Shown in pieces: positions 1-64,000 of a DNA stretch of 64,000 nucleotides. The notes under the pieces were generated by a model, which saw nothing but the letters and a program-made list of their open reading frames with translations, was not told where the DNA came from and made no database searches. The first letter of the stretch is position 1. Each line of letters opens with the position of its first letter. Source of the stretch: an uncultured Bacteroidota bacterium (GTDB lineage: Bacteria; Bacteroidota; Bacteroidia; 2-12-FULL-35-15); assembly GCA_903847205.1 (NCBI GenBank), contig CAINDA010000061.1, forward strand, positions 124,001 through 188,000, given 5' to 3'. The translations under genes and the position numbers were made by a program.

Positions 1-697
1 CAGGTTTTATTTTGAATAAAACCCCGCATCCTGACCCCGAACAATAATTGCCAGTACCGGTACCGCCATCCGCTGTCATTCCATAAAGAAATGTTCCATC
101 AAAATAAAGGGAGCCCGAAGGGCCGGCACCATTTGACGAACCAGCAAAATCGAGTATTTTGAAATATCCGCTTCCATCGGGCATTATTTTAAAGATTGTT
201 CCATTATTGTGTAAGCCGTTGCCAGAAGTCATTCCATATAGAAAAGTTCCGTCAGAAATCAGGGAGCAAGGACTACTTCCGTTTATTCCATTAAAATCAA
301 ATATTTTAGCATATCCAGTTCCATCAGGCTTTATTTTAAAAATAATTCCGAAACCATTTATCCCCCCGTTTACTGTCGTTCCATATAGAAAAGCTCCTTC
401 TAAAATAAGGTCACAATGAGGATTACCCCCATTTATACCATTGCTTGGAAAGGCAAAGAGCTGACTGTAGCTGGTGCCATCGGGTTTCATTTTAAAAATT
501 GTTCCAGAACTATTTGTCCCGCCAATTGTGGTCGTTCCATAAAGAAAGGTTCCATCAGAAATTAAAGAACTTGTAGGATTTGTACCATCAAGGCCATTTC
601 CGAAATCATGCAGTTTGGTGAATTGTGCGAAGCATTGATTACCTAAATTAAAGAAAGTGCTTGCAAAGATGAGAATGACTGTTGTGATTTTTTTCAT
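1..697 (-). CDS. GloVer-repeat secreted protein, truncated by the window edge
   Basis: Reading leftward from an ATG at 697, an open frame of at least 232 codons runs off the window start. It begins with a lysine-rich, hydrophobic signal peptide (MKKITTVILIFAS...) ending near CFAQ. About four imperfect repeats of 45-60 residues follow, each with the pattern SLISDGTFLYGMT, a Gly/Asn-rich turn, GTIFKIKPDGTGY and a final ILDF. This is the pattern of the choice-of-anchor GloVer repeat family, thought to form a beta-propeller-like exoprotein in Bacteroidota. The C-terminus, where a T9SS sorting domain would be expected, is outside the window. Function unknown; family assignment is good. Confidence 0.8.
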   Translation of the reverse strand, partial: MKKITTVILIFASTFFNLGNQCFAQFTKLHDFGNGLDGTNPTSSLISDGTFLYGTTTIGGTNSSGTIFKMKPDGTSYSQLFAFPSNGINGGNPHCDLILEGAFLYGTTVNGGINGFGIIFKIKPDGTGYAKIFDFNGINGSSPCSLISDGTFLYGMTSGNGLHNNGTIFKIMPDGSGYFKILDFAGSSNGAGPSGSLYFDGTFLYGMTADGGTGTGNYCSGSGCGVLFKIKP

Positions 698-1003
698 GAA
701 TTAATTTTTTTTCGTTTGGCTTTTCGGAATAGCTCTGTTTTTATAATGTTTTCCAATCTTCCGTATTTTTTTGCAAACCTATCCCCAATAAATGGCTTAT
801 CCTAACTGAATACCGAATTCTGAAGAATTTTGCAAAATTATTTGCCTGCGCAGAGTTTTTATAAGCTGTATTAATGAAGCTGGCAAGCCGGTTGGCTCCT
901 TATTTAGAATAAATAAAAATTAAGAAGGAAGGCTTAATTTTAAAACGGAATGATAGAAATTAAACACTGATTAAATAATTGCAGCGGCTTATAAACACAA
1001 CAA

Positions 1004-1030
1004 AAGAGTCCCGCAATTTGCGGGACTCTT
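1004..1030 (-). terminator. Rho-independent terminator, minus strand
   Basis: A near-perfect 12-13 bp hairpin (AAGAGTCCCGCAA pairing with TTGCGGGACTCTT) is followed, on the minus strand, by a T-rich tract (TTTTGTTGTG). It lies just past the stop of the fibronectin-III remnant ending at 1052 and probably once terminated that gene. The 306 bases between 698 and 1003 hold no gene that I can see. Confidence 0.7.
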
Positions 1031-1051
1031 AACAATAGCATCACAGTTTTA

Positions 1052-1255
1052 TTACAAACTCATAGAAGTTGCAACATCGCTGGGAATGCTTTCGCCCAGG
1101 CTATTAATTGAAATTACCCTGAACTGATAGATTACACCCGCAAAAGCCCTGTTTGCATTTAATATTTTATAAAACTGATTAGCAAAATTACCATGCTGTT
1201 CGTCACTGCGGCAATGCTGAACAGTTCTGAGGTAATGCTGTTCTTTGTCGGGCAA
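1052..1255 (-). pseudogene. C-terminal remnant of a fibronectin type III protein
   Basis: The last ~30 residues of this 67-codon frame (about GVIYQFRVISINSLGES to the stop) look like the final strands of a fibronectin type III domain: a Y-x-F-R-V strand, an asparagine turn, GES and PSD. The first ~30 residues instead read through the repeat field that starts at about 1190 (GAACAGCAT units) and resemble no protein. I read this as the 3' end of a broken gene with its own terminator still in place. A small intact protein is possible but less likely. Confidence 0.45.
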
Positions 1256-2110
1256 ATATCTTTAGCAGCTTTATAAAACCGTTAAGCGGCTCAGCAAAAT
1301 GTATTCATACTATCATTTAATTTTACTAAATCAGCAGCTTTAAATCAGCAGCGGAGCAATTCTGGCAGCTTTATGGCGCCGCTAAACAACATTATCCTGA
1401 AATTTATAAAAATTCCGTAAAACTGTTCCGCTGCGCCGTAAAACCGTGCAGCGGCGGCGTAAAACCGTTCGACTTTATCGCAAAGTCGTTCGGCGGCGCA
1501 GTAAAACTGTTCAGCGGCGCCGTAAAGTTGTTCGGCGGCGGGTTAATATTTGCAAATTTATCGCAAACTGTTCAGCGGCGTCACAAAACCGTTCAGCGGC
1601 GTGGGAAAACTGAACAACATTGTAATAAAACCGAACAGCTTTGCAGCGCAGCGGAACGGTTTTATCATAAAGTCGAACAACATTGCGATAAAGTCGAACG
1701 GTTTTGTTTGATTTTTGAAAATTTCGCGATTTTGCTGATCATCATTGTCAAACAGAGGAAGAACATCGATATAAATAGGAACAGCTTCGGCAGCTTTTTG
1801 AAAACTTAGAGGTTTTGCTGAACAGCATTGCAGCAAAGCTGAATAGCTGCGTTATGATGCTGATCAACATCACCTTTATTTTAATCAAGAGGGCTTCAAA
1901 CTCTGCAGCATTGTTATCTCTATGAAGAGCATTGTGATGATGATGAACAGCTTTATTACAAAGCGGAGCAGCATCAGCTCCGGGTTGAAGGGTTTTGTCC
2001 GGTTTTTAATAATAATGAGATTTTGCTGTGCAGCATTGCCAAACAGCGGAACGGTTTTATCAGAAAGCTGAACAACTTTGCAATAAAGCCGGACAAATTG
2101 TATTTATGTT
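1190..2110. repeat. Decayed 21-bp minisatellite field
   Basis: From about 1400 to 1730 the sequence is an imperfect tandem array with a period near 21 bp. The commonest unit is CGTAAAACCGTTCAGCGGCG; later units drift to AAAGTCGAACAACATTGCGAT. Single units with more decay are scattered on either side (1190-1400 and 1730-2110). Because 21 is a multiple of three, both strands stay open in patches and translate as heptads (KTVQRR-type on the plus strand). There are frame breaks, no convincing start and no homology I recognise, so I do not call a gene. Inverted copies occur: the 16 bases at 1472-1487 are the reverse complement of 1689-1704. Confidence 0.75.
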
Positions 2111-2214
2111 TAAGAAGCAATGCGGTATAAATTAAAAATACCAACCCCGAAAATTAGAATTTTGGCAGAGCTTTGCTAAATGATTTTCTAAAAATGAAGA
2201 GTCGCCTGATTTAT

Positions 2215-3117
2215 CTATTTTGCCGCTTTGGTTTTTCTAAACGGTCGGCTTACTAAATAAACACCTATAATAATAAGAGTGCCTGAAATAATTTTGCGTG
2301 TATCTAATGCATCATTTTGATAATAATACACAGCAATAAGCGTGGCAATAAATGGCTGCAGATAAATATAGATGCTTACCACCGAAGGGTTTAAAGCTCT
2401 CAGCGCATAGGTGTTTAAAATGTAAGCGAAAAAAGTGGAAGCTAAAACAACAAATGCAATATCGCGCCAAACGGCCGTTGGCATTGCTGTCCAGTTTATT
2501 TCTTTAAACTCTCTGAAGCCGAAAGGCAGCACATAAAGAAACCCGAATAAAAACACCCATTTTATAATTGTAAAAGTGTTGTATTTTTTCATCAGCGGTT
2601 TTACCAAAACAATATAAGCTGCCCAGGACATTGAGTTAATCAATATCATAGCATCGCAGGTTATAGTTTCGGAGCCGAACGAAAATTTTTTATTGAACAA
2701 AAGCAGCATCACAGCACCCGTTATACCGAACGCAATGCCGGCGATTTTACTGATAGAAATTTTTTCTTTTAAAACCCAGGCCGCAATCAGCAGTACTATA
2801 ATGGGGTTGGATACCATTATAATAGATGCATTAATAGGAGTGGTTAAACTTAATCCTTTCAAAAAAAGCATTTGATTCACTGCTACACCGCATACCGCCA
2901 GCAGTGCAATACGGGGCAGATCTTTTTTGTCGATTTTTTCTTTAACAAATAGTGCGGCGGCAATCCAAAATAAAATTGCAGCGGCGCCTACGCGCATTAA
3001 AACAAAAGCAAAAGGATGCACAAATGCCGGCATCACTTCTTTGGCAATGGAGTAATTGGCACCGTAAATAATGTTTGCCAGTAATAAGGCTAAGTGGGCC
3101 TGCAGAATTTTATTCAT
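2215..3117 (-). CDS. DMT-superfamily permease (EamA family)
   Basis: A 300-residue inner-membrane protein with about ten hydrophobic helices arranged as two EamA halves (roughly residues 7-140 and 152-292). The second half ends with the usual pattern of a helix containing PFIATL, then GTLIIIGVYLVSRP. Length and layout fit drug/metabolite exporters of the EamA (RhaT/YdcZ-like) family; the substrate cannot be read from sequence. It is the last gene of a minus-strand group with the ArsC-like protein, pyruvate kinase and the IPExxxVDY protein. A 72-base gap before it contains a dispersed palindrome, so it may be partly uncoupled from that operon. Confidence 0.88.
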   Translation of the reverse strand: MNKILQAHLALLLANIIYGANYSIAKEVMPAFVHPFAFVLMRVGAAAILFWIAAALFVKEKIDKKDLPRIALLAVCGVAVNQMLFLKGLSLTTPINASIIMVSNPIIVLLIAAWVLKEKISISKIAGIAFGITGAVMLLLFNKKFSFGSETITCDAMILINSMSWAAYIVLVKPLMKKYNTFTIIKWVFLFGFLYVLPFGFREFKEINWTAMPTAVWRDIAFVVLASTFFAYILNTYALRALNPSVVSIYIYLQPFIATLIAVYYYQNDALDTRKIISGTLIIIGVYLVSRPFRKTKAAK

Positions 3118-3135
3118 AAACCTTTTTATAAAGCG

Positions 3136-3168
3136 AGACCTGTAAGGCTTTCAAAACCTGACAGGTCT
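3136..3168. repeat. Dispersed 33-bp palindromic repeat, copy 1
   Basis: An imperfect palindrome (AGACCTGTAAGG, TTTCAAAA, CCTGACAGGTCT) in the gap between the DMT permease and the ArsC-like gene. A near-identical copy, differing at only a few bases, lies at 39504-39536. It is an intergenic REP-like element whose transcript could fold into a hairpin. Confidence 0.75.
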
Positions 3169-3189
3169 AAATAAATGTAATGCAATAAA

Positions 3190-3540
3190 TTATAATACCG
3201 CTTTCGCTTCAGCAACAGTGCTTTTAGAGCTGCCGATAAAAATTTTGCTTCCTGTAATAATTACAGGGCGTTTTAAAAAAGTATATTCTTCGAGAATATA
3301 ATTTTTATAATCATCCTCAGTCAGTTGTTTTTTATCAAGTCCGAGTGTGCGGTATTTAAGGGCGGTGCGGCTGAACAAAGCTTCATAGCTTCCCGCCATT
3401 TTTCGCATTGCCTCTAATTGTACTGGAGTTATTTTTTCAGTTTTTATATCCTGCAGTTCAAACTTTTTAGCCTTTAAGTCAAGCTCATTAATTATTCTAA
3501 CGCAGGTGGAGCAGGAGCTCAGGTGATATATTTTTTCCAT
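3190..3540 (-). CDS. ArsC/Spx-like thioredoxin-fold protein
   Basis: A 116-residue protein of the arsenate reductase/Spx/YffB family. Its N-terminal CSTC motif (Cys10 and Cys13) sits at the thioredoxin-fold active-site turn. The region near residue 60 (LFSRTALKYR) and the RPVI segment near residue 91 match the family. Glutaredoxin-linked ArsC enzymes use one Cys at this site, while Spx-like members have CxxC as here, so a redox-sensing or small thiol-oxidoreductase role is as likely as arsenate reduction. No other ars genes are nearby. The stop of the upstream pyruvate kinase is 16 bases before its start, so the two are probably cotranscribed. Confidence 0.85.
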   Translation of the reverse strand: MEKIYHLSSCSTCVRIINELDLKAKKFELQDIKTEKITPVQLEAMRKMAGSYEALFSRTALKYRTLGLDKKQLTEDDYKNYILEEYTFLKRPVIITGSKIFIGSSKSTVAEAKAVL

Positions 3541-3556
3541 TTTATATTTTTTGCTT

Positions 3557-4990
3557 CTATTCTACCGCGCTGAGTTTAACCATATTTGATTTTCCTTTTT
3601 CGCTTAGCGGCACACTTGCAATATTGATAATTAAATCATTCGATTTAATAAATCCGGTTTTTTTCAAAATAAATTTGATGTCGGCAATGGTATGGTCGGT
3701 GCTGATATTTTTGTCGTAATAAAACCCCTGAACGCCCCATACTAAACTCAGTGTGGTGAGGATGCTGTAATTATCTGTAAAAACATAAATAGCTGCTTTG
3801 GGCCGATGGCTCGATAATTTAAAAGCTGTATAGCCGGAATGTGTCATTGTTATAATTGCGGCGGCCTTGGTGCGCTGTGCCATTTTTGCTGCAGTGTAGC
3901 AGATAGAATCTGAAATAAAACGTTCGTTATGCAGGTTAAGTTCCGGCGCTGCGTTATCGCGGTTATAAATATTGCTTTCCTGTTCAACTCGTTCAATAAT
4001 TTTGGTCATTGCCTCAACCACTTTTGCAGGATGTTTCCCTACTGATGTTTCGGCACTTAACATTACCGCATCGGCTCCGTCCATAACACTGTTGGCAACA
4101 TCATTTACTTCAGCGCGTGAAGGGCTGATATTTGTAATCATGCTTTCCATCATCTGTGTTGCAATAATCACAGGCTTTGATGCTTCCAAACATTTACGCA
4201 CCAGCATTTTTTGAATCACGGGAACTTCCTGCATCGGCACTTCCACGCCTAAGTCGCCGCGGGCTACCATCAGCGCATCAGTTTCTTTAATGATGGCATC
4301 GATATCAAAAACGGCTTCAGGTTTTTCTATTTTGGCTACAACTTTTGTTCTTACATCGTGATCAAACTTCTGAATTATATGTTTTAATTCGATAATATCT
4401 GAAGCGGAGCGGACAAATGAAAGGCCTATCCAGTCAACCTTTTGAGTCAGCGCGAAATCCAAATCTTTTAAATCTTTTTCTGTCAAGCAGGGAAGAGAAA
4501 TTTTTGTGTTGGGCAGGTTTACCCCTTTTTTAGATGACAGAATTCCGCCGTGGCTTACCGTTGCTTTAACTTCATCTTTGCCGTTTGTTTCTATTACTGT
4601 TAATAATATTTTACCGTCATCAATCAAAATAATTTCGCCGGCTTTTACATCTTTCGGAAACTGGGGATAAGTAATGTAAACCCTTTCGGCTGTGCCGATA
4701 CATTCAGTAGTTGTTATCAGAATTTCACTGCCGGCTGTTAATTCTACACCGTTGTTTTCAACCGAACCTATGCGGAGTTTAGGGCCTTGCAAATCGGCAA
4801 GTATTGCGGTATGCGTGCCTAATTTTTTATTTGAATCGCGGATGTTTTTTATCTGCTGAAGCACATCTTCGTAAGTACCGTGCGAAAAATTAATACGGCA
4901 CACATCAGCTCCTGCTTTTATCATTTCTTCTATCACTTCAGCCGATGACGAGGCCGGCCCGAGTGTTACTACAATTTTTGTTCTTTTCAT
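3557..4990 (-). CDS. pyk: Pyruvate kinase
   Basis: Catalyses phosphoenolpyruvate + ADP to pyruvate + ATP. The N-terminus MKRTKIVVTLGPAS is the canonical pyruvate kinase start, so I use the ATG at 4990 and not an upstream in-frame ATG at 5023 that would add 11 atypical residues. Visible signatures are RINFSHG (substrate Arg and K+-binding Asn), ADLQGPKLRIG, the active-site block KIEKPEAV, then MVARGDLGVE and ATQMMESM, followed by the C-terminal allosteric domain. At 477 residues it has the usual length. The IPExxxVDY gene directly upstream is a pairing I know from other Bacteroidota. Confidence 0.97.
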   Translation of the reverse strand: MKRTKIVVTLGPASSSAEVIEEMIKAGADVCRINFSHGTYEDVLQQIKNIRDSNKKLGTHTAILADLQGPKLRIGSVENNGVELTAGSEILITTTECIGTAERVYITYPQFPKDVKAGEIILIDDGKILLTVIETNGKDEVKATVSHGGILSSKKGVNLPNTKISLPCLTEKDLKDLDFALTQKVDWIGLSFVRSASDIIELKHIIQKFDHDVRTKVVAKIEKPEAVFDIDAIIKETDALMVARGDLGVEVPMQEVPVIQKMLVRKCLEASKPVIIATQMMESMITNISPSRAEVNDVANSVMDGADAVMLSAETSVGKHPAKVVEAMTKIIERVEQESNIYNRDNAAPELNLHNERFISDSICYTAAKMAQRTKAAAIITMTHSGYTAFKLSSHRPKAAIYVFTDNYSILTTLSLVWGVQGFYYDKNISTDHTIADIKFILKKTGFIKSNDLIINIASVPLSEKGKSNMVKLSAVE

Positions 4991-5044
4991 TTTTCTTTTA
5001 ATTATTGAAAACCAGCAGCACATTTTTTGTTACTGCCTTATGTT

Positions 5045-5533
5045 TTAGAAAACTAAATTCTTTTTTGATTTAAGCTGGCTGACATCAATATTCACAGCGG
5101 TAAGTACTAAATCTATTTCTTTTATTTTTTTTATAATTTCTGCTGTTTCGCCTTCCTCCATTTCTCCTCTGATTACAAAAAAATAATCCATCTGTTTGTG
5201 TTCAGAAATCAAAATTCCATTTTCTGCTGCCGTTGCTTCTTTAATCCCCTTGTGGAACAAAGTGTGTTCCTTTGAAGCGGCCAGTTTGTTTTCACTTAAG
5301 TTGGAGATAACAAAATATTCTTTAAATTCTTCTGGATTTTGGTACTCAAATAAAGAGAAAAAAGAAGGTGTTTTTTGTCTCCCGGATTTTATCTCCAGGG
5401 GGGCGCCCTTTATAAGATCAAGCTCAAACAGCCTGTTAATAGACCAGCAGAGCCGGTAATCTTTTTCGTGCGAAGAAATGCCGATCAGCACAAAGTCAAA
5501 ATCATATTCTATGTTAAGCGTATGTTTTCCCAA
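5045..5533 (-). CDS. IPExxxVDY family protein
   Basis: A 162-residue protein that I assign to the Bacteroidota-specific IPExxxVDY family. The signature appears as ISEHKQMDYFFVIRGE around residues 105-120, with I-E and M-D-Y in the expected places (Pro replaced by Ser, Val by Met). The N-terminal half (YDFDFVLIGISS, then DYRLCWSINRLF) is also typical. No function is established. It starts the minus-strand operon with pyk and is divergent from the Nif3-like gene, so a promoter region is shared in the 5534-5767 gap. Confidence 0.85.
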   Translation of the reverse strand: MGKHTLNIEYDFDFVLIGISSHEKDYRLCWSINRLFELDLIKGAPLEIKSGRQKTPSFFSLFEYQNPEEFKEYFVISNLSENKLAASKEHTLFHKGIKEATAAENGILISEHKQMDYFFVIRGEMEEGETAEIIKKIKEIDLVLTAVNIDVSQLKSKKNLVF

Positions 5534-5729
5534 AATCCATTTTAAAACAAGGGTAAATTTATAAATCTAATATGAAGAATGGGAGTAAAAAAGATTAAAT
5601 TTTGAAAAGCACTTATAAATACTGGGGAATAGTCGCGCATTGTTTGATGCTGATTAAGCATAAATTTTAGGATTGTAAACAGTTAAAATCATTTTTAATC
5701 ATAAACAATCTGCGCCGGCCTCGTTCTAT

Positions 5730-5745
5730 TAAATTTGTACTTTCG
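5730..5745 (+). promoter_or_regulatory. Candidate Bacteroidota -7 promoter element
   Basis: TAAATTTG at 5730-5737 matches the Bacteroidota sigma-A -7 consensus TAnnTTTG, followed at once by TACTTTCG, a similar near-match. It lies about 30 bases before the ATG of the Nif3-like gene. The distal TTTG-type element is not clear, so this is a prediction only. Confidence 0.4.
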
Positions 5746-5767
5746 TAAAAATATGTAATCAAACCAA

Positions 5768-6862
5768 ATGAAATTAAAAGAAATCACTGACTGCCTGGAG
5801 GAATATGCCCCTTTAGCCTATCAGGAAAGTTATGATAATGCAGGCCTGATCTGTGGCAGCCACAATATGGAAATAACTGCAGCCCTGATTTGTTTAGACA
5901 GCACCGAAGCCGTTATTGACGAGGCAATTGCCAGTGGCTGCAACTTAGTAATTGCTCATCACCCGATTGTGTTTTCAGGGTTAAAAAAATTCAACGGCAA
6001 AAATTATGTCGAAAGAGTTATCATTAAGGCCATACAGAACAATGTAGCCATTTACGCCGCCCATACTAATTTAGATAATGTGTATAACGGAGTAAATGCA
6101 AAAATCGCTGAAAAGCTTGGTTTAATTAATTGCAGGGTACTTGCACCGCAGAAAAATCTGCTGAAAAAACTGGTAACTTTCTGCCCTGAAGAACAGGCAG
6201 AAAAAGTGAGAACAGCTCTGTTTGATGCCGGTGCAGGGCATATTGGGAATTATGACGAATGCAGCTTTTATGCGTCCGGAACCGGCACGTTCCGGGCAGG
6301 TGAGGGTGCCGACCCCTTCGTTGGCGGGATTGGAAAACAGCATCATGAAAATGAAATAAAAATTGAAACCATTTATCCTCAGCACATTGAATCAAAATTG
6401 CTGAAAGCATTATTAAACTCGCATCCTTACGAGGTTCCGGCCTATGACCTTATATCAATCACAAATTCTTACAGCACAATAGGAGCGGGACTTACAGGCG
6501 AACTGCCTGTTGAAGCTGTTGAAATTGATTTTTTGAATCATTTAAAAAACACAATGAAAGCCGGCAGTCTTCGTTACACTGCGCTTCTTGGGAGAAGGGT
6601 TAAGAAAGTTGCAATCTGCGGCGGTTCCGGCAGTTTTCTGTTGAATGATGCCATAAAAAGCGGAGCAGACATCTTTGTTACCGCGGATTTTAAATACCAC
6701 CAGTTTTTTGATGCCGAAAACAAGATTGTCATTGCCGATATTGGTCATTATGAGACAGAACAGTTTACAGTGGAATTATTTTCTGACATTTTAAAGAAAA
6801 AATTCAGTACATTTGCAGTCCTTGTATCAAAAACTAATACAAATCCAGTTAAATATTTATAA
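5768..6862 (+). CDS. Nif3-like dinuclear metal centre protein
   Basis: A 364-residue member of the Nif3/DUF34 (YbgI, YqfO) family, which forms toroidal hexamers with a two-metal centre. The metal-ligand motifs are present: AHHPIVFSG near residue 64, AHTNLDN near residue 98, and the C-terminal IGHYETEQF near residue 327. Its length includes the inserted PII-like domain (about residues 125-230) found in the long YqfO-type members. The biochemical role is unsettled. It is followed after two bases by the zinc-ribbon coiled-coil gene, a conserved neighbour in Bacteroidota, and the pair ends at a terminator at 7651. Confidence 0.93.
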   Translation: MKLKEITDCLEEYAPLAYQESYDNAGLICGSHNMEITAALICLDSTEAVIDEAIASGCNLVIAHHPIVFSGLKKFNGKNYVERVIIKAIQNNVAIYAAHTNLDNVYNGVNAKIAEKLGLINCRVLAPQKNLLKKLVTFCPEEQAEKVRTALFDAGAGHIGNYDECSFYASGTGTFRAGEGADPFVGGIGKQHHENEIKIETIYPQHIESKLLKALLNSHPYEVPAYDLISITNSYSTIGAGLTGELPVEAVEIDFLNHLKNTMKAGSLRYTALLGRRVKKVAICGGSGSFLLNDAIKSGADIFVTADFKYHQFFDAENKIVIADIGHYETEQFTVELFSDILKKKFSTFAVLVSKTNTNPVKYL

Positions 6863-6864
6863 AA

Positions 6865-7629
6865 ATGACAAAAGGTAAAACTGACGAAATTTCAGTAGAG
6901 GAAAAGCTGAGAGCACTGTTTGAATTACAGCAGATAGACTCTAAGATCGATAAAATCAAAACAGTAAGAGGTGAATTGCCTTTAGAAGTAAGAGATCTTG
7001 AAGATTTAGTTGCCGGATTAGAAACCCGTATTGGTCACTTTGCCGATGAATTAAAAGCTTTAGATGATTCAATTGCCGAAAAGAAAAATGTAATTAAAGA
7101 TGCTCAGGCATTAATCAAAAAATACGAAACACAGCAAAGCAAAGTCCGCAATAACCGCGAGTACGATTCGATAACAAAAGAAATAGAATTTCAGAATCTG
7201 GAGATTCAATTAGCTGAAAAACGCATCAAAGAATACAAAGCAAATATTATTTCAAAAAAAGAAATTGCTGAGCATTCTGATGAGGAATTAAAAAGCCGTC
7301 AGAAAGATCTTAAGATCAAGAAAAAAGAATTGGATGAAATAGTTGCAGAAACTGAAAAAGAAGAAGCTGCGCTATTGAAAAAATCAAAAAATTCAGAAGC
7401 TGTAATCGAAGACCGTTTATTGAATGCATACAAACGTATCCGTTCAAACGTAATGAACGGACTGGGTGTTGTTACTGTTGAGCGTGATGCCTGCGGTGGC
7501 TGCTTTAATAAAATCCCGCCTCAGCGCCAGTTAGATATCCGCACTCATAAAAAAGTAATTGTTTGCGAACATTGCGGAAGAATTTTGGTAGATGCTGAAA
7601 TTTTAACCGGAAAACTTGTAAAAGCATAA
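6865..7629 (+). CDS. Coiled-coil protein with C4-type zinc ribbon
   Basis: A 254-residue protein with a long charged coiled coil (about residues 10-180, rich in Lys/Glu with heptad spacing) and a C-terminal C4 zinc ribbon: CGGC near residue 211 and CEHC near residue 234. This is the CT398-like/zf-RING_7 family, usually encoded beside Nif3-like genes, as here with a two-base gap. It probably acts as a scaffold or nucleic-acid-associated protein in the cytoplasm; the exact job is unknown. Confidence 0.92.
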   Translation: MTKGKTDEISVEEKLRALFELQQIDSKIDKIKTVRGELPLEVRDLEDLVAGLETRIGHFADELKALDDSIAEKKNVIKDAQALIKKYETQQSKVRNNREYDSITKEIEFQNLEIQLAEKRIKEYKANIISKKEIAEHSDEELKSRQKDLKIKKKELDEIVAETEKEEAALLKKSKNSEAVIEDRLLNAYKRIRSNVMNGLGVVTVERDACGGCFNKIPPQRQLDIRTHKKVIVCEHCGRILVDAEILTGKLVKA

Positions 7630-7650
7630 AATTAAAACACAATAATTTTA

Positions 7651-7684
7651 AACGCCTTGCTCTTTTAAAGAACAAGGCGTTTTT
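7651..7684 (+). terminator. Rho-independent terminator after the zinc-ribbon gene
   Basis: A strong hairpin (AACGCCTTGCTC, loop TTTTAAA, GAACAAGGCGTT) followed by a T run, 20 bases past the zinc-ribbon stop codon. Confidence 0.85.
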
Positions 7685-7730
7685 GTTTGCGGATTATTTC
7701 TGCATGTTTGAAAGAATCCATTTCTGAATA

Positions 7731-9377
7731 TTATTTTTTATTCAAGAGATCAAAATACAATTGAGGCGACGCTAATATGTTTTTAGCTTTGGTTATTTCA
7801 GGATCGGTCAGTACGTTGTTTTTCATATAACCAGTGTTAAAATAATACCTCGCAACAATTTCGTTTTGAAGCGCTTTTTTTATCTCCTCCTTATTTTGCA
7901 AAAGCATTTTTTTCTTGGAGTCAGTAATCTGTTCATACAAAGCCTTGTATTTTTTAGCAAAAAGATCCATCGTATGATTTTTTTCTGCAAGCTCTTCAAA
8001 CTCTTTTAATTTTACTTCTTCCGGAATTTTAAAAGGATATTTTCTTTTTTCAACATAACCCAGAAAAGTGAAAAAACTTACATCAGTGGCTATAATGTTT
8101 TCAGCGGGAGCTTTGATTTCTTTGGTGTTTCGGAAATAGGTAACATAATCAAAAATCAAAAAAGCACTTTTTAATGCATCAACTATGGGTACTGATTTTG
8201 CTGCCGGCTCAGTTATTATATCCGGCTCTATGCCGCCAATATCAAACACTTTTCTTCCGTGCTTTGTATAAAAAACCTTTTTTAAGCTGTCCGAAAAAAT
8301 TTTCTCTTTCCCATTTATGTACCTGCTGGAGTAATCCCGCTTTTGAATGCATCTCCCCGAAGGGGTATAATATCGAGCGGCAGTGAGGTACAAACTTGTT
8401 CCATATCCAGGGAAACGCGTGCCCTGCACCAACCCTTTTCCAAATGTTTTTTGTCCGATAACAACTGCTCTGTCTAAATCCTGCATGGCCCCTGTAAAAA
8501 TTTCACCGGCAGAAATAGTATTGCTGTTTGTTAGAATTACCAAAGGCATCAGCGTATCAATAGGTTCATAATGTGTTATGTTATTGTAGTCGGTATTTTT
8601 TCCGTGAAGGTGGATAATAACTGTGTTTTTCGGAACAAAAACATTTACGCAGCTTACAGCTTCCTCCACCAAACCGCCTATGTTATCACGAAAATCAAGA
8701 ATAATCGATTTAAGTTTCGGATTTTTTTTCAGTTCTTTTACCGCTTCAATAAATTGAGTGTCCGAACCTCGTAAAAACTGCTGTACCTGTATATAGCCGG
8801 TAACAGAATCAAGCATTTCGTAAAATGGAATTGATTTGGTAACAATTTGTTTGCGGATAATAGTTCTTTTTACAAGTCCTATATAAGGTCTGTTAACGGT
8901 TATGTTTACTGCTGTTTCAGGTTCTCCTCTCAGAAGCTTTAATGTTTCTTCCATAGATTTACCCTTTAAAGATTTGCCGTCCACTTCTGTGTAAATATCT
9001 CCCGCTCTCAAATCATTCTGCTGGGCGCCGTATCCTTCAAGGGGCGCAGTAATTATAACAGCAGAGTCCCTGTAATCAACCATTGCGCCTATTCCGGAAT
9101 AGTTTATTCCCTGCCATACGTTTTCTCTTTGGCGGGTTTCAAGCGAATCAAAAAAAGATGTATGCGGGTCAACCGATTTAACCATGCCGTCAATAGCTCT
9201 GCGTATAAGTATATCAGAATTCAAAGTATCCACGAAATTACTTTTGAGTATTTTGAAAATGGAGGAAAATAAGTTCAAATTTTTCGCATCCCTTTCATCC
9301 TCCGAACCGGCAATAAAAAAGGCCGATGTAAGAATTGCAATTAAAAACACGAAGCCGTAAACGCGAATTTTTTTCAT
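7731..9377 (-). CDS. S41 family carboxy-terminal processing protease
   Basis: A 548-residue CtpA/Tsp-like serine protease of the periplasm. A signal peptide/anchor lies at residues 1-24. A PDZ domain follows (about 90-165, with GIGAMV and the RAGD carboxylate-binding loop). The peptidase core has Ser289 in NTISAGEIF and Lys314 in TFGKGLVQG, the 25-residue spacing of the Ser/Lys dyad. The long C-terminal helical tail (about 410-548) is usual in Bacteroidota members. Such enzymes cleave C-termini of periplasmic or outer-membrane substrates; the substrate is unknown. It is convergent with the zinc-ribbon gene. Confidence 0.94.
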   Translation of the reverse strand: MKKIRVYGFVFLIAILTSAFFIAGSEDERDAKNLNLFSSIFKILKSNFVDTLNSDILIRRAIDGMVKSVDPHTSFFDSLETRQRENVWQGINYSGIGAMVDYRDSAVIITAPLEGYGAQQNDLRAGDIYTEVDGKSLKGKSMEETLKLLRGEPETAVNITVNRPYIGLVKRTIIRKQIVTKSIPFYEMLDSVTGYIQVQQFLRGSDTQFIEAVKELKKNPKLKSIILDFRDNIGGLVEEAVSCVNVFVPKNTVIIHLHGKNTDYNNITHYEPIDTLMPLVILTNSNTISAGEIFTGAMQDLDRAVVIGQKTFGKGLVQGTRFPGYGTSLYLTAARYYTPSGRCIQKRDYSSRYINGKEKIFSDSLKKVFYTKHGRKVFDIGGIEPDIITEPAAKSVPIVDALKSAFLIFDYVTYFRNTKEIKAPAENIIATDVSFFTFLGYVEKRKYPFKIPEEVKLKEFEELAEKNHTMDLFAKKYKALYEQITDSKKKMLLQNKEEIKKALQNEIVARYYFNTGYMKNNVLTDPEITKAKNILASPQLYFDLLNKK

Positions 9378-9522
9378 AATTGTTTAGTGCAAGTATAAGG
9401 AAAGAATTTCACACAATTTTTTAACACACAGATTAATTTAACCGCTGATTCAGGTTTGGAACCTAAGTTTAATTCAATAAGGAAAGGGCTGAGGCAGATG
9501 CAGAGAAGACAATAGCGAACCT

Positions 9523-11466
9523 TTATTCCTTTATAAGAGTTTTATAATTAACTCCCGATTTAAGGATAGTTTTAATAAAATAGGTGCCTTTTACAAACTG
9601 ATTTATGTTGATTGTTACCACCTTCTGAATGCCTTTATAATCATCAGATTTAAAAACAAGCTTTCCTAAAACATCTGTTATTTCAATAGATGTAACAGTG
9701 TTGGCATTGTTCAGTGAAAGGATGTTTAAATTATCATTAGCGGGATTGGGGTAAACAATTATCTGATCAGATATTGAGGGATACTCCAATATTCCTGTAA
9801 CGGTGTTGCCCCCGGAAATCAGCCACAGCTTAGGATCAAACTGTACGCTTATAATTGGAAACGGAACATTGAAATTAAAAACCTGTCCTGAATGAGTGTG
9901 ATTAAATACAATTGTAGTATCCTTGCTCTGACCGATAAACTTAACCGGAATAGGCATTTCAAAAAACGAAACCGAGGGATCCGACTGAGTTTGGTTAACA
10001 GTTAAAGTCACTGCAGCTCCCGTCTGCCCCCATAATAGATGGTAAGATGGGAAGCCTTGATTGTAGTACCATTCATTAAAAAAAGAAGTTAAATTTTGAT
10101 TTCCAGTTGCTTCAAAATGTGCAATCAAATCGGGTGTATGGGCATATTTACCAGCAAGCATGGGGTCATTCAAATAATTTTTTAATGACAAGAAAAACAG
10201 CGAATCGCCTAATTTCCATCGCAGCATGTGCAGTAAATAACCTCCTTTATTATAGGATAACCGGCTGTCGAATATCCGGTTAACTGAAGTTGTATCGTCG
10301 CATAATACTTTGCCTCCGGGCATGGAAATGATAGAGGTAAGAGCATTGGATTTCCAGTCCATCCAGGTGTTCGAAAAAAAACGTTCTTCTGTTAAACCTT
10401 CAAAATAAGTGGCAAAGCCTTCATTGAGCCAGATGTCCTGCCAGCTTCCGCAGGTAACATGATCGCCAAACCATTGGTGGGCGCATTCGTGAGCAATTAA
10501 TGAATGATTAAACTGCACAACAAAACTCATAGTCTGATGTTCCATTCCGCCGCCCCAGCCAAACTGCGCATGTCCGTATTTTTCATTTGAAAAAGGGTAG
10601 GTGATGGTAAGGCTGTCGTAGAATTTTATAACGTTGATAATGTCCGGTGTCTGCGTGCGGGCAAGCGAATCGCTTTCGGGATAAACATAATTCAGCACCA
10701 GCAATGAATCTCCTCCAGGCAGAGGAACGTGGTTAGTGTAAGCTGAATAGTTGGTAACAGCAATTGCCACAAGATAGGCCGCAATCGAATAGCGGGTTTT
10801 CCAATGGTAAATTTTGGTGCCCCCCGAAGCGTTTTCAGAAAGCAGGAGTCCGTTGGATGCAGCCCTGTAGGCAGATGGAGTAGTTACAAATATGTCAACA
10901 GAATCGATTTTATCGTTTAAGCTTTGTTTGCAGGGCCACCATTCCTTTGCCCCGTAAGGTTCAGAGAGTGTCCAGATAACCGGCACATTGTTATGTGTGG
11001 ATTGGATAAATGAGCCGAAGCCGTTGCTTGGCGGAGCCCCATGGTAATATACCGTTACAGAGTCAAGAGTATTAATTGGAATAACGGCAGGCAGAGCTGC
11101 CTGTAAAATATCCCCGCTTAATTGACTGAAAGATAAAACTGTGTTATGATATTTTACGGAATCAACAGTGAGGGAATCTGTAAAATCAAATTCGATTTGA
11201 TTAAATGCATTCACTGTTGGTTTGAAATAAGAAGTAACAATGCCGTTGATATAATTTACAGCAGGATCAATTTTCCATTCGCAGCGATTATATTTCATAT
11301 CGTAGTTATCAGCAGCCCCCGATAACACAGATCTTGATTTTGCCGTCTGAGCTTTCTGCTCCATTTCAGGAATATTTATTTTATTATTTAAAACAGACTG
11401 TCCGCGGGCAGAGGGATTAAAAGAGAAAACAAAAAAGGAAAGAAATAATAAAGTAATAGTTTTCAT
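9523..11466 (-). CDS. M1 family aminopeptidase with T9SS sorting domain
   Basis: A secreted zinc metallopeptidase. I start it at the ATG at 11466, which gives a clean signal peptide (MKTITLLFLSFFVFSF); an upstream ATG at 11532 would add 22 odd residues before the signal. The gluzincin motifs are GGGMEH (305-310, the GAMEN-like exopeptidase motif), HECAHQW (His326, Glu327, His330) and the third ligand Glu349 in NEGFATY. The last ~80 residues form a T9SS type A sorting domain (VYPNPANDNL, then a GTYFIK-type strand), so the enzyme is probably exported and cell-surface attached. Likely role: trimming peptides outside the cell. Confidence 0.93.
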   Translation of the reverse strand: MKTITLLFLSFFVFSFNPSARGQSVLNNKINIPEMEQKAQTAKSRSVLSGAADNYDMKYNRCEWKIDPAVNYINGIVTSYFKPTVNAFNQIEFDFTDSLTVDSVKYHNTVLSFSQLSGDILQAALPAVIPINTLDSVTVYYHGAPPSNGFGSFIQSTHNNVPVIWTLSEPYGAKEWWPCKQSLNDKIDSVDIFVTTPSAYRAASNGLLLSENASGGTKIYHWKTRYSIAAYLVAIAVTNYSAYTNHVPLPGGDSLLVLNYVYPESDSLARTQTPDIINVIKFYDSLTITYPFSNEKYGHAQFGWGGGMEHQTMSFVVQFNHSLIAHECAHQWFGDHVTCGSWQDIWLNEGFATYFEGLTEERFFSNTWMDWKSNALTSIISMPGGKVLCDDTTSVNRIFDSRLSYNKGGYLLHMLRWKLGDSLFFLSLKNYLNDPMLAGKYAHTPDLIAHFEATGNQNLTSFFNEWYYNQGFPSYHLLWGQTGAAVTLTVNQTQSDPSVSFFEMPIPVKFIGQSKDTTIVFNHTHSGQVFNFNVPFPIISVQFDPKLWLISGGNTVTGILEYPSISDQIIVYPNPANDNLNILSLNNANTVTSIEITDVLGKLVFKSDDYKGIQKVVTININQFVKGTYFIKTILKSGVNYKTLIKE

Positions 11467-11516
11467 GGTTATGAAATAAAATACAGCCTCATAAAGATAA
11501 TAAGATTTATTCAAAA

Positions 11517-11548
11517 AAAATCCTTCCTGCATTTACAAGAAGGATTTT
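11517..11548 (-). terminator. Rho-independent terminator after the nucleoside phosphorylase
   Basis: Stem AAAATCCTTC / GAAGGATTTT with a 12-base loop. On the minus strand the stem runs into eight T residues, ending transcription of the lpxK-PNP pair before the M1 peptidase gene. Confidence 0.75.
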
Positions 11549-11615
11549 AAATAAAGGTGGTTTACAGAAATGTTTTACTCCAGCGTCGCTAGAGCGAAAA
11601 GTATTGATTTGATTT

Positions 11616-11643
11616 TTCTTTGCGTCTTTGCGCCTTTGCGAGG
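11616..11643. repeat. Short CTTTGCG repeat cluster
   Basis: Three near-tandem copies of a heptamer-like unit (CTTTGCGT, CTTTGCGC, CTTTGCGA) sit just past the PNP stop. A degenerate version (CTTTGTGCCTTAGCGTCTTTGC) occurs at 27484-27506 upstream of the RidA gene. It looks like a dispersed intergenic repeat family. Confidence 0.55.
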
Positions 11644-11662
11644 GAAAAACATCTATGCCTGC

Positions 11663-12475
11663 TTAAATCAGTTTCATCAGCTCTTTCATTATAAGCGTCA
11701 TCTTTTTTTCAGCCAGTGCCGCAACCTCCTGCACATCCTTATGTGTTACTTCAACAATCTTACCCGGAACGCCTAAGTCAGTGATAATAGACATTGCAAA
11801 GCATGGAATGCTCATGTGGCGTGCAGCAATTATTTCGGGTACGGTACTCATACCAACAGCATCAGCTCCTGTGGCATGAACATATTTATATTCTGCAGGA
11901 GTTTCGAAGGTGGGGCCGGTAAGTCCTGCGTAAACACCTTCCTGCACTTTTATATTGTTTGCAGCAGCCACCTTCTTAGCTTTTGCAATTAATTCTTTAC
12001 TGTAAGCTTCGCTCATATCCGGGAAGCGGGGACCGAGTTCAGCAATGTTCTGTCCTATCAATGGATTGGAAGGAAACAAATTAATATGGTCGTTGATAAT
12101 CATTAAATCGCCGATAGAAAAATCGGGATTAACCCCGCCGGAAGCATTGGAAACAAAGAGTTTTTGAATGCCTAAAAATTTCATTACACGAACAGGAAAA
12201 GCAACCTGCTGCATCGTATAACCTTCATAATAATGAAAGCGCCCCTGCATGGCCACAACATTTTTACCGCCCAGCTCTCCGAAAATTAATTTCCCGGAAT
12301 GCCCCTCTACCGTTGACACCGGAAAGTTTGGAATTTCTTCGTAAGGTATAACATGTTTAATATTTATTTCCTTTACCAGTCCGCCGAGACCGGTTCCTAA
12401 AATGATTCCTATTTCGGGCTGTAAAGAAACCTTACTTTGAATATACGCTGCTGTGCTTTTGATTTGCTCTAACAT
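11663..12475 (-). CDS. Purine nucleoside phosphorylase
   Basis: A 270-residue type I (trimeric, PNP/MTAP family) purine nucleoside phosphorylase that cleaves purine nucleosides with phosphate to base and ribose-1-phosphate. Visible motifs: GIILGTGLGGL near residue 23 (phosphate binding), PNFPVSTVEGHSGKL near residue 50, the NASGGVNP block near residue 114, GPTFETPAEY near residue 186 (purine-site Glu) and DAVGMSTVPE near residue 204. The start overlaps the 3' end of lpxK by 44 bases in another frame, so the pair is translationally close. Confidence 0.95.
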   Translation of the reverse strand: MLEQIKSTAAYIQSKVSLQPEIGIILGTGLGGLVKEINIKHVIPYEEIPNFPVSTVEGHSGKLIFGELGGKNVVAMQGRFHYYEGYTMQQVAFPVRVMKFLGIQKLFVSNASGGVNPDFSIGDLMIINDHINLFPSNPLIGQNIAELGPRFPDMSEAYSKELIAKAKKVAAANNIKVQEGVYAGLTGPTFETPAEYKYVHATGADAVGMSTVPEIIAARHMSIPCFAMSIITDLGVPGKIVEVTHKDVQEVAALAEKKMTLIMKELMKLI

Positions 12476-13526
12476 AATTTAGTATGTGTTCGTTAAATTC
12501 GTTTTTGGTTTTATCGTAAAAATCAATTTCTATTGGAATATAAAAAAGCGGAAGCTGATTTAAAACATCCGAAAATTCGGTGTTTTTCAAACGCATTGCA
12601 TCTTTTTCAGTTGTCAATATTATTTTATTTGCGGATGCAATATTATTAAATATTTTTTTAACATTTTCCAAATCTTCTTTAGTGAAAGAATGGTGGTCGG
12701 GAAACGTAACGGGAATAAGGGTTTTTACTTTATCTTTTAAATAATATTCAAGGGGCTGCGTATTAGCGATGCCTGTGAGAAGGAGCACTGAATAATGATG
12801 TTCAAAATAGTACGCTTTGCTGAACGGGCTTATGTTTTCGCCGGCCAATGGCAGAAATTCACCATGTCTGATGTATGAAAAATAAACTGTTTGATGCGGT
12901 AAAGGATTAATTTCTTTCAGCAGGCGTTTGCGTTCAATAGGCAGTAGTACTTCCGGACATTTAGTAACGATTATAATATCGGCGCGTTTTATTCCTGACC
13001 GAAATTCCCGCAGATTACCTGTAGGCAGCATAAAGTCATTCAGATATAATTTGCTGAAATCTGTTAAAACTATTGATAAACCAGGCTTTACAGACCGATG
13101 CTGAAAAGCATCATCCAACAAAACAGTCTGCAAATCAGGAAAAAGAGTCATAAGTTTTTTTATTCCTCTCACACGCTTTGCATCAACAGCAACAGGCACA
13201 GCATCAAATTTTTTTGAAAACTGAAGCGGTTCATCGCCAATGTCGGTAACAGAGCTTTGCTTATCGGCTAAAACAAACCCTTTGGTTTTTCTGCCATAGC
13301 CCCGGCTTAAAACAGTAACAAAAAATTGCGGGCTCAGCAGGCGGATCAAATATTCAATATGAGGTGTTTTACCTGTTCCGCCGACGGAAAGATTTCCTAC
13401 TGAAATAACAGGAATTTGAAATTGGGAAGAGGGGAAAATACCAAAGTCGTATAATTTATTGCGCAGCAGCAGCAGTAAACCATACAGGATGGAAAAGGGG
13501 AATAATATGACTCGCAAAAACTTCAT
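12432..13526 (-). CDS. lpxK: Tetraacyldisaccharide 4'-kinase
   Basis: LpxK phosphorylates the 4' position of the tetraacyldisaccharide-1-phosphate to give lipid IVA, in the inner membrane. The 364-residue protein has an N-terminal membrane-associated helix (residues 1-28), the P-loop-containing segment VISVGNLSVGGTGKTP (about 40-55), the basic SRGYGRK motif near 77 and LLDDAFQHR near 135. Its presence shows that the organism makes lipid A. It is the first gene of a two-gene unit with PNP. Confidence 0.95.
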   Translation of the reverse strand: MKFLRVILFPFSILYGLLLLLRNKLYDFGIFPSSQFQIPVISVGNLSVGGTGKTPHIEYLIRLLSPQFFVTVLSRGYGRKTKGFVLADKQSSVTDIGDEPLQFSKKFDAVPVAVDAKRVRGIKKLMTLFPDLQTVLLDDAFQHRSVKPGLSIVLTDFSKLYLNDFMLPTGNLREFRSGIKRADIIIVTKCPEVLLPIERKRLLKEINPLPHQTVYFSYIRHGEFLPLAGENISPFSKAYYFEHHYSVLLLTGIANTQPLEYYLKDKVKTLIPVTFPDHHSFTKEDLENVKKIFNNIASANKIILTTEKDAMRLKNTEFSDVLNQLPLFYIPIEIDFYDKTKNEFNEHILNYVRANQKHSSVYSK

Positions 13527-13766
13527 CGGTTAAAAGTACGAATATTGATGTACCGATTCGCAAATGTATTATTGTAAGAATTAAAATAATGGTTATGGAT
13601 TAATTTGTCCTCGAGCCTTTTAAATCAGTAGATGTGCAGATCAATCTGTAAGTACATTAAGATTTTGACGGCAATATTGCAGTACAATGATTTTTCAAAG
13701 CGTTTAATTTAAAAATTTGTGCAGGAGAAAAACATGTTCTACATTCGCTTTCTCTAAATATTTTTT

Positions 13767-14246
13767 ATGAAACATTTATTCTTATTGTTTCTCTGCTGTT
13801 GTTTGAAATTTTTGCCAGCGCAGTCTTTATCTCCAAATGTAATTTCTTCCTCAGGTACAAGTTTTAATAATGGAACCTCTCAACTTGACTGGACACTGGG
13901 AGAGCCGATTACTGCAGCTTTCAATTCATCCGGCACAGCGATTACAGAAGGTTTTCACCAACCGGATTTAGTTGTTACTTCAATCAATAATATGGAAAGC
14001 TGTTACACAGTAAACGTATTTCCAAATCCAGCGATTGATGTTCTTCAAATACAATTTCACAATTTGAATGAAACTGTTTTCATTGAATTGTTTGACGCAA
14101 AAGGAAAATTAATTCGCTCAGAGCAGATAAATTCATCGGCTGCTTTACTTATGGATATGGGCAATTACAGCGCAGGAACGTATTTGCTTTCTTTAAAAAG
14201 CGGACAATCTAAAAGTAAAACATTTCAAATAATTAAAACACGTTAA
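13767..14246 (+). CDS. Small T9SS-sorted secreted protein
   Basis: A 159-residue protein with a signal peptide (MKHLFLLFLCCCLKFLPAQS) and a short N-terminal segment containing DWTLGEP and TEGFHQP, a pattern common before T9SS domains in small Bacteroidota exoproteins. A type A sorting domain makes up the rest (VFPNPAIDVLQIQ, GTYLLSLKSG). There is almost no cargo domain. It precedes the collagen-like giant by 27 bases, so the two are probably cotranscribed and may work together at the cell surface. Confidence 0.85.
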   Translation: MKHLFLLFLCCCLKFLPAQSLSPNVISSSGTSFNNGTSQLDWTLGEPITAAFNSSGTAITEGFHQPDLVVTSINNMESCYTVNVFPNPAIDVLQIQFHNLNETVFIELFDAKGKLIRSEQINSSAALLMDMGNYSAGTYLLSLKSGQSKSKTFQIIKTR

Positions 14247-14273
14247 ACATTAAAAAATCTTAATACTTATCCA

Positions 14274-17200
14274 ATGAAAAAAGCAATTGCATTTTCAATT
14301 TTAAATTTGGTATTCTTCTTTTCCTTTGCACAGGCGCCTCAGGGATTTAACTACCAAGCTGTGGCGCGCAGCCTTTCAGGCACAGCTTTAATAAATCAAA
14401 CCATTGGCCTTCAAATAAGCCTGCGGCAAAGCACCGCTAACGGAGCTGTTGTTTATACCGAAACGCATTCGGTTGTATCTAACAATTTAGGTTTATTGAA
14501 TTTAACAGTTGGAAACGGATCAGTTGTTGCCGGAACTTTTAATACCATTAACTGGGCTGCCGGGCCGTATTTCATTGAAATAAGCATGGATGCGAGCGGT
14601 GGAACCAATTATCTCTTAATGGGTACACAGCAATTAATGAGCGTACCATATGCACTTTACGCTCAAAACTCAGGCTCTTCAGGAATACAAGGATTAACTG
14701 GAGCTACGGGGGCAAATGGAATTATTGGAGCAACGGGAGCCGTAGGAACAAATGGTATTAATGGCTCTACAGGTTCAACAGGTACAAATGGCACAAGTGG
14801 TACCAATGGTTCAACGGGAGCAACAGGTACAAATGGTATTAATGGTTCTACAGGTGCAACAGGAATAAATGGTATTAACGGATCCACAGGTTCAATGGGT
14901 ACGAATGGTGCTAACGGTTCAACTGGAGCAACAGGTACAAATGGTACTAACGGTTCAACCGGAGCGACAGGCACAAATGGTATTAATGGTTCTACCGGTG
15001 CAACAGGTACAAATGGTATCAATGGTTCAACAGGGGGGACAGGCACAAATGGCATTAATGGTTCTACCGGGGCAACAGGTACAAATGGTATCAACGGTTC
15101 AACAGGAGCGACAGGCACAAATGGCATTAATGGTTCTACCGGTGCTACAGGTACAAATGGTATCAACGGTTCAACAGGAGCGACAGGCACAAATGGTATT
15201 AATGGTTCAACGGGAGCTTCCGGAACAACCGGCCTTATTGGATCAACCGGCGCAACTGGTACAAACGGCACTAACGGTGACAAATATGCAACAACATCAA
15301 CTGCTTCACTTTCAATAACGATCTCATCAAAAACATTTAGTGTGGGCACTGGTTTAGCCTATTCAATAGGTCAGCAGGTTATTATAGCAAATTCATCTAC
15401 CGACCAAATGATTGGTACAATTACAAATTACAACTCTGGAACAGGATCAATTTCTGTGAATGTAACATCAATTACGGGCGGTCCCGGACCATTTACCTCG
15501 TGGCAGATTAATTTAAATGGGGCTCCCGGTCCGGCAGGTTTATTAGGCTCTACCGGTGCCACAGGTTCAAACGGAACGAATGGAGCAACCGGAACAACTG
15601 GCCCTAATGGATTAATAGGGACAACAGGAACTATCGGATCAACTGGTGTCAATGGCATTAACGGATCAACGGGAGCAACCGGTGCCGCTGGTGGAAACGG
15701 TACTAACGGATCAACCGGATCAACCGGTGCAGCAGGAGCAAATGGTATTAACGGAGCAGCCGGATCGACCGGCGCAGCTGGAACAAACGGAACCAATGGA
15801 ACGAACGGATCAACTGGAGCGACAGGAACAAACGGTGTTAATGGATCAATCGGAATAACCGGAAATACCGGTGCAATTGGCACTACTGGCTCCACTGGTG
15901 CATCGGGCCTTCTGCAAAATGGAACCACAGCGGGCAACACTCCATACTGGGATGGATCTTCATGGATAACAAACAGCAGCAATATTTATAATAATGGTGG
16001 CAATATTGGTATTGGCACCGCATCACCCAACGCAGCAGCAAAACTTCATGTTGAGCTTGGAGGCAGCACTTCCAGTGGAATATTAATCACTGGAACTTTT
16101 AATGGCGCTTCTACAACACCAGTGATTGGTTCCGGAAGCCGTATGATGTTTTATCCTGGAAAAGCAGTTTTCAGAGCAGGATATGTTGGCGGAACTCAGT
16201 GGGACAATGATAATACGGGCACCTATTCTACTGCTATGGGTTACAACACCATAGCAATCGGACCTGCTTCTACTTCAATGGGGAGCACTAACACAGCTAG
16301 CGGATATGCATCCACTGCCATGGGAGAAAGCAATCATGCCAGCGGCTCCGTTTCCGCTTCAATTGGGAGCTCTAATACAGCTAGTGGATATGGATCCACT
16401 GCAATGGGAGTTGGCAACACAGCAAGCGGGGATTACTCCACTGCAATGGGTAACCTAACACAGGCAGGCGGAATAATTTCCACATCGATAGGATTCGCAA
16501 CTAATGCCGGCGGAGACCATTCCACTGCAATTGGAAGTTCTGTCGCAGCGCCTTCTTACACCGAAACAGTAATTGGCCAATACAATACTACATATTTCCC
16601 TATGAGCACTTCTGCCTGGAATACTGCAGACCGTTTGTTTGTTGTTGCCAATGGAGCAAGCAGCGCAGCAAGATCCAATGCTATGACAATTCTGAAAGAC
16701 GGCACAATCAGTTTTTCTGGATTATCATCCAATGGAATTGTACGCGCTGCAGGGGGTACAGGAACACTATCAAGTTCCGGCGGAGGCATTAATTTAACAT
16801 CTGAGGTTACAGGAGTTTTGCCCATTGCCAATGGCGGCACCAATAACGGCAGCTTAGGAGTAACAAATGGCGGAATAATTTATTCTGATGGAACGAAACT
16901 TATGAACGCCGGTGCTGGTGCCATCGGACAAATGCTTACGGGAGGCGGAGCCGGGGCTCCTGTTTGGGCAAATACCGCAGTGAGGTGGGATCAAATCACT
17001 AATCCTTCATTCTACACCACTATTGATCATGGCTCTAATACAACTGCATTCACATTTAATTCGGTTACTTCCGCAACTGCATTTGCTTTATCATCAAGTT
17101 CGCTTACTTCAGGAAAATTACTTGACTTGTCCTCAAATTCTACAGCCGGAGCAGCGGGGGGGGCATACTTACTTAATATTTCAAGTTCGGGTGCTAATGC

Positions 17201-18878
17201 AAATGGGTTTCATACTGCGTACGGACTCAATAGTTCAGTAACAAATACAGGTGCATCAAGTACAAACTATGGCGGATATTTTGCTGCTTCCGGCGCCGTA
17301 TCTAATAATGCGGTTTATGCAGTAACTTCCGGTACAGGTATTGACCATGCTGTATCAGCAATAAACAACTCAACCGGAACAAATGAATACGGAGTGTTAG
17401 CCAGAAAAACCGGTAACACGGGAACGGGCTCTGGTTATAGTGTTTACGGTGCGGCAAGCGGCACAGGAAATGTTAACAACGGCGGTTACTTTAGTGCCGC
17501 AGATGCCGTTACTAATTATGCGGTTAATGCAGGAGCTTCGGGCACTGGCAGCGGATATGGTGTTTATGCTTCTAACACTTCAACTGGTGCCGGCGACCAA
17601 TATGGCGTGGCAGGTGAAACATTTGGCAGTTCAGGGACAACGGGATATGCTATATCTGGAAAAGCAATAGGTGCCGCAACTTTAAATTATGGTGGATATT
17701 TTACCGCTTCTGGTGCTGTTGGTAATTATGCCGTGTATGCAGCAACTTCAGGTACAGCCAATGATCATGGTGTTATGGCAGTAAACAGCTCAACTGGAAC
17801 AGGCAGTCAATATGGAGTGCTGGGACAAACAAACGGCAGCACAGGAGGAGCAGGCACTGGTTACGGTATATATGGAACCGCCTCTGGTGCGGGATATGTC
17901 AATGATGGCGGTTACTTTTCAGCTTCTGGTGCAACAAACAACAAAGCCGTGGAAGCAGTGACAATTGGTAATGGCAATAACGATATGGGTATCCTTGGAG
18001 CAAACGCATCAACAGGAACAGGAAATCAAATTGGTGTGATGGCACAAAAAAATGGGAATACTTTAACAGGCATGGGTTATGCAGTATATGCAAATGCATC
18101 AGGAACTGGAACAGCCAACTATGGCGGCTATTTTAATGCTTCGGGTGCATCAAATAATTATGCTGCCGTTTTTGATCAAGGAAATGTAGGGATAGGAACA
18201 ATTTCTCCAGCACATAAATTGCAGGTAAGTACAGCAACAAGTACTTTCGGAGTATCTCATACCGACGGCACTATTGATTTGTCAACATATATAGGCGGTG
18301 CAATCAATGGCGGTTACTTGGGAACAATAACTAATCATCCTCTCGGATTTTATACTAATAATTCCGGTGCACAGATGTACATTCAAAACGGCAGCGGTAA
18401 CGTAGGAATTGCAACAATTGCTCCTGCAGCAAAGCTCCAGATCGGCAATAAGGTTGTTGATGATAACAGTTATTCTTATGACAATAACTCTCTCATGATT
18501 GTTCACCAAACCCCGACAGCATCAGCTACTCTCAATGATCCTAAAACTGTATTAATGCTTGCAAGGCAAGGAACAGCAAGTCAGGCCTATGGTGCAGCGG
18601 CAGCCTTTAATTTATCCAGATATCAGAATAGCGGTACAAATTCCAGAACACGCTTAGATATTTCTTTGGCTAATACTACGTTTGATGCTGGCAGCACAGT
18701 TATGACATTATTATCATCGGGTAATGTGGGTATTAATTCAACCAGTCCTACCAGCAAATTGCAGGTTGTCGGGCTTCTTGTATTTGCAAACAACGCTGCA
18801 GCGATTGCCGGAGGTTTAACAGTAGGAGCGTTTTATAGAACAGGCGGTGATCCTGATGTTGTTTGTGTTGTTCATTAA
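14274..18878 (+). CDS. Giant collagen-like / YadA-head-like surface protein
   Basis: A 1534-residue secreted protein. Layout: signal peptide (about 1-20); an N-terminal domain beginning [10 protein letters not shown] and ending [11 protein letters not shown] (about 20-136), common to Bacteroidota collagen-like proteins; a first Gly-x-y tract with 12-residue units [12 protein letters not shown] (about 137-340); a beta-rich spacer (about 340-418); a second Gly-x-y tract (about 418-545); YadA-head-like repeats (TAMG, TASG units, about 640-760); several ~50-60-residue repeats containing YGGYF and a final domain ending [12 protein letters not shown]. Unlike its neighbour it lacks a T9SS sorting domain; the tail resembles phage-fibre-like ends. 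Likely a trimeric fibrous adhesin or surface filament. Confidence 0.85.
14759..15270 (+). repeat. 36-bp tandem repeats inside the collagen-like gene
   Basis: About 14 head-to-tail copies of a 36-base unit (GGTACAAATGGTATTAATGG plus a TCNACNGGNGCNACA half) encode 12-residue Gly-x-y units. Some neighbouring copies are almost identical at the DNA level, which suggests recent expansion by slippage or recombination and possible length variation between strains. Confidence 0.85.
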
Positions 18879-18917
18879 AAAATAAATATTCAAAAAAGTA
18901 ATAAAACAATAATTTTT

Positions 18918-18950
18918 AAAGCCCGCAGTAAATTCTGCAGGGCTTTTTTA
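18918..18950 (+). terminator. Terminator after the collagen-like gene
   Basis: Hairpin AAAGCCCGCAG / CTGCAGGGCTTT (one bulged base) followed by a T run. Just past it, TATTTTTG at 18955-18962 matches the TAnnTTTG promoter consensus but lies only five bases before the next ATG (18967), which would imply a nearly leaderless transcript. Confidence 0.75.
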
Positions 18951-18966
18951 TTTGTATTTTTGCTGC

Positions 18967-19539
18967 ATGATAGCAATAGATAATACAATAGTTTCGGAAC
19001 ATTTACTTGAAAAAAAATTCGTCTGCGATATTAATGCCTGCAAAGGAGAATGCTGCGTAGCAGGAGATTCGGGTGCTCCGCTGGAGTTCGAAGAAATTGC
19101 AATAATGGAAGAGGTGTTGGATAAAGTAAAACCCTACCTGCCCAAAGACGGACTTAAAGCCATTGAAAAGCAGGGTGTTTTTGTGATTGACGATGACGGC
19201 GATTATACTACGCCATTAGTTAAAGGCAAGCATTGTGCATTCACTTATTTTGAAGATAAAATTGCTAAATGCGCTATTGAGAAAGCCTTTTACGAAGGCA
19301 AGATAAGCTGGAAAAAACCAATCTCCTGTCACTTATACCCTGTCCGCATTACTAAATATAAAGATTACGATGCCGTTAATTACCACAAATGGGAAATATG
19401 CAAACCGGCATGTGAGTGCGGAGCAAAATTAGATGTTCCGGTTTATAAATTTCTGCGCGAGCCTCTCATCAGAAAGTACGGGGAAGCTTGGTACAAACAG
19501 CTGGAGTTTGCCGACAGAATGAAAAAATCTCAAAAATAA
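18967..19539 (+). CDS. DUF3109 family protein
   Basis: A 190-residue cysteine-rich protein of the DUF3109 family, a conserved Bacteroidota family of unknown function related to YkgJ-like putative zinc/iron-binding proteins. Cysteines occur in the pattern CDINACKGECC near residue 20, then GKHCAF, SCHLYPVR and CKPACECG. I use the ATG at 18967 (MIAIDNTIVSE); the longer frame from 18952 begins with a non-ATG codon and overlaps the promoter-like element. Confidence 0.88.
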   Translation: MIAIDNTIVSEHLLEKKFVCDINACKGECCVAGDSGAPLEFEEIAIMEEVLDKVKPYLPKDGLKAIEKQGVFVIDDDGDYTTPLVKGKHCAFTYFEDKIAKCAIEKAFYEGKISWKKPISCHLYPVRITKYKDYDAVNYHKWEICKPACECGAKLDVPVYKFLREPLIRKYGEAWYKQLEFADRMKKSQK

Positions 19540-19597
19540 ATTTAGGATTAAAAATGACATACCGAAATAATCCAGATTTATGAAGTCGCCCGCATAT

Positions 19598-19650
19598 TTC
19601 GACAGGCTCAATATGACATCGCGCGTGGTCAGTCTGAGCCTGTCGAAGAC
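19598..19650. repeat. Inverted pair of TTCGACAGGCTCA repeats, copy 1
   Basis: TTCGACAGGCTCAATATGAC faces GTCAGTCTGAGCCTGTCGAA across a ten-base spacer, so the transcript can form a long hairpin. The same element in the opposite arrangement is at 23531-23595. This is a widespread intergenic repeat family in environmental bacterial genomes. Confidence 0.75.
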
Positions 19651-19756
19651 TGTGCGGCGGTATAGCAATGTTTTAATATAAAATTTAAACCGCCCATTAG
19701 AATTTAGAATCTTATATAAGCTTTGTGCCTTTGGCATAACATTAAAATATTTTAGG

Positions 19757-20644
19757 ATGAAATTACATGTTATTAATACAGGAAACTTTAAGTTAGACGG
19801 AGGCGCTATGTTTGGCGTGGTGCCAAAATCACTTTGGAGCAAAACAAATCCTGCCGATGAAAGCAATATGTGCAATTGGGGGCTGAGATGTTTATTGATT
19901 GAAGACGGCAATCGGCTTACTTTAATTGATAACGGCATCGGCAATAAGCAGGATGCCAAATTTTACAGTCATTATTTTCTCAACGGAAACGACACGCTTG
20001 AAAACTCAATGAAAATAGCAGGTTTCAGTGCGGATGATGTTACCGATATGTTTTTAACCCATCTCCATTTTGACCATTGTGGCGGCAGTATAAAATATAA
20101 TGAATCTAGAACATCACTCGAAACAGTTTATAAAAATGCTGTTTATTGGAGCAATGCAGAACACTGGGAATGGGCTGTTAAGCCGAATGCCCGTGAAAAA
20201 CCAAGTTTTTTAAAAGAAAATATTCTTCCCATTAAGGAAAGCGGACAGCTGCAATTAATTGATACGAATAATAAAAACATCATTGGAACAAATGAATACG
20301 CTGCCGGGAAGGACTTAGGGGAAAACATCTCAATTATGCTTACCCGCGGCCATACCGATGCAATGATGATTCCGCATATTCAATACAGAGGAAAAACAGT
20401 TGTGTACATGGCAGATCTGCTGCCCTCAACCGGACATATACCTTTGCCTTACATTATGGGATATGATACACGTCCTCTGCTTTCACTTTCTGAAAAAGAA
20501 AGTTTTATGAAGCGCGCAACCGACGAAGAGTTTATTTTATTTTTTGAACACGATGCGGTAAATGAATGCTGCACAGTTCAGCATACAGAAAAAGGAGTAA
20601 GGCTGAAAGAAACATTTACGCTGAAGGAATATTTTGGAGAGTAA
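19757..20644 (+). CDS. MBL-fold metallo-hydrolase
   Basis: A 295-residue metallo-beta-lactamase-fold hydrolase. The zinc motif THLHFDHCGG (HxHxDH) is near residue 100, a later histidine lies in RGHTDAMM near residue 198, an aspartate in MADLLPSTGH near residue 218, and a last histidine in FFEHDA near residue 260. The N-terminal GGAMFGVVPKSLW resembles quorum-quenching lactonase-like and glyoxalase-II-like members with a cap that determines substrate. The substrate is not predictable. No signal peptide is seen, so it is probably cytoplasmic. Confidence 0.92.
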   Translation: MKLHVINTGNFKLDGGAMFGVVPKSLWSKTNPADESNMCNWGLRCLLIEDGNRLTLIDNGIGNKQDAKFYSHYFLNGNDTLENSMKIAGFSADDVTDMFLTHLHFDHCGGSIKYNESRTSLETVYKNAVYWSNAEHWEWAVKPNAREKPSFLKENILPIKESGQLQLIDTNNKNIIGTNEYAAGKDLGENISIMLTRGHTDAMMIPHIQYRGKTVVYMADLLPSTGHIPLPYIMGYDTRPLLSLSEKESFMKRATDEEFILFFEHDAVNECCTVQHTEKGVRLKETFTLKEYFGE

Positions 20645-20667
20645 AAAACCTTTAGAAGCCTCAAAAT

Positions 20668-20703
20668 AAAAAAGTCCCCGGTTTTTGCCGGGGACTTTTT
20701 TAT
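20668..20703. terminator. Bidirectional terminator between MBL hydrolase and ssb
   Basis: A G+C-rich hairpin (AAAAGTCCCCGG / CCGGGGACTTTT, loop TTTTTG) flanked by A and T runs on both sides. It can terminate both the plus-strand MBL gene and the minus-strand ssb gene, which converge here. Confidence 0.9.
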
Positions 20704-20722
20704 TTAACCTGTTCAAATAAAA

Positions 20723-21061
20723 TTACTCTTTAGCTCCCAAAAGCAGTACTTCGCTTACTTCAATTTCAGTGATATATCGTTTTACTCCTTCTTTGTCAAG
20801 GTAGTTGCGGTTGATGAGCCTGCCTTCAATCGCGGCCTCGCTGCCTTTTTTAAGATACTTTTCAATAATATCCGCTGTTTTCCCCCAGGCAATCAGGTTA
20901 TGCCAGTGCGTTTCTTTTACAAGCTCGCCTTTCGCATTTTTGTATGATTCGTTTGTGGCAATGCTCATTTTAGCAAGTTTTTTCCCGCCGTCTAATGTTT
21001 TGATTTCCGGATTCATTCCTAAGTGTCCGATCAATTGTACTTTGTTGCGTAATGTGTTCAT
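20723..21061 (-). CDS. ssb: Single-stranded DNA-binding protein
   Basis: A 112-residue OB-fold protein that begins MNTLRNKVQLIGHLGMNPEI and contains KLAKMSIATNESY and the HWHNLIAWGKTADI segment, all typical of bacterial SSB. The long acidic C-terminal tail with the DDDIPF-type protein-interaction tip is missing: it ends VLLLGAKE. This suggests a short paralogue of the kind seen in Bacteroidota and not necessarily the main replication SSB. Confidence 0.92.
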   Translation of the reverse strand: MNTLRNKVQLIGHLGMNPEIKTLDGGKKLAKMSIATNESYKNAKGELVKETHWHNLIAWGKTADIIEKYLKKGSEAAIEGRLINRNYLDKEGVKRYITEIEVSEVLLLGAKE

Positions 21062-21395
21062 GGTTTTTGTTTTTTATTTGTTAATACTGTTTTTAATTTT
21101 CTCAATAAACAGTTTATGTTTTTTGATGCTGCAAAGTTGCGGCGGTTTGATTTCCCGATTCGGTTCATAAGTGGTTATATACGGATATAGTTATTTGTAA
21201 CCGTTTGTAAGTGGAATGTTTTTGGGTACCCATACAGAAATTTATTTATGAAAATGCCCGTCAGGATTCAACAAATGAGATGCTGCGCTGCTGGTGTGGG
21301 GCAATCGTTTGTTCTTGAATTTTTGTTTCTTTTTTTTTCAAGAAAAAATAAAATTCACAGTTTTGTCTAAGTTGTTTTGAAAGTTGCTGCCAGCC

Positions 21396-21443
21396 TTACC
21401 ATTAAACTTTAATGGTAAAACATTAAAGCATGATTCGAATCAT
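21396..21443 (+). promoter_or_regulatory. Two perfect palindromes upstream of the catabolic operon
   Basis: The 435-base gap before the 18-gene operon holds no gene. About 50-100 bases before its first ATG are two perfect palindromes: TTACCATTAAA-C-TTTAATGGTAA (21396-21418) and ATGATTCGAATCAT (21430-21443). Their centres are about 30 bases (roughly three helical turns) apart. Paired palindromes at this position are typical of operators for dimeric repressors such as TetR- or MarR-type regulators. No regulator gene lies in the operon, so the binding protein is unknown. Confidence 0.45.
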
Positions 21444-21495
21444 ACTTTATCAGGAGAGTTAAAAATATTTTTATACTATCAAAAAAAATAAAACT

Positions 21496-23514
21496 ATGGC
21501 ATTCAATTACAAATCACTTAACATCACAAAAATCTCCGTTATCGGAGCAGGACAGATTGGACCTGACATTGCATTGCATTTCGCAAAATCGCTTTCGCCA
21601 AACGGGGTAAGCGTAATAGTTGTGGATATTTCTCCGGAGGCATTGGAGAAAGCAAAAGCAAAAACACATAAAAAAATTCAGAAAGGTGTTGAAGCTGGCG
21701 CGTTCAAGCCAGACCAAGCTGAGAAGATGAAGAACGCATTGGTGTTTTCATCAGATTATGAAAACGTCCGCGGCTCGCAGATAGTGGTTGAAGCAGCTAC
21801 AGAGGATGAAAATATAAAAGACAAAATTTTCCGTCAGGTGGAGTCGCTGACAGATGATACCTGTATCTATCTGTCCAATTCTTCACACATGCAGCCTGAA
21901 GTCATTTTCAGAAACATCAAAAACAAATCCCGCTGTTTAGTAGCGCATTATTTTTTTCCTGCTGAAATAAACCCAGTTGTTGAATTGGTTCCGGGAAAAG
22001 AAACGGATGATACACTTTTAAATCTTTTACTTGGATTTTATGAAGCCATTGGGAAAGTTCCAATCAAAGTAAAAAGTTCTTACGGCTATGCAATTGATCC
22101 GATTTTTGAAGGCATCTGCCAAACCGCAATCATGTGTTTTGAAAAAGGCTGGGGAAGTGAAAAAGAAATTGACGCTGCCGCAATGAAGGCATTAGGACAG
22201 GGAATCGGTCCGTTTACTGCATTGAATCTTACCGGCGGAAATCCTATAACCGCCCACGGTCTAGATGAAATGGGGAAATTATTAATGCCCTGGTTCAAAA
22301 CCCCAAATATTCTTCACGAAAAAAATCAGAAAAAGGAACTTTGGAACATCGCACAGCGTGGGGAAAAAGTAGAGCTTTCTCCTGAAAAAGAAACTAAACT
22401 GGTAAAGGAATTTCAGGGTGCTTTTTTTGCCCTTGCATCTTTCATTTTAGATATTGGAATTGCTGGCATCAATGATTTGAATATGGCCTGCGAAATGTCG
22501 CTGGTAATCAGACCGCCGTTTTCTTTTATGAATAAAATCGGCATCAATAAAGCCTATGATTTGGTGAAAGACTTTTGCTCTGCTCATCCCTCCTTCCCTT
22601 TTCCAAAAGTTTTGGATAAAGCAAAAGCAGATGGCGGTTGGAAATTAAAGGACATCGTTGCTGCTAAGAATGATGGTGTTTTAGTTATCACTATCCGCAG
22701 GCCGAAAGTTTTGAATGCTTTGAATCTTGAAGTTCTTGGCCAGATAAAAAATGAAATGGAAAATGTGAAGAACGACAGTTCAGTTAAAGCTATTGTTATT
22801 ACAGGGTTTGGAACAAAAGCATTTGTTTCAGGTGCAGATTTGAATATGCTTGCTTCACTCAAAACTCCTGAAGAAGGATACAACAACTCCCACACTTTTC
22901 AATCGGTTTTGAATTATGTTGAAAGTTATGCAAAACCTGTTGTCTGCGCTATGAACGGATTTGCGTTCGGAGGCGGAAATGAATTAGCAATGTCATGCAC
23001 CGCACGTATATGTAAAAAAGGGCTGCCTGTTTTGGTTTGCCAGCCGGAAGTGAATTTAGGATTTATCCCGGGAGCCGGCGGAACACAGCGGCTGCCAAGA
23101 ATTGTCGGCGTTGAAAAAGCTGCCGAAATTCTGCGTACAGCAAGAAATGTTTCTGCAAAAGAAGCTGCTGAAATTGGATTGGTTTTCAAAGAAGCAGATG
23201 GGGACTTGGTTAACGAAGCAGTTAAACTTGCAAAGCAGATTGCAACAGGTGAAATAAAAATTAAGGCAATTCCCAAAGAAGCCATTGCAGTAAATGGGAA
23301 TCCGAAACCTTTGGAAATAGGCCATCTCAGCAAAAAAATTGATGAGATAATTGTGAAAGCAATCTATGATGGTTCACACTTGAGTCTGCATGAAGGTCTT
23401 GAGCTGGAATCACGCATGTTTGGAGAATGTCTTTTAACGGAGGATATGAAAATAGGCATGGAAAATTTTAAAACTAACGGACCAAGAGCAAAAGCAAATT
23501 TTATTCATCAATAG
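21496..23514 (+). CDS. 3-hydroxyacyl-CoA dehydrogenase / enoyl-CoA hydratase fusion
   Basis: A 672-residue bifunctional beta-oxidation enzyme. The N-terminal half is the NAD-binding dehydrogenase (GAGQIG at 17-22, catalytic-type His151 in AHYFFP, helical domain to about 385). The C-terminal half is a crotonase: GAD oxyanion loop near 447, GGGNEL near 492 and PEVNLGFIPGAGG near 517, so both acid/base glutamates of hydratases are kept. The order is the reverse of FadB but matches archaeal-type fused hydratase/dehydrogenases. In the proposed pathway it would hydrate aminocinnamoyl-CoA and oxidise the product to the 3-oxoacyl-CoA. It is the first gene of the operon, 53 bases after the palindromes. 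Confidence 0.93.
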   Translation: MAFNYKSLNITKISVIGAGQIGPDIALHFAKSLSPNGVSVIVVDISPEALEKAKAKTHKKIQKGVEAGAFKPDQAEKMKNALVFSSDYENVRGSQIVVEAATEDENIKDKIFRQVESLTDDTCIYLSNSSHMQPEVIFRNIKNKSRCLVAHYFFPAEINPVVELVPGKETDDTLLNLLLGFYEAIGKVPIKVKSSYGYAIDPIFEGICQTAIMCFEKGWGSEKEIDAAAMKALGQGIGPFTALNLTGGNPITAHGLDEMGKLLMPWFKTPNILHEKNQKKELWNIAQRGEKVELSPEKETKLVKEFQGAFFALASFILDIGIAGINDLNMACEMSLVIRPPFSFMNKIGINKAYDLVKDFCSAHPSFPFPKVLDKAKADGGWKLKDIVAAKNDGVLVITIRRPKVLNALNLEVLGQIKNEMENVKNDSSVKAIVITGFGTKAFVSGADLNMLASLKTPEEGYNNSHTFQSVLNYVESYAKPVVCAMNGFAFGGGNELAMSCTARICKKGLPVLVCQPEVNLGFIPGAGGTQRLPRIVGVEKAAEILRTARNVSAKEAAEIGLVFKEADGDLVNEAVKLAKQIATGEIKIKAIPKEAIAVNGNPKPLEIGHLSKKIDEIIVKAIYDGSHLSLHEGLELESRMFGECLLTEDMKIGMENFKTNGPRAKANFIHQ

Positions 23515-23530
23515 AATAACGAACCGGGCC

Positions 23531-23595
23531 GTCACCCTGAGCCTGTCGAAGGGTGTGCGATGGCTTGCCCACATACTTCGACAGGCTCAGTATTA
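23531..23595. repeat. Inverted pair of TTCGACAGGCTCA repeats, copy 2
   Basis: GTCACCCTGAGCCTGTCGAA faces CTTCGACAGGCTCAGTATTA within the 144-base gap between the fusion enzyme and HyuA. It is the same family as 19598-19650 with the arms in the other order. The resulting hairpin could affect readthrough or mRNA stability after the first operon gene. Confidence 0.75.
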
Positions 23596-23658
23596 CGTAC
23601 ACACAAATATTCCAAACCTTGATTCACATTAGTAATAATTTGTATTTTAAAAAACAGA

Positions 23659-25791
23659 ATGAAGTATAACATAGGAATAGATATTGGCGGCACCTTCACA
23701 GATTTAATTTGTGTTTCGTCTGAAGGCAAAACCATTGTTCACAAAACACTTTCAACTCCTCAGGATTCTTCTGTAGGATTCATTAACGGCATCCGCGAAA
23801 CAGCTGAAATGGCCGGCGAATCTTTTGAAAATTTTGTTTCATCCATCGACACAATTGTTCATGGAACTACAGTTGCCACCAATGCTTTACTGACGCTAAA
23901 GGGCGCTAAAACAGCTCTTATTACAACTAAAGGTTTCCGCGATGCATTGGAAATGAGAAGAGGAATCCGTGAAGAACAGTTTAACAATCATTATAAAAAT
24001 GTTGCTCCGCTTGCTCCGCGCTATCTGAGATTTATTGTCGATGAAAGAATTGATTCTGAAGGAAAAGTTGTGAAAAAATTCAACGAGAAAGAACTGCTCC
24101 CTATTATCAAAAAAATTAAAGATGAAAAAGTGGAGTCTGTTGCAATATGTTTTATGAATTCATACAAGAATTCATCTCACGAAAAACTGGCAGTAAAATT
24201 TCTTCGCAAAAATCTGAAAGGTGTATTTGTCACGGCTTCCTTCGAAGTGCTTCCTTCTATCCGCTTTTACGAAAGAGTGAGCACAACCGCAGTAAGCGCA
24301 TTTGTAGGACCTATTGTAGCCAAGTATCTTGATAATCTTACAAAAAAATTAGAAGACATTAACTATAAAGGAACTCTTTTGATTATGCAGTCCAACGGCG
24401 GCGTGGTTGTTCCCGATCAGGTAAAGAAAAATCCTGCTGTTACTGTTTTATCAGGACCTGCAGCTGCTCCAACAGCCGGTGCATTTTACGCTAAAATGTT
24501 AGGCTACAAAAATTGCATTACTGCAGATATGGGCGGAACCAGCTTTGATGCAGCAATTGTAATCGACAATCAATGTGTAACAAGTACCGAAGGAAATATT
24601 AACCGCTACCGCATCGCACTGCCCTCACTCGACATTATTACTATCGGCGCAGGCGGTGGAAGCATCGGCTGGATAAATGAAGGCGGATTATTGCAGATGG
24701 GCCCGCAAAGCGCAGGTGCTATGCCCGGTCCGGTTTGCTATGAAAGGGGCGGAACCACTCCAACCTGCACGGATGCAGATATAATTCTCGGTTACCTTAA
24801 TCCTGATTTTTTTGCTGGAGGGAAATTAAAACTCAACAAAGCAAAAGCAGAGAAAGCAATAAAAAACGAACTCGCCTCCAAACTTGGATTATCTGTTTTA
24901 GAAACCGCAGCAGGTATGTACCGCATCATCAATAGCAATATGGCGCAGGGCGTCAGAGAAATTTCTGTTGAACGCGGCTATGATCCCCGCGAATTTTTGT
25001 TCATTGTTGCAGGAGGCGCAGGTTCCATTCACTCTTCCGAAATCTGCAAGGAGCTTGAGATTCCGATGTTTCTTGTTCCGAATGTTTCATCCATTTTCTG
25101 TGCAGCAGGAATGTTATTAGGCGATTTGAAACACGATTACATCCGCTCTTATTTTACCTCCTTCAAAAATCTCGAAAGAAAGAAATTCACATCATTGTTT
25201 AATGAAATGAAAGAAGAGGGGATGCATGCATTGGTTACAGAAGAAGGAGTTTCACCTGACCGCATTTCGTTTTCTCCCGTTCTTGATATGCGTTATCTGG
25301 GCCAGTATCACGAAGTGCAGATGGAAGCAGGCTGGGATGACGTGATGAACTTTAATCTTGAAAACATATTTGAATTATTCCACAAGGAACATAACCGGCA
25401 GTTTGGCTATTCGCTGAAAGAAGAAGCAACAGAAATGGAACTTATCAACGTGCGTCTGCGCGTTGTCGGGAAAACAGAACGCCCTAAATTTCTTTCGGAA
25501 AATTTTAAATCTATTCCTGCAGCATCTGCAATCAAGGAGCACAGAGAGGTTTACGTTCCTGAATTGAACAGTATGAAAAAAGTTCCGGTCTATGACGGTG
25601 ATAAACCAATTTTCGGATCAAAAATAAAAGGACCATGCGTCATTGAAAAAATTACGACATCCGTTTTTGTAAGTGAAAATTACGACTGCCTCGTGGATGA
25701 GTTCGGTTCATTCATCGTTTACGAGAAGGAAAAATATCCCAAAGGATTTCAATTAAATAAAAAACTTTTAGCTGTACATGAAGATAGATAA
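23659..25791 (+). CDS. HyuA-type ATP-dependent hydrolase/carboxylase subunit
   Basis: A 710-residue protein of the hydantoinase A/5-oxoprolinase/acetone- and acetophenone-carboxylase family. The ASKHA phosphate motif GIDIGGTFTDL is at residues 5-15, HGTTVATNALL near residue 76, SGPAAAPTAG near 270 and ADMGGTSFDAA near 290. The family uses ATP to activate an amide, lactam or enol. With HyuB (14-base overlap) it most resembles in context the IaaCE hydrolase that opens the lactam ring of 2-oxo-indoleacetate derivatives. N-methylhydantoinase, oxoprolinase or carboxylase activity cannot be excluded by sequence alone; the XDH-family and mutase neighbours favour the lactam role. Confidence 0.9.
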   Translation: MKYNIGIDIGGTFTDLICVSSEGKTIVHKTLSTPQDSSVGFINGIRETAEMAGESFENFVSSIDTIVHGTTVATNALLTLKGAKTALITTKGFRDALEMRRGIREEQFNNHYKNVAPLAPRYLRFIVDERIDSEGKVVKKFNEKELLPIIKKIKDEKVESVAICFMNSYKNSSHEKLAVKFLRKNLKGVFVTASFEVLPSIRFYERVSTTAVSAFVGPIVAKYLDNLTKKLEDINYKGTLLIMQSNGGVVVPDQVKKNPAVTVLSGPAAAPTAGAFYAKMLGYKNCITADMGGTSFDAAIVIDNQCVTSTEGNINRYRIALPSLDIITIGAGGGSIGWINEGGLLQMGPQSAGAMPGPVCYERGGTTPTCTDADIILGYLNPDFFAGGKLKLNKAKAEKAIKNELASKLGLSVLETAAGMYRIINSNMAQGVREISVERGYDPREFLFIVAGGAGSIHSSEICKELEIPMFLVPNVSSIFCAAGMLLGDLKHDYIRSYFTSFKNLERKKFTSLFNEMKEEGMHALVTEEGVSPDRISFSPVLDMRYLGQYHEVQMEAGWDDVMNFNLENIFELFHKEHNRQFGYSLKEEATEMELINVRLRVVGKTERPKFLSENFKSIPAASAIKEHREVYVPELNSMKKVPVYDGDKPIFGSKIKGPCVIEKITTSVFVSENYDCLVDEFGSFIVYEKEKYPKGFQLNKKLLAVHEDR

Positions 25792-27460
25792 AATACTTGT
25801 TTCCATTTTTCAGCGTGCTTTCAAATCCATTACGGATGAGATGAGCATTTCATTAACAAAAACAACACGTTCGCCGATTTTATGCGAAGCGAAAGATTTT
25901 GTTACGGGATTATACGATGCAAAAGGCCAGATGCTGGAGCAGACGGAAAACCTTCCGATACTATCGTTTTCGCTGGGGCCGGTATGTAAAGTAATTTTAG
26001 AACAGTACGGAAATGATATTCATGAAGGCGATGTTATCATTCACAACGATGTTTTCTCGATGGGAAATCAGAACAACGATGTGGCGATTTTTAAGCCGAT
26101 TTTTAATGAAAACATTTTAGTGGGATGGTCGGCTGCAAAAGGCCATCAGGCTGATATTGGCGGCGCCGTTCAGGGCGGTTATAATCCAAACGCAACCGAA
26201 GTATGGCAGGAAGCATTAAGAATTCCGGCTGTTAAAATATATGAAAAAGGCAAATTGAGAAAGGATGTCTGGAACCTGATTTTTGCAAATATTCGTCTGC
26301 AAATGGTTCCCCAAGATATCAAAGCCCAGATTGGCGCATGTACACTCGGCGAAAGAAGATTACAAGCTTTCGTTGCAAAATACGGATTGGAAGTTTTTGA
26401 AGCACACAAAATTGCATTGTTCGACGCAACCGAAAAAATGATGCGTGCTGAAATAAAAAACATCCCAAATGGTGTTTACAAAGGCGGAAGCACAGTTTAT
26501 TACGACGGTAAACATAAAGGCAGCAAGTTCCCTATCCGCACTGAAATAACTGTAAAAAACGAAGATATTATTTTCGATTTTTCAAAGTCTTCACCGCAGA
26601 CAAAGGGATTTGTAAATGGAATTTATACTTCAACCTGTTCAGCGATCACACTTACTTTTTTACAAATGGTTAATCCTAATATTCCGCATAACGAAGGAAT
26701 GATTAAACCATTGAAATATATTGTGCCTGAAGGAACAATACTGAACGCCTCCTACCCTGCTGCAACCACTTTCGGAAATCACTTATGTCCCCAGATAGCA
26801 GACGCAATTTTTAAAGCCTTAGGACCTGCAGTTCCTGAAAGAATTACTGCCGGATGGAATCATTTGCTGTGTTCACTGTTTACCGGCAATCATCCGCGTA
26901 CTGGAAAAAAATATGTGGATATCTGTTTCCTTGGACTGAAAGGCGGAAGCGGTGCAATGAAAGGTGATGATGGTTATGACCATATCGGAATGATTGATGC
27001 TTCAGGCGGTGTGCTTGATCAGGATTATGAAATGTATGAACAGCAGACTCCTCACATGATTGTGCAGCACGAATATTTATGCGACTCAGGCGGTGCAGGG
27101 CAGTGGCGTGGGGGATTAGGGACTGTTACGCAGATTATGCTTAAAGGCGCTGACACTACTATGGTAGTTTTCGGCGACGGCGACGTTGAAACAAATTATG
27201 GTTTGTTTGGCGGGAAAGGCAGCGTTCTCAATAAGATAGAGTTGAAATATAAAAATGGAAAAAAGTTAATTCCGATGAGCAAAGATATGATACACGGTAT
27301 ACCTGACAACACTTTGTATTATCAAATTGCCAGCGGCGGCGGCGGTTACGGCAACCCGAAAAAACGAGATAAAGAAAAAGTTTTGCAGGATATAAAAAAT
27401 GAAGTTGTTTCAAAAAAAGCAGCCGAAAAATTTTATGGACTAAAAAAATTAATGAAATAA
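25778..27460 (+). CDS. HyuB-type ATP-dependent hydrolase/carboxylase subunit
   Basis: A 560-residue hydantoinase B family protein, partner of HyuA. Family blocks: SISLTKTTRSPILCEAKDF near residue 25, LSFSLG near residue 66, NDVFSMGNQNNDV near residue 90, KGHQADIGGA near residue 122, and the C-terminal CDSGGAGQWRGGLG near residue 437 and SGGGGYGNP near residue 515. Its ATG lies within the last codons of HyuA, consistent with coupled translation of a two-subunit enzyme. Proposed role: hydrolytic opening of the oxindole lactam, driven by ATP. Confidence 0.9.
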   Translation: MKIDKILVSIFQRAFKSITDEMSISLTKTTRSPILCEAKDFVTGLYDAKGQMLEQTENLPILSFSLGPVCKVILEQYGNDIHEGDVIIHNDVFSMGNQNNDVAIFKPIFNENILVGWSAAKGHQADIGGAVQGGYNPNATEVWQEALRIPAVKIYEKGKLRKDVWNLIFANIRLQMVPQDIKAQIGACTLGERRLQAFVAKYGLEVFEAHKIALFDATEKMMRAEIKNIPNGVYKGGSTVYYDGKHKGSKFPIRTEITVKNEDIIFDFSKSSPQTKGFVNGIYTSTCSAITLTFLQMVNPNIPHNEGMIKPLKYIVPEGTILNASYPAATTFGNHLCPQIADAIFKALGPAVPERITAGWNHLLCSLFTGNHPRTGKKYVDICFLGLKGGSGAMKGDDGYDHIGMIDASGGVLDQDYEMYEQQTPHMIVQHEYLCDSGGAGQWRGGLGTVTQIMLKGADTTMVVFGDGDVETNYGLFGGKGSVLNKIELKYKNGKKLIPMSKDMIHGIPDNTLYYQIASGGGGYGNPKKRDKEKVLQDIKNEVVSKKAAEKFYGLKKLMK

Positions 27461-27522
27461 AATCAAACACAATTCGATAAGATACTTTGTGCCTTAGCGT
27501 CTTTGCAGCAAAGAACAAAACA

Positions 27523-27924
27523 ATGAATCACGAAATAATTTTACCAGACGGCTGGCCGTCACCGAAAGGATATTCAAACGGAATATTGGCTGCTAAAGGA
27601 AGAACACTCTTTTTAGCAGGACAAGTTGGCTGGACACCCGAAGAAAAATTTGCGAGTGACAAACTTGTCCCCCAGTTTGAGCAGGCGCTGAAAAATATTG
27701 CTGCCATTGTAAAAAAGGCTGGAGGCAAAACAGAAGACATCTGCAAAATGACCTGCTTCTGCAAAGACCGAAATCAGTATTTAGCATCAAGAAGAGAATT
27801 GGGGAAAATCTGGAAAGAAATAATCGGCAATCATTATCCATGTATGAGCATGATTTTCGTTGTGGATTTATTAGATCACCCCGCGCTTATTGAAATTGAA
27901 GCAACAGCTGTAATACCAGAATAA
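27523..27924 (+). CDS. RidA (YjgF/YER057c) family protein
   Basis: A 133-residue RidA-family protein. I start it at the ATG at 27523 (MNHEIILPDGWPSPKGYSNG); a longer frame begins with a TTG at 27487 inside a CTTTGCG-type repeat. Family features: GRTLFLAGQVGWTPE, the QFEQALKNIAAIVKKAGG helix and the C-terminal HPALIEIEATAV. Canonical RidA needs an Arg near residue 105 to hydrolyse imines; here the equivalent stretch reads CMSMIFVVDLLD with no Arg, so it may not be an iminase. It sits between HyuB and the acyl-CoA dehydrogenase with overlapping ends, so it is part of the pathway unit. Its substrate is unknown. Confidence 0.88.
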   Translation: MNHEIILPDGWPSPKGYSNGILAAKGRTLFLAGQVGWTPEEKFASDKLVPQFEQALKNIAAIVKKAGGKTEDICKMTCFCKDRNQYLASRRELGKIWKEIIGNHYPCMSMIFVVDLLDHPALIEIEATAVIPE

Positions 27925-29054
27925 TGGATTTTGAACTAAGCGAAATACAAAAACAAATTCAGCAGACCTTCCGCGATTTCACGGATAGGAAAGTAAAACC
28001 TGCTGCAGCAAAATTGGATGAAGAAAAAAAATTCCCATTCGAGCTGTTTAAAGAAGCAGGCGATTTAGGCTTTTTCGGAATGCGGTATCCTGAAAGTGCC
28101 GGCGGAAGCGGATTAGATATTGTTTCCTATTCGCTTGCAGTAATTGAAATGGCAAGAGGTTCTTTATCCCTTGCTGCTGTCTGCACCATGCAGTCGCTGA
28201 TGGGAACTTATTTCTTATACCGTTTCGGCAATAAAGAAATTAAAGAAAATTATTTTGACGAGGCGCTGAAAGGCAGTAAAATAGGCAGTATCTGCATGAC
28301 AGAGCCGAATGCAGGAAGTGATTTAATGGCAATAAAAACACTTGCAAAAGTTACTGAAGACGGCTTTATCCTTAATGGGCAAAAGACCTGGATTACATCT
28401 GCTCCTGTTGCTGATTTTTTTACGGTGCTTGCACGGACTGATAATCATGAACAGCTTTCCATATTTTTTGTACCCGCAAATTTAAAAGGAGTGATGATCG
28501 GGAAAAGTATTGAGAAGCTGGGAGTCCGAGCCTCAGTTACCAGCGAAGTTGCTTTCGTTGAAGTAGCGCTTCCCAAAAAATATTTGCTTGGAGAAATCGG
28601 CGGAGGAACAAAATGTCTTAAAGAAATTTTGGCTGAAATCAGAATAATGACAGCAGCTCTTGCGATCGGAGTGGCTTCAGCAGCTTATGAAGATGCTTTA
28701 AAATATGCCAATGAGCGTTCCCAATTCGGGAAACCAATTGGTAAATTTCAGGCAGTGCAGTTGAAATTTTCCGACATGGCAGTGCAGCTGGAAACTGCAA
28801 AACATTATGTATTGTATGCAGCAACACTCAGCGATAAAAATCTTCCGCGTCAGAAAGAAGCAATGATTGCGAAACTGTATGCCTCGGAATGTGCTGTAAA
28901 CATTTGCGATCAGGCATCCCGTGTGCTGGCTTCTTATGGTTATGCTGTTGAATATAATATTGAAAGATACCTGCGAGATTCAAGATTTACGCTAATTGGC
29001 GGAGGAACATCTGAAATTTTAAAAATAAATATTGCAAAAGAATTAGGACTGTGA
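27924..29054 (+). CDS. Acyl-CoA dehydrogenase lacking the usual catalytic Glu
   Basis: A 376-residue FAD acyl-CoA dehydrogenase with the normal three-domain layout: MTEPNAGSD at 125-133, WITSAPVADFF near 156, RSQFGKPIGKFQ near 265 and RYLRD before the C-terminal GTSEI motif. The base-bearing position in butyryl- and glutaryl-CoA dehydrogenases (YEGT) reads GGGT here (Gly360). The alternative isovaleryl-type position before Arg240 is Ile239, with Glu238 one residue earlier. Decarboxylating benzylmalonyl-CoA dehydrogenase (IaaF) is reported to release the 2-carboxyl group in place of proton abstraction, which would make a missing base logical. Proposed reaction: (2-aminobenzyl)malonyl-CoA to 2-aminocinnamoyl-CoA + CO2. 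Confidence 0.92.
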   Translation: MDFELSEIQKQIQQTFRDFTDRKVKPAAAKLDEEKKFPFELFKEAGDLGFFGMRYPESAGGSGLDIVSYSLAVIEMARGSLSLAAVCTMQSLMGTYFLYRFGNKEIKENYFDEALKGSKIGSICMTEPNAGSDLMAIKTLAKVTEDGFILNGQKTWITSAPVADFFTVLARTDNHEQLSIFFVPANLKGVMIGKSIEKLGVRASVTSEVAFVEVALPKKYLLGEIGGGTKCLKEILAEIRIMTAALAIGVASAAYEDALKYANERSQFGKPIGKFQAVQLKFSDMAVQLETAKHYVLYAATLSDKNLPRQKEAMIAKLYASECAVNICDQASRVLASYGYAVEYNIERYLRDSRFTLIGGGTSEILKINIAKELGL

Positions 29055-30415
29055 GTATTATTAAATCATACGGAATTGCTTTGCCTCATTTCAGAGTTGA
29101 GGACAGCACACTTCACCCGAAAGGTAAAAAGGGTGTGATGAAAGCCGTCTGCTTTTCTGATGAAGATATTATTACGCTGGCATTTCAGGCCGCATCAGAT
29201 ATTCCTAAAAATAATATTGACGGTGTGTTTTTTGCAAGCTCATCTCCAGTTTTTCATAACCGCTATCACGCTTCTTATCTTGCAGATTTGCTAAATCTTC
29301 CTCAGGGAATTTTAGCTCTTGATTTTACAAACTCAGCCCGCAGCGGAACAGATGCCTTGCTTTTGGCAAACGATTTAATTGATTCAGGCAAATACAAAAA
29401 CATTTTAGTGGTTGCTTCCGATGTGTCTTTCCCGGAAATAGGAAAAGAACTCACTGCACCTTTCGGTCATGCGGCCTGCGTTATTCTGCTAAGTAATGAA
29501 AAAGGTAGTGCAGAAATTTTACTGGCGAAATCTTTCAGTTCTTCTATGGCAGAAGAGTTTTCCTACAAATTGAACAATATACAATATGATCCAAGATACA
29601 GCCGTGATGCTGGTTTTAAAAATAATCTTATCGAATCTATAAAGAATATTGTTTCAAAGCCTCAATCAATTGATGCAGTAATTCTTAATTCACTTTATTC
29701 AAGAATGGCCGGCGGAATTTTTGCAAAAGCCGGATTTGAAGAAAAACAATTTGCGAAAGATTCACTCAATCTAAAAATTGGAAATACTGGAGCAGTGCAT
29801 GCCCTGCTCCTTCTCATTAATGAATTAGAAAACGGCAGGAAAAATATTTTGCTTGCTGATTACACAAACGGAACAAATATTTTTGAAATTAAAAGCACTG
29901 CAGCTTTTATAAACAAGCATTTACAAGAGCAGTTAAATAATTACGATCTGGTAAAGACCTATCAGGATTATCTGCAACTGCGTAAAACCGGAAATTTTAA
30001 TTCATTAAAATACGAAACAAAAGAAATGTTTTCTTCCGAAATGATGCAGGAAAGGGAGAAAGAAACATTGCTCTATTTGAAAGGATTGAAATGCGCAGAG
30101 TGCGGAACAATTTATTATTTGAAAGCTGCCCGCTGCAAAAAATGCAAATGCGATAAATTTTATACGGTTCAATTGAAAGACACAGGAACTGTTTATGCAT
30201 TTACTTCGGAACATTATTTTCCTAGTTCTTTTCCTCCAATCACAATGGCAGTAATTGATTTAGACGGAGGCGGAAGGATGACCATTCAGCAGACTGATAC
30301 AATGTATCCCGAAAAAAATAAAATAGAAATAGAGTCAAAAATAAAATTAGTTTTAAGAAAGATGATTGAGAACGATGCAAAGCCTAACTATTTCTGGAAA
30401 GCAATTGCGCTATGA
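29051..30415 (+). CDS. HMG-CoA-synthase-like pseudoenzyme fused to DUF35
   Basis: A 454-residue protein with a GTG start overlapping the dehydrogenase stop. Residues ~1-290 have the thiolase/HMG-CoA synthase fold, but the nucleophile region reads FTNSARSGTDAL, with Ser where synthases have Cys, so it is probably not a condensing enzyme. Residues ~345-450 are a DUF35 unit: a zinc ribbon (CAECGTIYY and CKKC) then an OB fold. DUF35 partners of thiolases shuttle or shield CoA intermediates, as in the archaeal thiolase/HMGS complex and BbsAB of benzylsuccinate oxidation. It overlaps the thiolase gene by four bases and is its likely partner subunit. Confidence 0.85.
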   Translation: MSIIKSYGIALPHFRVEDSTLHPKGKKGVMKAVCFSDEDIITLAFQAASDIPKNNIDGVFFASSSPVFHNRYHASYLADLLNLPQGILALDFTNSARSGTDALLLANDLIDSGKYKNILVVASDVSFPEIGKELTAPFGHAACVILLSNEKGSAEILLAKSFSSSMAEEFSYKLNNIQYDPRYSRDAGFKNNLIESIKNIVSKPQSIDAVILNSLYSRMAGGIFAKAGFEEKQFAKDSLNLKIGNTGAVHALLLLINELENGRKNILLADYTNGTNIFEIKSTAAFINKHLQEQLNNYDLVKTYQDYLQLRKTGNFNSLKYETKEMFSSEMMQEREKETLLYLKGLKCAECGTIYYLKAARCKKCKCDKFYTVQLKDTGTVYAFTSEHYFPSSFPPITMAVIDLDGGGRMTIQQTDTMYPEKNKIEIESKIKLVLRKMIENDAKPNYFWKAIAL

Positions 30416-31593
30416 ATAAACAAACAGACATAGCAATTATCGGAATCGGCATCACGAAATTCGGTGAGCTCTTTCATCAGAGTTATGACGATTTGGTTCA
30501 TGATGCTGCGTTGCAGGCTGTTGCTGATGCAAAGATTTCATTAGATGATATAGGTGCGGCATGGCTGTCAACTGCATTTCCTGAAATAGGCGTATTCAAA
30601 GGAAGAAGCGGGATGGATTTGTCCGAGCCCCTTTCACTATATAATATTCCTGTTACCCGTGTTTCAAATTTTTGTGCTTCAGGCGCTGATGCCATCCGTA
30701 ATGCCGTTAACGCGCTTCGTGCAGGAGAATGTGATGTGGCAATGGCATTAGGTGTTGAAAAACTACGCGACCGTCAGCCTCAGGACAGTATAGTAAAAAT
30801 GATGGTTGAATACGGCCACCCGTTTTTACAAAAAGGATTTACTGCTGCCGGAACTTTCGCTGTGTATGCCAACCGCATGATGAAGGAATACGGCGTTACC
30901 CGTGAAGACATTTCAAACATTTCTGTAAAAAATCACCTGCATGGTTCATTAAATGAAAAAGCATTTTACCGCAAGCCTTGCTCATTAGACGAGGTAATGA
31001 AATCTCAGATGGTTGCTGACCCGCTTACTGTTTTGGACAGCTGTCCGACCACAGACGGCGCTGCATGTGTAATTATGGTTCGTGCAGAAGATGTGGACAA
31101 AAATAAACACAACCCGATTTTCATAAAAGGCATCGGGCTGTCTGTTTCCACGGGTTGGGATCTGCCTTTCTTCGATTCGAATCATGATTTCCTTTCATTC
31201 GAATCAACTCGCACAGCAGCAAAGATGGCTTACAAGCAGGCGGGCATCACAAAACCAATCGATGAACTTGACTTGATTGAAGTGCATGATTGTTTTTCCA
31301 TTGTTGAATTATTGACCTATGAAGATTTAGGATTGTGTAAACAAGGAGAGGCAAAAGACTTAATCCGCGGAAAGGAAACGCAGCTAGGAGGAAAAATTCC
31401 AGTGAATGTGAGCGGCGGATTATTATCCTGCGGGCATCCTGTTGGTGCAACTGGAATAAGAATGGTGGTTGAAGTATCCAATCATCTGCGCGGTAATGCC
31501 GGTGCAAGGCAGGTAAAAAAAGCAAGAAGAGGATTAACACATAACATCGGAGGGCCGGGTGCAATTGCCTCTGTAATAATTTTAGAAAATTAA
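30412..31593 (+). CDS. SCP2-type thiolase
   Basis: A 393-residue thiolase of the SCP-x/acetyl-CoA acetyltransferase-like class. Cys88 in VSNFCASGADA is the nucleophile; EVHDCF near residue 290 carries the second-site His and GHPVGATG near residue 341 the third. It ends with the typical HNIGGPGA...VIIL. Thiolases of this class that pair with DUF35 proteins, such as BbsB, cleave aromatic 3-oxoacyl-CoAs. Proposed reaction here: 3-(2-aminophenyl)-3-oxopropanoyl-CoA + CoA to 2-aminobenzoyl-CoA + acetyl-CoA. Confidence 0.9.
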   Translation: MNKQTDIAIIGIGITKFGELFHQSYDDLVHDAALQAVADAKISLDDIGAAWLSTAFPEIGVFKGRSGMDLSEPLSLYNIPVTRVSNFCASGADAIRNAVNALRAGECDVAMALGVEKLRDRQPQDSIVKMMVEYGHPFLQKGFTAAGTFAVYANRMMKEYGVTREDISNISVKNHLHGSLNEKAFYRKPCSLDEVMKSQMVADPLTVLDSCPTTDGAACVIMVRAEDVDKNKHNPIFIKGIGLSVSTGWDLPFFDSNHDFLSFESTRTAAKMAYKQAGITKPIDELDLIEVHDCFSIVELLTYEDLGLCKQGEAKDLIRGKETQLGGKIPVNVSGGLLSCGHPVGATGIRMVVEVSNHLRGNAGARQVKKARRGLTHNIGGPGAIASVIILEN

Positions 31594-31641
31594 TTACATT
31601 GAATTAAATGGAAAAGTTTAGAAATAAATAATACAAAAGGC

Positions 31642-32025
31642 ATGAAAATATTATTAGCTAAACCCGGACTTGACGGGCACGATGTAGGAGTTAAAGTTTT
31701 AGCTCATGGCTTAATTGATGCTGGGTTTCAGGTTGTTTATACCGGTTTGAGAAAAACAATCGAGGAAATTGCAGACATAGCTGTACATAATAAAGTTGAT
31801 ATAATCGGCATGTCCATTCTTTCAGGGACTCACTTAATTCTTGCGCAAAAAATGAAAGAAGTACTGCAGGAAAGAAAACTAAATATCCCATGGTTTGTGG
31901 GTGGCAATATCCCTGCAAAAGATATTGAGGAATTAAAAATCATCGGTGCATCACAGGCTTTCTCAACCGGCAGCAAAGTGGCAGAGGTAGTTGCATATTT
32001 TAATACAATAAAAATAACAGCATAA
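31642..32025 (+). CDS. Small B12-binding subunit of an acyl-CoA mutase
   Basis: A 127-residue cobalamin-binding domain protein. KPGLDGHDVGVKVL near residue 7 is the DxHxxG motif that supplies the lower-axial histidine, followed by GMSILSGTH (SxL) and the GGNIP segment (GG). It is the stand-alone small subunit of the methylmalonyl-CoA mutase family, like IcmB/HcmB or the IaaGH pair, not the fused type used for propionate. It lies 24 bases before the large subunit. Confidence 0.93.
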   Translation: MKILLAKPGLDGHDVGVKVLAHGLIDAGFQVVYTGLRKTIEEIADIAVHNKVDIIGMSILSGTHLILAQKMKEVLQERKLNIPWFVGGNIPAKDIEELKIIGASQAFSTGSKVAEVVAYFNTIKITA

Positions 32026-32049
32026 AATATTTATGGAAAAAGTAAAATC

Positions 32050-33684
32050 ATGTCCGATACAAAAACAAATTCAATAAAAGGTAAAACTGCAAAAGAGTTA
32101 AATGTAAAACCGATTTTTCTTGAATCAGGTTTAGAAGTTAATCCTATTTATACTGCAGCTGAGATTAAAGATTCAGGCATTAAATATGAAATGCCAGGCG
32201 AATACCCTTTTACCAGAGGCATTCACCCCGCTATGTACCGCAATCAGCCGTTTACGATAAGGCAGTATGCAGGTTTCGCCTCTCCTGAAGAAACAAATGA
32301 ACGATTTCAATTCTTAATTAAAAATGGCCAGTCGGGTTTAAATGTTGCATTCGATTTACCTACTCAATGTGGGCTTGATTCTGACGATCCAAAGGCATTT
32401 GGTGAAGTGGGCCGTGTTGGAATGTCGATAGACACTTTAGCTGATTTTGAAATTGCTTTTGAAAACATTGATTTGGATAAAATCACTGTATCACTTACTA
32501 TTAACGGAACTGCAATTATATTAATAGCCATGTATATTGCAATGGCGGAGAAAGCAGGTTATGATATTTCAAAATTAAGAGGAACCGCCCAAAATGATAT
32601 TTTAAAAGAATTTATCGGCCGGGGAACTTGGATATTCCCTGTTGACAAATCAGTAAAATTAGTTGTTGATACTATTGAATACTGTGCACAGCATGTGCCG
32701 AAATACAGCCCGGTAAGCGTATGCGGATATCATATCCGCGAAAGCGGTGCAAATCCTATACAAGAAATGGCCTATGCTTTTTGTATTGCTAAAGCCTACA
32801 CCGATGGTGCTTTGGAAAGAGGCATCAGCATAGATGATTTTGCATCACGCCTCTCATTCAATTTTGATATTTACGGGAATTTATTTGAACAGGTTGCCAA
32901 GTTCAGAGGGGGAAGACGCTTGTGGGCAAAGATAATCCGCGAAGAATACCATGCGAAAAAAGACAGCTCCTGCTGGCTGAGAATGATTGCAGGGGGAGGA
33001 GGAGGAGGCTTAACAAAAGAGCAGCCTGAAAATAATATTGTACGAAGTGCTTACTACGCTTTAATCAGCGCACTTTCAGGAACGCAGACTATGGCGCTCT
33101 GCAGCTATGATGAGGCATATACAATTCCAACTGAACATTCCGCAGAAATTTCATTACGCACCATGCAGATCATGATTCACGAAATGGGAATATGCGATAC
33201 AGTTGACCCGCTGGGAGGTTCCTACTATGTAGAATCATTGACCGATAAGTTTGAAGAAGAAATTAAAAAGGAAATGAAAACTGTTGAAAAATGGGATGGG
33301 ATCATCAATGCAGTTGCCACAGGAAAAATTCAAGAGTCCGTTTCTAAGCAGGCATACGTCCGTGAAATGGGAGTTCAGACCGGAAAAATACCTAAAGTAG
33401 GAGTAAATATATTCACCAGAGAAGAAGAAGCCAAGGATGTTGAATTTCATCCCTACGATCCCAAAACTGCAGACACACAAATTGAAAAATTGAATAAAAT
33501 AAAGGCTGCTAGAAACGATGCAAAAGTGATGGACTGTTTAGGCGCAGTGAAACAAGACGCTTTGAATAATAAAAACTTAATGCCGTCTATTATCACGGCA
33601 GTAAAGGAATACTGCACCGTCGGCGAAATTGTTACAGTCATGAAAGAAGTTTATGGGGAATTTAAAGAACCAATTTTTTTTTAA
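32050..33684 (+). CDS. Methylmalonyl-CoA-mutase-family large subunit
   Basis: A 544-residue TIM-barrel subunit of a coenzyme B12-dependent acyl-CoA mutase. Relative to Propionibacterium methylmalonyl-CoA mutase (constant offset of 16) the substrate-carboxylate residues Tyr89 and Arg207 are conserved as Tyr73 (IRQYAGF) and Arg191, and Gln197 and His244 as Gln181 and His228. Isobutyryl- and 2-hydroxyisobutyryl-CoA mutases lack the Tyr/Arg pair, so the substrate should carry a second carboxylate. Arg82 is Gln66 and the neighbouring Trp is Phe. This fits a phenylsuccinyl-CoA/benzylmalonyl-CoA type mutase as in IaaGH; ordinary methylmalonyl-CoA mutase is the main alternative. Confidence 0.92.
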   Translation: MSDTKTNSIKGKTAKELNVKPIFLESGLEVNPIYTAAEIKDSGIKYEMPGEYPFTRGIHPAMYRNQPFTIRQYAGFASPEETNERFQFLIKNGQSGLNVAFDLPTQCGLDSDDPKAFGEVGRVGMSIDTLADFEIAFENIDLDKITVSLTINGTAIILIAMYIAMAEKAGYDISKLRGTAQNDILKEFIGRGTWIFPVDKSVKLVVDTIEYCAQHVPKYSPVSVCGYHIRESGANPIQEMAYAFCIAKAYTDGALERGISIDDFASRLSFNFDIYGNLFEQVAKFRGGRRLWAKIIREEYHAKKDSSCWLRMIAGGGGGGLTKEQPENNIVRSAYYALISALSGTQTMALCSYDEAYTIPTEHSAEISLRTMQIMIHEMGICDTVDPLGGSYYVESLTDKFEEEIKKEMKTVEKWDGIINAVATGKIQESVSKQAYVREMGVQTGKIPKVGVNIFTREEEAKDVEFHPYDPKTADTQIEKLNKIKAARNDAKVMDCLGAVKQDALNNKNLMPSIITAVKEYCTVGEIVTVMKEVYGEFKEPIFF

Positions 33685-33707
33685 AATAAAGTTATGAGGA
33701 GCTCGTA

Positions 33708-33839
33708 TTTGCCACGAATTACACGAATTAAAATAAGAAAAATACACACTTAACAGAACAGTGGATTCCACATTGAAAAGGGGGCTAGAGGGATTAAAAC
33801 CGAATCATCAAAATAATAATTCGTGAAATTAGTGGCAAA
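33708..33839. repeat. Inverted repeat in the gap before the CoA-transferase
   Basis: TTTGCCACGAATTACACGAA (33708-33727) and TAATTCGTGAAATTAGTGGC (33817-33836) are diverged inverted copies of a TTTGCCACGAATT-type element about 85 bases apart. They fill most of the 179-base gap between the mutase and CoA-transferase genes. It is the largest gap in the operon and a possible site of mRNA processing. Confidence 0.65.
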
Positions 33840-33863
33840 AATATACACAGAACAAAAACAAAA

Positions 33864-35027
33864 ATGCAGTCAAAAAAAAACATAACAGTACTATCACTTG
33901 AGCAGGCACTCGCTTTACCCTTCGCAACACAGCGCATGGTGCAGCAAGGCTGGCGGGTGATCCGTGTTGAATCACCTGCTGAAGCAGGAGGAGGAAATGC
34001 AGGCGATCCCAATCGCTATATTGGTGAGGATTTGGGATACCATGATCTGCATTCTTATTACATCGCTCCAAACATCGGGAAAGAGGCAATAACAATCAAT
34101 CTTAAGAAAAAGGAAGGTCAGGAACTTCTTCTAAAAATTATTAAAGAACAGCAGGTAGATGTATTCATGTGCAACACATTGCCAAAAGGATATAAACAGC
34201 TTGGCATTGATTTCGAAACACTGCAAAAGGCAAATCCTGAACTTATCTGGTGCGGTATATCGGCTATGGGGCCCGAATATCCCGACCGCGCAGGTTATGA
34301 TCCTGCTTTACAGGCATTGATGGGTTATACTTATTTAACGGGTGAGTCGGACGGGAAGCCCGTTCCATGCGGTATTCCGATCATTGATTTAAAAGCAGGT
34401 GATGAAGCCTTCACCCAGGTGCTTTTAGCGATGCTTGAAAAAAACAATACCCGCAGAGGAAAAGAAATTCATATTTCAATGGCACAATGTGCTGCAAGCT
34501 GGCTGATAACAGCACTGCCTCAATTAGAATTTGTAAAAAATGATAATGAATTATTTACACGAAGCGGCAACGAACACCGCAGTTTTATTCCCTGCAATGT
34601 ATATCCTGTGAAAGACGGCTTCGTTTATCTCGCGATAGGAAATGATTCGCAGTGGGCGAAATTCAATGCCCTTAAAGGATTTGAAACTCTTCACAGACCA
34701 GAACGCAAAACAAATCAGGGAAGAATGAGTGACAAAGAAAACATTTATAAAGAAATTGGCGAACACGCAAAGCAATTTACTGCAAAAGAATTTGTTGACT
34801 TGTGTTTGAGCATCAATCTTTCTGCTTCGCCTGTAAACACAATCAAAGAAGTGGCATCCTTAGAATTTATTTCAAAAAAAATGCTAAAAACAAAATTGCC
34901 TGATGGAAAAACAGTTTCTCTTTTCCCTCCTGCAGTTGAAACAGAATTCCTGAAAAAAAACGGGTATTTCTTAACATTAGCGCCTCGTCTCGGTGAGCAG
35001 AACGAACAAATAACATCAGAATTATAA
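33864..35027 (+). CDS. Class III (CaiB/BaiF family) CoA-transferase
   Basis: A 387-residue class III CoA-transferase. The catalytic aspartate is Asp175 in IPIIDLKAGDEAF; RVIRVESP near residue 31 and GYDPALQALMG near residue 144 are family hallmarks. The length is normal. In Aromatoleum a class III enzyme (IaaL, phenylsuccinyl-CoA transferase) supplies the CoA ester isomer needed by the mutase. The same job is inferred here from the adjacent mutase. It is slightly unusual at the N-terminus, which begins VLSLEQALALPFATQ where relatives have a DLS/GPxA-type motif. Confidence 0.9.
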   Translation: MQSKKNITVLSLEQALALPFATQRMVQQGWRVIRVESPAEAGGGNAGDPNRYIGEDLGYHDLHSYYIAPNIGKEAITINLKKKEGQELLLKIIKEQQVDVFMCNTLPKGYKQLGIDFETLQKANPELIWCGISAMGPEYPDRAGYDPALQALMGYTYLTGESDGKPVPCGIPIIDLKAGDEAFTQVLLAMLEKNNTRRGKEIHISMAQCAASWLITALPQLEFVKNDNELFTRSGNEHRSFIPCNVYPVKDGFVYLAIGNDSQWAKFNALKGFETLHRPERKTNQGRMSDKENIYKEIGEHAKQFTAKEFVDLCLSINLSASPVNTIKEVASLEFISKKMLKTKLPDGKTVSLFPPAVETEFLKKNGYFLTLAPRLGEQNEQITSEL

Positions 35028-35063
35028 AAAGGAAATTATAAAAAAAACAATAAAACAAATCGT

Positions 35064-38000
35064 ATGAATTCAACAAAAAGCGGAACACGGCATCTTGGAA
35101 TTTGCATTGGAGCATCATCAATTTCAATTGCTGAAGTGCTGAAAAGTGAAAATAAAATTGAGGTAATATCATATAAATCGGAGGCTCATTATGGAAATCC
35201 AAAACAATTAGTCGAGGATATTTTCAAAGGTGAAATACCAGAAAATGTTGTTGTGACAGGCCGTAAATTCCGCAAACTTCTTAATATTACTTCCATCCCT
35301 GAACCCGAAGCCGTTGAATTGGCGGTTGAACATCTAAAAATCGATACAGATGTTATCATCAGTGCAGGCGGCGAAAACTTTATCGTTTATCTGCTTGATA
35401 AAAAAAGAAAGATATCAAAGTGCATGACAGGTAATAAATGTGCTTCAGGTACAGGTGAGTTCTTTTTGCAGCAGATAAAAAGAATGAATTTGCCTGTTGA
35501 AGAAGCCATTTCAATTGGAACAAATGGCGAAGCATATAATATCTCAGGACGCTGTTCTGTTTTTTGCAAATCAGACTGTACGCATGCACTTAACAAAGGT
35601 GTGGCTAAACAGGACGTTGTTGCCGGTTTAGGCAATATGATGGCGAATAAAATCATTGAATTAACATCTCATATCTCATGCGATAACGCCGTAATCATAG
35701 GAGGTGTAGCTCGCAACGAAGTTATTTTAAAAACGCTGCGTAAACATTTTAGTAAACTTATTGTGCCTGCAGAAGCCAGCTATTTTGAAGCATTGGGTGC
35801 CGCCATTTACTCTGCCAAGAATAGTTTCCCAGCGATTGATCTTGCTGCGTTATTCAGAAAAGAATTTATTTCTTTTACTTTCCACAAACCTATGAAAGAC
35901 TTTGTTCACATGGTTGAATTTAAAGAATTTCATAAAGGAACCTTGGCGGAAAATGACCTTTGCATTCTCGGTCTTGATGTGGGCTCTACCACTACAAAAG
36001 CTATACTAATGCGAAAATCCGATAAAGCAATTCTTGCATCGGAATATACCCGCACAAACGGCGACCCTATTCAGGCATCTAAAGAATGTTATGAGAGTAT
36101 TAAGAAACAGATTAATGTACCTGTAAAAATTGTCGGCCTTGGTGTAACCGGCTCCGGCAGACACATTTCAGGTTTGCATGCAAATACAAAAGGCATTGTT
36201 AATGAAATTATTGCTCATGCAAATGCAACAATTTATTTTGATAAAGACGTAGATACCATTTTTGAAATCGGTGGGCAGGATGCAAAATACACGTTCATTA
36301 CGGCCGGTGTTCCATCGGACTATGCCATGAATGAAGCCTGCTCAGCGGGAACAGGATCTTTTTTGGAAGAAGCAGCCAAAGAATCTCTTGGAATCGATTA
36401 TAAACTGATTGGCGACATCGCATTGCTGGCAACTAATCCGCCGGATTTTAATGACCAGTGTTCGGCATTTATCAGCAGCGATATTAAGAACGCGCTGCAT
36501 GAAGGAATGGGCAAAGAAGATATCATTGCCGGACTTGTTTATTCTATCTGTCTCAATTTTACCAATCGGGTAAAAGGAAACAGACCGATGGGGAATAAAA
36601 TATTTATGCAGGGCGGTGTCTGCTACAACAAAGCTGTACCGGTTGCAATGGCTGCATTAACAGGCAAGCACATCATTGTACCGCCAGAGCCGGGATTGAT
36701 GGGCGCCTTCGGAGTTGCACTGGAAATAAAAGAAAGGCTTGAATTAAATCTATTAGAAGAGCAGTTATATAATCTTGATGAATTAATAAATCGCAAAGTT
36801 GATTATGGGAAAGCATTTGTCTGTGTGGGTATGCCGGAAGGCTGCGACCGTAAATGCAGTATATCATTAATTGTTCTGGATGGAAAGAAAATTCCATTCG
36901 GCGGCGCCTGCAATAAATATTACGAATACAAAAAAACAAAGGCAAAAGAGAAATCAACAAACTTAGTTCTTGTACGGCAGCAGCTGGTATTTGAAAAATA
37001 CTCGCCGGCACATAAAGTTCCTGAAAATGCACCAACCATAGGCATTCCAAAATCATTTTTGGTTAACACGTTTTATCCCCTCTATTATAATTTCTTTTCG
37101 AAATTAGGTTACAGAGTTATTCTTGGCGAGGAACCGGTCAAAAAAGGAATAGACAAACAGCAGGCATCCTTTTGCTATCCTGTTGAACTTGCACATGGTT
37201 TTTTCCAAAACCTAATAGATCAAAAACCGGATTATATTTTCCTGCCGCATATAAAAGAAGTTTATGATGCACGTTCTGAATCCTACAACAAAACATGTAT
37301 TCTTCTGCAATCGGAAGCATACTATTTGAAGTCTACATTTAAAGAATCAGTTGGCAGCATTAAAATACTTTCACCAGTACTTGATTTTTCAAAGGGTTAT
37401 GCAAGTGCTGAAAACAGCTTTATTGAAATTGCTGCGGGCTTGGGAAAAGATAAATTGTCGGCTTCTTTTTCTTTCAAGTTTGCATTGGTGCAATTCACTC
37501 AAATGCTGGAGGAGTTCCGTACCCTAGGAAAAGAGGCGCTGAGCGTATTGGAAAAAAATCCCAATCAAATTGCGATGGTCTTATTCGGCAGGGCCTATAA
37601 TGCATTTGCAAAAGAAGCGAATGTAGGAATTCCTCAAAAATTTTCTTCTCGTGATATAACTATCATACCTCACGATTTTCTTCCGAGCGAACAATTCCCA
37701 AGTTATGAAAACATGTATTGGGGATCAGGAAATCAAATTCTCCGTTCAGCAAGATTTATAAAAGAACATCCTCAGCTTTTCGGAACATTCATTACCAATT
37801 TCAGCTGCGGACCAGATTCTTTTATTATCCCATATTTCAGAAACATCATGGGAAATAAACCTTCGCTCACTTTAGAGTTGGACAGCCACTCCGCCGATGC
37901 TGGGCTCAATACACGCATTGAGGCTGCAATAGATATTATAAACAGATTTCGCGAACTTTCAAAGAAAAATATGATGACTGAAGCCGTTGATGACTTTAGA

Positions 38001-39461
38001 CAGTTGGAAGTTCATGGGGATGTAATCATTGATTCTGATGGGAAAAGAGTTTCTATAAGGGACAAAAATGTAAAATTGTTAGTCCCAAATATGGGTCGGC
38101 TGGCTACCGAAGCCTTTGCTGCTGCTGCCCGGTATGACGGGGTAAACGCTCAGGCACTGCCGGTTTCTACATTCGAAACATTAAAAACAGGACGGGGATT
38201 GACAACTTCAAAAGAATGCATCCCGCTAACACTTTGCGCAGGAGCAATGATGAATTACGACAGCATAAGCCACAGCAAAGATGAAGTTAATCTGTTATTT
38301 ATGTCGACATCCTGCGGGCCTTGCAGACAGGGGCAGTACACAGCTTACATAAAGGACATCATCAAAAGAAAGAAGCTCCGCAATTATGGATTATTCACTT
38401 TAACGGATGTGGATTCATACAGCGGTTTAGGCAAAAAATTTGTTATCCGCGGCTGGATGGCCTTAACGATTGCCGATGTGATGCAGAATATTTATTTTGC
38501 CATACAGGCACTTGCTGTAAACAAAGAAACTGCAACTAAACTGTTTGATGATGAGTGGAAAAAAATTATCGAGAAGATAGAAAATGAATCTACACAGTCG
38601 GTTTATAAACAGCTTGAAATTTTTGCAAAAAAATTAAATACAATTGAGAAATCAGCACCGTTCGAAACCGCTGTTAAAGTGGCTCTGGTAGGTGAAATAT
38701 ATGTAAGAAATGATGATTTTTCACGCAGAGAATTGGTGGAAAAATTATTAGAACATAATATCGTTATTAAAACCGCACCGATAGGCGAATATCTATACTA
38801 CGCCAACTACCAGATGAGGAATTTATACAAAAAAAATATCGGCTCTTTTAATGACAAAATGAGATTCAGGGCAAGAGAAATTTTCCAAAGAAACATAGAA
38901 ACTAAAATTAAGAAAACGCTTGCTCAATCCGGTTTTTATGAATGCGAACTGCTTGATGTGGAGAATATAATTGAGCATGCAAAAAATTTAATTTCTCCGG
39001 AACTTGAAGGAGAAACAATTCTCACTGTAGGCAGCGCATTGACCGACATTATTCATCATGCATCAGGAGTAATTTCACTCGGCCCTTTTGGATGTATGCC
39101 CTCCAGAGTAGCAGAATCAGTATTGAATGTGAACATGAATATTCGTGAAAAAGCTAAAGCGGCAAACAAGCCGTTATTACTGAACAATCTGGAAATGGAT
39201 AATCTTCCATTCCTCTCTGTTGAAACAGACGGCAATTTATTTCCACAGATTATTCAATCAAAAATTGAAGTATTTATATTGCAGACATTGAAATTTCATA
39301 AAATAATTGAGAAAAGTTCTCAGGAGAAGCAAGTCAATTACATGTATGCTTTTATCCAGAAATTTAAAAATTCTTTTAACGGAAAAAAAACGCAGGAAGC
39401 AGGAGGAAGCACTATACCTTATGTTCCAGCAGCCATTGAAGCTGAAGTCTTGAGGAAATAA
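35064..39461 (+). CDS. Double BcrAD/BadFG ATPase + DUF2229 + HgdB-like giant
   Basis: A 1465-residue protein combining two ASKHA activase domains with a dehydratase/reductase-like module. Domain 1 (about 10-270) has a weakened phosphate loop (ICIGASSIS); domain 2 (about 300-575) has the canonical GLDVGSTTTK and ACSAGTGSF. A Cys cluster follows (CVGMPEGCDRKC near 587, GGACNKYY near 611), then DUF2229 (about 655-900) and an HgdB-like part (1006-1250) with ECIPLTLC near 1051 and STSCGPC near 1081. This architecture occurs in anaerobes as acyl-CoA dehydratase activase-related proteins with little biochemistry. Relatives use ATP to push electrons into 2-hydroxyacyl-CoA dehydratases, benzoyl-CoA reductases or double-cubane proteins. 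Candidate low-potential reductase for 2-aminobenzoyl-CoA. Confidence 0.85.
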   Translation: MNSTKSGTRHLGICIGASSISIAEVLKSENKIEVISYKSEAHYGNPKQLVEDIFKGEIPENVVVTGRKFRKLLNITSIPEPEAVELAVEHLKIDTDVIISAGGENFIVYLLDKKRKISKCMTGNKCASGTGEFFLQQIKRMNLPVEEAISIGTNGEAYNISGRCSVFCKSDCTHALNKGVAKQDVVAGLGNMMANKIIELTSHISCDNAVIIGGVARNEVILKTLRKHFSKLIVPAEASYFEALGAAIYSAKNSFPAIDLAALFRKEFISFTFHKPMKDFVHMVEFKEFHKGTLAENDLCILGLDVGSTTTKAILMRKSDKAILASEYTRTNGDPIQASKECYESIKKQINVPVKIVGLGVTGSGRHISGLHANTKGIVNEIIAHANATIYFDKDVDTIFEIGGQDAKYTFITAGVPSDYAMNEACSAGTGSFLEEAAKESLGIDYKLIGDIALLATNPPDFNDQCSAFISSDIKNALHEGMGKEDIIAGLVYSICLNFTNRVKGNRPMGNKIFMQGGVCYNKAVPVAMAALTGKHIIVPPEPGLMGAFGVALEIKERLELNLLEEQLYNLDELINRKVDYGKAFVCVGMPEGCDRKCSISLIVLDGKKIPFGGACNKYYEYKKTKAKEKSTNLVLVRQQLVFEKYSPAHKVPENAPTIGIPKSFLVNTFYPLYYNFFSKLGYRVILGEEPVKKGIDKQQASFCYPVELAHGFFQNLIDQKPDYIFLPHIKEVYDARSESYNKTCILLQSEAYYLKSTFKESVGSIKILSPVLDFSKGYASAENSFIEIAAGLGKDKLSASFSFKFALVQFTQMLEEFRTLGKEALSVLEKNPNQIAMVLFGRAYNAFAKEANVGIPQKFSSRDITIIPHDFLPSEQFPSYENMYWGSGNQILRSARFIKEHPQLFGTFITNFSCGPDSFIIPYFRNIMGNKPSLTLELDSHSADAGLNTRIEAAIDIINRFRELSKKNMMTEAVDDFRQLEVHGDVIIDSDGKRVSIRDKNVKLLVPNMGRLATEAFAAAARYDGVNAQALPVSTFETLKTGRGLTTSKECIPLTLCAGAMMNYDSISHSKDEVNLLFMSTSCGPCRQGQYTAYIKDIIKRKKLRNYGLFTLTDVDSYSGLGKKFVIRGWMALTIADVMQNIYFAIQALAVNKETATKLFDDEWKKIIEKIENESTQSVYKQLEIFAKKLNTIEKSAPFETAVKVALVGEIYVRNDDFSRRELVEKLLEHNIVIKTAPIGEYLYYANYQMRNLYKKNIGSFNDKMRFRAREIFQRNIETKIKKTLAQSGFYECELLDVENIIEHAKNLISPELEGETILTVGSALTDIIHHASGVISLGPFGCMPSRVAESVLNVNMNIREKAKAANKPLLLNNLEMDNLPFLSVETDGNLFPQIIQSKIEVFILQTLKFHKIIEKSSQEKQVNYMYAFIQKFKNSFNGKKTQEAGGSTIPYVPAAIEAEVLRK

Positions 39462-39503
39462 AATAGTACTGGACAATTGCTGTCTTTTATTTTTAAAATA
39501 ATA

Positions 39504-39536
39504 AGACCTGTGAGGTTTTCAAAACCTGACAGGTCT
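39504..39536. repeat. Dispersed 33-bp palindromic repeat, copy 2
   Basis: AGACCTGTGAGG, TTTTCAAAA, CCTGACAGGTCT: almost the same as 3136-3168, here a more perfect palindrome, in the 122-base gap between the BcrAD giant and the IorA fusion. It could form a hairpin within the operon mRNA. Confidence 0.78.
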
Positions 39537-39583
39537 AAATAAAAAAAAACTGTACACTTCAATAAAATGAAAACCAAAACACA

Positions 39584-42500
39584 ATGTTAAAGCAAACCAT
39601 CGAAATATTAACTTCTAACCAAGACTCAAAAAAACTTTGCGTAATGGGAAACGTTGCAATTGCCCGCGGAGCAATTGAAGCAGGTGTATGCGGTGTGTTT
39701 GCTTATCCGGGAACTCCCTCAACAGAAATTTCTGAAGTGTTTAAATATGTTGATGAATTTCAGAATAAAAAAGAAAACGAGAAAAGTTTTCCGCAGCAAA
39801 CAAAGCACAGCATCTATTTCGAATACAGCATCAACGAAAAAATTGCACTCGAAAAAGCAATTGCCTATTCCATCGGAAACAAAAGCGCATTGTGCGTAAT
39901 GAAAAATGTTGGAATGAATGTAGCCTGTGATTCTTTGATGTCGATCACTTATCAAACAATTGCAGCGCCATTGGTAATAGTAGTGTGTGATGACCCCGGC
40001 TGCCATTCCAGTTCAAATGAGCAGGACTCTCGCTATTGGGGCCCCATGGCATCAGTCCCTGTTTTTAATCCAGCCACACCTGCCGATGCCATTGAAATGG
40101 TCAAACAAGCATTTGAACTTTCCGGAAAAATTAAACTTCCTGTTATTGTCCGCACTACCACGAGAGTTTCACACACACGCGGGATAGTTACTTACGGTGA
40201 AATTCAAAAAAAAAACCAGGAAGCAAAATTTGACCGCCTGCCCGAACATATCAACATTCCAGCGCGCACGGCATCAGCTCATATCCGCCTGCTGGATAAA
40301 TTAAAATCAGAAAATGTTCTTTCTTTATTAAAACAGAACAGCAGAATAATTCTTAAAGGCGATAACGCAAAGCTTGGAATCATTACTAGCGGCGTGTCTG
40401 CTGCGTATGCAATAGAAATTCTGTACCAAAATAATTTTGCCGGAAAAGTAAATTTGCTTGATCTCGGCTTGATTCATCCATTCCCTGAAAAAGAAGTCTT
40501 GGACTTCCTGAAAAAAGATTTTAAAAAAATATTGATTCTTGAAGAGCTGGATGCCTGCATAGAAACTGCTGTTCGGACTATTGCCCAAAAAAATAATCTT
40601 CAAGTAACTATATTAGGAAAAGGGTTTTCAGAGTTGACCGCAACCGGTGAATTTTCAATAGACTTGTTATCAAAAGTTATTGAAGAATTTTCAGATACAT
40701 CTTTCGAAAAAAATAAAAATATTCCGCTTGAAAATTCAGAAAAATTTCTTGATAAATTACCGCCGCGCCCACCGACTCTTTGTGCAGGCTGTCCTCACAG
40801 AGCTACATACTATCTTTTGAAACTTGCAATACCGCGCGAACAAAATGAATTGATCATGTGCGGCGATATCGGCTGCCTGGGATTAGGAGCATTACCCCCA
40901 TTAAAAATGATTGACACCATCAACCATATGGGAATGAGCATTTCTATGGCTCAGGGTTTATATGAATCATTTCAGGCTTCTGAAAAAAGTAAAAAAGTTG
41001 TTGCTATGCTTGGAGATGGTACATTTTTTCACAGCGGGCTTTCGTCGCTTGTCAATGCCGTTTATACACGTGCTAATATTCTTGTAATTATTTTTGATAA
41101 CCGAACAACCGGTATGACAGGGCACCAGCCTCATCCCGGAGCATCACGTAATCCCAAGTATCACGAAATTGAAATAGCGCCTTTATTAAAAGGCATAGGT
41201 ATTGAAGTAGCAGAAACCATTAACCCTTTCAACGTTCGCGAGAGTTTTGAAAAAGTAAATAAAGCCATGGCACATCAGGGCGTATCTGTTCTTATTTCAA
41301 AAGCGCCCTGCATTTTTCTTCCAGATTTTAAAGACAGTGTTTTCAAGAAAATGAAAATTGTTGTTGATCCAGAGCGCTGTAACTCTTGTGCTAACCATGA
41401 TGATGTTTCGCTTTCCTGCTCACGCTGTTACGCTCCCAAAAATAATTTATCAAGAGCAAAAGCAAAACTTACGGCGGAAATTTCTATTCCCGGCAAAGCA
41501 CAGCTCTGTCCTGCCAACATCTGCAATCACGGCTTTTTTAACTCTATTCTTGAAGGCGATTATAAATCGGCAGTAGAAATAGTAAGAGATAAAATGTTGT
41601 TCGCCCGTACTTGCGGCGACATCTGCCATCGCCCCTGCGAATTGTTTTCAAAAGAAAATAATATTGTCCCTATAAAAAAACTAAAACATTTTGTTTCCGC
41701 CATTGAAGAAAATTTTAACGATTTTTCTGCACCAATTAAAAGAGCAAAAGATTCGGTTAAAAAAAATAAAACTATAGCAATTATCGGCGCAGGTCCAGCC
41801 GGCTTAAGCGCTGCTTATGATTTAATTCAGTCTGGATATGACGTAAGTATTTTTGAAAAAGAAAATAAACCAGGCGGAATGGTCACTTATGCTATACCCT
41901 ATTTCAGAATGGATAAAGCAGGATTTGATTATGAAACCGTGCAGCTGGAGAAAATGGGAGTAAAATTTAATTTCAATAAATCACTTGGAAAAGATTTTAC
42001 GCTCGAAAAATTATCGAACGAATACGATTCTGTTATCCTTGCAATTGGCATGAACAAGTCTAAAACACTTGATCTTATCGAAAACAATATTCCATTCGAA
42101 AAAAAAATTGACGCACTTGCGTTCTTAAAATCTTTTAACCAAAATGAAAGTAAAATAAAAGCAGGATCAGTTATTCTTGTTATCGGCGGGGGAAACAGTG
42201 CTATTGATGCAGCAAGGTCTGCGAAAAAACTGAGTTCAAAAAATCGGATTGTTGTTTCATGTATTGAAACTGAAACCACCATGCCTGCTTTTGCAGAAGA
42301 GGTAAAGCATGCTGCTGCGGAAGGGGTTGAATTTATTTTTGATAGTTATGCAGATAGAGTTTTTGCTGAAGCCGAAGGGAAAATAAATGTCACCCTTCAT
42401 TCGTTCAGTAATAAAAATCACATACGTGATTTACGATCCGATTATATCATTACTGCCATTGGGCAGTCAGCTGCGTCATCAGAAATTGAAAGTCTGGTTG

Positions 42501-42952
42501 CAGACGGAAACTCAAGAGTTAAAAGTGAAAATAGTTTTACAGGATACAAAAATATTTTTGCGGCAGGTGATATAAGTTCAGGAAATAACATGAGTGTTAT
42601 CGGCGCAATTGCTTCTGGTAAAAAGGCTGCTTCCGGAGTTCGGAAATTATTGGAAAATTACCCGTTTGAATACGAAGGTGAAAAGGCCCTGGAACGTTTG
42701 AATTCAAACACCTGCGCTATGCATCAATTAGGAAGTACAATTATCGGCGATAATATAAAGTTGGAAATTGAAAAATACAACCTGCACCAAGCCTGTCAGA
42801 AATGCAATCATTGCATTGATAATTTCGGCTGCCCTGCAATGGTAAAAGTAAATGGCAAAGTGCAGATTGATATGAGCCGCTGCAATTTATGCGGATTGTG
42901 TATTGAAGTCTGCCCGAATAATGCGATTATGTGGGAAACGGAAACTGTTTAA
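39584..42952 (+). CDS. iorA: IorA - GltD-like - ferredoxin fusion (2-oxoacid oxidoreductase)
   Basis: A 1122-residue fusion. Residues ~1-585 are indolepyruvate ferredoxin oxidoreductase alpha (AYPGTPSTEI, LCAGCPHRATYY, GDIGCLG and the thiamine-diphosphate motif GDGTFFHSG near 480). Then comes a GltD/NfnB-type module: N-terminal Fe-S helical domain (about 592-715), FAD motif IAIIGAGPAGLSAAYD (731), nucleotide motif VIGGGNSAID (865) and AAGDISSG (990). The end (about 1066-1122) is a two-cluster ferredoxin (CQKCNHC, CNLCGLCIEVCP), normally directly after the TPP domain in IorA. The design would pass electrons from 2-oxoacid oxidation to NAD(P), like phenylglyoxylate:NAD oxidoreductase. Proposed substrate: indolepyruvate giving indoleacetyl-CoA. 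Confidence 0.9.
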   Translation: MLKQTIEILTSNQDSKKLCVMGNVAIARGAIEAGVCGVFAYPGTPSTEISEVFKYVDEFQNKKENEKSFPQQTKHSIYFEYSINEKIALEKAIAYSIGNKSALCVMKNVGMNVACDSLMSITYQTIAAPLVIVVCDDPGCHSSSNEQDSRYWGPMASVPVFNPATPADAIEMVKQAFELSGKIKLPVIVRTTTRVSHTRGIVTYGEIQKKNQEAKFDRLPEHINIPARTASAHIRLLDKLKSENVLSLLKQNSRIILKGDNAKLGIITSGVSAAYAIEILYQNNFAGKVNLLDLGLIHPFPEKEVLDFLKKDFKKILILEELDACIETAVRTIAQKNNLQVTILGKGFSELTATGEFSIDLLSKVIEEFSDTSFEKNKNIPLENSEKFLDKLPPRPPTLCAGCPHRATYYLLKLAIPREQNELIMCGDIGCLGLGALPPLKMIDTINHMGMSISMAQGLYESFQASEKSKKVVAMLGDGTFFHSGLSSLVNAVYTRANILVIIFDNRTTGMTGHQPHPGASRNPKYHEIEIAPLLKGIGIEVAETINPFNVRESFEKVNKAMAHQGVSVLISKAPCIFLPDFKDSVFKKMKIVVDPERCNSCANHDDVSLSCSRCYAPKNNLSRAKAKLTAEISIPGKAQLCPANICNHGFFNSILEGDYKSAVEIVRDKMLFARTCGDICHRPCELFSKENNIVPIKKLKHFVSAIEENFNDFSAPIKRAKDSVKKNKTIAIIGAGPAGLSAAYDLIQSGYDVSIFEKENKPGGMVTYAIPYFRMDKAGFDYETVQLEKMGVKFNFNKSLGKDFTLEKLSNEYDSVILAIGMNKSKTLDLIENNIPFEKKIDALAFLKSFNQNESKIKAGSVILVIGGGNSAIDAARSAKKLSSKNRIVVSCIETETTMPAFAEEVKHAAAEGVEFIFDSYADRVFAEAEGKINVTLHSFSNKNHIRDLRSDYIITAIGQSAASSEIESLVADGNSRVKSENSFTGYKNIFAAGDISSGNNMSVIGAIASGKKAASGVRKLLENYPFEYEGEKALERLNSNTCAMHQLGSTIIGDNIKLEIEKYNLHQACQKCNHCIDNFGCPAMVKVNGKVQIDMSRCNLCGLCIEVCPNNAIMWETETV

Positions 42953-43370
42953 AATTAAAACATTGAAAAGCTGGCCCTATAAAATAAAACCTAATGAAAT
43001 TGTCAGCACAGAAATAGGTGGTGTTTGGATAAATGAAGATGGAATTCTAGTGATGAAATATGACAATAATTTAGATTTTCAATTAGAAAAAGCAAAATCT
43101 GCGATTAAAATCTGTGAAGAAATGCTTAACGGAAATAAAGCACTGGTTATGATATTTACAGGAGAATTTGGAAAGATGCCAGACGAAACGCAAAAATATC
43201 TTGCTAGCAAAGAAGTTGCGAAACATAGAAAAGCAGTGGCTTTGGTTATTAATAACCTGGTGTATAGGTTAGCCGCTTTAAATATTACCAGAATGAGAAG
43301 CGAATATTATCCAACCGAAGTTTTTACAGATGAAGCAAAAGCTTTAAAATGGCTAAAACAACAGCAATGA
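42903..43370 (+). CDS. STAS/SpoIIAA-like small protein between iorA and iorB
   Basis: A protein of up to 155 residues with the start unsure: the longest frame (ATG 42903) overlaps the end of iorA by 50 bases. The recognisable core begins around WPYKIKPNE (about 42972), just past the iorA stop. The core resembles STAS/SEC14-type (SpoIIAA-like, DUF7793-type) domains of Bacteroidota: a strand EIGGVWINEDGILVMKY, a helix of a KAKSAIKICEEML type, a strand KALVMIFTG, and a basic helix before ALVINNLVYRLAALN. Its position between two subunits of one enzyme suggests a regulatory or assembly role, but no such role is known. It overlaps iorB by four bases. Confidence 0.7.
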   Translation: MKSARIMRLCGKRKLFKIKTLKSWPYKIKPNEIVSTEIGGVWINEDGILVMKYDNNLDFQLEKAKSAIKICEEMLNGNKALVMIFTGEFGKMPDETQKYLASKEVAKHRKAVALVINNLVYRLAALNITRMRSEYYPTEVFTDEAKALKWLKQQQ

Positions 43371-43966
43371 ATAAACCAGCAATGAAAATACTAATAGCCG
43401 GCGTGGGGGGACAGGGGATTGTTTATCTCAGCAATATTATTGTGGAAGCTGCAATGTTAGCAGGAATTCCTGTCAGTGTCAGCGAAATTCACGGACTGTC
43501 GCAGCGCGGCGGAGTAGTTACATCAGGTATCGGATTAGGTGAACATTGCACCGGTTTCATCGGCAAGGCTGGCGTTGATTTTCTTATCGGGCTGGAACCC
43601 TTGGAAACACAAAGGTGTCTTACTTTCCTTCATAAAAACAGCAGTGTGATTTTTGGAAATCACCGCATACTGCCATATTCTGTTAATGCTCAGATGGCAG
43701 CATATCCCGATGTTAATTTATTTGTGAGTTATCTCAAAGAGCAATGTAAAGAAGTCATTTATATTCAAAATTTTCCTGAAAATATGGATGCAGTACTTTA
43801 CAATATTTTTCTGCTTGGGAGGGCGTCACAAATGAAAGACTTTCCTATTAAAACATTGAAAATGGAGGAAGCTATTAACGCTGTGGTTGCGGGTTATCAT
43901 AAAGAAAAAACATTAAATGCATTTAATCAAGGTTTGAATTTTGAATTGAAAAAACAATCTGTGTAA
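43367..43966 (+). CDS. iorB: Indolepyruvate oxidoreductase beta subunit
   Basis: A 199-residue pyruvate:ferredoxin oxidoreductase gamma-domain protein. I use the ATG at 43367, which overlaps the upstream stop as ATGA; 43349 is an alternative that adds six residues. Signatures are ILIAGVGGQGIVYLSNII near the start and SEIHGLSQRGGVVTSGI near residue 40, both diagnostic for IorB. Together with the iorA fusion it completes a two-subunit 2-oxoacid oxidoreductase for aryl pyruvates. Confidence 0.93.
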   Translation: MNKPAMKILIAGVGGQGIVYLSNIIVEAAMLAGIPVSVSEIHGLSQRGGVVTSGIGLGEHCTGFIGKAGVDFLIGLEPLETQRCLTFLHKNSSVIFGNHRILPYSVNAQMAAYPDVNLFVSYLKEQCKEVIYIQNFPENMDAVLYNIFLLGRASQMKDFPIKTLKMEEAINAVVAGYHKEKTLNAFNQGLNFELKKQSV

Positions 43967-43986
43967 AAATATTTTACTTAAAAAAT

Positions 43987-44520
43987 GTGAAAAAAACTAA
44001 AACTAAAACAGAAAAGCTTCACGAAGTCTCCTTCACATTGAATGAGAAAAAAGTTTCCTGCAAAATAAAAGCATCAGTATTACTGCTTGATTTAATTCGC
44101 GATGTGTTTGAATTGAAAGGTACAAAACCCGGTTGCGGCGAGGGAGAATGCGGCGCCTGCACGGTGCTGATAAATGGTGCTCCGGTCAACTCCTGCTTGT
44201 TTCTAGCTGTGAACGCGGATGGGAAAAATATCACAACCATAGAAGGATTAACAAAAAGCGACGGATCGCTTCATCCTGTTCAAGAGTCGCTGGTAGCGCA
44301 TGGAGCAGTACAATGCGGTTTCTGCACATCAGGCATGGCTATGTCAATAAAAGGCTTGATGAATCAATATGAAAACTCGCATAATGTTCCCGGAGAAATT
44401 AAAAATGGTATCCCTTCAAGGGATGAGATAAAAAAACATCTCGAAGGAAACTTATGCAGATGCACGGGTTATGTAAAAATTATTGATGCTGCTGAAGCAA
44501 TGTTTAAACAAGAGCAATAA
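43987..44520 (+). CDS. Mo-hydroxylase [2Fe-2S] subunit
   Basis: A 177-residue small subunit of the xanthine dehydrogenase/CO dehydrogenase family, with a GTG start. The N-terminal plant-type cluster uses GCGEGECGACTVL plus a later Cys in PVNSCL; the second cluster uses QCGFCTSGM and NLCRCTGY. This subunit relays electrons between molybdopterin and FAD. The large and FAD subunits follow within nine and four bases. Confidence 0.95.
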   Translation: MKKTKTKTEKLHEVSFTLNEKKVSCKIKASVLLLDLIRDVFELKGTKPGCGEGECGACTVLINGAPVNSCLFLAVNADGKNITTIEGLTKSDGSLHPVQESLVAHGAVQCGFCTSGMAMSIKGLMNQYENSHNVPGEIKNGIPSRDEIKKHLEGNLCRCTGYVKIIDAAEAMFKQEQ

Positions 44521-44528
44521 TATTTAGA

Positions 44529-46841
44529 ATGATTAAGAAACTAAAAATTATCGGAACACCTGTCCCTAAGCACGATGCGGCAATCCGTGTATCTGGCAGA
44601 GCAATTTACGGACACGACATTGTGCTTCCCGGTATGCTGCACGGCGCAATCCTGCGTACCGAACATCCTTCGGCAATTATTGAATTCATTGATGTTTCAG
44701 AAGCAAAAAAACTTTCAGGAGTAATCTGCATAATCACTGCGGATGATGCAGATGTTAATAATATAGGATACAAGCGCGATCATCCCATCCTAAAAAAAGG
44801 TGAAGCGAATTGCACGCGTGATGAAATTGCTGCTGTTGCCGCGGAGACAAAAGAAATTGCAAGAAAGGCCTTAAATCTTATCAAAGTAAAATATAAAATA
44901 AGAAAAGGAATTTATGAAACCTCTGAAGCCCTGAAGGAGAGCGCTCCTCAGATAAATAAATTCAGTAGCGGCAAATTTGAAAATAAAAATATCGCAGAGA
45001 AGTTTCATTACGAGCATGGAAACATCGAGGAAGAGAAAAAGAAAAGTGCACACATTATATCAAGGAAATTTACGCTGCCCCGGATGACTCACGCCTGCAT
45101 GGCTTCCAGCAACATTACGGCATCTTTCAATAATATTGACAAAAAATTATTGCTGTACAGCTCCACGCAGGTACCTTTCCTTTATCAGCGTGATATGGCA
45201 CATGCGCTGAAAATGAACCCTTCTGATATCCGCGTTATCCAGCCCGTTATCGGCGGAGGCTTCGGAAGCAAGCTGGATATGCATCCCTTCGAACCGATTT
45301 GCGCTTTGCTTTCAATTAAAACAGGCAGACCGGTGCAGCTGATTTATTCACGCGAAGAAGAATTTATCGCATCACCTATCCGCCAGCCCATGGAAATAGA
45401 GCTGACAGCCGGAGTGGATAAAAAAGGAAATTTCACTTTCAGAGAAATAAATATTGTAAAAGATAATGGCGCATATACTTCATGGGGCGCTACCACTCCA
45501 TTTGTAATCATGCAGGCCTTTTCATCGCTTTATAAAATAAAAGCATGCAGGTTTAATTCAACTGCAGTTTATACCAATAATGTTTTTGCAGGATCATTCA
45601 GAGGTTACGGAAATCCGCAGGCAACGTTTGCTTTGGAGAGAGTGATTGACCTGCTGGCTGATGAACTCGGAATGGATAAAGCCGAAATCCGCCTTCTGAA
45701 TGCAAATGAAAAAGGCGAAGCAACAGGTCAGGGTCTGCACTATGAAACATGCGGGCACAAAGAGTGTTTGGAGACTGTTATTAAAAAATCAAACTACAAG
45801 CAGCATGCTGCACATAACAGACAGAGCGGAAGATTTTTGCATGGAACAGGCCTTGCCTCTATGCTTCACGTAGGCGGCGGTGCAAAAATATACCGTTCAG
45901 ATGGATGCGGCACTATTTTAAAAATTGATCCTTATGGATATTGCACTATCATCACAGGTTCCAATGAAATAGGGCAGGGCTCTGAAACAGTGCTGGCAAT
46001 GATTGCTTCAGAAGAGTTAGGTATCGAATTGAAAAAAATCAAAGTCATAAATACCGATACCGATATAAAGCCCTGGGATGTTGGTGTTCATGCATCACGT
46101 ACAAGTTTTGTTGCAGGCAACTCGCTGCTTGGCGCGATAAAAATTCTTAAAGTAAAATTGAATAAAAAAGCAGCTGAACTTCTAAAAACCAATCATTCAA
46201 ATTTCGATTACTCGGATAATAAAATCATTTCGCTGAAATCAAATGACAGCATTGCTTTGGATAAAGTAGTGCGTGAAATGCACTTTTCAGAGCCTAATGA
46301 ACTTGCCATTGCAGATTATTTTTATGAGCCATCCAGTAAATTTCAGGACAAAAATTTTAAGGGAAATGTTTCGGGCACTTACGCATTCGCTTCACAGGCA
46401 GTTGAAGTGGAAGTAGATACTTATACCGGCAATGTAAGGGTATTGAATGTGTATGTTGCACAGGATGTCGGCAGAGTGCTCAATCCTCTTTTATTGGACG
46501 GGCAGATTGAGGGCGGTGTTGTGCAGGGCATAGGCTATGCATTAACAGAAGAGCTCCTGATGAAAGAAGGAAAAATACTGAATCCGAATTTCCATAATTA
46601 CAAAATGCTCACTGCCGCTGATGTTCCCGACATTCACTTTTTCCCTGTAGAAACAATTGATAAGGAAGGGCCATACGGAGCAAAGGGTGTTGGTGAAGCA
46701 TCCTTGATACCTACGGCTGCGGCAATAGCAAATGCTGTATGTAATGCACTGGACGTGGAAATTTTGGAGCTGCCCATCACTCCAGAAAAAGTATTGGCTG
46801 CAATTGCAGGAAAAAAGAAATTGAAAACAGAAAAAATTTAG
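44529..46841 (+). CDS. Mo-hydroxylase molybdopterin subunit
   Basis: A 770-residue catalytic subunit of the xanthine dehydrogenase family. It contains VIGGGFGSKLD near residue 240 (Mo-cofactor binding), GSFRGYGNPQATFALE near 355, TGSNEIGQGSE near 477 and the catalytic-Glu motif GAKGVGEASLIPTAAA near 716. The sequence at the usual AYRGAGRPE position is FRGYGNPQ, as in several aryl-CoA and heterocycle hydroxylases. In this setting the reaction inferred is water-derived hydroxylation of the indole C2 to the oxindole. 4-Hydroxybenzoyl-CoA reductase or nicotinate-type hydroxylase would be the alternatives. Confidence 0.92.
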   Translation: MIKKLKIIGTPVPKHDAAIRVSGRAIYGHDIVLPGMLHGAILRTEHPSAIIEFIDVSEAKKLSGVICIITADDADVNNIGYKRDHPILKKGEANCTRDEIAAVAAETKEIARKALNLIKVKYKIRKGIYETSEALKESAPQINKFSSGKFENKNIAEKFHYEHGNIEEEKKKSAHIISRKFTLPRMTHACMASSNITASFNNIDKKLLLYSSTQVPFLYQRDMAHALKMNPSDIRVIQPVIGGGFGSKLDMHPFEPICALLSIKTGRPVQLIYSREEEFIASPIRQPMEIELTAGVDKKGNFTFREINIVKDNGAYTSWGATTPFVIMQAFSSLYKIKACRFNSTAVYTNNVFAGSFRGYGNPQATFALERVIDLLADELGMDKAEIRLLNANEKGEATGQGLHYETCGHKECLETVIKKSNYKQHAAHNRQSGRFLHGTGLASMLHVGGGAKIYRSDGCGTILKIDPYGYCTIITGSNEIGQGSETVLAMIASEELGIELKKIKVINTDTDIKPWDVGVHASRTSFVAGNSLLGAIKILKVKLNKKAAELLKTNHSNFDYSDNKIISLKSNDSIALDKVVREMHFSEPNELAIADYFYEPSSKFQDKNFKGNVSGTYAFASQAVEVEVDTYTGNVRVLNVYVAQDVGRVLNPLLLDGQIEGGVVQGIGYALTEELLMKEGKILNPNFHNYKMLTAADVPDIHFFPVETIDKEGPYGAKGVGEASLIPTAAAIANAVCNALDVEILELPITPEKVLAAIAGKKKLKTEKI

Positions 46842-46844
46842 TGT

Positions 46845-47714
46845 ATGAATTTCGAAATAATAAATCCCGGTACTACTAAAGAACTTCTTGCTGCAGTTAA
46901 AAAGTTTCAGAAAGAAAACTTCCGCTTTGGAGCCGGCTGTACCGATTTTCTGATGGAGCTGAAAAAAAATCCATCGGAAGGATTAACAGTTATTAATCTT
47001 TCTCAGGTGAAGGATGCTCAGTTCAACGGTTTGAAAAAATCTGTAAAAGGCCTGCGGATGGGAGCAATGCTTACAGCTCATAAAATTGTAATGAACGAAG
47101 AAATTAAAAATAAGTATCCCGTTTTACACAATGCAGCTGAAAGTCTTGCCTCCACACAAATAAGACAGGTTGCAACAGTCGGTGGAAACATGTGCACAGC
47201 TTCTCCTTCCGGTGACATTGCCTGCGCTTTGGCTTCACTTCAGGCTGATTGCGAACTCTTAAGCACCACAGGAAAAATAAGAAATGTTAATATCAACAGC
47301 TTTTTTGCAGGACTAAGGAAAACTGTACTCAAAAAAAATGAGATTTTGTACGGCATTTCAATTCCGGCAAATATCAAAAGCACAAAAAATATTTTTTCAA
47401 ATTTTATAAAAGTCGGAACAAGACGTTCTATGGAGTGTTCAGTTGTTTCATTGGCTTACCATATTCAAACGGACAGCAATGGAATAATAATTAAGGCGGG
47501 TGCTGCAATAGGAGCATCAGCACCAACTATACGCTTCGCGGCAACCGCATGCGATTTTTTGATCGGCAAAAAGTTTAAAAATATTACTCAGAAAGAAAAA
47601 GAAGAATTCGCTGAAAAAGTATTGTCTTACGCATCGCCGATAACTGATATCCGCGCAACAGCGGGGTACAGAAAAGAAGTATTGTTTAACATCAGTAAAA
47701 GTATTTTTGAATGA
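46845..47714 (+). CDS. Mo-hydroxylase FAD subunit
   Basis: A 289-residue medium subunit: an FAD_binding_5 domain (AAVKKFQKENFRFGAGCTDF near residue 16 and ATVGGNMCTASPSGD near 107) and a C-terminal CO dehydrogenase flavoprotein domain. At 289 residues it has no room for the extra 4Fe-4S loop found in 4-hydroxybenzoyl-CoA reductase HcrB, which argues for normal oxidative operation to an acceptor. It overlaps the aminotransferase gene by four bases. Confidence 0.93.
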   Translation: MNFEIINPGTTKELLAAVKKFQKENFRFGAGCTDFLMELKKNPSEGLTVINLSQVKDAQFNGLKKSVKGLRMGAMLTAHKIVMNEEIKNKYPVLHNAAESLASTQIRQVATVGGNMCTASPSGDIACALASLQADCELLSTTGKIRNVNINSFFAGLRKTVLKKNEILYGISIPANIKSTKNIFSNFIKVGTRRSMECSVVSLAYHIQTDSNGIIIKAGAAIGASAPTIRFAATACDFLIGKKFKNITQKEKEEFAEKVLSYASPITDIRATAGYRKEVLFNISKSIFE

Positions 47715-48721
47715 CAACAGTAAAAATTATAAAACTTTCAGCCAATGAAAACTGCTATGGCTGCTCTCCTTCGGCATTAAAAGCTGTTCAGGATAAACAT
47801 AAAGATGTTCATTTATACCCGGAGGTAAATCCTCTTGCACTAAAAGAAAAGTTAGCCGAAAAATTCAGGGTTAAAACATCAAATATTGTTGTTGGAGCCG
47901 GCTCTGTAAGAATCATTGACGGACTTATCCAAACTTTTGTCGGGCAGGGAGAAGAGGTTTTAACATTTGAAAAAAGTTTTATTGCCTATGGTCAGTTTGC
48001 TGGTTTTCACAAACGCAAATGCCATTTTGCTCCTCTCACAAATTTGCAATGCAGTCCTGAAAATTTGCTGCCATTTATTAATGATAAAACACGTTTGATA
48101 TTCATTGCCAATCCCAATAACCCTACAGGTAATATCATTTCACATATTGAATTAGAAAAATTACTGAGTAAGATTTCAAATAAAATTATTGTTGCTCTTG
48201 ATGAAGCCTATGCAGAATATGTTACCGAGGCATCTTTTCCAAATGCTGTTGAACTTCGGAAAAAATATTCCAACCTGGTAATCCTTCGTTCTTTTTCAAA
48301 AATTTACGGACTCGCCGGCTTGCGCATTGGTTATGCCATAATGCATGAGGAACTCGCAGCCAAGATGGCTGAAGGGCAGATTCCATTTTCATTAAACTAT
48401 CTTTCGTCCAGTGCAGCCATTGCTTCTTTAGATGATTTAGATTTCGTAAAAGGTTCTGCGCTTGCGAATACAGAGCAGCGTGATTTTTTGTTTAATGAAC
48501 TAAAAAAGCTTGGATACAATACCATTCCATCACATGCCAATTTTATTTATCTCTGGTTTGAGACAGATACAGCCAAAACAAAAACATACAATACGCTTTT
48601 CGTCAACGGAATTATCATCTGTGATATGAAAGTTTTCGGCCAGGAAAATGCTCTAAGAATTACAATCGGTGAAAAAGAAAGCAATCAAAAAATAATTTCA
48701 GTCCTGGCAAAATGGCTGTAG
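47711..48721 (+). CDS. HisC-like class I/II aminotransferase
   Basis: A 336-residue PLP aminotransferase of the histidinol-phosphate/aromatic amino acid group. KLSANENCYGCSP near residue 8 and the substrate segment NPNNPTGN near 137 are typical; the PLP lysine is in RSFSKIYGLAGLRIGY near 197; RITIGE close to the end carries the carboxylate Arg. No other his genes are in the window. Being the last gene of the operon, overlapping the Mo-enzyme FAD subunit by four bases, it is more likely to be an aromatic (tryptophan) aminotransferase feeding indolepyruvate to IorAB. Confidence 0.88.
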   Translation: MTTVKIIKLSANENCYGCSPSALKAVQDKHKDVHLYPEVNPLALKEKLAEKFRVKTSNIVVGAGSVRIIDGLIQTFVGQGEEVLTFEKSFIAYGQFAGFHKRKCHFAPLTNLQCSPENLLPFINDKTRLIFIANPNNPTGNIISHIELEKLLSKISNKIIVALDEAYAEYVTEASFPNAVELRKKYSNLVILRSFSKIYGLAGLRIGYAIMHEELAAKMAEGQIPFSLNYLSSSAAIASLDDLDFVKGSALANTEQRDFLFNELKKLGYNTIPSHANFIYLWFETDTAKTKTYNTLFVNGIIICDMKVFGQENALRITIGEKESNQKIISVLAKWL

Positions 48722-48736
48722 CGCCGGTGTTTGTTC

Positions 48737-48800
48737 CCCGCAAATAGCGCAGATTTGCGCAGAAGTGTTTTTGTCAGCGAAAATCTGCGCTATCTGTGGG
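48737..48800. repeat. Inverted AAATCTGCGC repeat downstream of the operon
   Basis: CCCGCAAATAGCGCAGATTT and AAATCTGCGCTATCTGTGGG are inverted copies (18 of 20 bases pairing) starting about 15 bases past the last operon stop. The transcript would fold into a long hairpin. It lacks a clean T run, so it may protect or process the operon's 3' end more than terminate it. It belongs to a common intergenic repeat type. Confidence 0.7.
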
Positions 48801-48937
48801 AAATAAAATGGAGTATCTAAAAAACCGCCGGCAGTTTATTTTATTAAATGCATCATAAAACAAAATTGCAAACGTTATGAACATGATGAACAACGGTATT
48901 CGCTTTGCGGAAAAATTAACTCAATAAAAACTTTTGC

Positions 48938-49609
48938 ATGAAAATCAATTCAAAAAGTTTAGTAATTGTATTAATTTTTTATTTGATACATTCATTATCA
49001 TCGGCACAGGAAATAAAAGCCCCGTCTGCAGACCCTACTGGCTATCTTTCAATGGGGGCGCGTAACTGCGCCAGCATATTTACTACAAACGGAAAGTCGT
49101 TTGTAGGAACCGGAATGGGCGGTCAGTTTGCACTTCACATCGCAAAAGATTTTAATTCACATTGGTTTGCCGATTGGATTACCAGCAATATCAATAACCT
49201 CGCGCAGCGGAATGATTTTCACAGCGGATTTTCAATGATGCCGGAGGTGCTATCAATTCCTGCAGGGGCGAGACGTATCGCGCTTTACCCCCTTGCCGGT
49301 TTTTGTATCGACTACACAAAATTTACAATCACATCAGGTAAAAAAAGTGCTCCCGGACCAAACTATATAGAGCGCTATAGTTTTGCGGCTCAGGCTGGGT
49401 GCGGAGCAACCATACCTATTTCGGACCAGTTAGATTTTTCATTGGAAGCGCATTACATGCTTCATGTGGGCACTGATGTTGACATTGCATTGAATGATAA
49501 TGAAGTCACTCTTATCAAGCAGTCAGGAAATAATCTTGAAGGTCATTTTATTTTAGCAATAAGCATGGATTTTAAACTCTTTAAATTATGGCAAAAAAAA
49601 TCATCTTAA
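48938..49609 (+). CDS. Outer-membrane beta-barrel-like protein
   Basis: A 223-residue secreted protein with a signal peptide (residues 1-23, ending SSAQ) and a series of alternating hydrophobic strands ending in an aromatic/hydrophobic strand (GHFILAISMDFKLF), the pattern of small outer-membrane beta-barrels. No specific family recognised. The 3' end overlaps the next barrel gene by 22 bases, so they are expressed as a pair. Confidence 0.65.
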   Translation: MKINSKSLVIVLIFYLIHSLSSAQEIKAPSADPTGYLSMGARNCASIFTTNGKSFVGTGMGGQFALHIAKDFNSHWFADWITSNINNLAQRNDFHSGFSMMPEVLSIPAGARRIALYPLAGFCIDYTKFTITSGKKSAPGPNYIERYSFAAQAGCGATIPISDQLDFSLEAHYMLHVGTDVDIALNDNEVTLIKQSGNNLEGHFILAISMDFKLFKLWQKKSS

Positions 49610-50199
49610 AATTGCTGATTGTTCTTGCTTTGCCGAGTTTTAGTATCGCCCAGCAAGCGGAAAAAATAACCACGCTGAATAAGTTAGTTATTGTGCAGGC
49701 AACAATTTCTCCGGGTTACATGCCTTATCACGGAGGTATATGGAATTCATATTTTCATGCAACCCTCGAATGGGGGTTTGATAACAGAGTATCTATCCGT
49801 TCCGACGGCTCTTACTTTTTTACTACTCAGGGCGATTACAAACCGTTTAAAATGAATCACAGTTTATTGCTCGGAGCATTTTATCATTTCCCAAAAAATA
49901 AAAGCGATTTTTATTTCGGGCTGCAGCCTGGCATGGCCTGCGTACAGCAAAACTCCTATGTTTATAACGACAGTTCTATCAGTAATCCACGCTTGAAAGT
50001 GGCGCCTATCATGACTGCAGCAATCGGCGCAAATTATTTTTTCTGGAAATACATGAATATGTTTGTTGCATTAAAACTCATTCATGGCACTCATATTTCT
50101 GATTACGGCACTTCCATTCCTCTTGATGAACTGCGCATCTCTGCCGGATTAGGATGGCATTTTCAATTCTCAAAAAAACAGGGCTTGCTTAGAGACTAA
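49588..50199 (+). CDS. Outer-membrane beta-barrel-like protein
   Basis: A 203-residue protein with a signal peptide (ALPSFSIAQQ cleavage region) and barrel-like strands, among them SYFHATLEWGFDNRVSIRSDG, HSLLLGAFYHFPKNKSDFYFG and the last strand LRISAGLGWHFQF. It looks like a small outer-membrane porin-like or OmpW-type barrel in layout, without a recognised family. Partner of the preceding gene by overlap. Confidence 0.65.
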   Translation: MAKKIILKLLIVLALPSFSIAQQAEKITTLNKLVIVQATISPGYMPYHGGIWNSYFHATLEWGFDNRVSIRSDGSYFFTTQGDYKPFKMNHSLLLGAFYHFPKNKSDFYFGLQPGMACVQQNSYVYNDSSISNPRLKVAPIMTAAIGANYFFWKYMNMFVALKLIHGTHISDYGTSIPLDELRISAGLGWHFQFSKKQGLLRD

Positions 50200-50368
50200 A
50201 TTATAAGTCGATTTAAATTTTATTTGTGATTCGGGCCAGCATTGTCTGCCATAATAAATTGGATTATTTCTTTTAATTTGGATAGCTTTGTAAGTAAAGT
50301 GGCATTAACTAGATTCGTTAAGGCTGAATTGTAGATCAGTCACGAAATGCAGATTTGAATTGGAAAAA

Positions 50369-50836
50369 ATGAGAATACTGAAATTTTTATTTGAAAATAA
50401 AATTGACCTAATAAATAATGAATGGTTTGAAAAATTTGATTTAGATTCAAAATTTATTTTAAATGGAGTAAAAATTGGAGACAATGAAAAGAAAATAAGA
50501 AATGGCATAGTGGTAATAAATTTTCAAAGAGGAATAAATGAGCATTGCCTAGTTAGAAGCGATAATTTTGAATACAATTACAAAATTATAAATGGAAAAG
50601 TTGTTGGGTTTAGCAGGAGAAATACTGCAAACAAGACTAAAAATGAATTTATTTTAAAACTAGGTAAACCGATAAAAGCAGAGCCGATAATTGGACAAAT
50701 TTATAATATGTATTCCTTCGATATTGATGGATATGAATGGCTTTATCGAAATAAAATAAAATTAGTTTTGGATAATAAAGAAGAAAAGGTTGAGGCAATA
50801 CACTTTGGTGAAGAATTAGGATATTTTGAGAATTAA
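50369..50836 (+). CDS. AT-rich orphan protein
   Basis: A 155-residue cytoplasmic-looking protein (no signal, no membrane span). The start is the ATG at 50369; a TTG nine bases upstream is an alternative. It is rich in Lys, Asn and Ile, and the DNA is clearly more AT-rich than its neighbours, hinting at recent acquisition. The C-terminal part repeats hydrophobic-charged strands (YNMYSFDIDGYEWLYRN, IKLVLDNKEEKVEAIHFG), as in small beta-rich immunity-like proteins, but I recognise no family. Confidence 0.6.
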   Translation: MRILKFLFENKIDLINNEWFEKFDLDSKFILNGVKIGDNEKKIRNGIVVINFQRGINEHCLVRSDNFEYNYKIINGKVVGFSRRNTANKTKNEFILKLGKPIKAEPIIGQIYNMYSFDIDGYEWLYRNKIKLVLDNKEEKVEAIHFGEELGYFEN

Positions 50837-50904
50837 AAAAAAACAAAACCCAGGAACTCTATTTTCAATTTTCTCATAATTTTTAAAACCAACAAACAAA
50901 CCCA

Positions 50905-51264
50905 ATGGAAAAAACAACATTCATTCAAACCTACCTGCTCACATTTGCATTCTGCATAGCAGTTACAATTGCTTTAATTATTCTAATTAACAAAGGCCTC
51001 AGAAAGTTTTTCGAAAATCTCAGTCAGGATAATGATATTGCAAATTTTTTCGTCAAGCTGACAAACATAATTATACTGCTTGGCGGAATCGGCGCAGCTT
51101 TGAAAAGCGGTTACCAGACAGATGAAAAATCAAACTGGCTCACCCTTATCTGGGATTCAGCTGCACAGGCGCAGGAATCGTTAGGACGGTTATTTTTAAC
51201 ATTAATGATTTTGGCAGTTACATTTTTCATACTTCACCTTATTGCAAGACGAATAAGTAAATGA
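50905..51264 (+). CDS. Small membrane protein, first of a pair
   Basis: A 119-residue protein with three likely membrane helices: about 9-29 (LLTFAFCIAVTIALIILI), about 48-65 (FVKLTNIIILLGGIGAAL) and about 95-113. The stop overlaps the next start as ATGA. The two genes share a layout (N-terminal helix, central G-rich helix followed by a polar loop, C-terminal helix), suggesting ancestral duplication. No family recognised. Confidence 0.65.
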   Translation: MEKTTFIQTYLLTFAFCIAVTIALIILINKGLRKFFENLSQDNDIANFFVKLTNIIILLGGIGAALKSGYQTDEKSNWLTLIWDSAAQAQESLGRLFLTLMILAVTFFILHLIARRISK

Positions 51265-51644
51265 AACCCTGGACTGAATTTCATATTGCTGTTGTTTATT
51301 TTGCCGGGTTGTTTATAGCAATACTTGCGGGTTTCGTAATTGTGTTATATCTCCGCCCGCTGAAATTTGTAATTAATAAAATAACCGGGAATTTCGACAG
51401 GCTTTGGACGGGCAGTTTCAAAACCACAATCATGCTTGCCGGGCTGTTCGGCGCAATGTCCGTTACATTCCGCGACTGCCATGGAAATTACGACTATTTG
51501 CTCAAATCAAAACAAGCACTCATTACAAAAGGTCTTGAGCAGGTTTCTTCTTCCTTTGATTATTTAGCAATAATTTTAGGACTCTGGCTCCTTATTTTTT
51601 TGATACTACGGGCAGGAAATAAAGATAAAATATCTCGCACATAA
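51261..51644 (+). CDS. Small membrane protein, second of a pair
   Basis: A 127-residue protein with three predicted helices (about 8-30, 50-67 and 98-117) and a central IMLAGLFGAM segment that parallels ILLGGIGAAL in its neighbour. The C-terminus is basic, consistent with a cytoplasmic tail. Function unknown; a two-component membrane complex is the simplest reading of the overlap. Confidence 0.65.
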   Translation: MKPWTEFHIAVVYFAGLFIAILAGFVIVLYLRPLKFVINKITGNFDRLWTGSFKTTIMLAGLFGAMSVTFRDCHGNYDYLLKSKQALITKGLEQVSSSFDYLAIILGLWLLIFLILRAGNKDKISRT

Positions 51645-51779
51645 GTCAATATAAAAAGCATTTTTAGCCAGAATAGAATATGCTGTGCCACTCGGTGAAC
51701 TCTCTGCCTTACAGGGGAGTTTTTGAAAATTAAAATGTTTAAATTTATCCTTTCTTTTAGAATTTGCTAAACATAAAAC

Positions 51780-53258
51780 ATGGAACAATATTTTTCAAAA
51801 TTCAGAAAAAACATAATCGGTATTGATCAGGATATTAAAACTCCATACCATGATTCAATCCGAATTGTTTATGCCGACTGGACAGCAAGCGGCAGAAACT
51901 ATCTGCCGATCGAAGAAAGAATTCAAAAAGAAATAATGCCCTTTGTTGCCAATACACATACCGAAACAAATCAAACAGGTATGGCCACTACACATGCCTA
52001 TTTTAAAGCGCAGTCCATTATTAAAAAACATGTTAACGCAAGCGAAAACGATGCGCTGATTTCTTCTAATTCCGGCATGACCGGCGTAGTTAATAAGTTC
52101 CAGAGGATACTCGGTTTTAAAATTCATGAATCATTTAAACAGCAGATTAGCATTGAAGCCGATTCCCGCCCGATTGTTTTTATCACACACATGGAGCACC
52201 ATTCCAACCAAACAAGCTGGCTAGAGACTATTGCAGATGTAGAAATTATTCCACCGAATGAAAAAGGCTTGGTTTCAGTAGAAAACTTTAAGAAACTGCT
52301 GAAAAAATATCAGTCTCGAAAAATAAAAATTGCTGCGGTAACCTCCTGTTCCAATGTTACTGGCATTATGACTCCTTATCACGAAATTGCAAGTCTGATT
52401 CATAAAGAAAACGGATTTTGTTTTGTGGATTTCGCCTGCTCTGCGCCTTATGTGAATATCAACATGCACCCTGCTGAAGAAGATGCTTATTTGGATGCAA
52501 TATATTTTTCTCCCCATAAATTTTTAGGCGGGCCGGGTACTTCCGGAATATTAATTTTCAATAAAAAATTATATACCAATTCGGTTCCTGATGATCCGGG
52601 AGGAGGAACAGTTGACTGGACAAACCCCTGGGGCAAGCATAAATTTATTGACAGTATTGAAGCCCGCGAAGACGGCGGTACACCTGCGTTTCTACAGACC
52701 ATTAAAAGTGCAATGTGCATGAAGCTGAAGGAAGAAATGGGTGTTGAGAATATTTTAAAAAGAGAGGAAGAGCAACTGAAGATAATCTGGGAAGGCCTTG
52801 CCGATATTCCAAACCTGCATATTCTGGCTGATCAAAATAAAGAAAGACTTGGAGTTGTTTCATTTTATATTGACGGATTGCATTACAATGCAGGAGTAAA
52901 ATTATTAAATGATAAATTCGGCATTCAAACAAGGGGAGGCTGTTCATGCGCCGGCACTTACGGCCATTACCTGCTCAATGTGCCTGAGGAAATGTCAGAG
53001 GAGATTACAAGTTTGATCAGTCACGGCGACTGCTCATCAAAACCTGGCTGGATAAGGATGTCGATTCATCCAACGCTCACAAATAAAGAAATAAAATTTA
53101 TAGTAAGCGGTATAAAAGAACTTGCGCTTGAGTATAAAAATTGGATGAAGGATTATGATTTGGACCTATTTCATAACTCCGTAAAATCAAAAAACAATAC
53201 CAATGAGGCTGAAATGAAACGGGCTATTGATGACTGTTTTAATAAAAAATTTTCCTGA
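51780..53258 (+). CDS. Class V aminotransferase / cysteine-desulfurase-like enzyme
   Basis: A 492-residue PLP enzyme of the class V fold. The PLP lysine is in SPHKFLGGPGTSG near residue 247 and the preceding FVDFACSAPY supplies the cofactor Asp. THMEHHSNQTSW is the segment binding the PLP ring. A C-terminal TRGGCSCAGTYGH stretch holds cysteines where desulfurases have the catalytic Cys loop. Length exceeds SufS (about 405), with a C-terminal extension. The substrate is unknown. No suf or isc genes adjoin it. Confidence 0.88.
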   Translation: MEQYFSKFRKNIIGIDQDIKTPYHDSIRIVYADWTASGRNYLPIEERIQKEIMPFVANTHTETNQTGMATTHAYFKAQSIIKKHVNASENDALISSNSGMTGVVNKFQRILGFKIHESFKQQISIEADSRPIVFITHMEHHSNQTSWLETIADVEIIPPNEKGLVSVENFKKLLKKYQSRKIKIAAVTSCSNVTGIMTPYHEIASLIHKENGFCFVDFACSAPYVNINMHPAEEDAYLDAIYFSPHKFLGGPGTSGILIFNKKLYTNSVPDDPGGGTVDWTNPWGKHKFIDSIEAREDGGTPAFLQTIKSAMCMKLKEEMGVENILKREEEQLKIIWEGLADIPNLHILADQNKERLGVVSFYIDGLHYNAGVKLLNDKFGIQTRGGCSCAGTYGHYLLNVPEEMSEEITSLISHGDCSSKPGWIRMSIHPTLTNKEIKFIVSGIKELALEYKNWMKDYDLDLFHNSVKSKNNTNEAEMKRAIDDCFNKKFS

Positions 53259-53315
53259 ACAAAATCTGCATTTAATTATACACTATTAAATAAGTATTCA
53301 AACTAATCCGATAAC

Positions 53316-53651
53316 ATGAACAATCCTACACTTATAACCACAAGCACTTCACTTGAAGGATACAAAATTACAAAACACTTAGGCCTGGTGAGAGGAATTA
53401 CCGTGCGTTCACGCAGTATTCTGGGTAACATCGCCGGAGGATTTATGACACTCTTCGGCGGCAAAAGTGCCATCTACACTGAGCTATGCGAAAATGCCAG
53501 AGAAGAAGCATTTCAGCTGATGATTAAACACGGGAACGAACTTGGAGCAAATGCAATTATAAATATGCGCTATGATGCCAACGAAGTTATGAACGGCCTT
53601 ACAGAAGTGCTTGCATACGGAACTGCTGTTGTTGTTGAAAAAATAAATTAG
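53316..53651 (+). CDS. YbjQ family (UPF0145) protein
   Basis: A 111-residue protein of the YbjQ/UPF0145 heavy-metal-binding-domain-like family. Typical segments: LVRGITVRSRSILGNIAGG near residue 23, YTELCENAREEAFQLM near residue 53 and LGANAIINMRYDANEV near residue 76. Members form pentamers; physiological role unknown. Confidence 0.92.
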   Translation: MNNPTLITTSTSLEGYKITKHLGLVRGITVRSRSILGNIAGGFMTLFGGKSAIYTELCENAREEAFQLMIKHGNELGANAIINMRYDANEVMNGLTEVLAYGTAVVVEKIN

Positions 53652-53693
53652 CAGCATACTAATTCTAACCATGCTCTGGATAGTAATTAATTG

Positions 53694-53712
53694 CCACGGC
53701 CTTTAGGTCGTG
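53694..53712. repeat. CCACGGCCTTTAGG-type hairpin repeat
   Basis: CCACGGCC-TTTA-GGTCGTG forms a seven-base-pair stem with a TTTA loop. Just downstream is a smaller TGGC-TTTA-GCCA hairpin. Related elements are at 57671-57690 and 63056-63070. The 251-base gap contains no gene. Confidence 0.6.
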
Positions 53713-53902
53713 AAAAAAATGCAATATAGTTATTGTGGCTTTAGCCAAAATACTATTGTTTTAATCTGGCGGAAACCATTATTTTTATAGCGAAATACGA
53801 GTCCAATGAATAATTGTTTTGTGGATATTGTAATGTCATTTTAAAAAAAATGAAACCTTCATTTAGAAAAAAATTCTTGTCAATGTATCAGAAAATGTCA
53901 AA

Positions 53903-55483
53903 ATGAGAAAAAAAATCACAACAATAAAAACGCTTCTCCTTTTCGTATTCATTATAATCAGCACTATCCACATAAATGCACAGCTGATAAGCTCCATTGA
54001 GATAGACAGCCTTGTTGAGAAAACATTAAAAACATTTGATGTCCCCGGAATCGCCGTTGCGATTGTGAAGGATGGAAAAATTATTCATTCCAAGGGCTAC
54101 GGTGTCCGCTCTCTCAACACAAAACAAAAAGTTGATGAAAATACTTTATTCGGGATTGCATCCAACAGCAAAGCATTCACAGCTGCAGCACTTGGAATAC
54201 TTGTGGATGAAGGGAAGTTAAAGTGGGATGATAAGGTAACTGATTATATTCCTGAATTTAAATTGTACAACCCTTATGTAACTGAAGAGTTTACTATAAG
54301 AGATTTGCTGACCCATAGAAGCGGCTTAGGCCTTGGAGCCGGAGACCTTATGATATTCCCTGATTCCAGTGACTTTACAAAGAAAGATATAATTTATAAC
54401 CTTCGATTTTTAAAATCTGTTTCAAGTTTCAGAACAAAATTCGATTATGATAATTTGTTATACATCGTTGCAGGTGAAGTAATAGCAAGGGTTACGGGAA
54501 TGAGCTGGGAAAACTTTGTTGAGACAAAAATTATGCAGCCATTGAATATGGGTAGCAGCGCATCTTCATTTAACAGGTTAAAAAACAAATCAAACGTTAT
54601 AGATGCTCATGCTCCGGTTAACGGAAAAGTACAGGTTATCCGAAGAGATTTTACAGAAGCCTCAGACCCCGCAGCGGGCATTTACAGCAATCTTACCGAT
54701 ATGTGTAAATGGATAATGATGCAGTTGAACAACGGCCGATACGGTGAAAATTTAAATAAAAAACTTTTCAGCGAAGAGGTTCATGAAGAAATGTGGACAC
54801 CGCAGACTATCATCCCAGTAAGAACTTCATCATCCTATAACACTCATTTTTCAAGTTACGGCTTAGGCTGGTTTTTAAGCGATGCAAAAGGTTATAAGCA
54901 GGTTACCCATACGGGAGGCCTTGCCGGTATTGTAACACAGGTTACCCTTATTCCTGAAATGAAACTCGGTATCATTGTATTTACCAACCAGGAATCCGGC
55001 GCGGCTTTTACTGCAATTACAAATACTATAAAAGACAGCTATCTTGGCATTAAAGGAATCGACAGAGTAGATGAAATGCACGAACGTGTTGTGAAAAACA
55101 AAACACATGCGGATAAAATAACGGATGATATCTGGAAAGACATTGATGCAATTCAAAAAAGCGGCGCTGCAAAAACGGACTTCAGTATTTATGCAGGAAC
55201 CTATACCGACCCATGGTTTGGCGAGGTTAACGTTTCAATGAAAAGCGGAAGACTCTGGTTCGATTCTAAACGGTCTCCCCGCTTGAGCGGACAGATGCAG
55301 GCTTACAAAGGCAATACATTTGTTGTGAAGTGGAATGACAGAAGCATGAATGCAGATGCATTTGTAATGTTTGAACTTGATAATACTGGCAAAGCATCGG
55401 GTATAAAAATGAATGCCATATCTCCTTCAACAGATTTTAGTTTTGATTTTCAGGATTTAAATTTTCATCGTAAAGTAAATTGA
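53903..55483 (+). CDS. Serine hydrolase (class C beta-lactamase-like) with C-terminal extension
   Basis: A 526-residue secreted hydrolase. Signal peptide at 1-26 (ending INAQ); SxxK motif Ser87-Lys90 in ASNSK; YxN-type motif YDN near residue 182; HTGG near residue 335 (the KTG-box equivalent). The C-terminal ~110 residues resemble the DUF3471 extension of such proteins. Family members include D-aminopeptidases, esterases and beta-lactamase-like enzymes acting on peptidoglycan or peptides; the substrate cannot be told from sequence. Confidence 0.92.
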   Translation: MRKKITTIKTLLLFVFIIISTIHINAQLISSIEIDSLVEKTLKTFDVPGIAVAIVKDGKIIHSKGYGVRSLNTKQKVDENTLFGIASNSKAFTAAALGILVDEGKLKWDDKVTDYIPEFKLYNPYVTEEFTIRDLLTHRSGLGLGAGDLMIFPDSSDFTKKDIIYNLRFLKSVSSFRTKFDYDNLLYIVAGEVIARVTGMSWENFVETKIMQPLNMGSSASSFNRLKNKSNVIDAHAPVNGKVQVIRRDFTEASDPAAGIYSNLTDMCKWIMMQLNNGRYGENLNKKLFSEEVHEEMWTPQTIIPVRTSSSYNTHFSSYGLGWFLSDAKGYKQVTHTGGLAGIVTQVTLIPEMKLGIIVFTNQESGAAFTAITNTIKDSYLGIKGIDRVDEMHERVVKNKTHADKITDDIWKDIDAIQKSGAAKTDFSIYAGTYTDPWFGEVNVSMKSGRLWFDSKRSPRLSGQMQAYKGNTFVVKWNDRSMNADAFVMFELDNTGKASGIKMNAISPSTDFSFDFQDLNFHRKVN

Positions 55484-55543
55484 AAGAACTTATCAATTAG
55501 TTTTGTTAGATAATTCAGCTTTTAAAATCCTATTCATAAGGCA

Positions 55544-56254
55544 ATGCAAATAAAAATAGGCATCACAGATACAAAAACTCATTACGAAAATTATCCGGCC
55601 TGGATTAAAAGGAATGAAACCGATATTGAAATCATTCATCTCAAGCCCGAAAATATTGACGATCTTGAAAAATGCGACGGCATTGTATTAAGCGGAGGCA
55701 TTGACACTCATCCAAAATTTTATAGAAACCCTCGGATCAATTATCGCCTTGCTCCTAAAGAATTTAATACTGCGCGTGATGAATTTGAGCTGCATGTTTT
55801 TAATTTTGCTCAGAAAAAAAACATTCCGGTTCTGGCTGTCTGCAGGGGAATGCAGTTAGTAAACGTTGCATTGGGAGGCGATTTAATTCAGGATATTGAA
55901 GAGAGCGGGAAGCTCAACCACCGCAGTCATGAAGGTATTGACGGGATGCACAAAATTACAATCAGCAAAGACAGCCTGCTGTTTGAAATTTCTGGAAAAG
56001 AAATAGAGTCCGTTAACAGCGCCCACCATCAGGCATTGAATAAAATTGCGGCTGATTTAAAAATTACCGCCTTTTCTCCCGACGGCATACCTGAAGCCGC
56101 TGAATGGAAAAATAAAGGGAACAAACCGTTTTTACTCTGTGTACAGTGGCATCCCGAGCGCTTAGCAAAACAGCCTGGCGGTAATTCTTTCTCACACACT
56201 ATCAGAAGACAATTTTTAAATGCAGTAAATAAAAAACTAAACTCTAAACCCTGA
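55544..56254 (+). CDS. Gamma-glutamyl-gamma-aminobutyrate hydrolase-like (PuuD-like)
   Basis: A 236-residue class I glutamine amidotransferase-fold hydrolase of the peptidase C26/PuuD group. The nucleophilic Cys is in AVCRGMQLVNVALGGDL near residue 100, and QWHPE near residue 201 supplies the His and Glu. PuuD releases GABA from gamma-glutamyl-GABA in putrescine breakdown; the aldehyde dehydrogenase nine bases downstream suits that pathway. No puuA or puuB is in the window, so the exact substrate is open. Confidence 0.88.
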   Translation: MQIKIGITDTKTHYENYPAWIKRNETDIEIIHLKPENIDDLEKCDGIVLSGGIDTHPKFYRNPRINYRLAPKEFNTARDEFELHVFNFAQKKNIPVLAVCRGMQLVNVALGGDLIQDIEESGKLNHRSHEGIDGMHKITISKDSLLFEISGKEIESVNSAHHQALNKIAADLKITAFSPDGIPEAAEWKNKGNKPFLLCVQWHPERLAKQPGGNSFSHTIRRQFLNAVNKKLNSKP

Positions 56255-56262
56255 ATTTTAAG

Positions 56263-57627
56263 ATGAATATAATTAATCCTGCAACAGAAGAGATCATTTC
56301 CAATTTGAAAGAAGATACTTTGGAAAGCATTGAACGCAAATTCAATCAGCTCAAAGAAGGGCAGAAGAGCTGGAACGAAGTACCCTTGAAAGACCGGATA
56401 GCAGTGCTTCAGCGGTTTTCGGAATTGTTAAAAGAAAATATTGAAAGCAGCGCAGCAATTCTTACTTCTGAAGTAGGAAAGCCTTTGCAGCAGTCGCGCA
56501 ATGAAATAAACGGCGCCTGCAGCCGTATCAAATGGCTTACTGAAAATGCTGAAAAATATCTGGCCGACGACTTAATGACTGTTGATAAAGGAATGACAGA
56601 AAAAATTGTTTACGAACCGCTTGGTGTAGTCTGCAATATCTCCGCCTGGAACTACCCGTATTTAGTGGGTGTTAATGTGTTTGTACCAGCCTTGCTTGCT
56701 GGCAATTCGGTAATGTACAAACCTTCTGAATTTTCATCTCTCACCGGATTAGAAATTGAAAAGTATCTGAAACAGGCAGGTGTTCCTGATAATACATTTC
56801 ACACTGCAATAGGCGCGCGTGAAGTCGGCGAAGCATTGCTGACCCAGCCTTTCAACGGTTATTTTTTCACGGGCTCTTATAAAACCGGACAGTATATTTA
56901 TGAAAAAGTTTCTCCTAAAATGGTTCCCTGCCAGCTTGAATTAGGCGGTAAAGACCCATTGTATGTAGCTGATGACGCTGTTGATATTAAAAATACTGCA
57001 GCAGGAACAGCTGACGGCGCATTCTACAATGCAGGGCAGAGCTGCTGTGCTGTAGAGCGTATCTATGTTCATGAAAAAGTATATGATCAATATGTTGATG
57101 AGTTTGTAAAAGAAGTAAAAAGTTACAAATCCGGTATGCCCTCTGAGGAAGGCGTATATATTGGGCCGCTTACACGCAAGGCGCAGCTTGAGTTTATTGA
57201 AGGGCAGGTAAAAGACGCTGTTGCGAAAGGCGCAGTGATTGCCGCAGGCGGGAAACGCTCAACAGGCAAGGGGTATTTCTTTGAACCCACAGTGCTGACA
57301 AATGTTACCCATGATATGAGCGTGATGCGCGAAGAAAGCTTCGGTCCCATTATCGGAATCATGAAAGTAAAAGATGATGCGGAAGCAGTTAAATTAATGC
57401 AGGATACCCCGTATGGGCTTACTTCAGCCGTTTACTCAGCTTCGAAAGAACGTGCAGAAAAAATATTGTCAAAAATAAATTCCGGAACGGGCTACTGGAA
57501 CTGCTGTGACCGCGTGAGTGCAGCGCTGCCTTGGAGCGGCCGTAGTCATTCAGGTTTCGGTGCAACGCTTTCCCATGCCGGGCTGCGTGCTTTTACCAAA
57601 CCGAAAGCATATCATTTGAGAGGATAA
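56263..57627 (+). CDS. NAD(P)-dependent aldehyde dehydrogenase
   Basis: A 454-residue aldehyde dehydrogenase. NISAWNYP and KPSEFSSLTG bind the cofactor; FTGSYKTGQYI precedes the ELGGKDP motif with the general-base Glu; the catalytic Cys is in NAGQSCCAVER near residue 267. It lies in a likely operon with the PuuD-like hydrolase, pointing to oxidation of an amino aldehyde such as gamma-glutamyl-aminobutyraldehyde or a succinate-semialdehyde-type substrate. The aldehyde is not fixed by sequence. Confidence 0.93.
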   Translation: MNIINPATEEIISNLKEDTLESIERKFNQLKEGQKSWNEVPLKDRIAVLQRFSELLKENIESSAAILTSEVGKPLQQSRNEINGACSRIKWLTENAEKYLADDLMTVDKGMTEKIVYEPLGVVCNISAWNYPYLVGVNVFVPALLAGNSVMYKPSEFSSLTGLEIEKYLKQAGVPDNTFHTAIGAREVGEALLTQPFNGYFFTGSYKTGQYIYEKVSPKMVPCQLELGGKDPLYVADDAVDIKNTAAGTADGAFYNAGQSCCAVERIYVHEKVYDQYVDEFVKEVKSYKSGMPSEEGVYIGPLTRKAQLEFIEGQVKDAVAKGAVIAAGGKRSTGKGYFFEPTVLTNVTHDMSVMREESFGPIIGIMKVKDDAEAVKLMQDTPYGLTSAVYSASKERAEKILSKINSGTGYWNCCDRVSAALPWSGRSHSGFGATLSHAGLRAFTKPKAYHLRG

Positions 57628-57670
57628 TTTTATTATAAATTCGAATGAGTTTAAATATTAATTATCTCTG

Positions 57671-57690
57671 CTGCGGCCTTTAGGCAGTGG
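57671..57690. repeat. GCGGCCTTTAGGC-type hairpin repeat
   Basis: CTGCGGCCTTTAGGCAGTGG shares the GGCCTTTAGG core with 53694-53712, in the gap between the aldehyde dehydrogenase and the MDR-family gene. A further diverged copy is CCACGGCCTTGCGGC at 63056-63070. Confidence 0.55.
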
Positions 57691-57825
57691 GTTATCTAAA
57701 AAATAAATCAGGCTTCAGGTGAAATTTAAATTTTAGCTGAGGCCTGAAAAATGTAAGTATTCGTTGTCCGGAACAAAAAACAGCGGCATGAATCCATTCC
57801 ATATTTTCATCCTTAAAAATTTATT

Positions 57826-58842
57826 ATGAAAGCTATCACCTTAGTAAAACATGGAAAAGCAGAACATGCTTTTGAGTTAAGAGAAACAGCAATGCCGGTT
57901 CCCTCCGAAAGTCAGGTGCTTATTCGTGTTGAAGCATTCGGACTTAATTTTGCAGATGTAATGGCGAGGCACGGACTTTACCAAGAAGCTCCTCCATTGC
58001 CTTCTGTGCTCGGGTATGAAGTTGTTGGTTACATTGAGCAGACCGGAAGCAAAGTAACAGAATTAAAAAAAGGACAGCGGGTAACGGCTTTCACGCGCTT
58101 TGGCGGATATGCACAGTATGCTGCTGCCGAAGCAATCGCAGTTACTCCCATTCCGGAAATGATGGATGCCGGCATAGCAGCGGCATTGGCAACACAGTAC
58201 TGCACTGCTTTTTATGCATCAGAAATTATGGCGAATGTACAGCCTGGAGAACATGTGCTGGTGCAGGCTGCCGCGGGCGGTGTGGGTACAGCTCTTGTTC
58301 AGCTTGCCAAACGAAAAAAATGCATTGTTTACGGAACAGCCAGTTCTCCTGAAAAGCTCGAATATCTTCGCTCTCAGGGTGTCGATTACCCGATTAATTA
58401 TTTGCAGCAGGATTTTTATTCGGAAATAAAAAAACTCCGTCCTTCCGGTATTGATGTTATATTCGATTCTGTCGGCGGCACTTCTTTCCGCAAAGGGCGG
58501 AAATTATTAGATCATGGCGGACGTATTTTAAGTTACGGTGCCGCTGAAAGTATGACCGGGGCATCTAAGTTTTCTCTTATAAAAACAGCAATACGTTTCG
58601 GATGGGTTCACCCAATAACATTGATGATGCAGACCAAAGCTGTGATGGGTGTGAATATGCTCCGCATTGCAGAATCAAAACCGGCAGTTTTGCAACATTG
58701 CCTCAAAAGTGTTGCAGCGCTTACCATTACAGGAGAACTGCATCCTCATTCGGGACGCATTTTTTCTGCAGAAAATATTGCAGAGGCACATGCTTTTCTT
58801 GAAAGCCGTAAGTCTATTGGGAAAATTGCCGTGAAGTGGTAA
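57826..58842 (+). CDS. Quinone-oxidoreductase-like MDR protein
   Basis: A 338-residue zinc-free medium-chain dehydrogenase/reductase of the quinone oxidoreductase/VAT-1-like group. The N-terminal GroES-like domain contains LNFADVMARHGLYQ and PSVLGYEVVG; the Rossmann part begins at LVQAAAGGVGTALVQLAK (residues about 145-162). There are no catalytic-zinc ligands of the alcohol dehydrogenase kind. Probable NADPH-dependent reductase of quinones or enals. Confidence 0.92.
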   Translation: MKAITLVKHGKAEHAFELRETAMPVPSESQVLIRVEAFGLNFADVMARHGLYQEAPPLPSVLGYEVVGYIEQTGSKVTELKKGQRVTAFTRFGGYAQYAAAEAIAVTPIPEMMDAGIAAALATQYCTAFYASEIMANVQPGEHVLVQAAAGGVGTALVQLAKRKKCIVYGTASSPEKLEYLRSQGVDYPINYLQQDFYSEIKKLRPSGIDVIFDSVGGTSFRKGRKLLDHGGRILSYGAAESMTGASKFSLIKTAIRFGWVHPITLMMQTKAVMGVNMLRIAESKPAVLQHCLKSVAALTITGELHPHSGRIFSAENIAEAHAFLESRKSIGKIAVKW

Positions 58843-58850
58843 AAAAAATT

Positions 58851-58907
58851 ACCGCAGATTCACAGTTTAATAAGGAAGTTAATTTTATTAATCTGTGAAT
58901 CTGCGGT
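58851..58907. repeat. ACCGCAGATTCACAG inverted repeat
   Basis: Perfect 15-base arms (ACCGCAGATTCACAG and CTGTGAATCTGCGGT) separated by 27 bases that also partly pair. It begins nine bases after the MDR-gene stop, and may end transcription from that gene and from the convergent T9SS gene, though no long T run is present. Confidence 0.75.
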
Positions 58908-58962
58908 GATTTTGATATTATTGAAAGACGCTGATCAGCCTAATAATCCTAACGGAAAAATG

Positions 58963-59886
58963 TTATTGAATAACTATTCTTTCTCCTGTTTTTACGCCGT
59001 CGGCGTTAAGGATAACAAAGTAAACACCCTTGCTGAAGCTTGAAACCCCTGTGTTTAAATGGTGTTCTCCTTCATTTTGAATTTCATTTAATAACTCAGC
59101 AGCTAATCTGCCTGTAAGATCAAACATCTTTACAGACACTGCACTCCGCTTGTTCAAAGAATATGTTAAATGAATATTATCAGAAGCCGGGTTTGGAAAT
59201 AAAGCAAGTTTAAAATTCGAAATTGAATTGGAAGTATTGTCAATCCCTGCCGTTCCGCCCCATTCGTTAATTATAAGATGTGTTGTATTCCATTTGTCGC
59301 CTGCATCCTTGGCGCCATTGCCGTTCACAGCATTTAAAGCCGCCCACATTGAAATAACCCCAGTTCCTGCGGCAGGTGCTGTCCAGTTAAATGTTTTAAC
59401 ATAAGTGCTGCCGGTACCTCCTGTACCTGTAGTTGCTAAAATTGCCGAGCTTTGTTCTACAAGACCTGCGGTAAAAAAGGTGCCAGGGGGGGTATAGTGT
59501 GTGCCCTGTGCATAAGGAGCAATCCATGTTCCTGCACTTACGGGTGATGCTGCAGAAACAATTCCTTTAATAGATGCCATTTGGAAACCGAACTTAGGAA
59601 GTAAGTCTGTTCCATTGTTTATCCCTGAAATTATTACAGAGTAGCTCATTCCCCCTATATAGTGGGTTACGGGCACCCCGGCAGAATCAAATTCAATCGA
59701 AACGCCTATATTAGCATCAGCAGCAGAAGAGTGGCATCCGAATCCACCGCACCCCGCGGAGTTGCTGAGACTGGTTTCTGCGCCGCTGAAATCAAATCCT
59801 GTACTGCCGGCGCCTGCTAAATAGCCGCTGATTACCAAAGAGCCCGCGCAGGCTGCAAGTAAATAAATAAAAGTGATTTTTTTCAT
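58963..59886 (-). CDS. Choice-of-anchor V-like T9SS protein, paralogue 1
   Basis: A 307-residue secreted protein with a signal peptide (about 1-20), an N-terminal segment GSTGFDFSGAETSLSN and a CGGFGCH motif near residue 46, a beta-rich middle (VTHYIGGMSYSVIISG, KFGFQMASIKG) and a type A T9SS sorting domain (LFPNPASDNIHLTYSLNKRS, GVYFVILNADG). It resembles Reeler-like choice-of-anchor V proteins. Many relatives carry a CxxCH haem-type motif at this place; here there are four residues between the cysteines. A tandem paralogue lies upstream. Confidence 0.82.
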   Translation of the reverse strand: MKKITFIYLLAACAGSLVISGYLAGAGSTGFDFSGAETSLSNSAGCGGFGCHSSAADANIGVSIEFDSAGVPVTHYIGGMSYSVIISGINNGTDLLPKFGFQMASIKGIVSAASPVSAGTWIAPYAQGTHYTPPGTFFTAGLVEQSSAILATTGTGGTGSTYVKTFNWTAPAAGTGVISMWAALNAVNGNGAKDAGDKWNTTHLIINEWGGTAGIDNTSNSISNFKLALFPNPASDNIHLTYSLNKRSAVSVKMFDLTGRLAAELLNEIQNEGEHHLNTGVSSFSKGVYFVILNADGVKTGERIVIQ

Positions 59887-59971
59887 TTTTAAAATTTATG
59901 TTTCGTTTTTTTGGGAATACAAGTTTAAATAAAAAATGGGGATAAATAATACTCCCTTAATGTTTTCAATT

Positions 59972-60008
59972 AAAAAAGCTCAATTCCAAAAATGGAAATT
60001 GAGCTTTT
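59972..60008 (-). terminator. Terminator between the tandem T9SS paralogues
   Basis: Hairpin AAAAGCTCAATTCC / GGAAATTGAGCTTTT (one bulged base). On the minus strand it leads into a T run, so it terminates the 60055-60969 gene before its paralogue. Confidence 0.85.
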
Positions 60009-60054
60009 AAAAAGTAAAATTATTGTTTTTAAATTCTTTGAAAATAAATTTTGT

Positions 60055-60969
60055 TTATTGAATGACCAGTCTTTTAGACATTTTTAAGCCGTCGGCATTT
60101 ACAACAACAAAGTAAATCCCTTTGTTTAAATTAGAAACTGATGCATTTAAATTCTGCTCCCCTTCATTTTGTGTTTCGTCTAAAAGCTCTGAAGCTAATC
60201 TGCCATTAATATCGAACACGTTTACGGACACTGCGCTTCGCTTGTTCAAGGTATAGGTCAAATGAATATTATCCGTTGCAGGGTTCGGAAACAAATTTAG
60301 CGTAAAGTTCGAGGCTGTATTTGCTGCATTAGCAATGCCGGTAGTTCCTGTGCGCTCTAGAATTACAACATGATTTGAATTGGTTTTGTCTCCTGAAGTA
60401 CCGCCATCTCCATTTACCGCATTCATAACTCCCCAAAATGAAATGGTTCCTGTTCCTGCTGCTGGAGCAGTCCAGCTGAATGATTTAACATAAGTGCTTC
60501 CAGAGCCTCCGGTGCCGGTGGTTGCTGTAATAGCTGAACTCTGCTCTACAACCCCGACAACCATATTTCCTGCTGATGGAGCAGCGTAGTGTGTTCCGGC
60601 AGGACAAGTAGTAGACCAAGTTCCTGCATTAACAGGGGTTGTGACTGCCACAGACCCTTTTATTGATCCTAGTTGAAAACCGAATTTAGGAAGAGATGTT
60701 GTGCTGGTATTTGTACCTGTTATCTTAACGGTATATGCCATTCCGCCTGTGTAATGTGTAGTTGCTACGCCAGCAGAATCGAGTTCTATCGCCACTGTAA
60801 TTGAAGTAGATGCTGTATGGCACCCGGCTGTGCAGCCTGCAGGATTTCCAAGTCCCGTTTCCGCGCCAGTGCAATCATATCCATTGCTGCCTGCGCCACT
60901 GTGATATGCGCTGATTATAAAAGAGCCGGCAACAGCTGCTAGTAAAAAAATAATAGTGCTTTTTTTCAT
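60055..60969 (-). CDS. Choice-of-anchor V-like T9SS protein, paralogue 2
   Basis: A 304-residue paralogue of the next gene, with the same layout: signal peptide, GSNGYDCTGAETGLGN, CTAGCH near residue 47, the HYTGGMAYTVKITG and KFGFQLGSIKG strands, and a T9SS domain (LFPNPATDNIHLTYTLNKRS). The cysteine motif is CxxxCH, one residue longer than a standard haem c site. Separate terminators for the two genes suggest independent expression after duplication. Confidence 0.82.
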   Translation of the reverse strand: MKKSTIIFLLAAVAGSFIISAYHSGAGSNGYDCTGAETGLGNPAGCTAGCHTASTSITVAIELDSAGVATTHYTGGMAYTVKITGTNTSTTSLPKFGFQLGSIKGSVAVTTPVNAGTWSTTCPAGTHYAAPSAGNMVVGVVEQSSAITATTGTGGSGSTYVKSFSWTAPAAGTGTISFWGVMNAVNGDGGTSGDKTNSNHVVILERTGTTGIANAANTASNFTLNLFPNPATDNIHLTYTLNKRSAVSVNVFDINGRLASELLDETQNEGEQNLNASVSNLNKGIYFVVVNADGLKMSKRLVIQ

Positions 60970-61182
60970 TTGTTGGTTTTTTAAAATTGTTATTAGGGAA
61001 ATTGTTTAATTGAATCTTTAATGCTAAGGCTTATCTATCTCATTTTTGCTTTAACGTACCCAAAAACCCAATTAATTAAGCGTAGACAGCATTTTGATTT
61101 TTCCATTACGAAATTAGATATAGAATCTGTAGGATTTTTGAAGTTGCCGTATAGTATTCAGGCAATTTAATATTTCAGTAAT

Positions 61183-61212
61183 AAAAAGCCCAGCCAATAA
61201 AGGCAGGGCTTA
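61183..61212 (-). terminator. Terminator after the MORN-repeat gene
   Basis: AAGCCCAGCC / GGCAGGGCTT hairpin (loop AATAAA) followed on the minus strand by TTTATT, about 30 bases past the stop at 61244. Confidence 0.75.
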
Positions 61213-61243
61213 AATTGTTAAAGGAAGAATTGCTTTTAAAAAA

Positions 61244-62983
61244 TTAATTTATTTTAACGCCCTTCTTGTAAGTACTTTCCATCATTATGTTGCCGTTCAT
61301 ATCGTAATATGTCCACTTGCCGTTTGGTTTGCTTTCAACACGATTGCCCTTGCTGTCTTTTACAAATGTATAAGATGTTGTGCTTTTTAATTTTCCGTTT
61401 TCATACCAGGAACTGCAGCTGCCATAGAGTTTGCCGTCCTTGAACGACTGCTCCATTGATTTTACGCCTGTTTCGTAATAATTAGTTAAAAGTCCGTTTG
61501 GTCTCTCCTCTTTATAATCTCCTTCGCTGTCCTTGATGCCGTAAGGGGTCCAAAATATCCAGTGTCCGTCTTTTTTACCTTTGCTGTAATCGCCTTCTTC
61601 TTTTATTTTTCCTGATTCGAAATAATATTTCCAGGAATTGGTTTTTAAATCCTCTTTATAAAAACCCTCATAGTTCATTTTATTATTTGGAAACCAGCCT
61701 TTCCAGGGACCGTCCATTTTTCCGATTTTGAAATTTCCTTCGTCCTTTGCTACACCATCTGAATACCACGACTTCCAGAGGCCTTCTTCTTTCCCCGCAG
61801 CGTATTTCCCTTCCTGAAGTTTTTGTCCGTTTTCATACCATACAGTCCAGAGATCTTCTTTTTTATTTAATTTAAAGCTTCCTTGTTTCCATTTGGCACC
61901 GGCTCTGTACCAATAAACCCAAAGGCTGTCCTGCATATCATTTTTATAATACCCCTCTGATTCTTTGATACCGGAAGGAAACCAGCTCATCCATTTACCG
62001 CTTCTTTGGTTATCTGCTAACATACCCTCCATTTCTAATTTTGAATCATCGCTGAACCATTTCCAGTAGCCGCTCTTTTTGTCATTTACAAAAGGGCCCT
62101 GACTTTTTATATTTCCATTTTTAAACCAGTTTGTGCAGGTTCCGTTTTTCTTCCCTTTCAGATACGTAAGCATATTATCTTTTTCGCCTGTAGGCAGATA
62201 AAACAGCCATTCCCCGTCTAAACGCCCGTCTTTATAATTTCCTTCGCCTTTCTTTTTGCCGTTATCATAAGAGAGAGTAAGTTTTCCATTTCCGTTTTTA
62301 ATGATTTGTTCCGATGTTTCCAGCCAAAGGTTTATCAGCATTACATCTCCGTTATCATACATCAGTTCCTGTTTCGGACTCCCGTTTTTAAACCACTCTT
62401 TCCAGAGGCCTGTTTCTTTTCCGTTTTTATAAACACCTTCTTTCTGCTTGCCGCCATTGCTGTACCAGCCATTGTAGTTTCCATCTGCTAAATCATTTTT
62501 AAAAAAACCTTCACTTTCTTTCTGGCCGTTTTCACAATAATAAATCCAGGCGCCTTCCTTTTTGTCTGCTTTGTAATTTTCGCTGCTCTTTAATTTCCCG
62601 CTTTCGTACCAGCCTGTCCAGGTGCTGTCGGCTTTATCATCTTTAAAAAAAGTTTCCTGTGCCTTGTTTCCATTGCTGTACCAGTATTTCCAGGCACCGT
62701 TCTTTTTTCCTTTGTTATAATTTTCTTCTGCTTTAGGTTTTTTATCAGGATAATAAGAAGTGAATTTTCCGTTTTCTTTGCCGTCAATAAAATTTCCTTC
62801 CTTAGCAATAGATTGGTTTTCGAACCAGGCTGTATATTTACCATGCTGCATGCCGTCTTTCATCTGCTGTTCGCTTTTCTTTTTGGTTTGCGCCACATCC
62901 CAGTATTCCGTGGCAGGCTGTGCAAATGTATATACGGCAGCTAGAACAGCAGTTATAAGAAATAGAATTTTTTTTATTTTCAT
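61244..62983 (-). CDS. Long MORN_2/YwqK-repeat secreted protein
   Basis: A 579-residue protein with the start taken at 62983 (MKIKKILFLITAVLAA, a good signal peptide); the longer frame from 63016 adds 11 residues. After the signal, over 20 repeats of 22-24 residues follow with the pattern GxWxxWYxNGxxKxEGxYKNGKxx, i.e. MORN_2/toxin-antitoxin YwqK-type repeats. Such repeats form extended beta sheets. In Bacteroidota these are common secreted proteins of unknown function. The YwqK antitoxin name comes from a repeat-containing antitoxin and should not be taken as the role here. Confidence 0.85.
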   Translation of the reverse strand: MKIKKILFLITAVLAAVYTFAQPATEYWDVAQTKKKSEQQMKDGMQHGKYTAWFENQSIAKEGNFIDGKENGKFTSYYPDKKPKAEENYNKGKKNGAWKYWYSNGNKAQETFFKDDKADSTWTGWYESGKLKSSENYKADKKEGAWIYYCENGQKESEGFFKNDLADGNYNGWYSNGGKQKEGVYKNGKETGLWKEWFKNGSPKQELMYDNGDVMLINLWLETSEQIIKNGNGKLTLSYDNGKKKGEGNYKDGRLDGEWLFYLPTGEKDNMLTYLKGKKNGTCTNWFKNGNIKSQGPFVNDKKSGYWKWFSDDSKLEMEGMLADNQRSGKWMSWFPSGIKESEGYYKNDMQDSLWVYWYRAGAKWKQGSFKLNKKEDLWTVWYENGQKLQEGKYAAGKEEGLWKSWYSDGVAKDEGNFKIGKMDGPWKGWFPNNKMNYEGFYKEDLKTNSWKYYFESGKIKEEGDYSKGKKDGHWIFWTPYGIKDSEGDYKEERPNGLLTNYYETGVKSMEQSFKDGKLYGSCSSWYENGKLKSTTSYTFVKDSKGNRVESKPNGKWTYYDMNGNIMMESTYKKGVKIN

Positions 62984-63253
62984 TTTAAAATTGGAATTTA
63001 AATTTAATGCAGGCATTTTATTAATGATGCGCAGATGCCTTGCTGTAACCTCAATCCACGGCCTTGCGGCATTCTCACGTGAGATTTAAAGCGGGAACAA
63101 AAATACGAAAAACATTCAGCAAAAATTTATAAAGCTGAATAAGAGAAGCCTTAAAACAATATATTCCATGCTGACCTAAATAAAAACGTTTGCGTCCTTA
63201 AAATATTTTAGATGGGCCGAAAATTTAATTCTGCTTTGTAACAGCTGACAGGA

Positions 63254-64000
63254 TTATTGTTTCCGGGGTTTAGGTTTTCTATAATTGGGTAATTCTTTAT
63301 TGAAATAAAGAAATTTAAGTGTAGTATTTACATTGGGGCAGGTGTAATTGATTCCCAAATTCAGATCAAACAAAACCTGGTCAAGACGCTTGAAAAATTT
63401 TTTCACATTTGTTAATGGAACTGTTTTAGGTTTTTTTTTAAGGCTGGGTAAGGAGTGATTTAAAAAATCTTCCCAGTGACAGGCTATGATATGGCGGGGT
63501 TTCAGGTACCGTATAATATCTTCGGGATAATTTTTTACGTTGTTGAATGAAGCAACGCAAAATAGTGCGGCATCAACCCTGTGCTGTTTTAAAACAGGAG
63601 CCGCCGGAAATCCGTAAGGGTAGCCTTCTGCAGAAGAATTAACATAGGTTCTGAAATTTACGCTGCCATCGATGTTTAAAAAGTCAATCAGATAGGCAAG
63701 TGTCTGTCCCGAATTATATTTTCTCCATCGGTTATAGCGTTTTGATTCATGCTCGTGCTTCTGAAAAGCAAAGTTTATATGAATTCCCAATATTTTTAAA
63801 TGGGGCGCATGTTCAGAAATGATGGGCATTACCCTGATTTTTTTGCTCACGTTAATCCACTTTCCTTCTATACCCTCAAACGAAGAAGAAGCTTCTATCT
63901 CTTTAATAATATTTTTTTCCGGAATGCTGTCGCCTCTCAAGTAGCAATGAGTTGTGGAGCTCCCGATAATTTTAAGGGTATCGAGGTTTAAACGCCGGCT
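63254..64000 (-). CDS. MBL-fold hydrolase-like protein, 5' end outside the window
   Basis: The frame is open from the right window edge down to the stop at 63254, at least 248 codons. The segment KIIGSSTTHCYLRGD near the edge resembles the piece after the metal motif in MBL-fold proteins of the UlaG/NAPE-PLD-like kind. A later HIIACHWEDFLN offers a conserved His. The HxHxDH motif itself would be beyond the edge. An apparent start at 63940 is an internal TTG. Family assignment is tentative. Confidence 0.6.
   Translation of the reverse strand, partial: SRRLNLDTLKIIGSSTTHCYLRGDSIPEKNIIKEIEASSSFEGIEGKWINVSKKIRVMPIISEHAPHLKILGIHINFAFQKHEHESKRYNRWRKYNSGQTLAYLIDFLNIDGSVNFRTYVNSSAEGYPYGFPAAPVLKQHRVDAALFCVASFNNVKNYPEDIIRYLKPRHIIACHWEDFLNHSLPSLKKKPKTVPLTNVKKFFKRLDQVLFDLNLGINYTCPNVNTTLKFLYFNKELPNYRKPKPRKQ

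Follow-up and report, generated by a model that had tools for sequence, protein, structure and literature searches.

The acyl-CoA dehydrogenase (ACAD) encoded at positions 27924-29054 (+ strand) of the window, that is, the whole stretch of 64,000 nucleotides analysed here, is very probably the IaaF of a Bacteroidota bacterium, a dehydrogenase that uses FAD to oxidise and decarboxylate (2-aminobenzyl)malonyl-CoA and belongs to a cluster for the degradation of indoleacetyl-CoA. This reading holds because the protein falls in one clade with the ACADs of iaa clusters, and because its neighbours encode HyuA/HyuB, a B12 mutase, a class III CoA-transferase and a Mo-hydroxylase. Membership of the IaaF family is predicted from motif, clade and context, with five Burkholderiales-order homologues standing in for the A. 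aromaticum and F. placidus proteins; the reaction would be the one published for the A. aromaticum enzyme. Flavin oxidation begun by CO2 loss, a rare type of reaction, would thereby be extended to the Bacteroidota, a phylum unnamed in the part of the IaaF text of PMC8360864 available to us. A literature search, outside which most subscription papers lie, returned no title or opening of an abstract describing a Bacteroidota IaaF. The loss of the C-terminal Glu and the mechanistic idea are already published for IaaF (PMC8360864); new here are a check of the double loss throughout the clade, a cluster in Bacteroidota that also encodes an indolepyruvate oxidoreductase and an aminotransferase, and the distribution of ETF genes.

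The window is part of contig C61 of a 5.49-Mb genome in 72 contigs, which we assign to Bacteroidota from its genes and from relatives such as the 72%-identical protein L097 of Flavobacteriales. The ORF starts with ATG, contains no internal stop and encodes 376 residues, and no comparable frame was found on the strand opposite 27924-29054. A broken gene was rejected, as the frame is open and seven further genomes of the same genus encode the protein at 78-93% identity. All three Pfam ACAD domains (N-terminal, middle and C-terminal) are complete, and the AlphaFold2 model has the ACAD fold with high confidence (mean pLDDT 91.9, pTM 0.92). Among solved structures it comes closest to short-chain ACADs: 8sgs superposes with a Z of 53.9 and an rmsd of 1.8 across 373 residues, at 39% identity. 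A short-chain ACAD is also the best PDB sequence match (268.8 bits). None of the 21 NCBIfam families listed reached its cut-off and none of them is named for IaaF; a search of a plasmid collection with the ACAD at E 1e-80 gave no match.

The earlier note had read a Gly in place of the C-terminal catalytic Glu, in GGGTSEI, and this is borne out by the HMMER alignment to rat short-chain ACAD (1jqi), in which RYLRDSRFTLIGGGTSEI pairs with RYYRDARITEIYEGTSEI. The C-terminal loop of the window ACAD is LIGGGTSEI (IGGGTSEI compared with IYEGTSEI in the rat enzyme); Gly360 stands for the catalytic Glu of YEG and Gly359 for its Tyr, GGG being residues 359-361. The second base position lies in helix G, where E286 is the base of human isovaleryl-CoA dehydrogenase (PMC12369846). 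In the window ACAD this stretch is LAEIRIM, and alignment to the two isovaleryl-type paralogues of the host genome places Ile239 opposite their Glu, directly preceded by Glu238, as had also been read. Eight other ACADs were found in the host genome at E 1e-10, six with the C-terminal Glu and two with the helix-G Glu; each has exactly one catalytic Glu, and none has both or neither. The residue loss in the window ACAD is thus not due to chance, since all eight paralogues keep one Glu while all 39 orthologues (the window ACAD and 38 relatives from several phyla, which form the motif and tree set) keep GGG and an Ile or Val at 239 (Ile in 37, Val in 2).

These residues set the protein apart from the better-known ACADs. 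Assignment as an ordinary short- or medium-chain ACAD fails on the Glu of the C-terminal loop, which is Gly360 here. A glutaryl-type ACAD was rejected for the same residue: glutaryl-CoA dehydrogenase (3mpi, 1siq) also combines oxidation with decarboxylation, but keeps the C-terminal Glu (E370 in human) and drops the far carboxyl after oxidation (PMC8360864). Isovaleryl-CoA dehydrogenase (1ivh) shares the ACAD fold and a C-terminal position without Glu, and is in the nearest tree group; an isovaleryl-type ACAD was nevertheless rejected, as Ile239 replaces its helix-G base and Ile or Val occupies this position throughout the clade.

The earlier note had also taken loss of the base as support for a decarboxylating role and as independent evidence for the pathway. 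The decarboxylating reading stands on motif, clade and gene context; loss of the C-terminal Glu, taken alone, is weak evidence for IaaF. GGG is common in ACADs with an isovaleryl-type Glu and in desulfinase-like ACADs: among the matches listed, 89 of 103 non-IaaF GGG ACADs have Glu at position 239, 13 have Gln and one has Asp. This comparison set comprises proteins of at least 330 residues from a motif scan, shorter ORFs and the fragment L067 being excluded. The idea that GGG by itself indicates decarboxylation was rejected on this comparison. Among the matches listed, only the IaaF clade combined GGG with an aliphatic residue 239; judged from these alignments, the absence of both Glu, together with an aliphatic side chain at the isovaleryl-type position, would mark IaaF, a sharper sequence rule than GGG.

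The Gln group bears on a second kind of base-less ACAD, 3-sulfinopropionyl-CoA desulfinase (5af7/5ahs), which likewise lacks both Glu residues (AGG or GGG, with Gln at 239) and in which the leaving group of the substrate replaces deprotonation. That the window ACAD is such an enzyme, removing a leaving group with zero net oxidation, is extremely improbable: it carries Ile and matches 5af7 at 176 bits, compared with 556 bits for a true relative from the Gln group (L048), and nothing in its neighbouring genes points to a sulfinate as substrate. The seven desulfinase-like rows of the tree, all with Gln at 239, form a clade of their own (100/100), and the overall desulfinase reaction is completely different (PMC8360864).

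The tree was built without the columns of the two motifs (residues 237-241 and 357-363). A single branch, supported at 100/100 and present in 100% of 200 bootstrap trees, separates the 39 members from the other rows. Their nearest group is that of the isovaleryl-type rows (93/94, not starred), which would fit a tentative order of events in which the C-terminal Glu was lost first and the helix-G Glu later. Within the clade, a supported group of 18 rows unites Bacteroidota, Alphaproteobacteria and Burkholderiales-order members with the planctomycete protein L059.

Within the host's order, 8 of 36 genomes contain an orthologue; these eight include the host genome itself and belong to a single genus. 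A search of 395 genomes of the phylum added an orthologue in one more family (G160, 69% identity). Matches of 42-44% identity in five Bacteroidota genomes were rejected as IaaF, their motif being GEG. The motif scan of genome contigs returned at least 119 rows, two of 119 (L026, L113) without a GGG ACAD frame. It revealed members in Flavobacteriales (L097, 72% identical to the window ACAD), Alphaproteobacteria (one Sphingomonadales, one other) and two Planctomycetota and, among the matches listed, an IaaF-like fragment in Marinimicrobia. Its pattern required Ile or Val before GGG and misses the Desulfobacterota form, which has Tyr, Phe or Asn there. Alignment A1 was used as query at E 1e-130 for two wider searches, in the order of an Aquabacterium genome, which we take to be Burkholderiales (5 of 399 genomes matching), and in the phylum of a Desulfarculaceae genome, taken to be Desulfobacterota (31 of 297). 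From the latter 31 genomes, 20 ACADs became loci for the motif count and 19 neighbourhoods were fetched; neighbourhoods were fetched for four of the five Burkholderiales-order genomes (G795 was left out). GGG together with Ile239 or Val239 is present at all 25 Burkholderiales-order and Desulfobacterota loci, and the window ACAD is 55-57% identical to the five Burkholderiales-order homologues.

Glu238 could in principle be a displaced base, in which case the window ACAD would be an ordinary dehydrogenase acting on some bulky acyl-CoA. Position 238 is indeed acidic in 36 of the 39 clade members (Glu 33, Asp 3) compared with 4 of 113 other ACADs. However, the remaining members have Lys (L059), Gln (L090) and Arg (L134), and the gene for L134 adjoins those for HyuA, HyuB, both mutase subunits and a CoA-transferase. 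With three of 39 members departing in this way, one of them with iaa-type neighbours, Glu238 is unlikely to be an essential base, although it may have a helper role. In the model, moreover, 238 and 239 lie in one helix (228-264), where adjacent residues point about 100 degrees apart, and the IaaF that has been studied requires a 2-carboxyacyl-CoA (PMC8360864). Overall we regard a displaced base as very unlikely. Most of the remaining acidic positions conserved in the clade also occur in other ACADs; an Asp or Glu at 329, one helical turn from Arg333, is enriched in it (24 of 113 others). Arg333 is present in all 39 members, where 109 of 113 other ACADs have Gln, and Arg54 in all 38 members covering the position, compared with 7 of 113 others. 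Met89, Gln90, Leu92, Thr95, Phe355 and Leu357 are also characteristic of the clade. As a guess, Arg54 is a candidate for positioning the 2-carboxylate.

The published IaaF of A. aromaticum oxidises and decarboxylates benzylmalonyl-CoA to cinnamoyl-CoA, and GGG for YEG is described as the signature of all IaaF orthologues (PMC8360864). The earlier note's account of IaaF, in which abstraction of the C2 proton is exchanged for loss of the 2-carboxyl group, agrees with the mechanism proposed in that paper, where the order of CO2 loss and hydride transfer is also a proposal (PMC8360864). The lack of the catalytic Glu in benzylmalonyl-CoA dehydrogenase is repeated in PMC11659651; in the part of PMC8360864 available to us, no discussion of the second base position was found. 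By analogy, the GGG loop and the helix-G Ile of the window ACAD would leave C2 without a base, and the 2-carboxylate of the substrate would occupy the space left there. Loss of CO2 would supply the electron pair, a hydride would pass from C3 to FAD, and 2-aminocinnamoyl-CoA would be produced without C2 deprotonation.

The genes from the fused dehydrogenase/hydratase through the aminotransferase lie on a single strand (+) in the window. The first, a fused 3-hydroxyacyl-CoA dehydrogenase/enoyl-CoA hydratase (21496..23514, Pfam 3HCDH_N and ECH_1), may carry out the next steps on 2-aminocinnamoyl-CoA. It is followed by the hydantoinase A/oxoprolinase subunit HyuA (23659..25791, Pfam), whose gene adjoins iaaF in other phyla and which we presume to open the oxindole ring in an ATP-dependent manner, by the hydantoinase B subunit HyuB (25778..27460, Pfam and synteny) and by a RidA/YjgF-like protein (27487..27924, Pfam and synteny), kept beside iaaF in Bacteroidota. 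Downstream of the ACAD gene are an HMG-CoA-synthase-like protein with a C-terminal OB-fold (29051..30415, BbsA-like), a putative partner of the thiolase, and the predicted thiolase itself (30412..31593, related to BbsB by domain match). Domain matches and synteny identify the next genes as those of an IaaGH-like acyl-CoA mutase, with its B12-binding small subunit (31642..32025) and large subunit (32050..33684), and of an IaaL-like class III CoA-transferase (33864..35027). The best matches to the mutase large subunit are 58-95% identical in 13 of 14 ACAD-carrying genomes and 45% identical in the 14th (G431). A 1465-residue activase-like protein (35064-39461; BcrAD_BadFG ATPase domains in two stretches, DUF2229) is possibly a reductase or activase for 2-aminobenzoyl-CoA. 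This protein, between the CoA-transferase and IorA, has no strong match in the relatives' clusters.

The run continues with an indolepyruvate:ferredoxin oxidoreductase alpha subunit fused to a GltD-like FAD/NAD(P) and 4Fe-4S module (IorA-GltD, 39584..42952), a gene for a DUF7793 protein, and an indolepyruvate oxidoreductase beta-like protein with a POR domain (IorB, 43349..43966, synteny). Three genes encode a Mo-hydroxylase (43987..47714; 2Fe-2S subunit 43987-44520, Mo subunit 44529-46841, FAD subunit 46845-47714), identified by synteny in Burkholderiales-order genomes and proposed to hydroxylate indole at C2. The last gene encodes a HisC-like aminotransferase (47711..48721), which would convert tryptophan to indolepyruvate. 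An enzyme with the IaaF mechanism but another 2-carboxyacyl-CoA substrate, such as an alkylmalonyl-CoA, would be compatible with the B12 mutase, which would form alkylmalonyl-CoAs out of alkylsuccinyl-CoAs, and with the slow turnover of some alkylmalonyl-CoAs by IaaF (PMC8360864). The HyuA/HyuB, Mo-hydroxylase and indolepyruvate oxidoreductase genes of the same run suit an indole substrate, and we give this alternative little credence.

Neighbourhoods were compared in 38 genomes: 10 Bacteroidota (the window included), 1 Marinimicrobia, 2 Alphaproteobacteria, 2 Planctomycetota, 4 Burkholderiales-order and 19 Desulfobacterota. Genes for HyuA/HyuB and/or the B12 mutase lie on the iaaF contig in 31 of them, and in the four Burkholderiales-order clusters the gene order is HyuA, HyuB, IaaF, B12 mutase, Mo-hydroxylase, CoA-transferase. 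Neither HyuA/HyuB nor mutase genes were found on the iaaF contig of one Bacteroidota genome (G415, a 4.5-kb contig), both Planctomycetota and four Desulfobacterota (G847, G1051, G947, G918); three of these four have a CoA-transferase gene there and all four have ETF genes. The Planctomycetota contigs contained no iaa neighbours in the 18.5 kb upstream of the gene for L059, which lies at a contig end (G431), or on the 4.9-kb contig of L090 (G434). The IaaF-like proteins of these two genomes (neighbourhoods L211 and L213) have Lys and Gln, respectively, at 238, and they possibly act on a different substrate. By eye, extra 2-oxoacid:ferredoxin-oxidoreductase-like genes follow iaaF in G427 and G418, with a further set before the mutase genes in G427 (L142:15537-18074, L155:80-2560, L143:1882-4364). 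Also by eye, two clusters have a different thiolase-like gene without match to the thiolase pair of the window (L147:1815-5126, L150:12-1238), and the iaa cluster of G404 includes a different hydroxyacyl-CoA-dehydrogenase-like protein.

In vitro, IaaF uses O2 as acceptor and neither ETF nor dyes, its re-oxidation is called unknown, and some strict anaerobes are reported to have ETF genes in their iaa operons (PMC8360864). The spread of ETF genes bears on this published question of what re-oxidises IaaF. Of the 19 Desulfobacterota, 14 have such genes in the fetched neighbourhood of iaaF (L195, L197-L202, L206, L216-L220, L223) compared with none of the 19 other genomes, in neighbourhoods that differ in length and include some short contigs. 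None of the 17 members of the 18-row tree group with a fetched neighbourhood has ETF genes in it. No ETF genes were found in the window, and two ETF gene pairs lie elsewhere in the host genome.

The window cluster resembles that of A. aromaticum in GGG for YEG, in the B12 mutase and CoA-transferase genes alongside and in the single clade of iaa-cluster ACADs (PMC8360864); it differs in its Bacteroidota host, in the added indolepyruvate oxidoreductase and aminotransferase and in having no obvious CoA ligase. IorA-GltD, IorB and the aminotransferase are kept in G395, G404, G427 and G430, and in G418 on a separate contig, while the four Burkholderiales-order regions gave no convincing match (22% IorA hits in two). 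Nothing similar to a CoA ligase was seen among the annotated cluster genes of the window. Retention of these three genes and the lack of a ligase-like cluster gene suggest that the pathway is entered from tryptophan via indolepyruvate in Bacteroidota. A more specific proposal, which we consider doubtful as a whole, is that Bacteroidota IaaF serves a tryptophan route (aminotransferase, indolepyruvate oxidoreductase, Mo-hydroxylase, hydantoinase, transferase, mutase, IaaF, thiolase) and not auxin uptake, that the Bacteroidota/Proteobacteria group without ETF neighbours uses a non-ETF carrier, and that the clade-specific Arg54 and Gln90 contribute to positioning the substrate's 2-carboxylate and aminophenyl ring. 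Elsewhere in the window, the N-terminal part of a 1534-residue ORF (14274-18878) contains a long Gly-X-Thr-rich repeat that resembles collagen.
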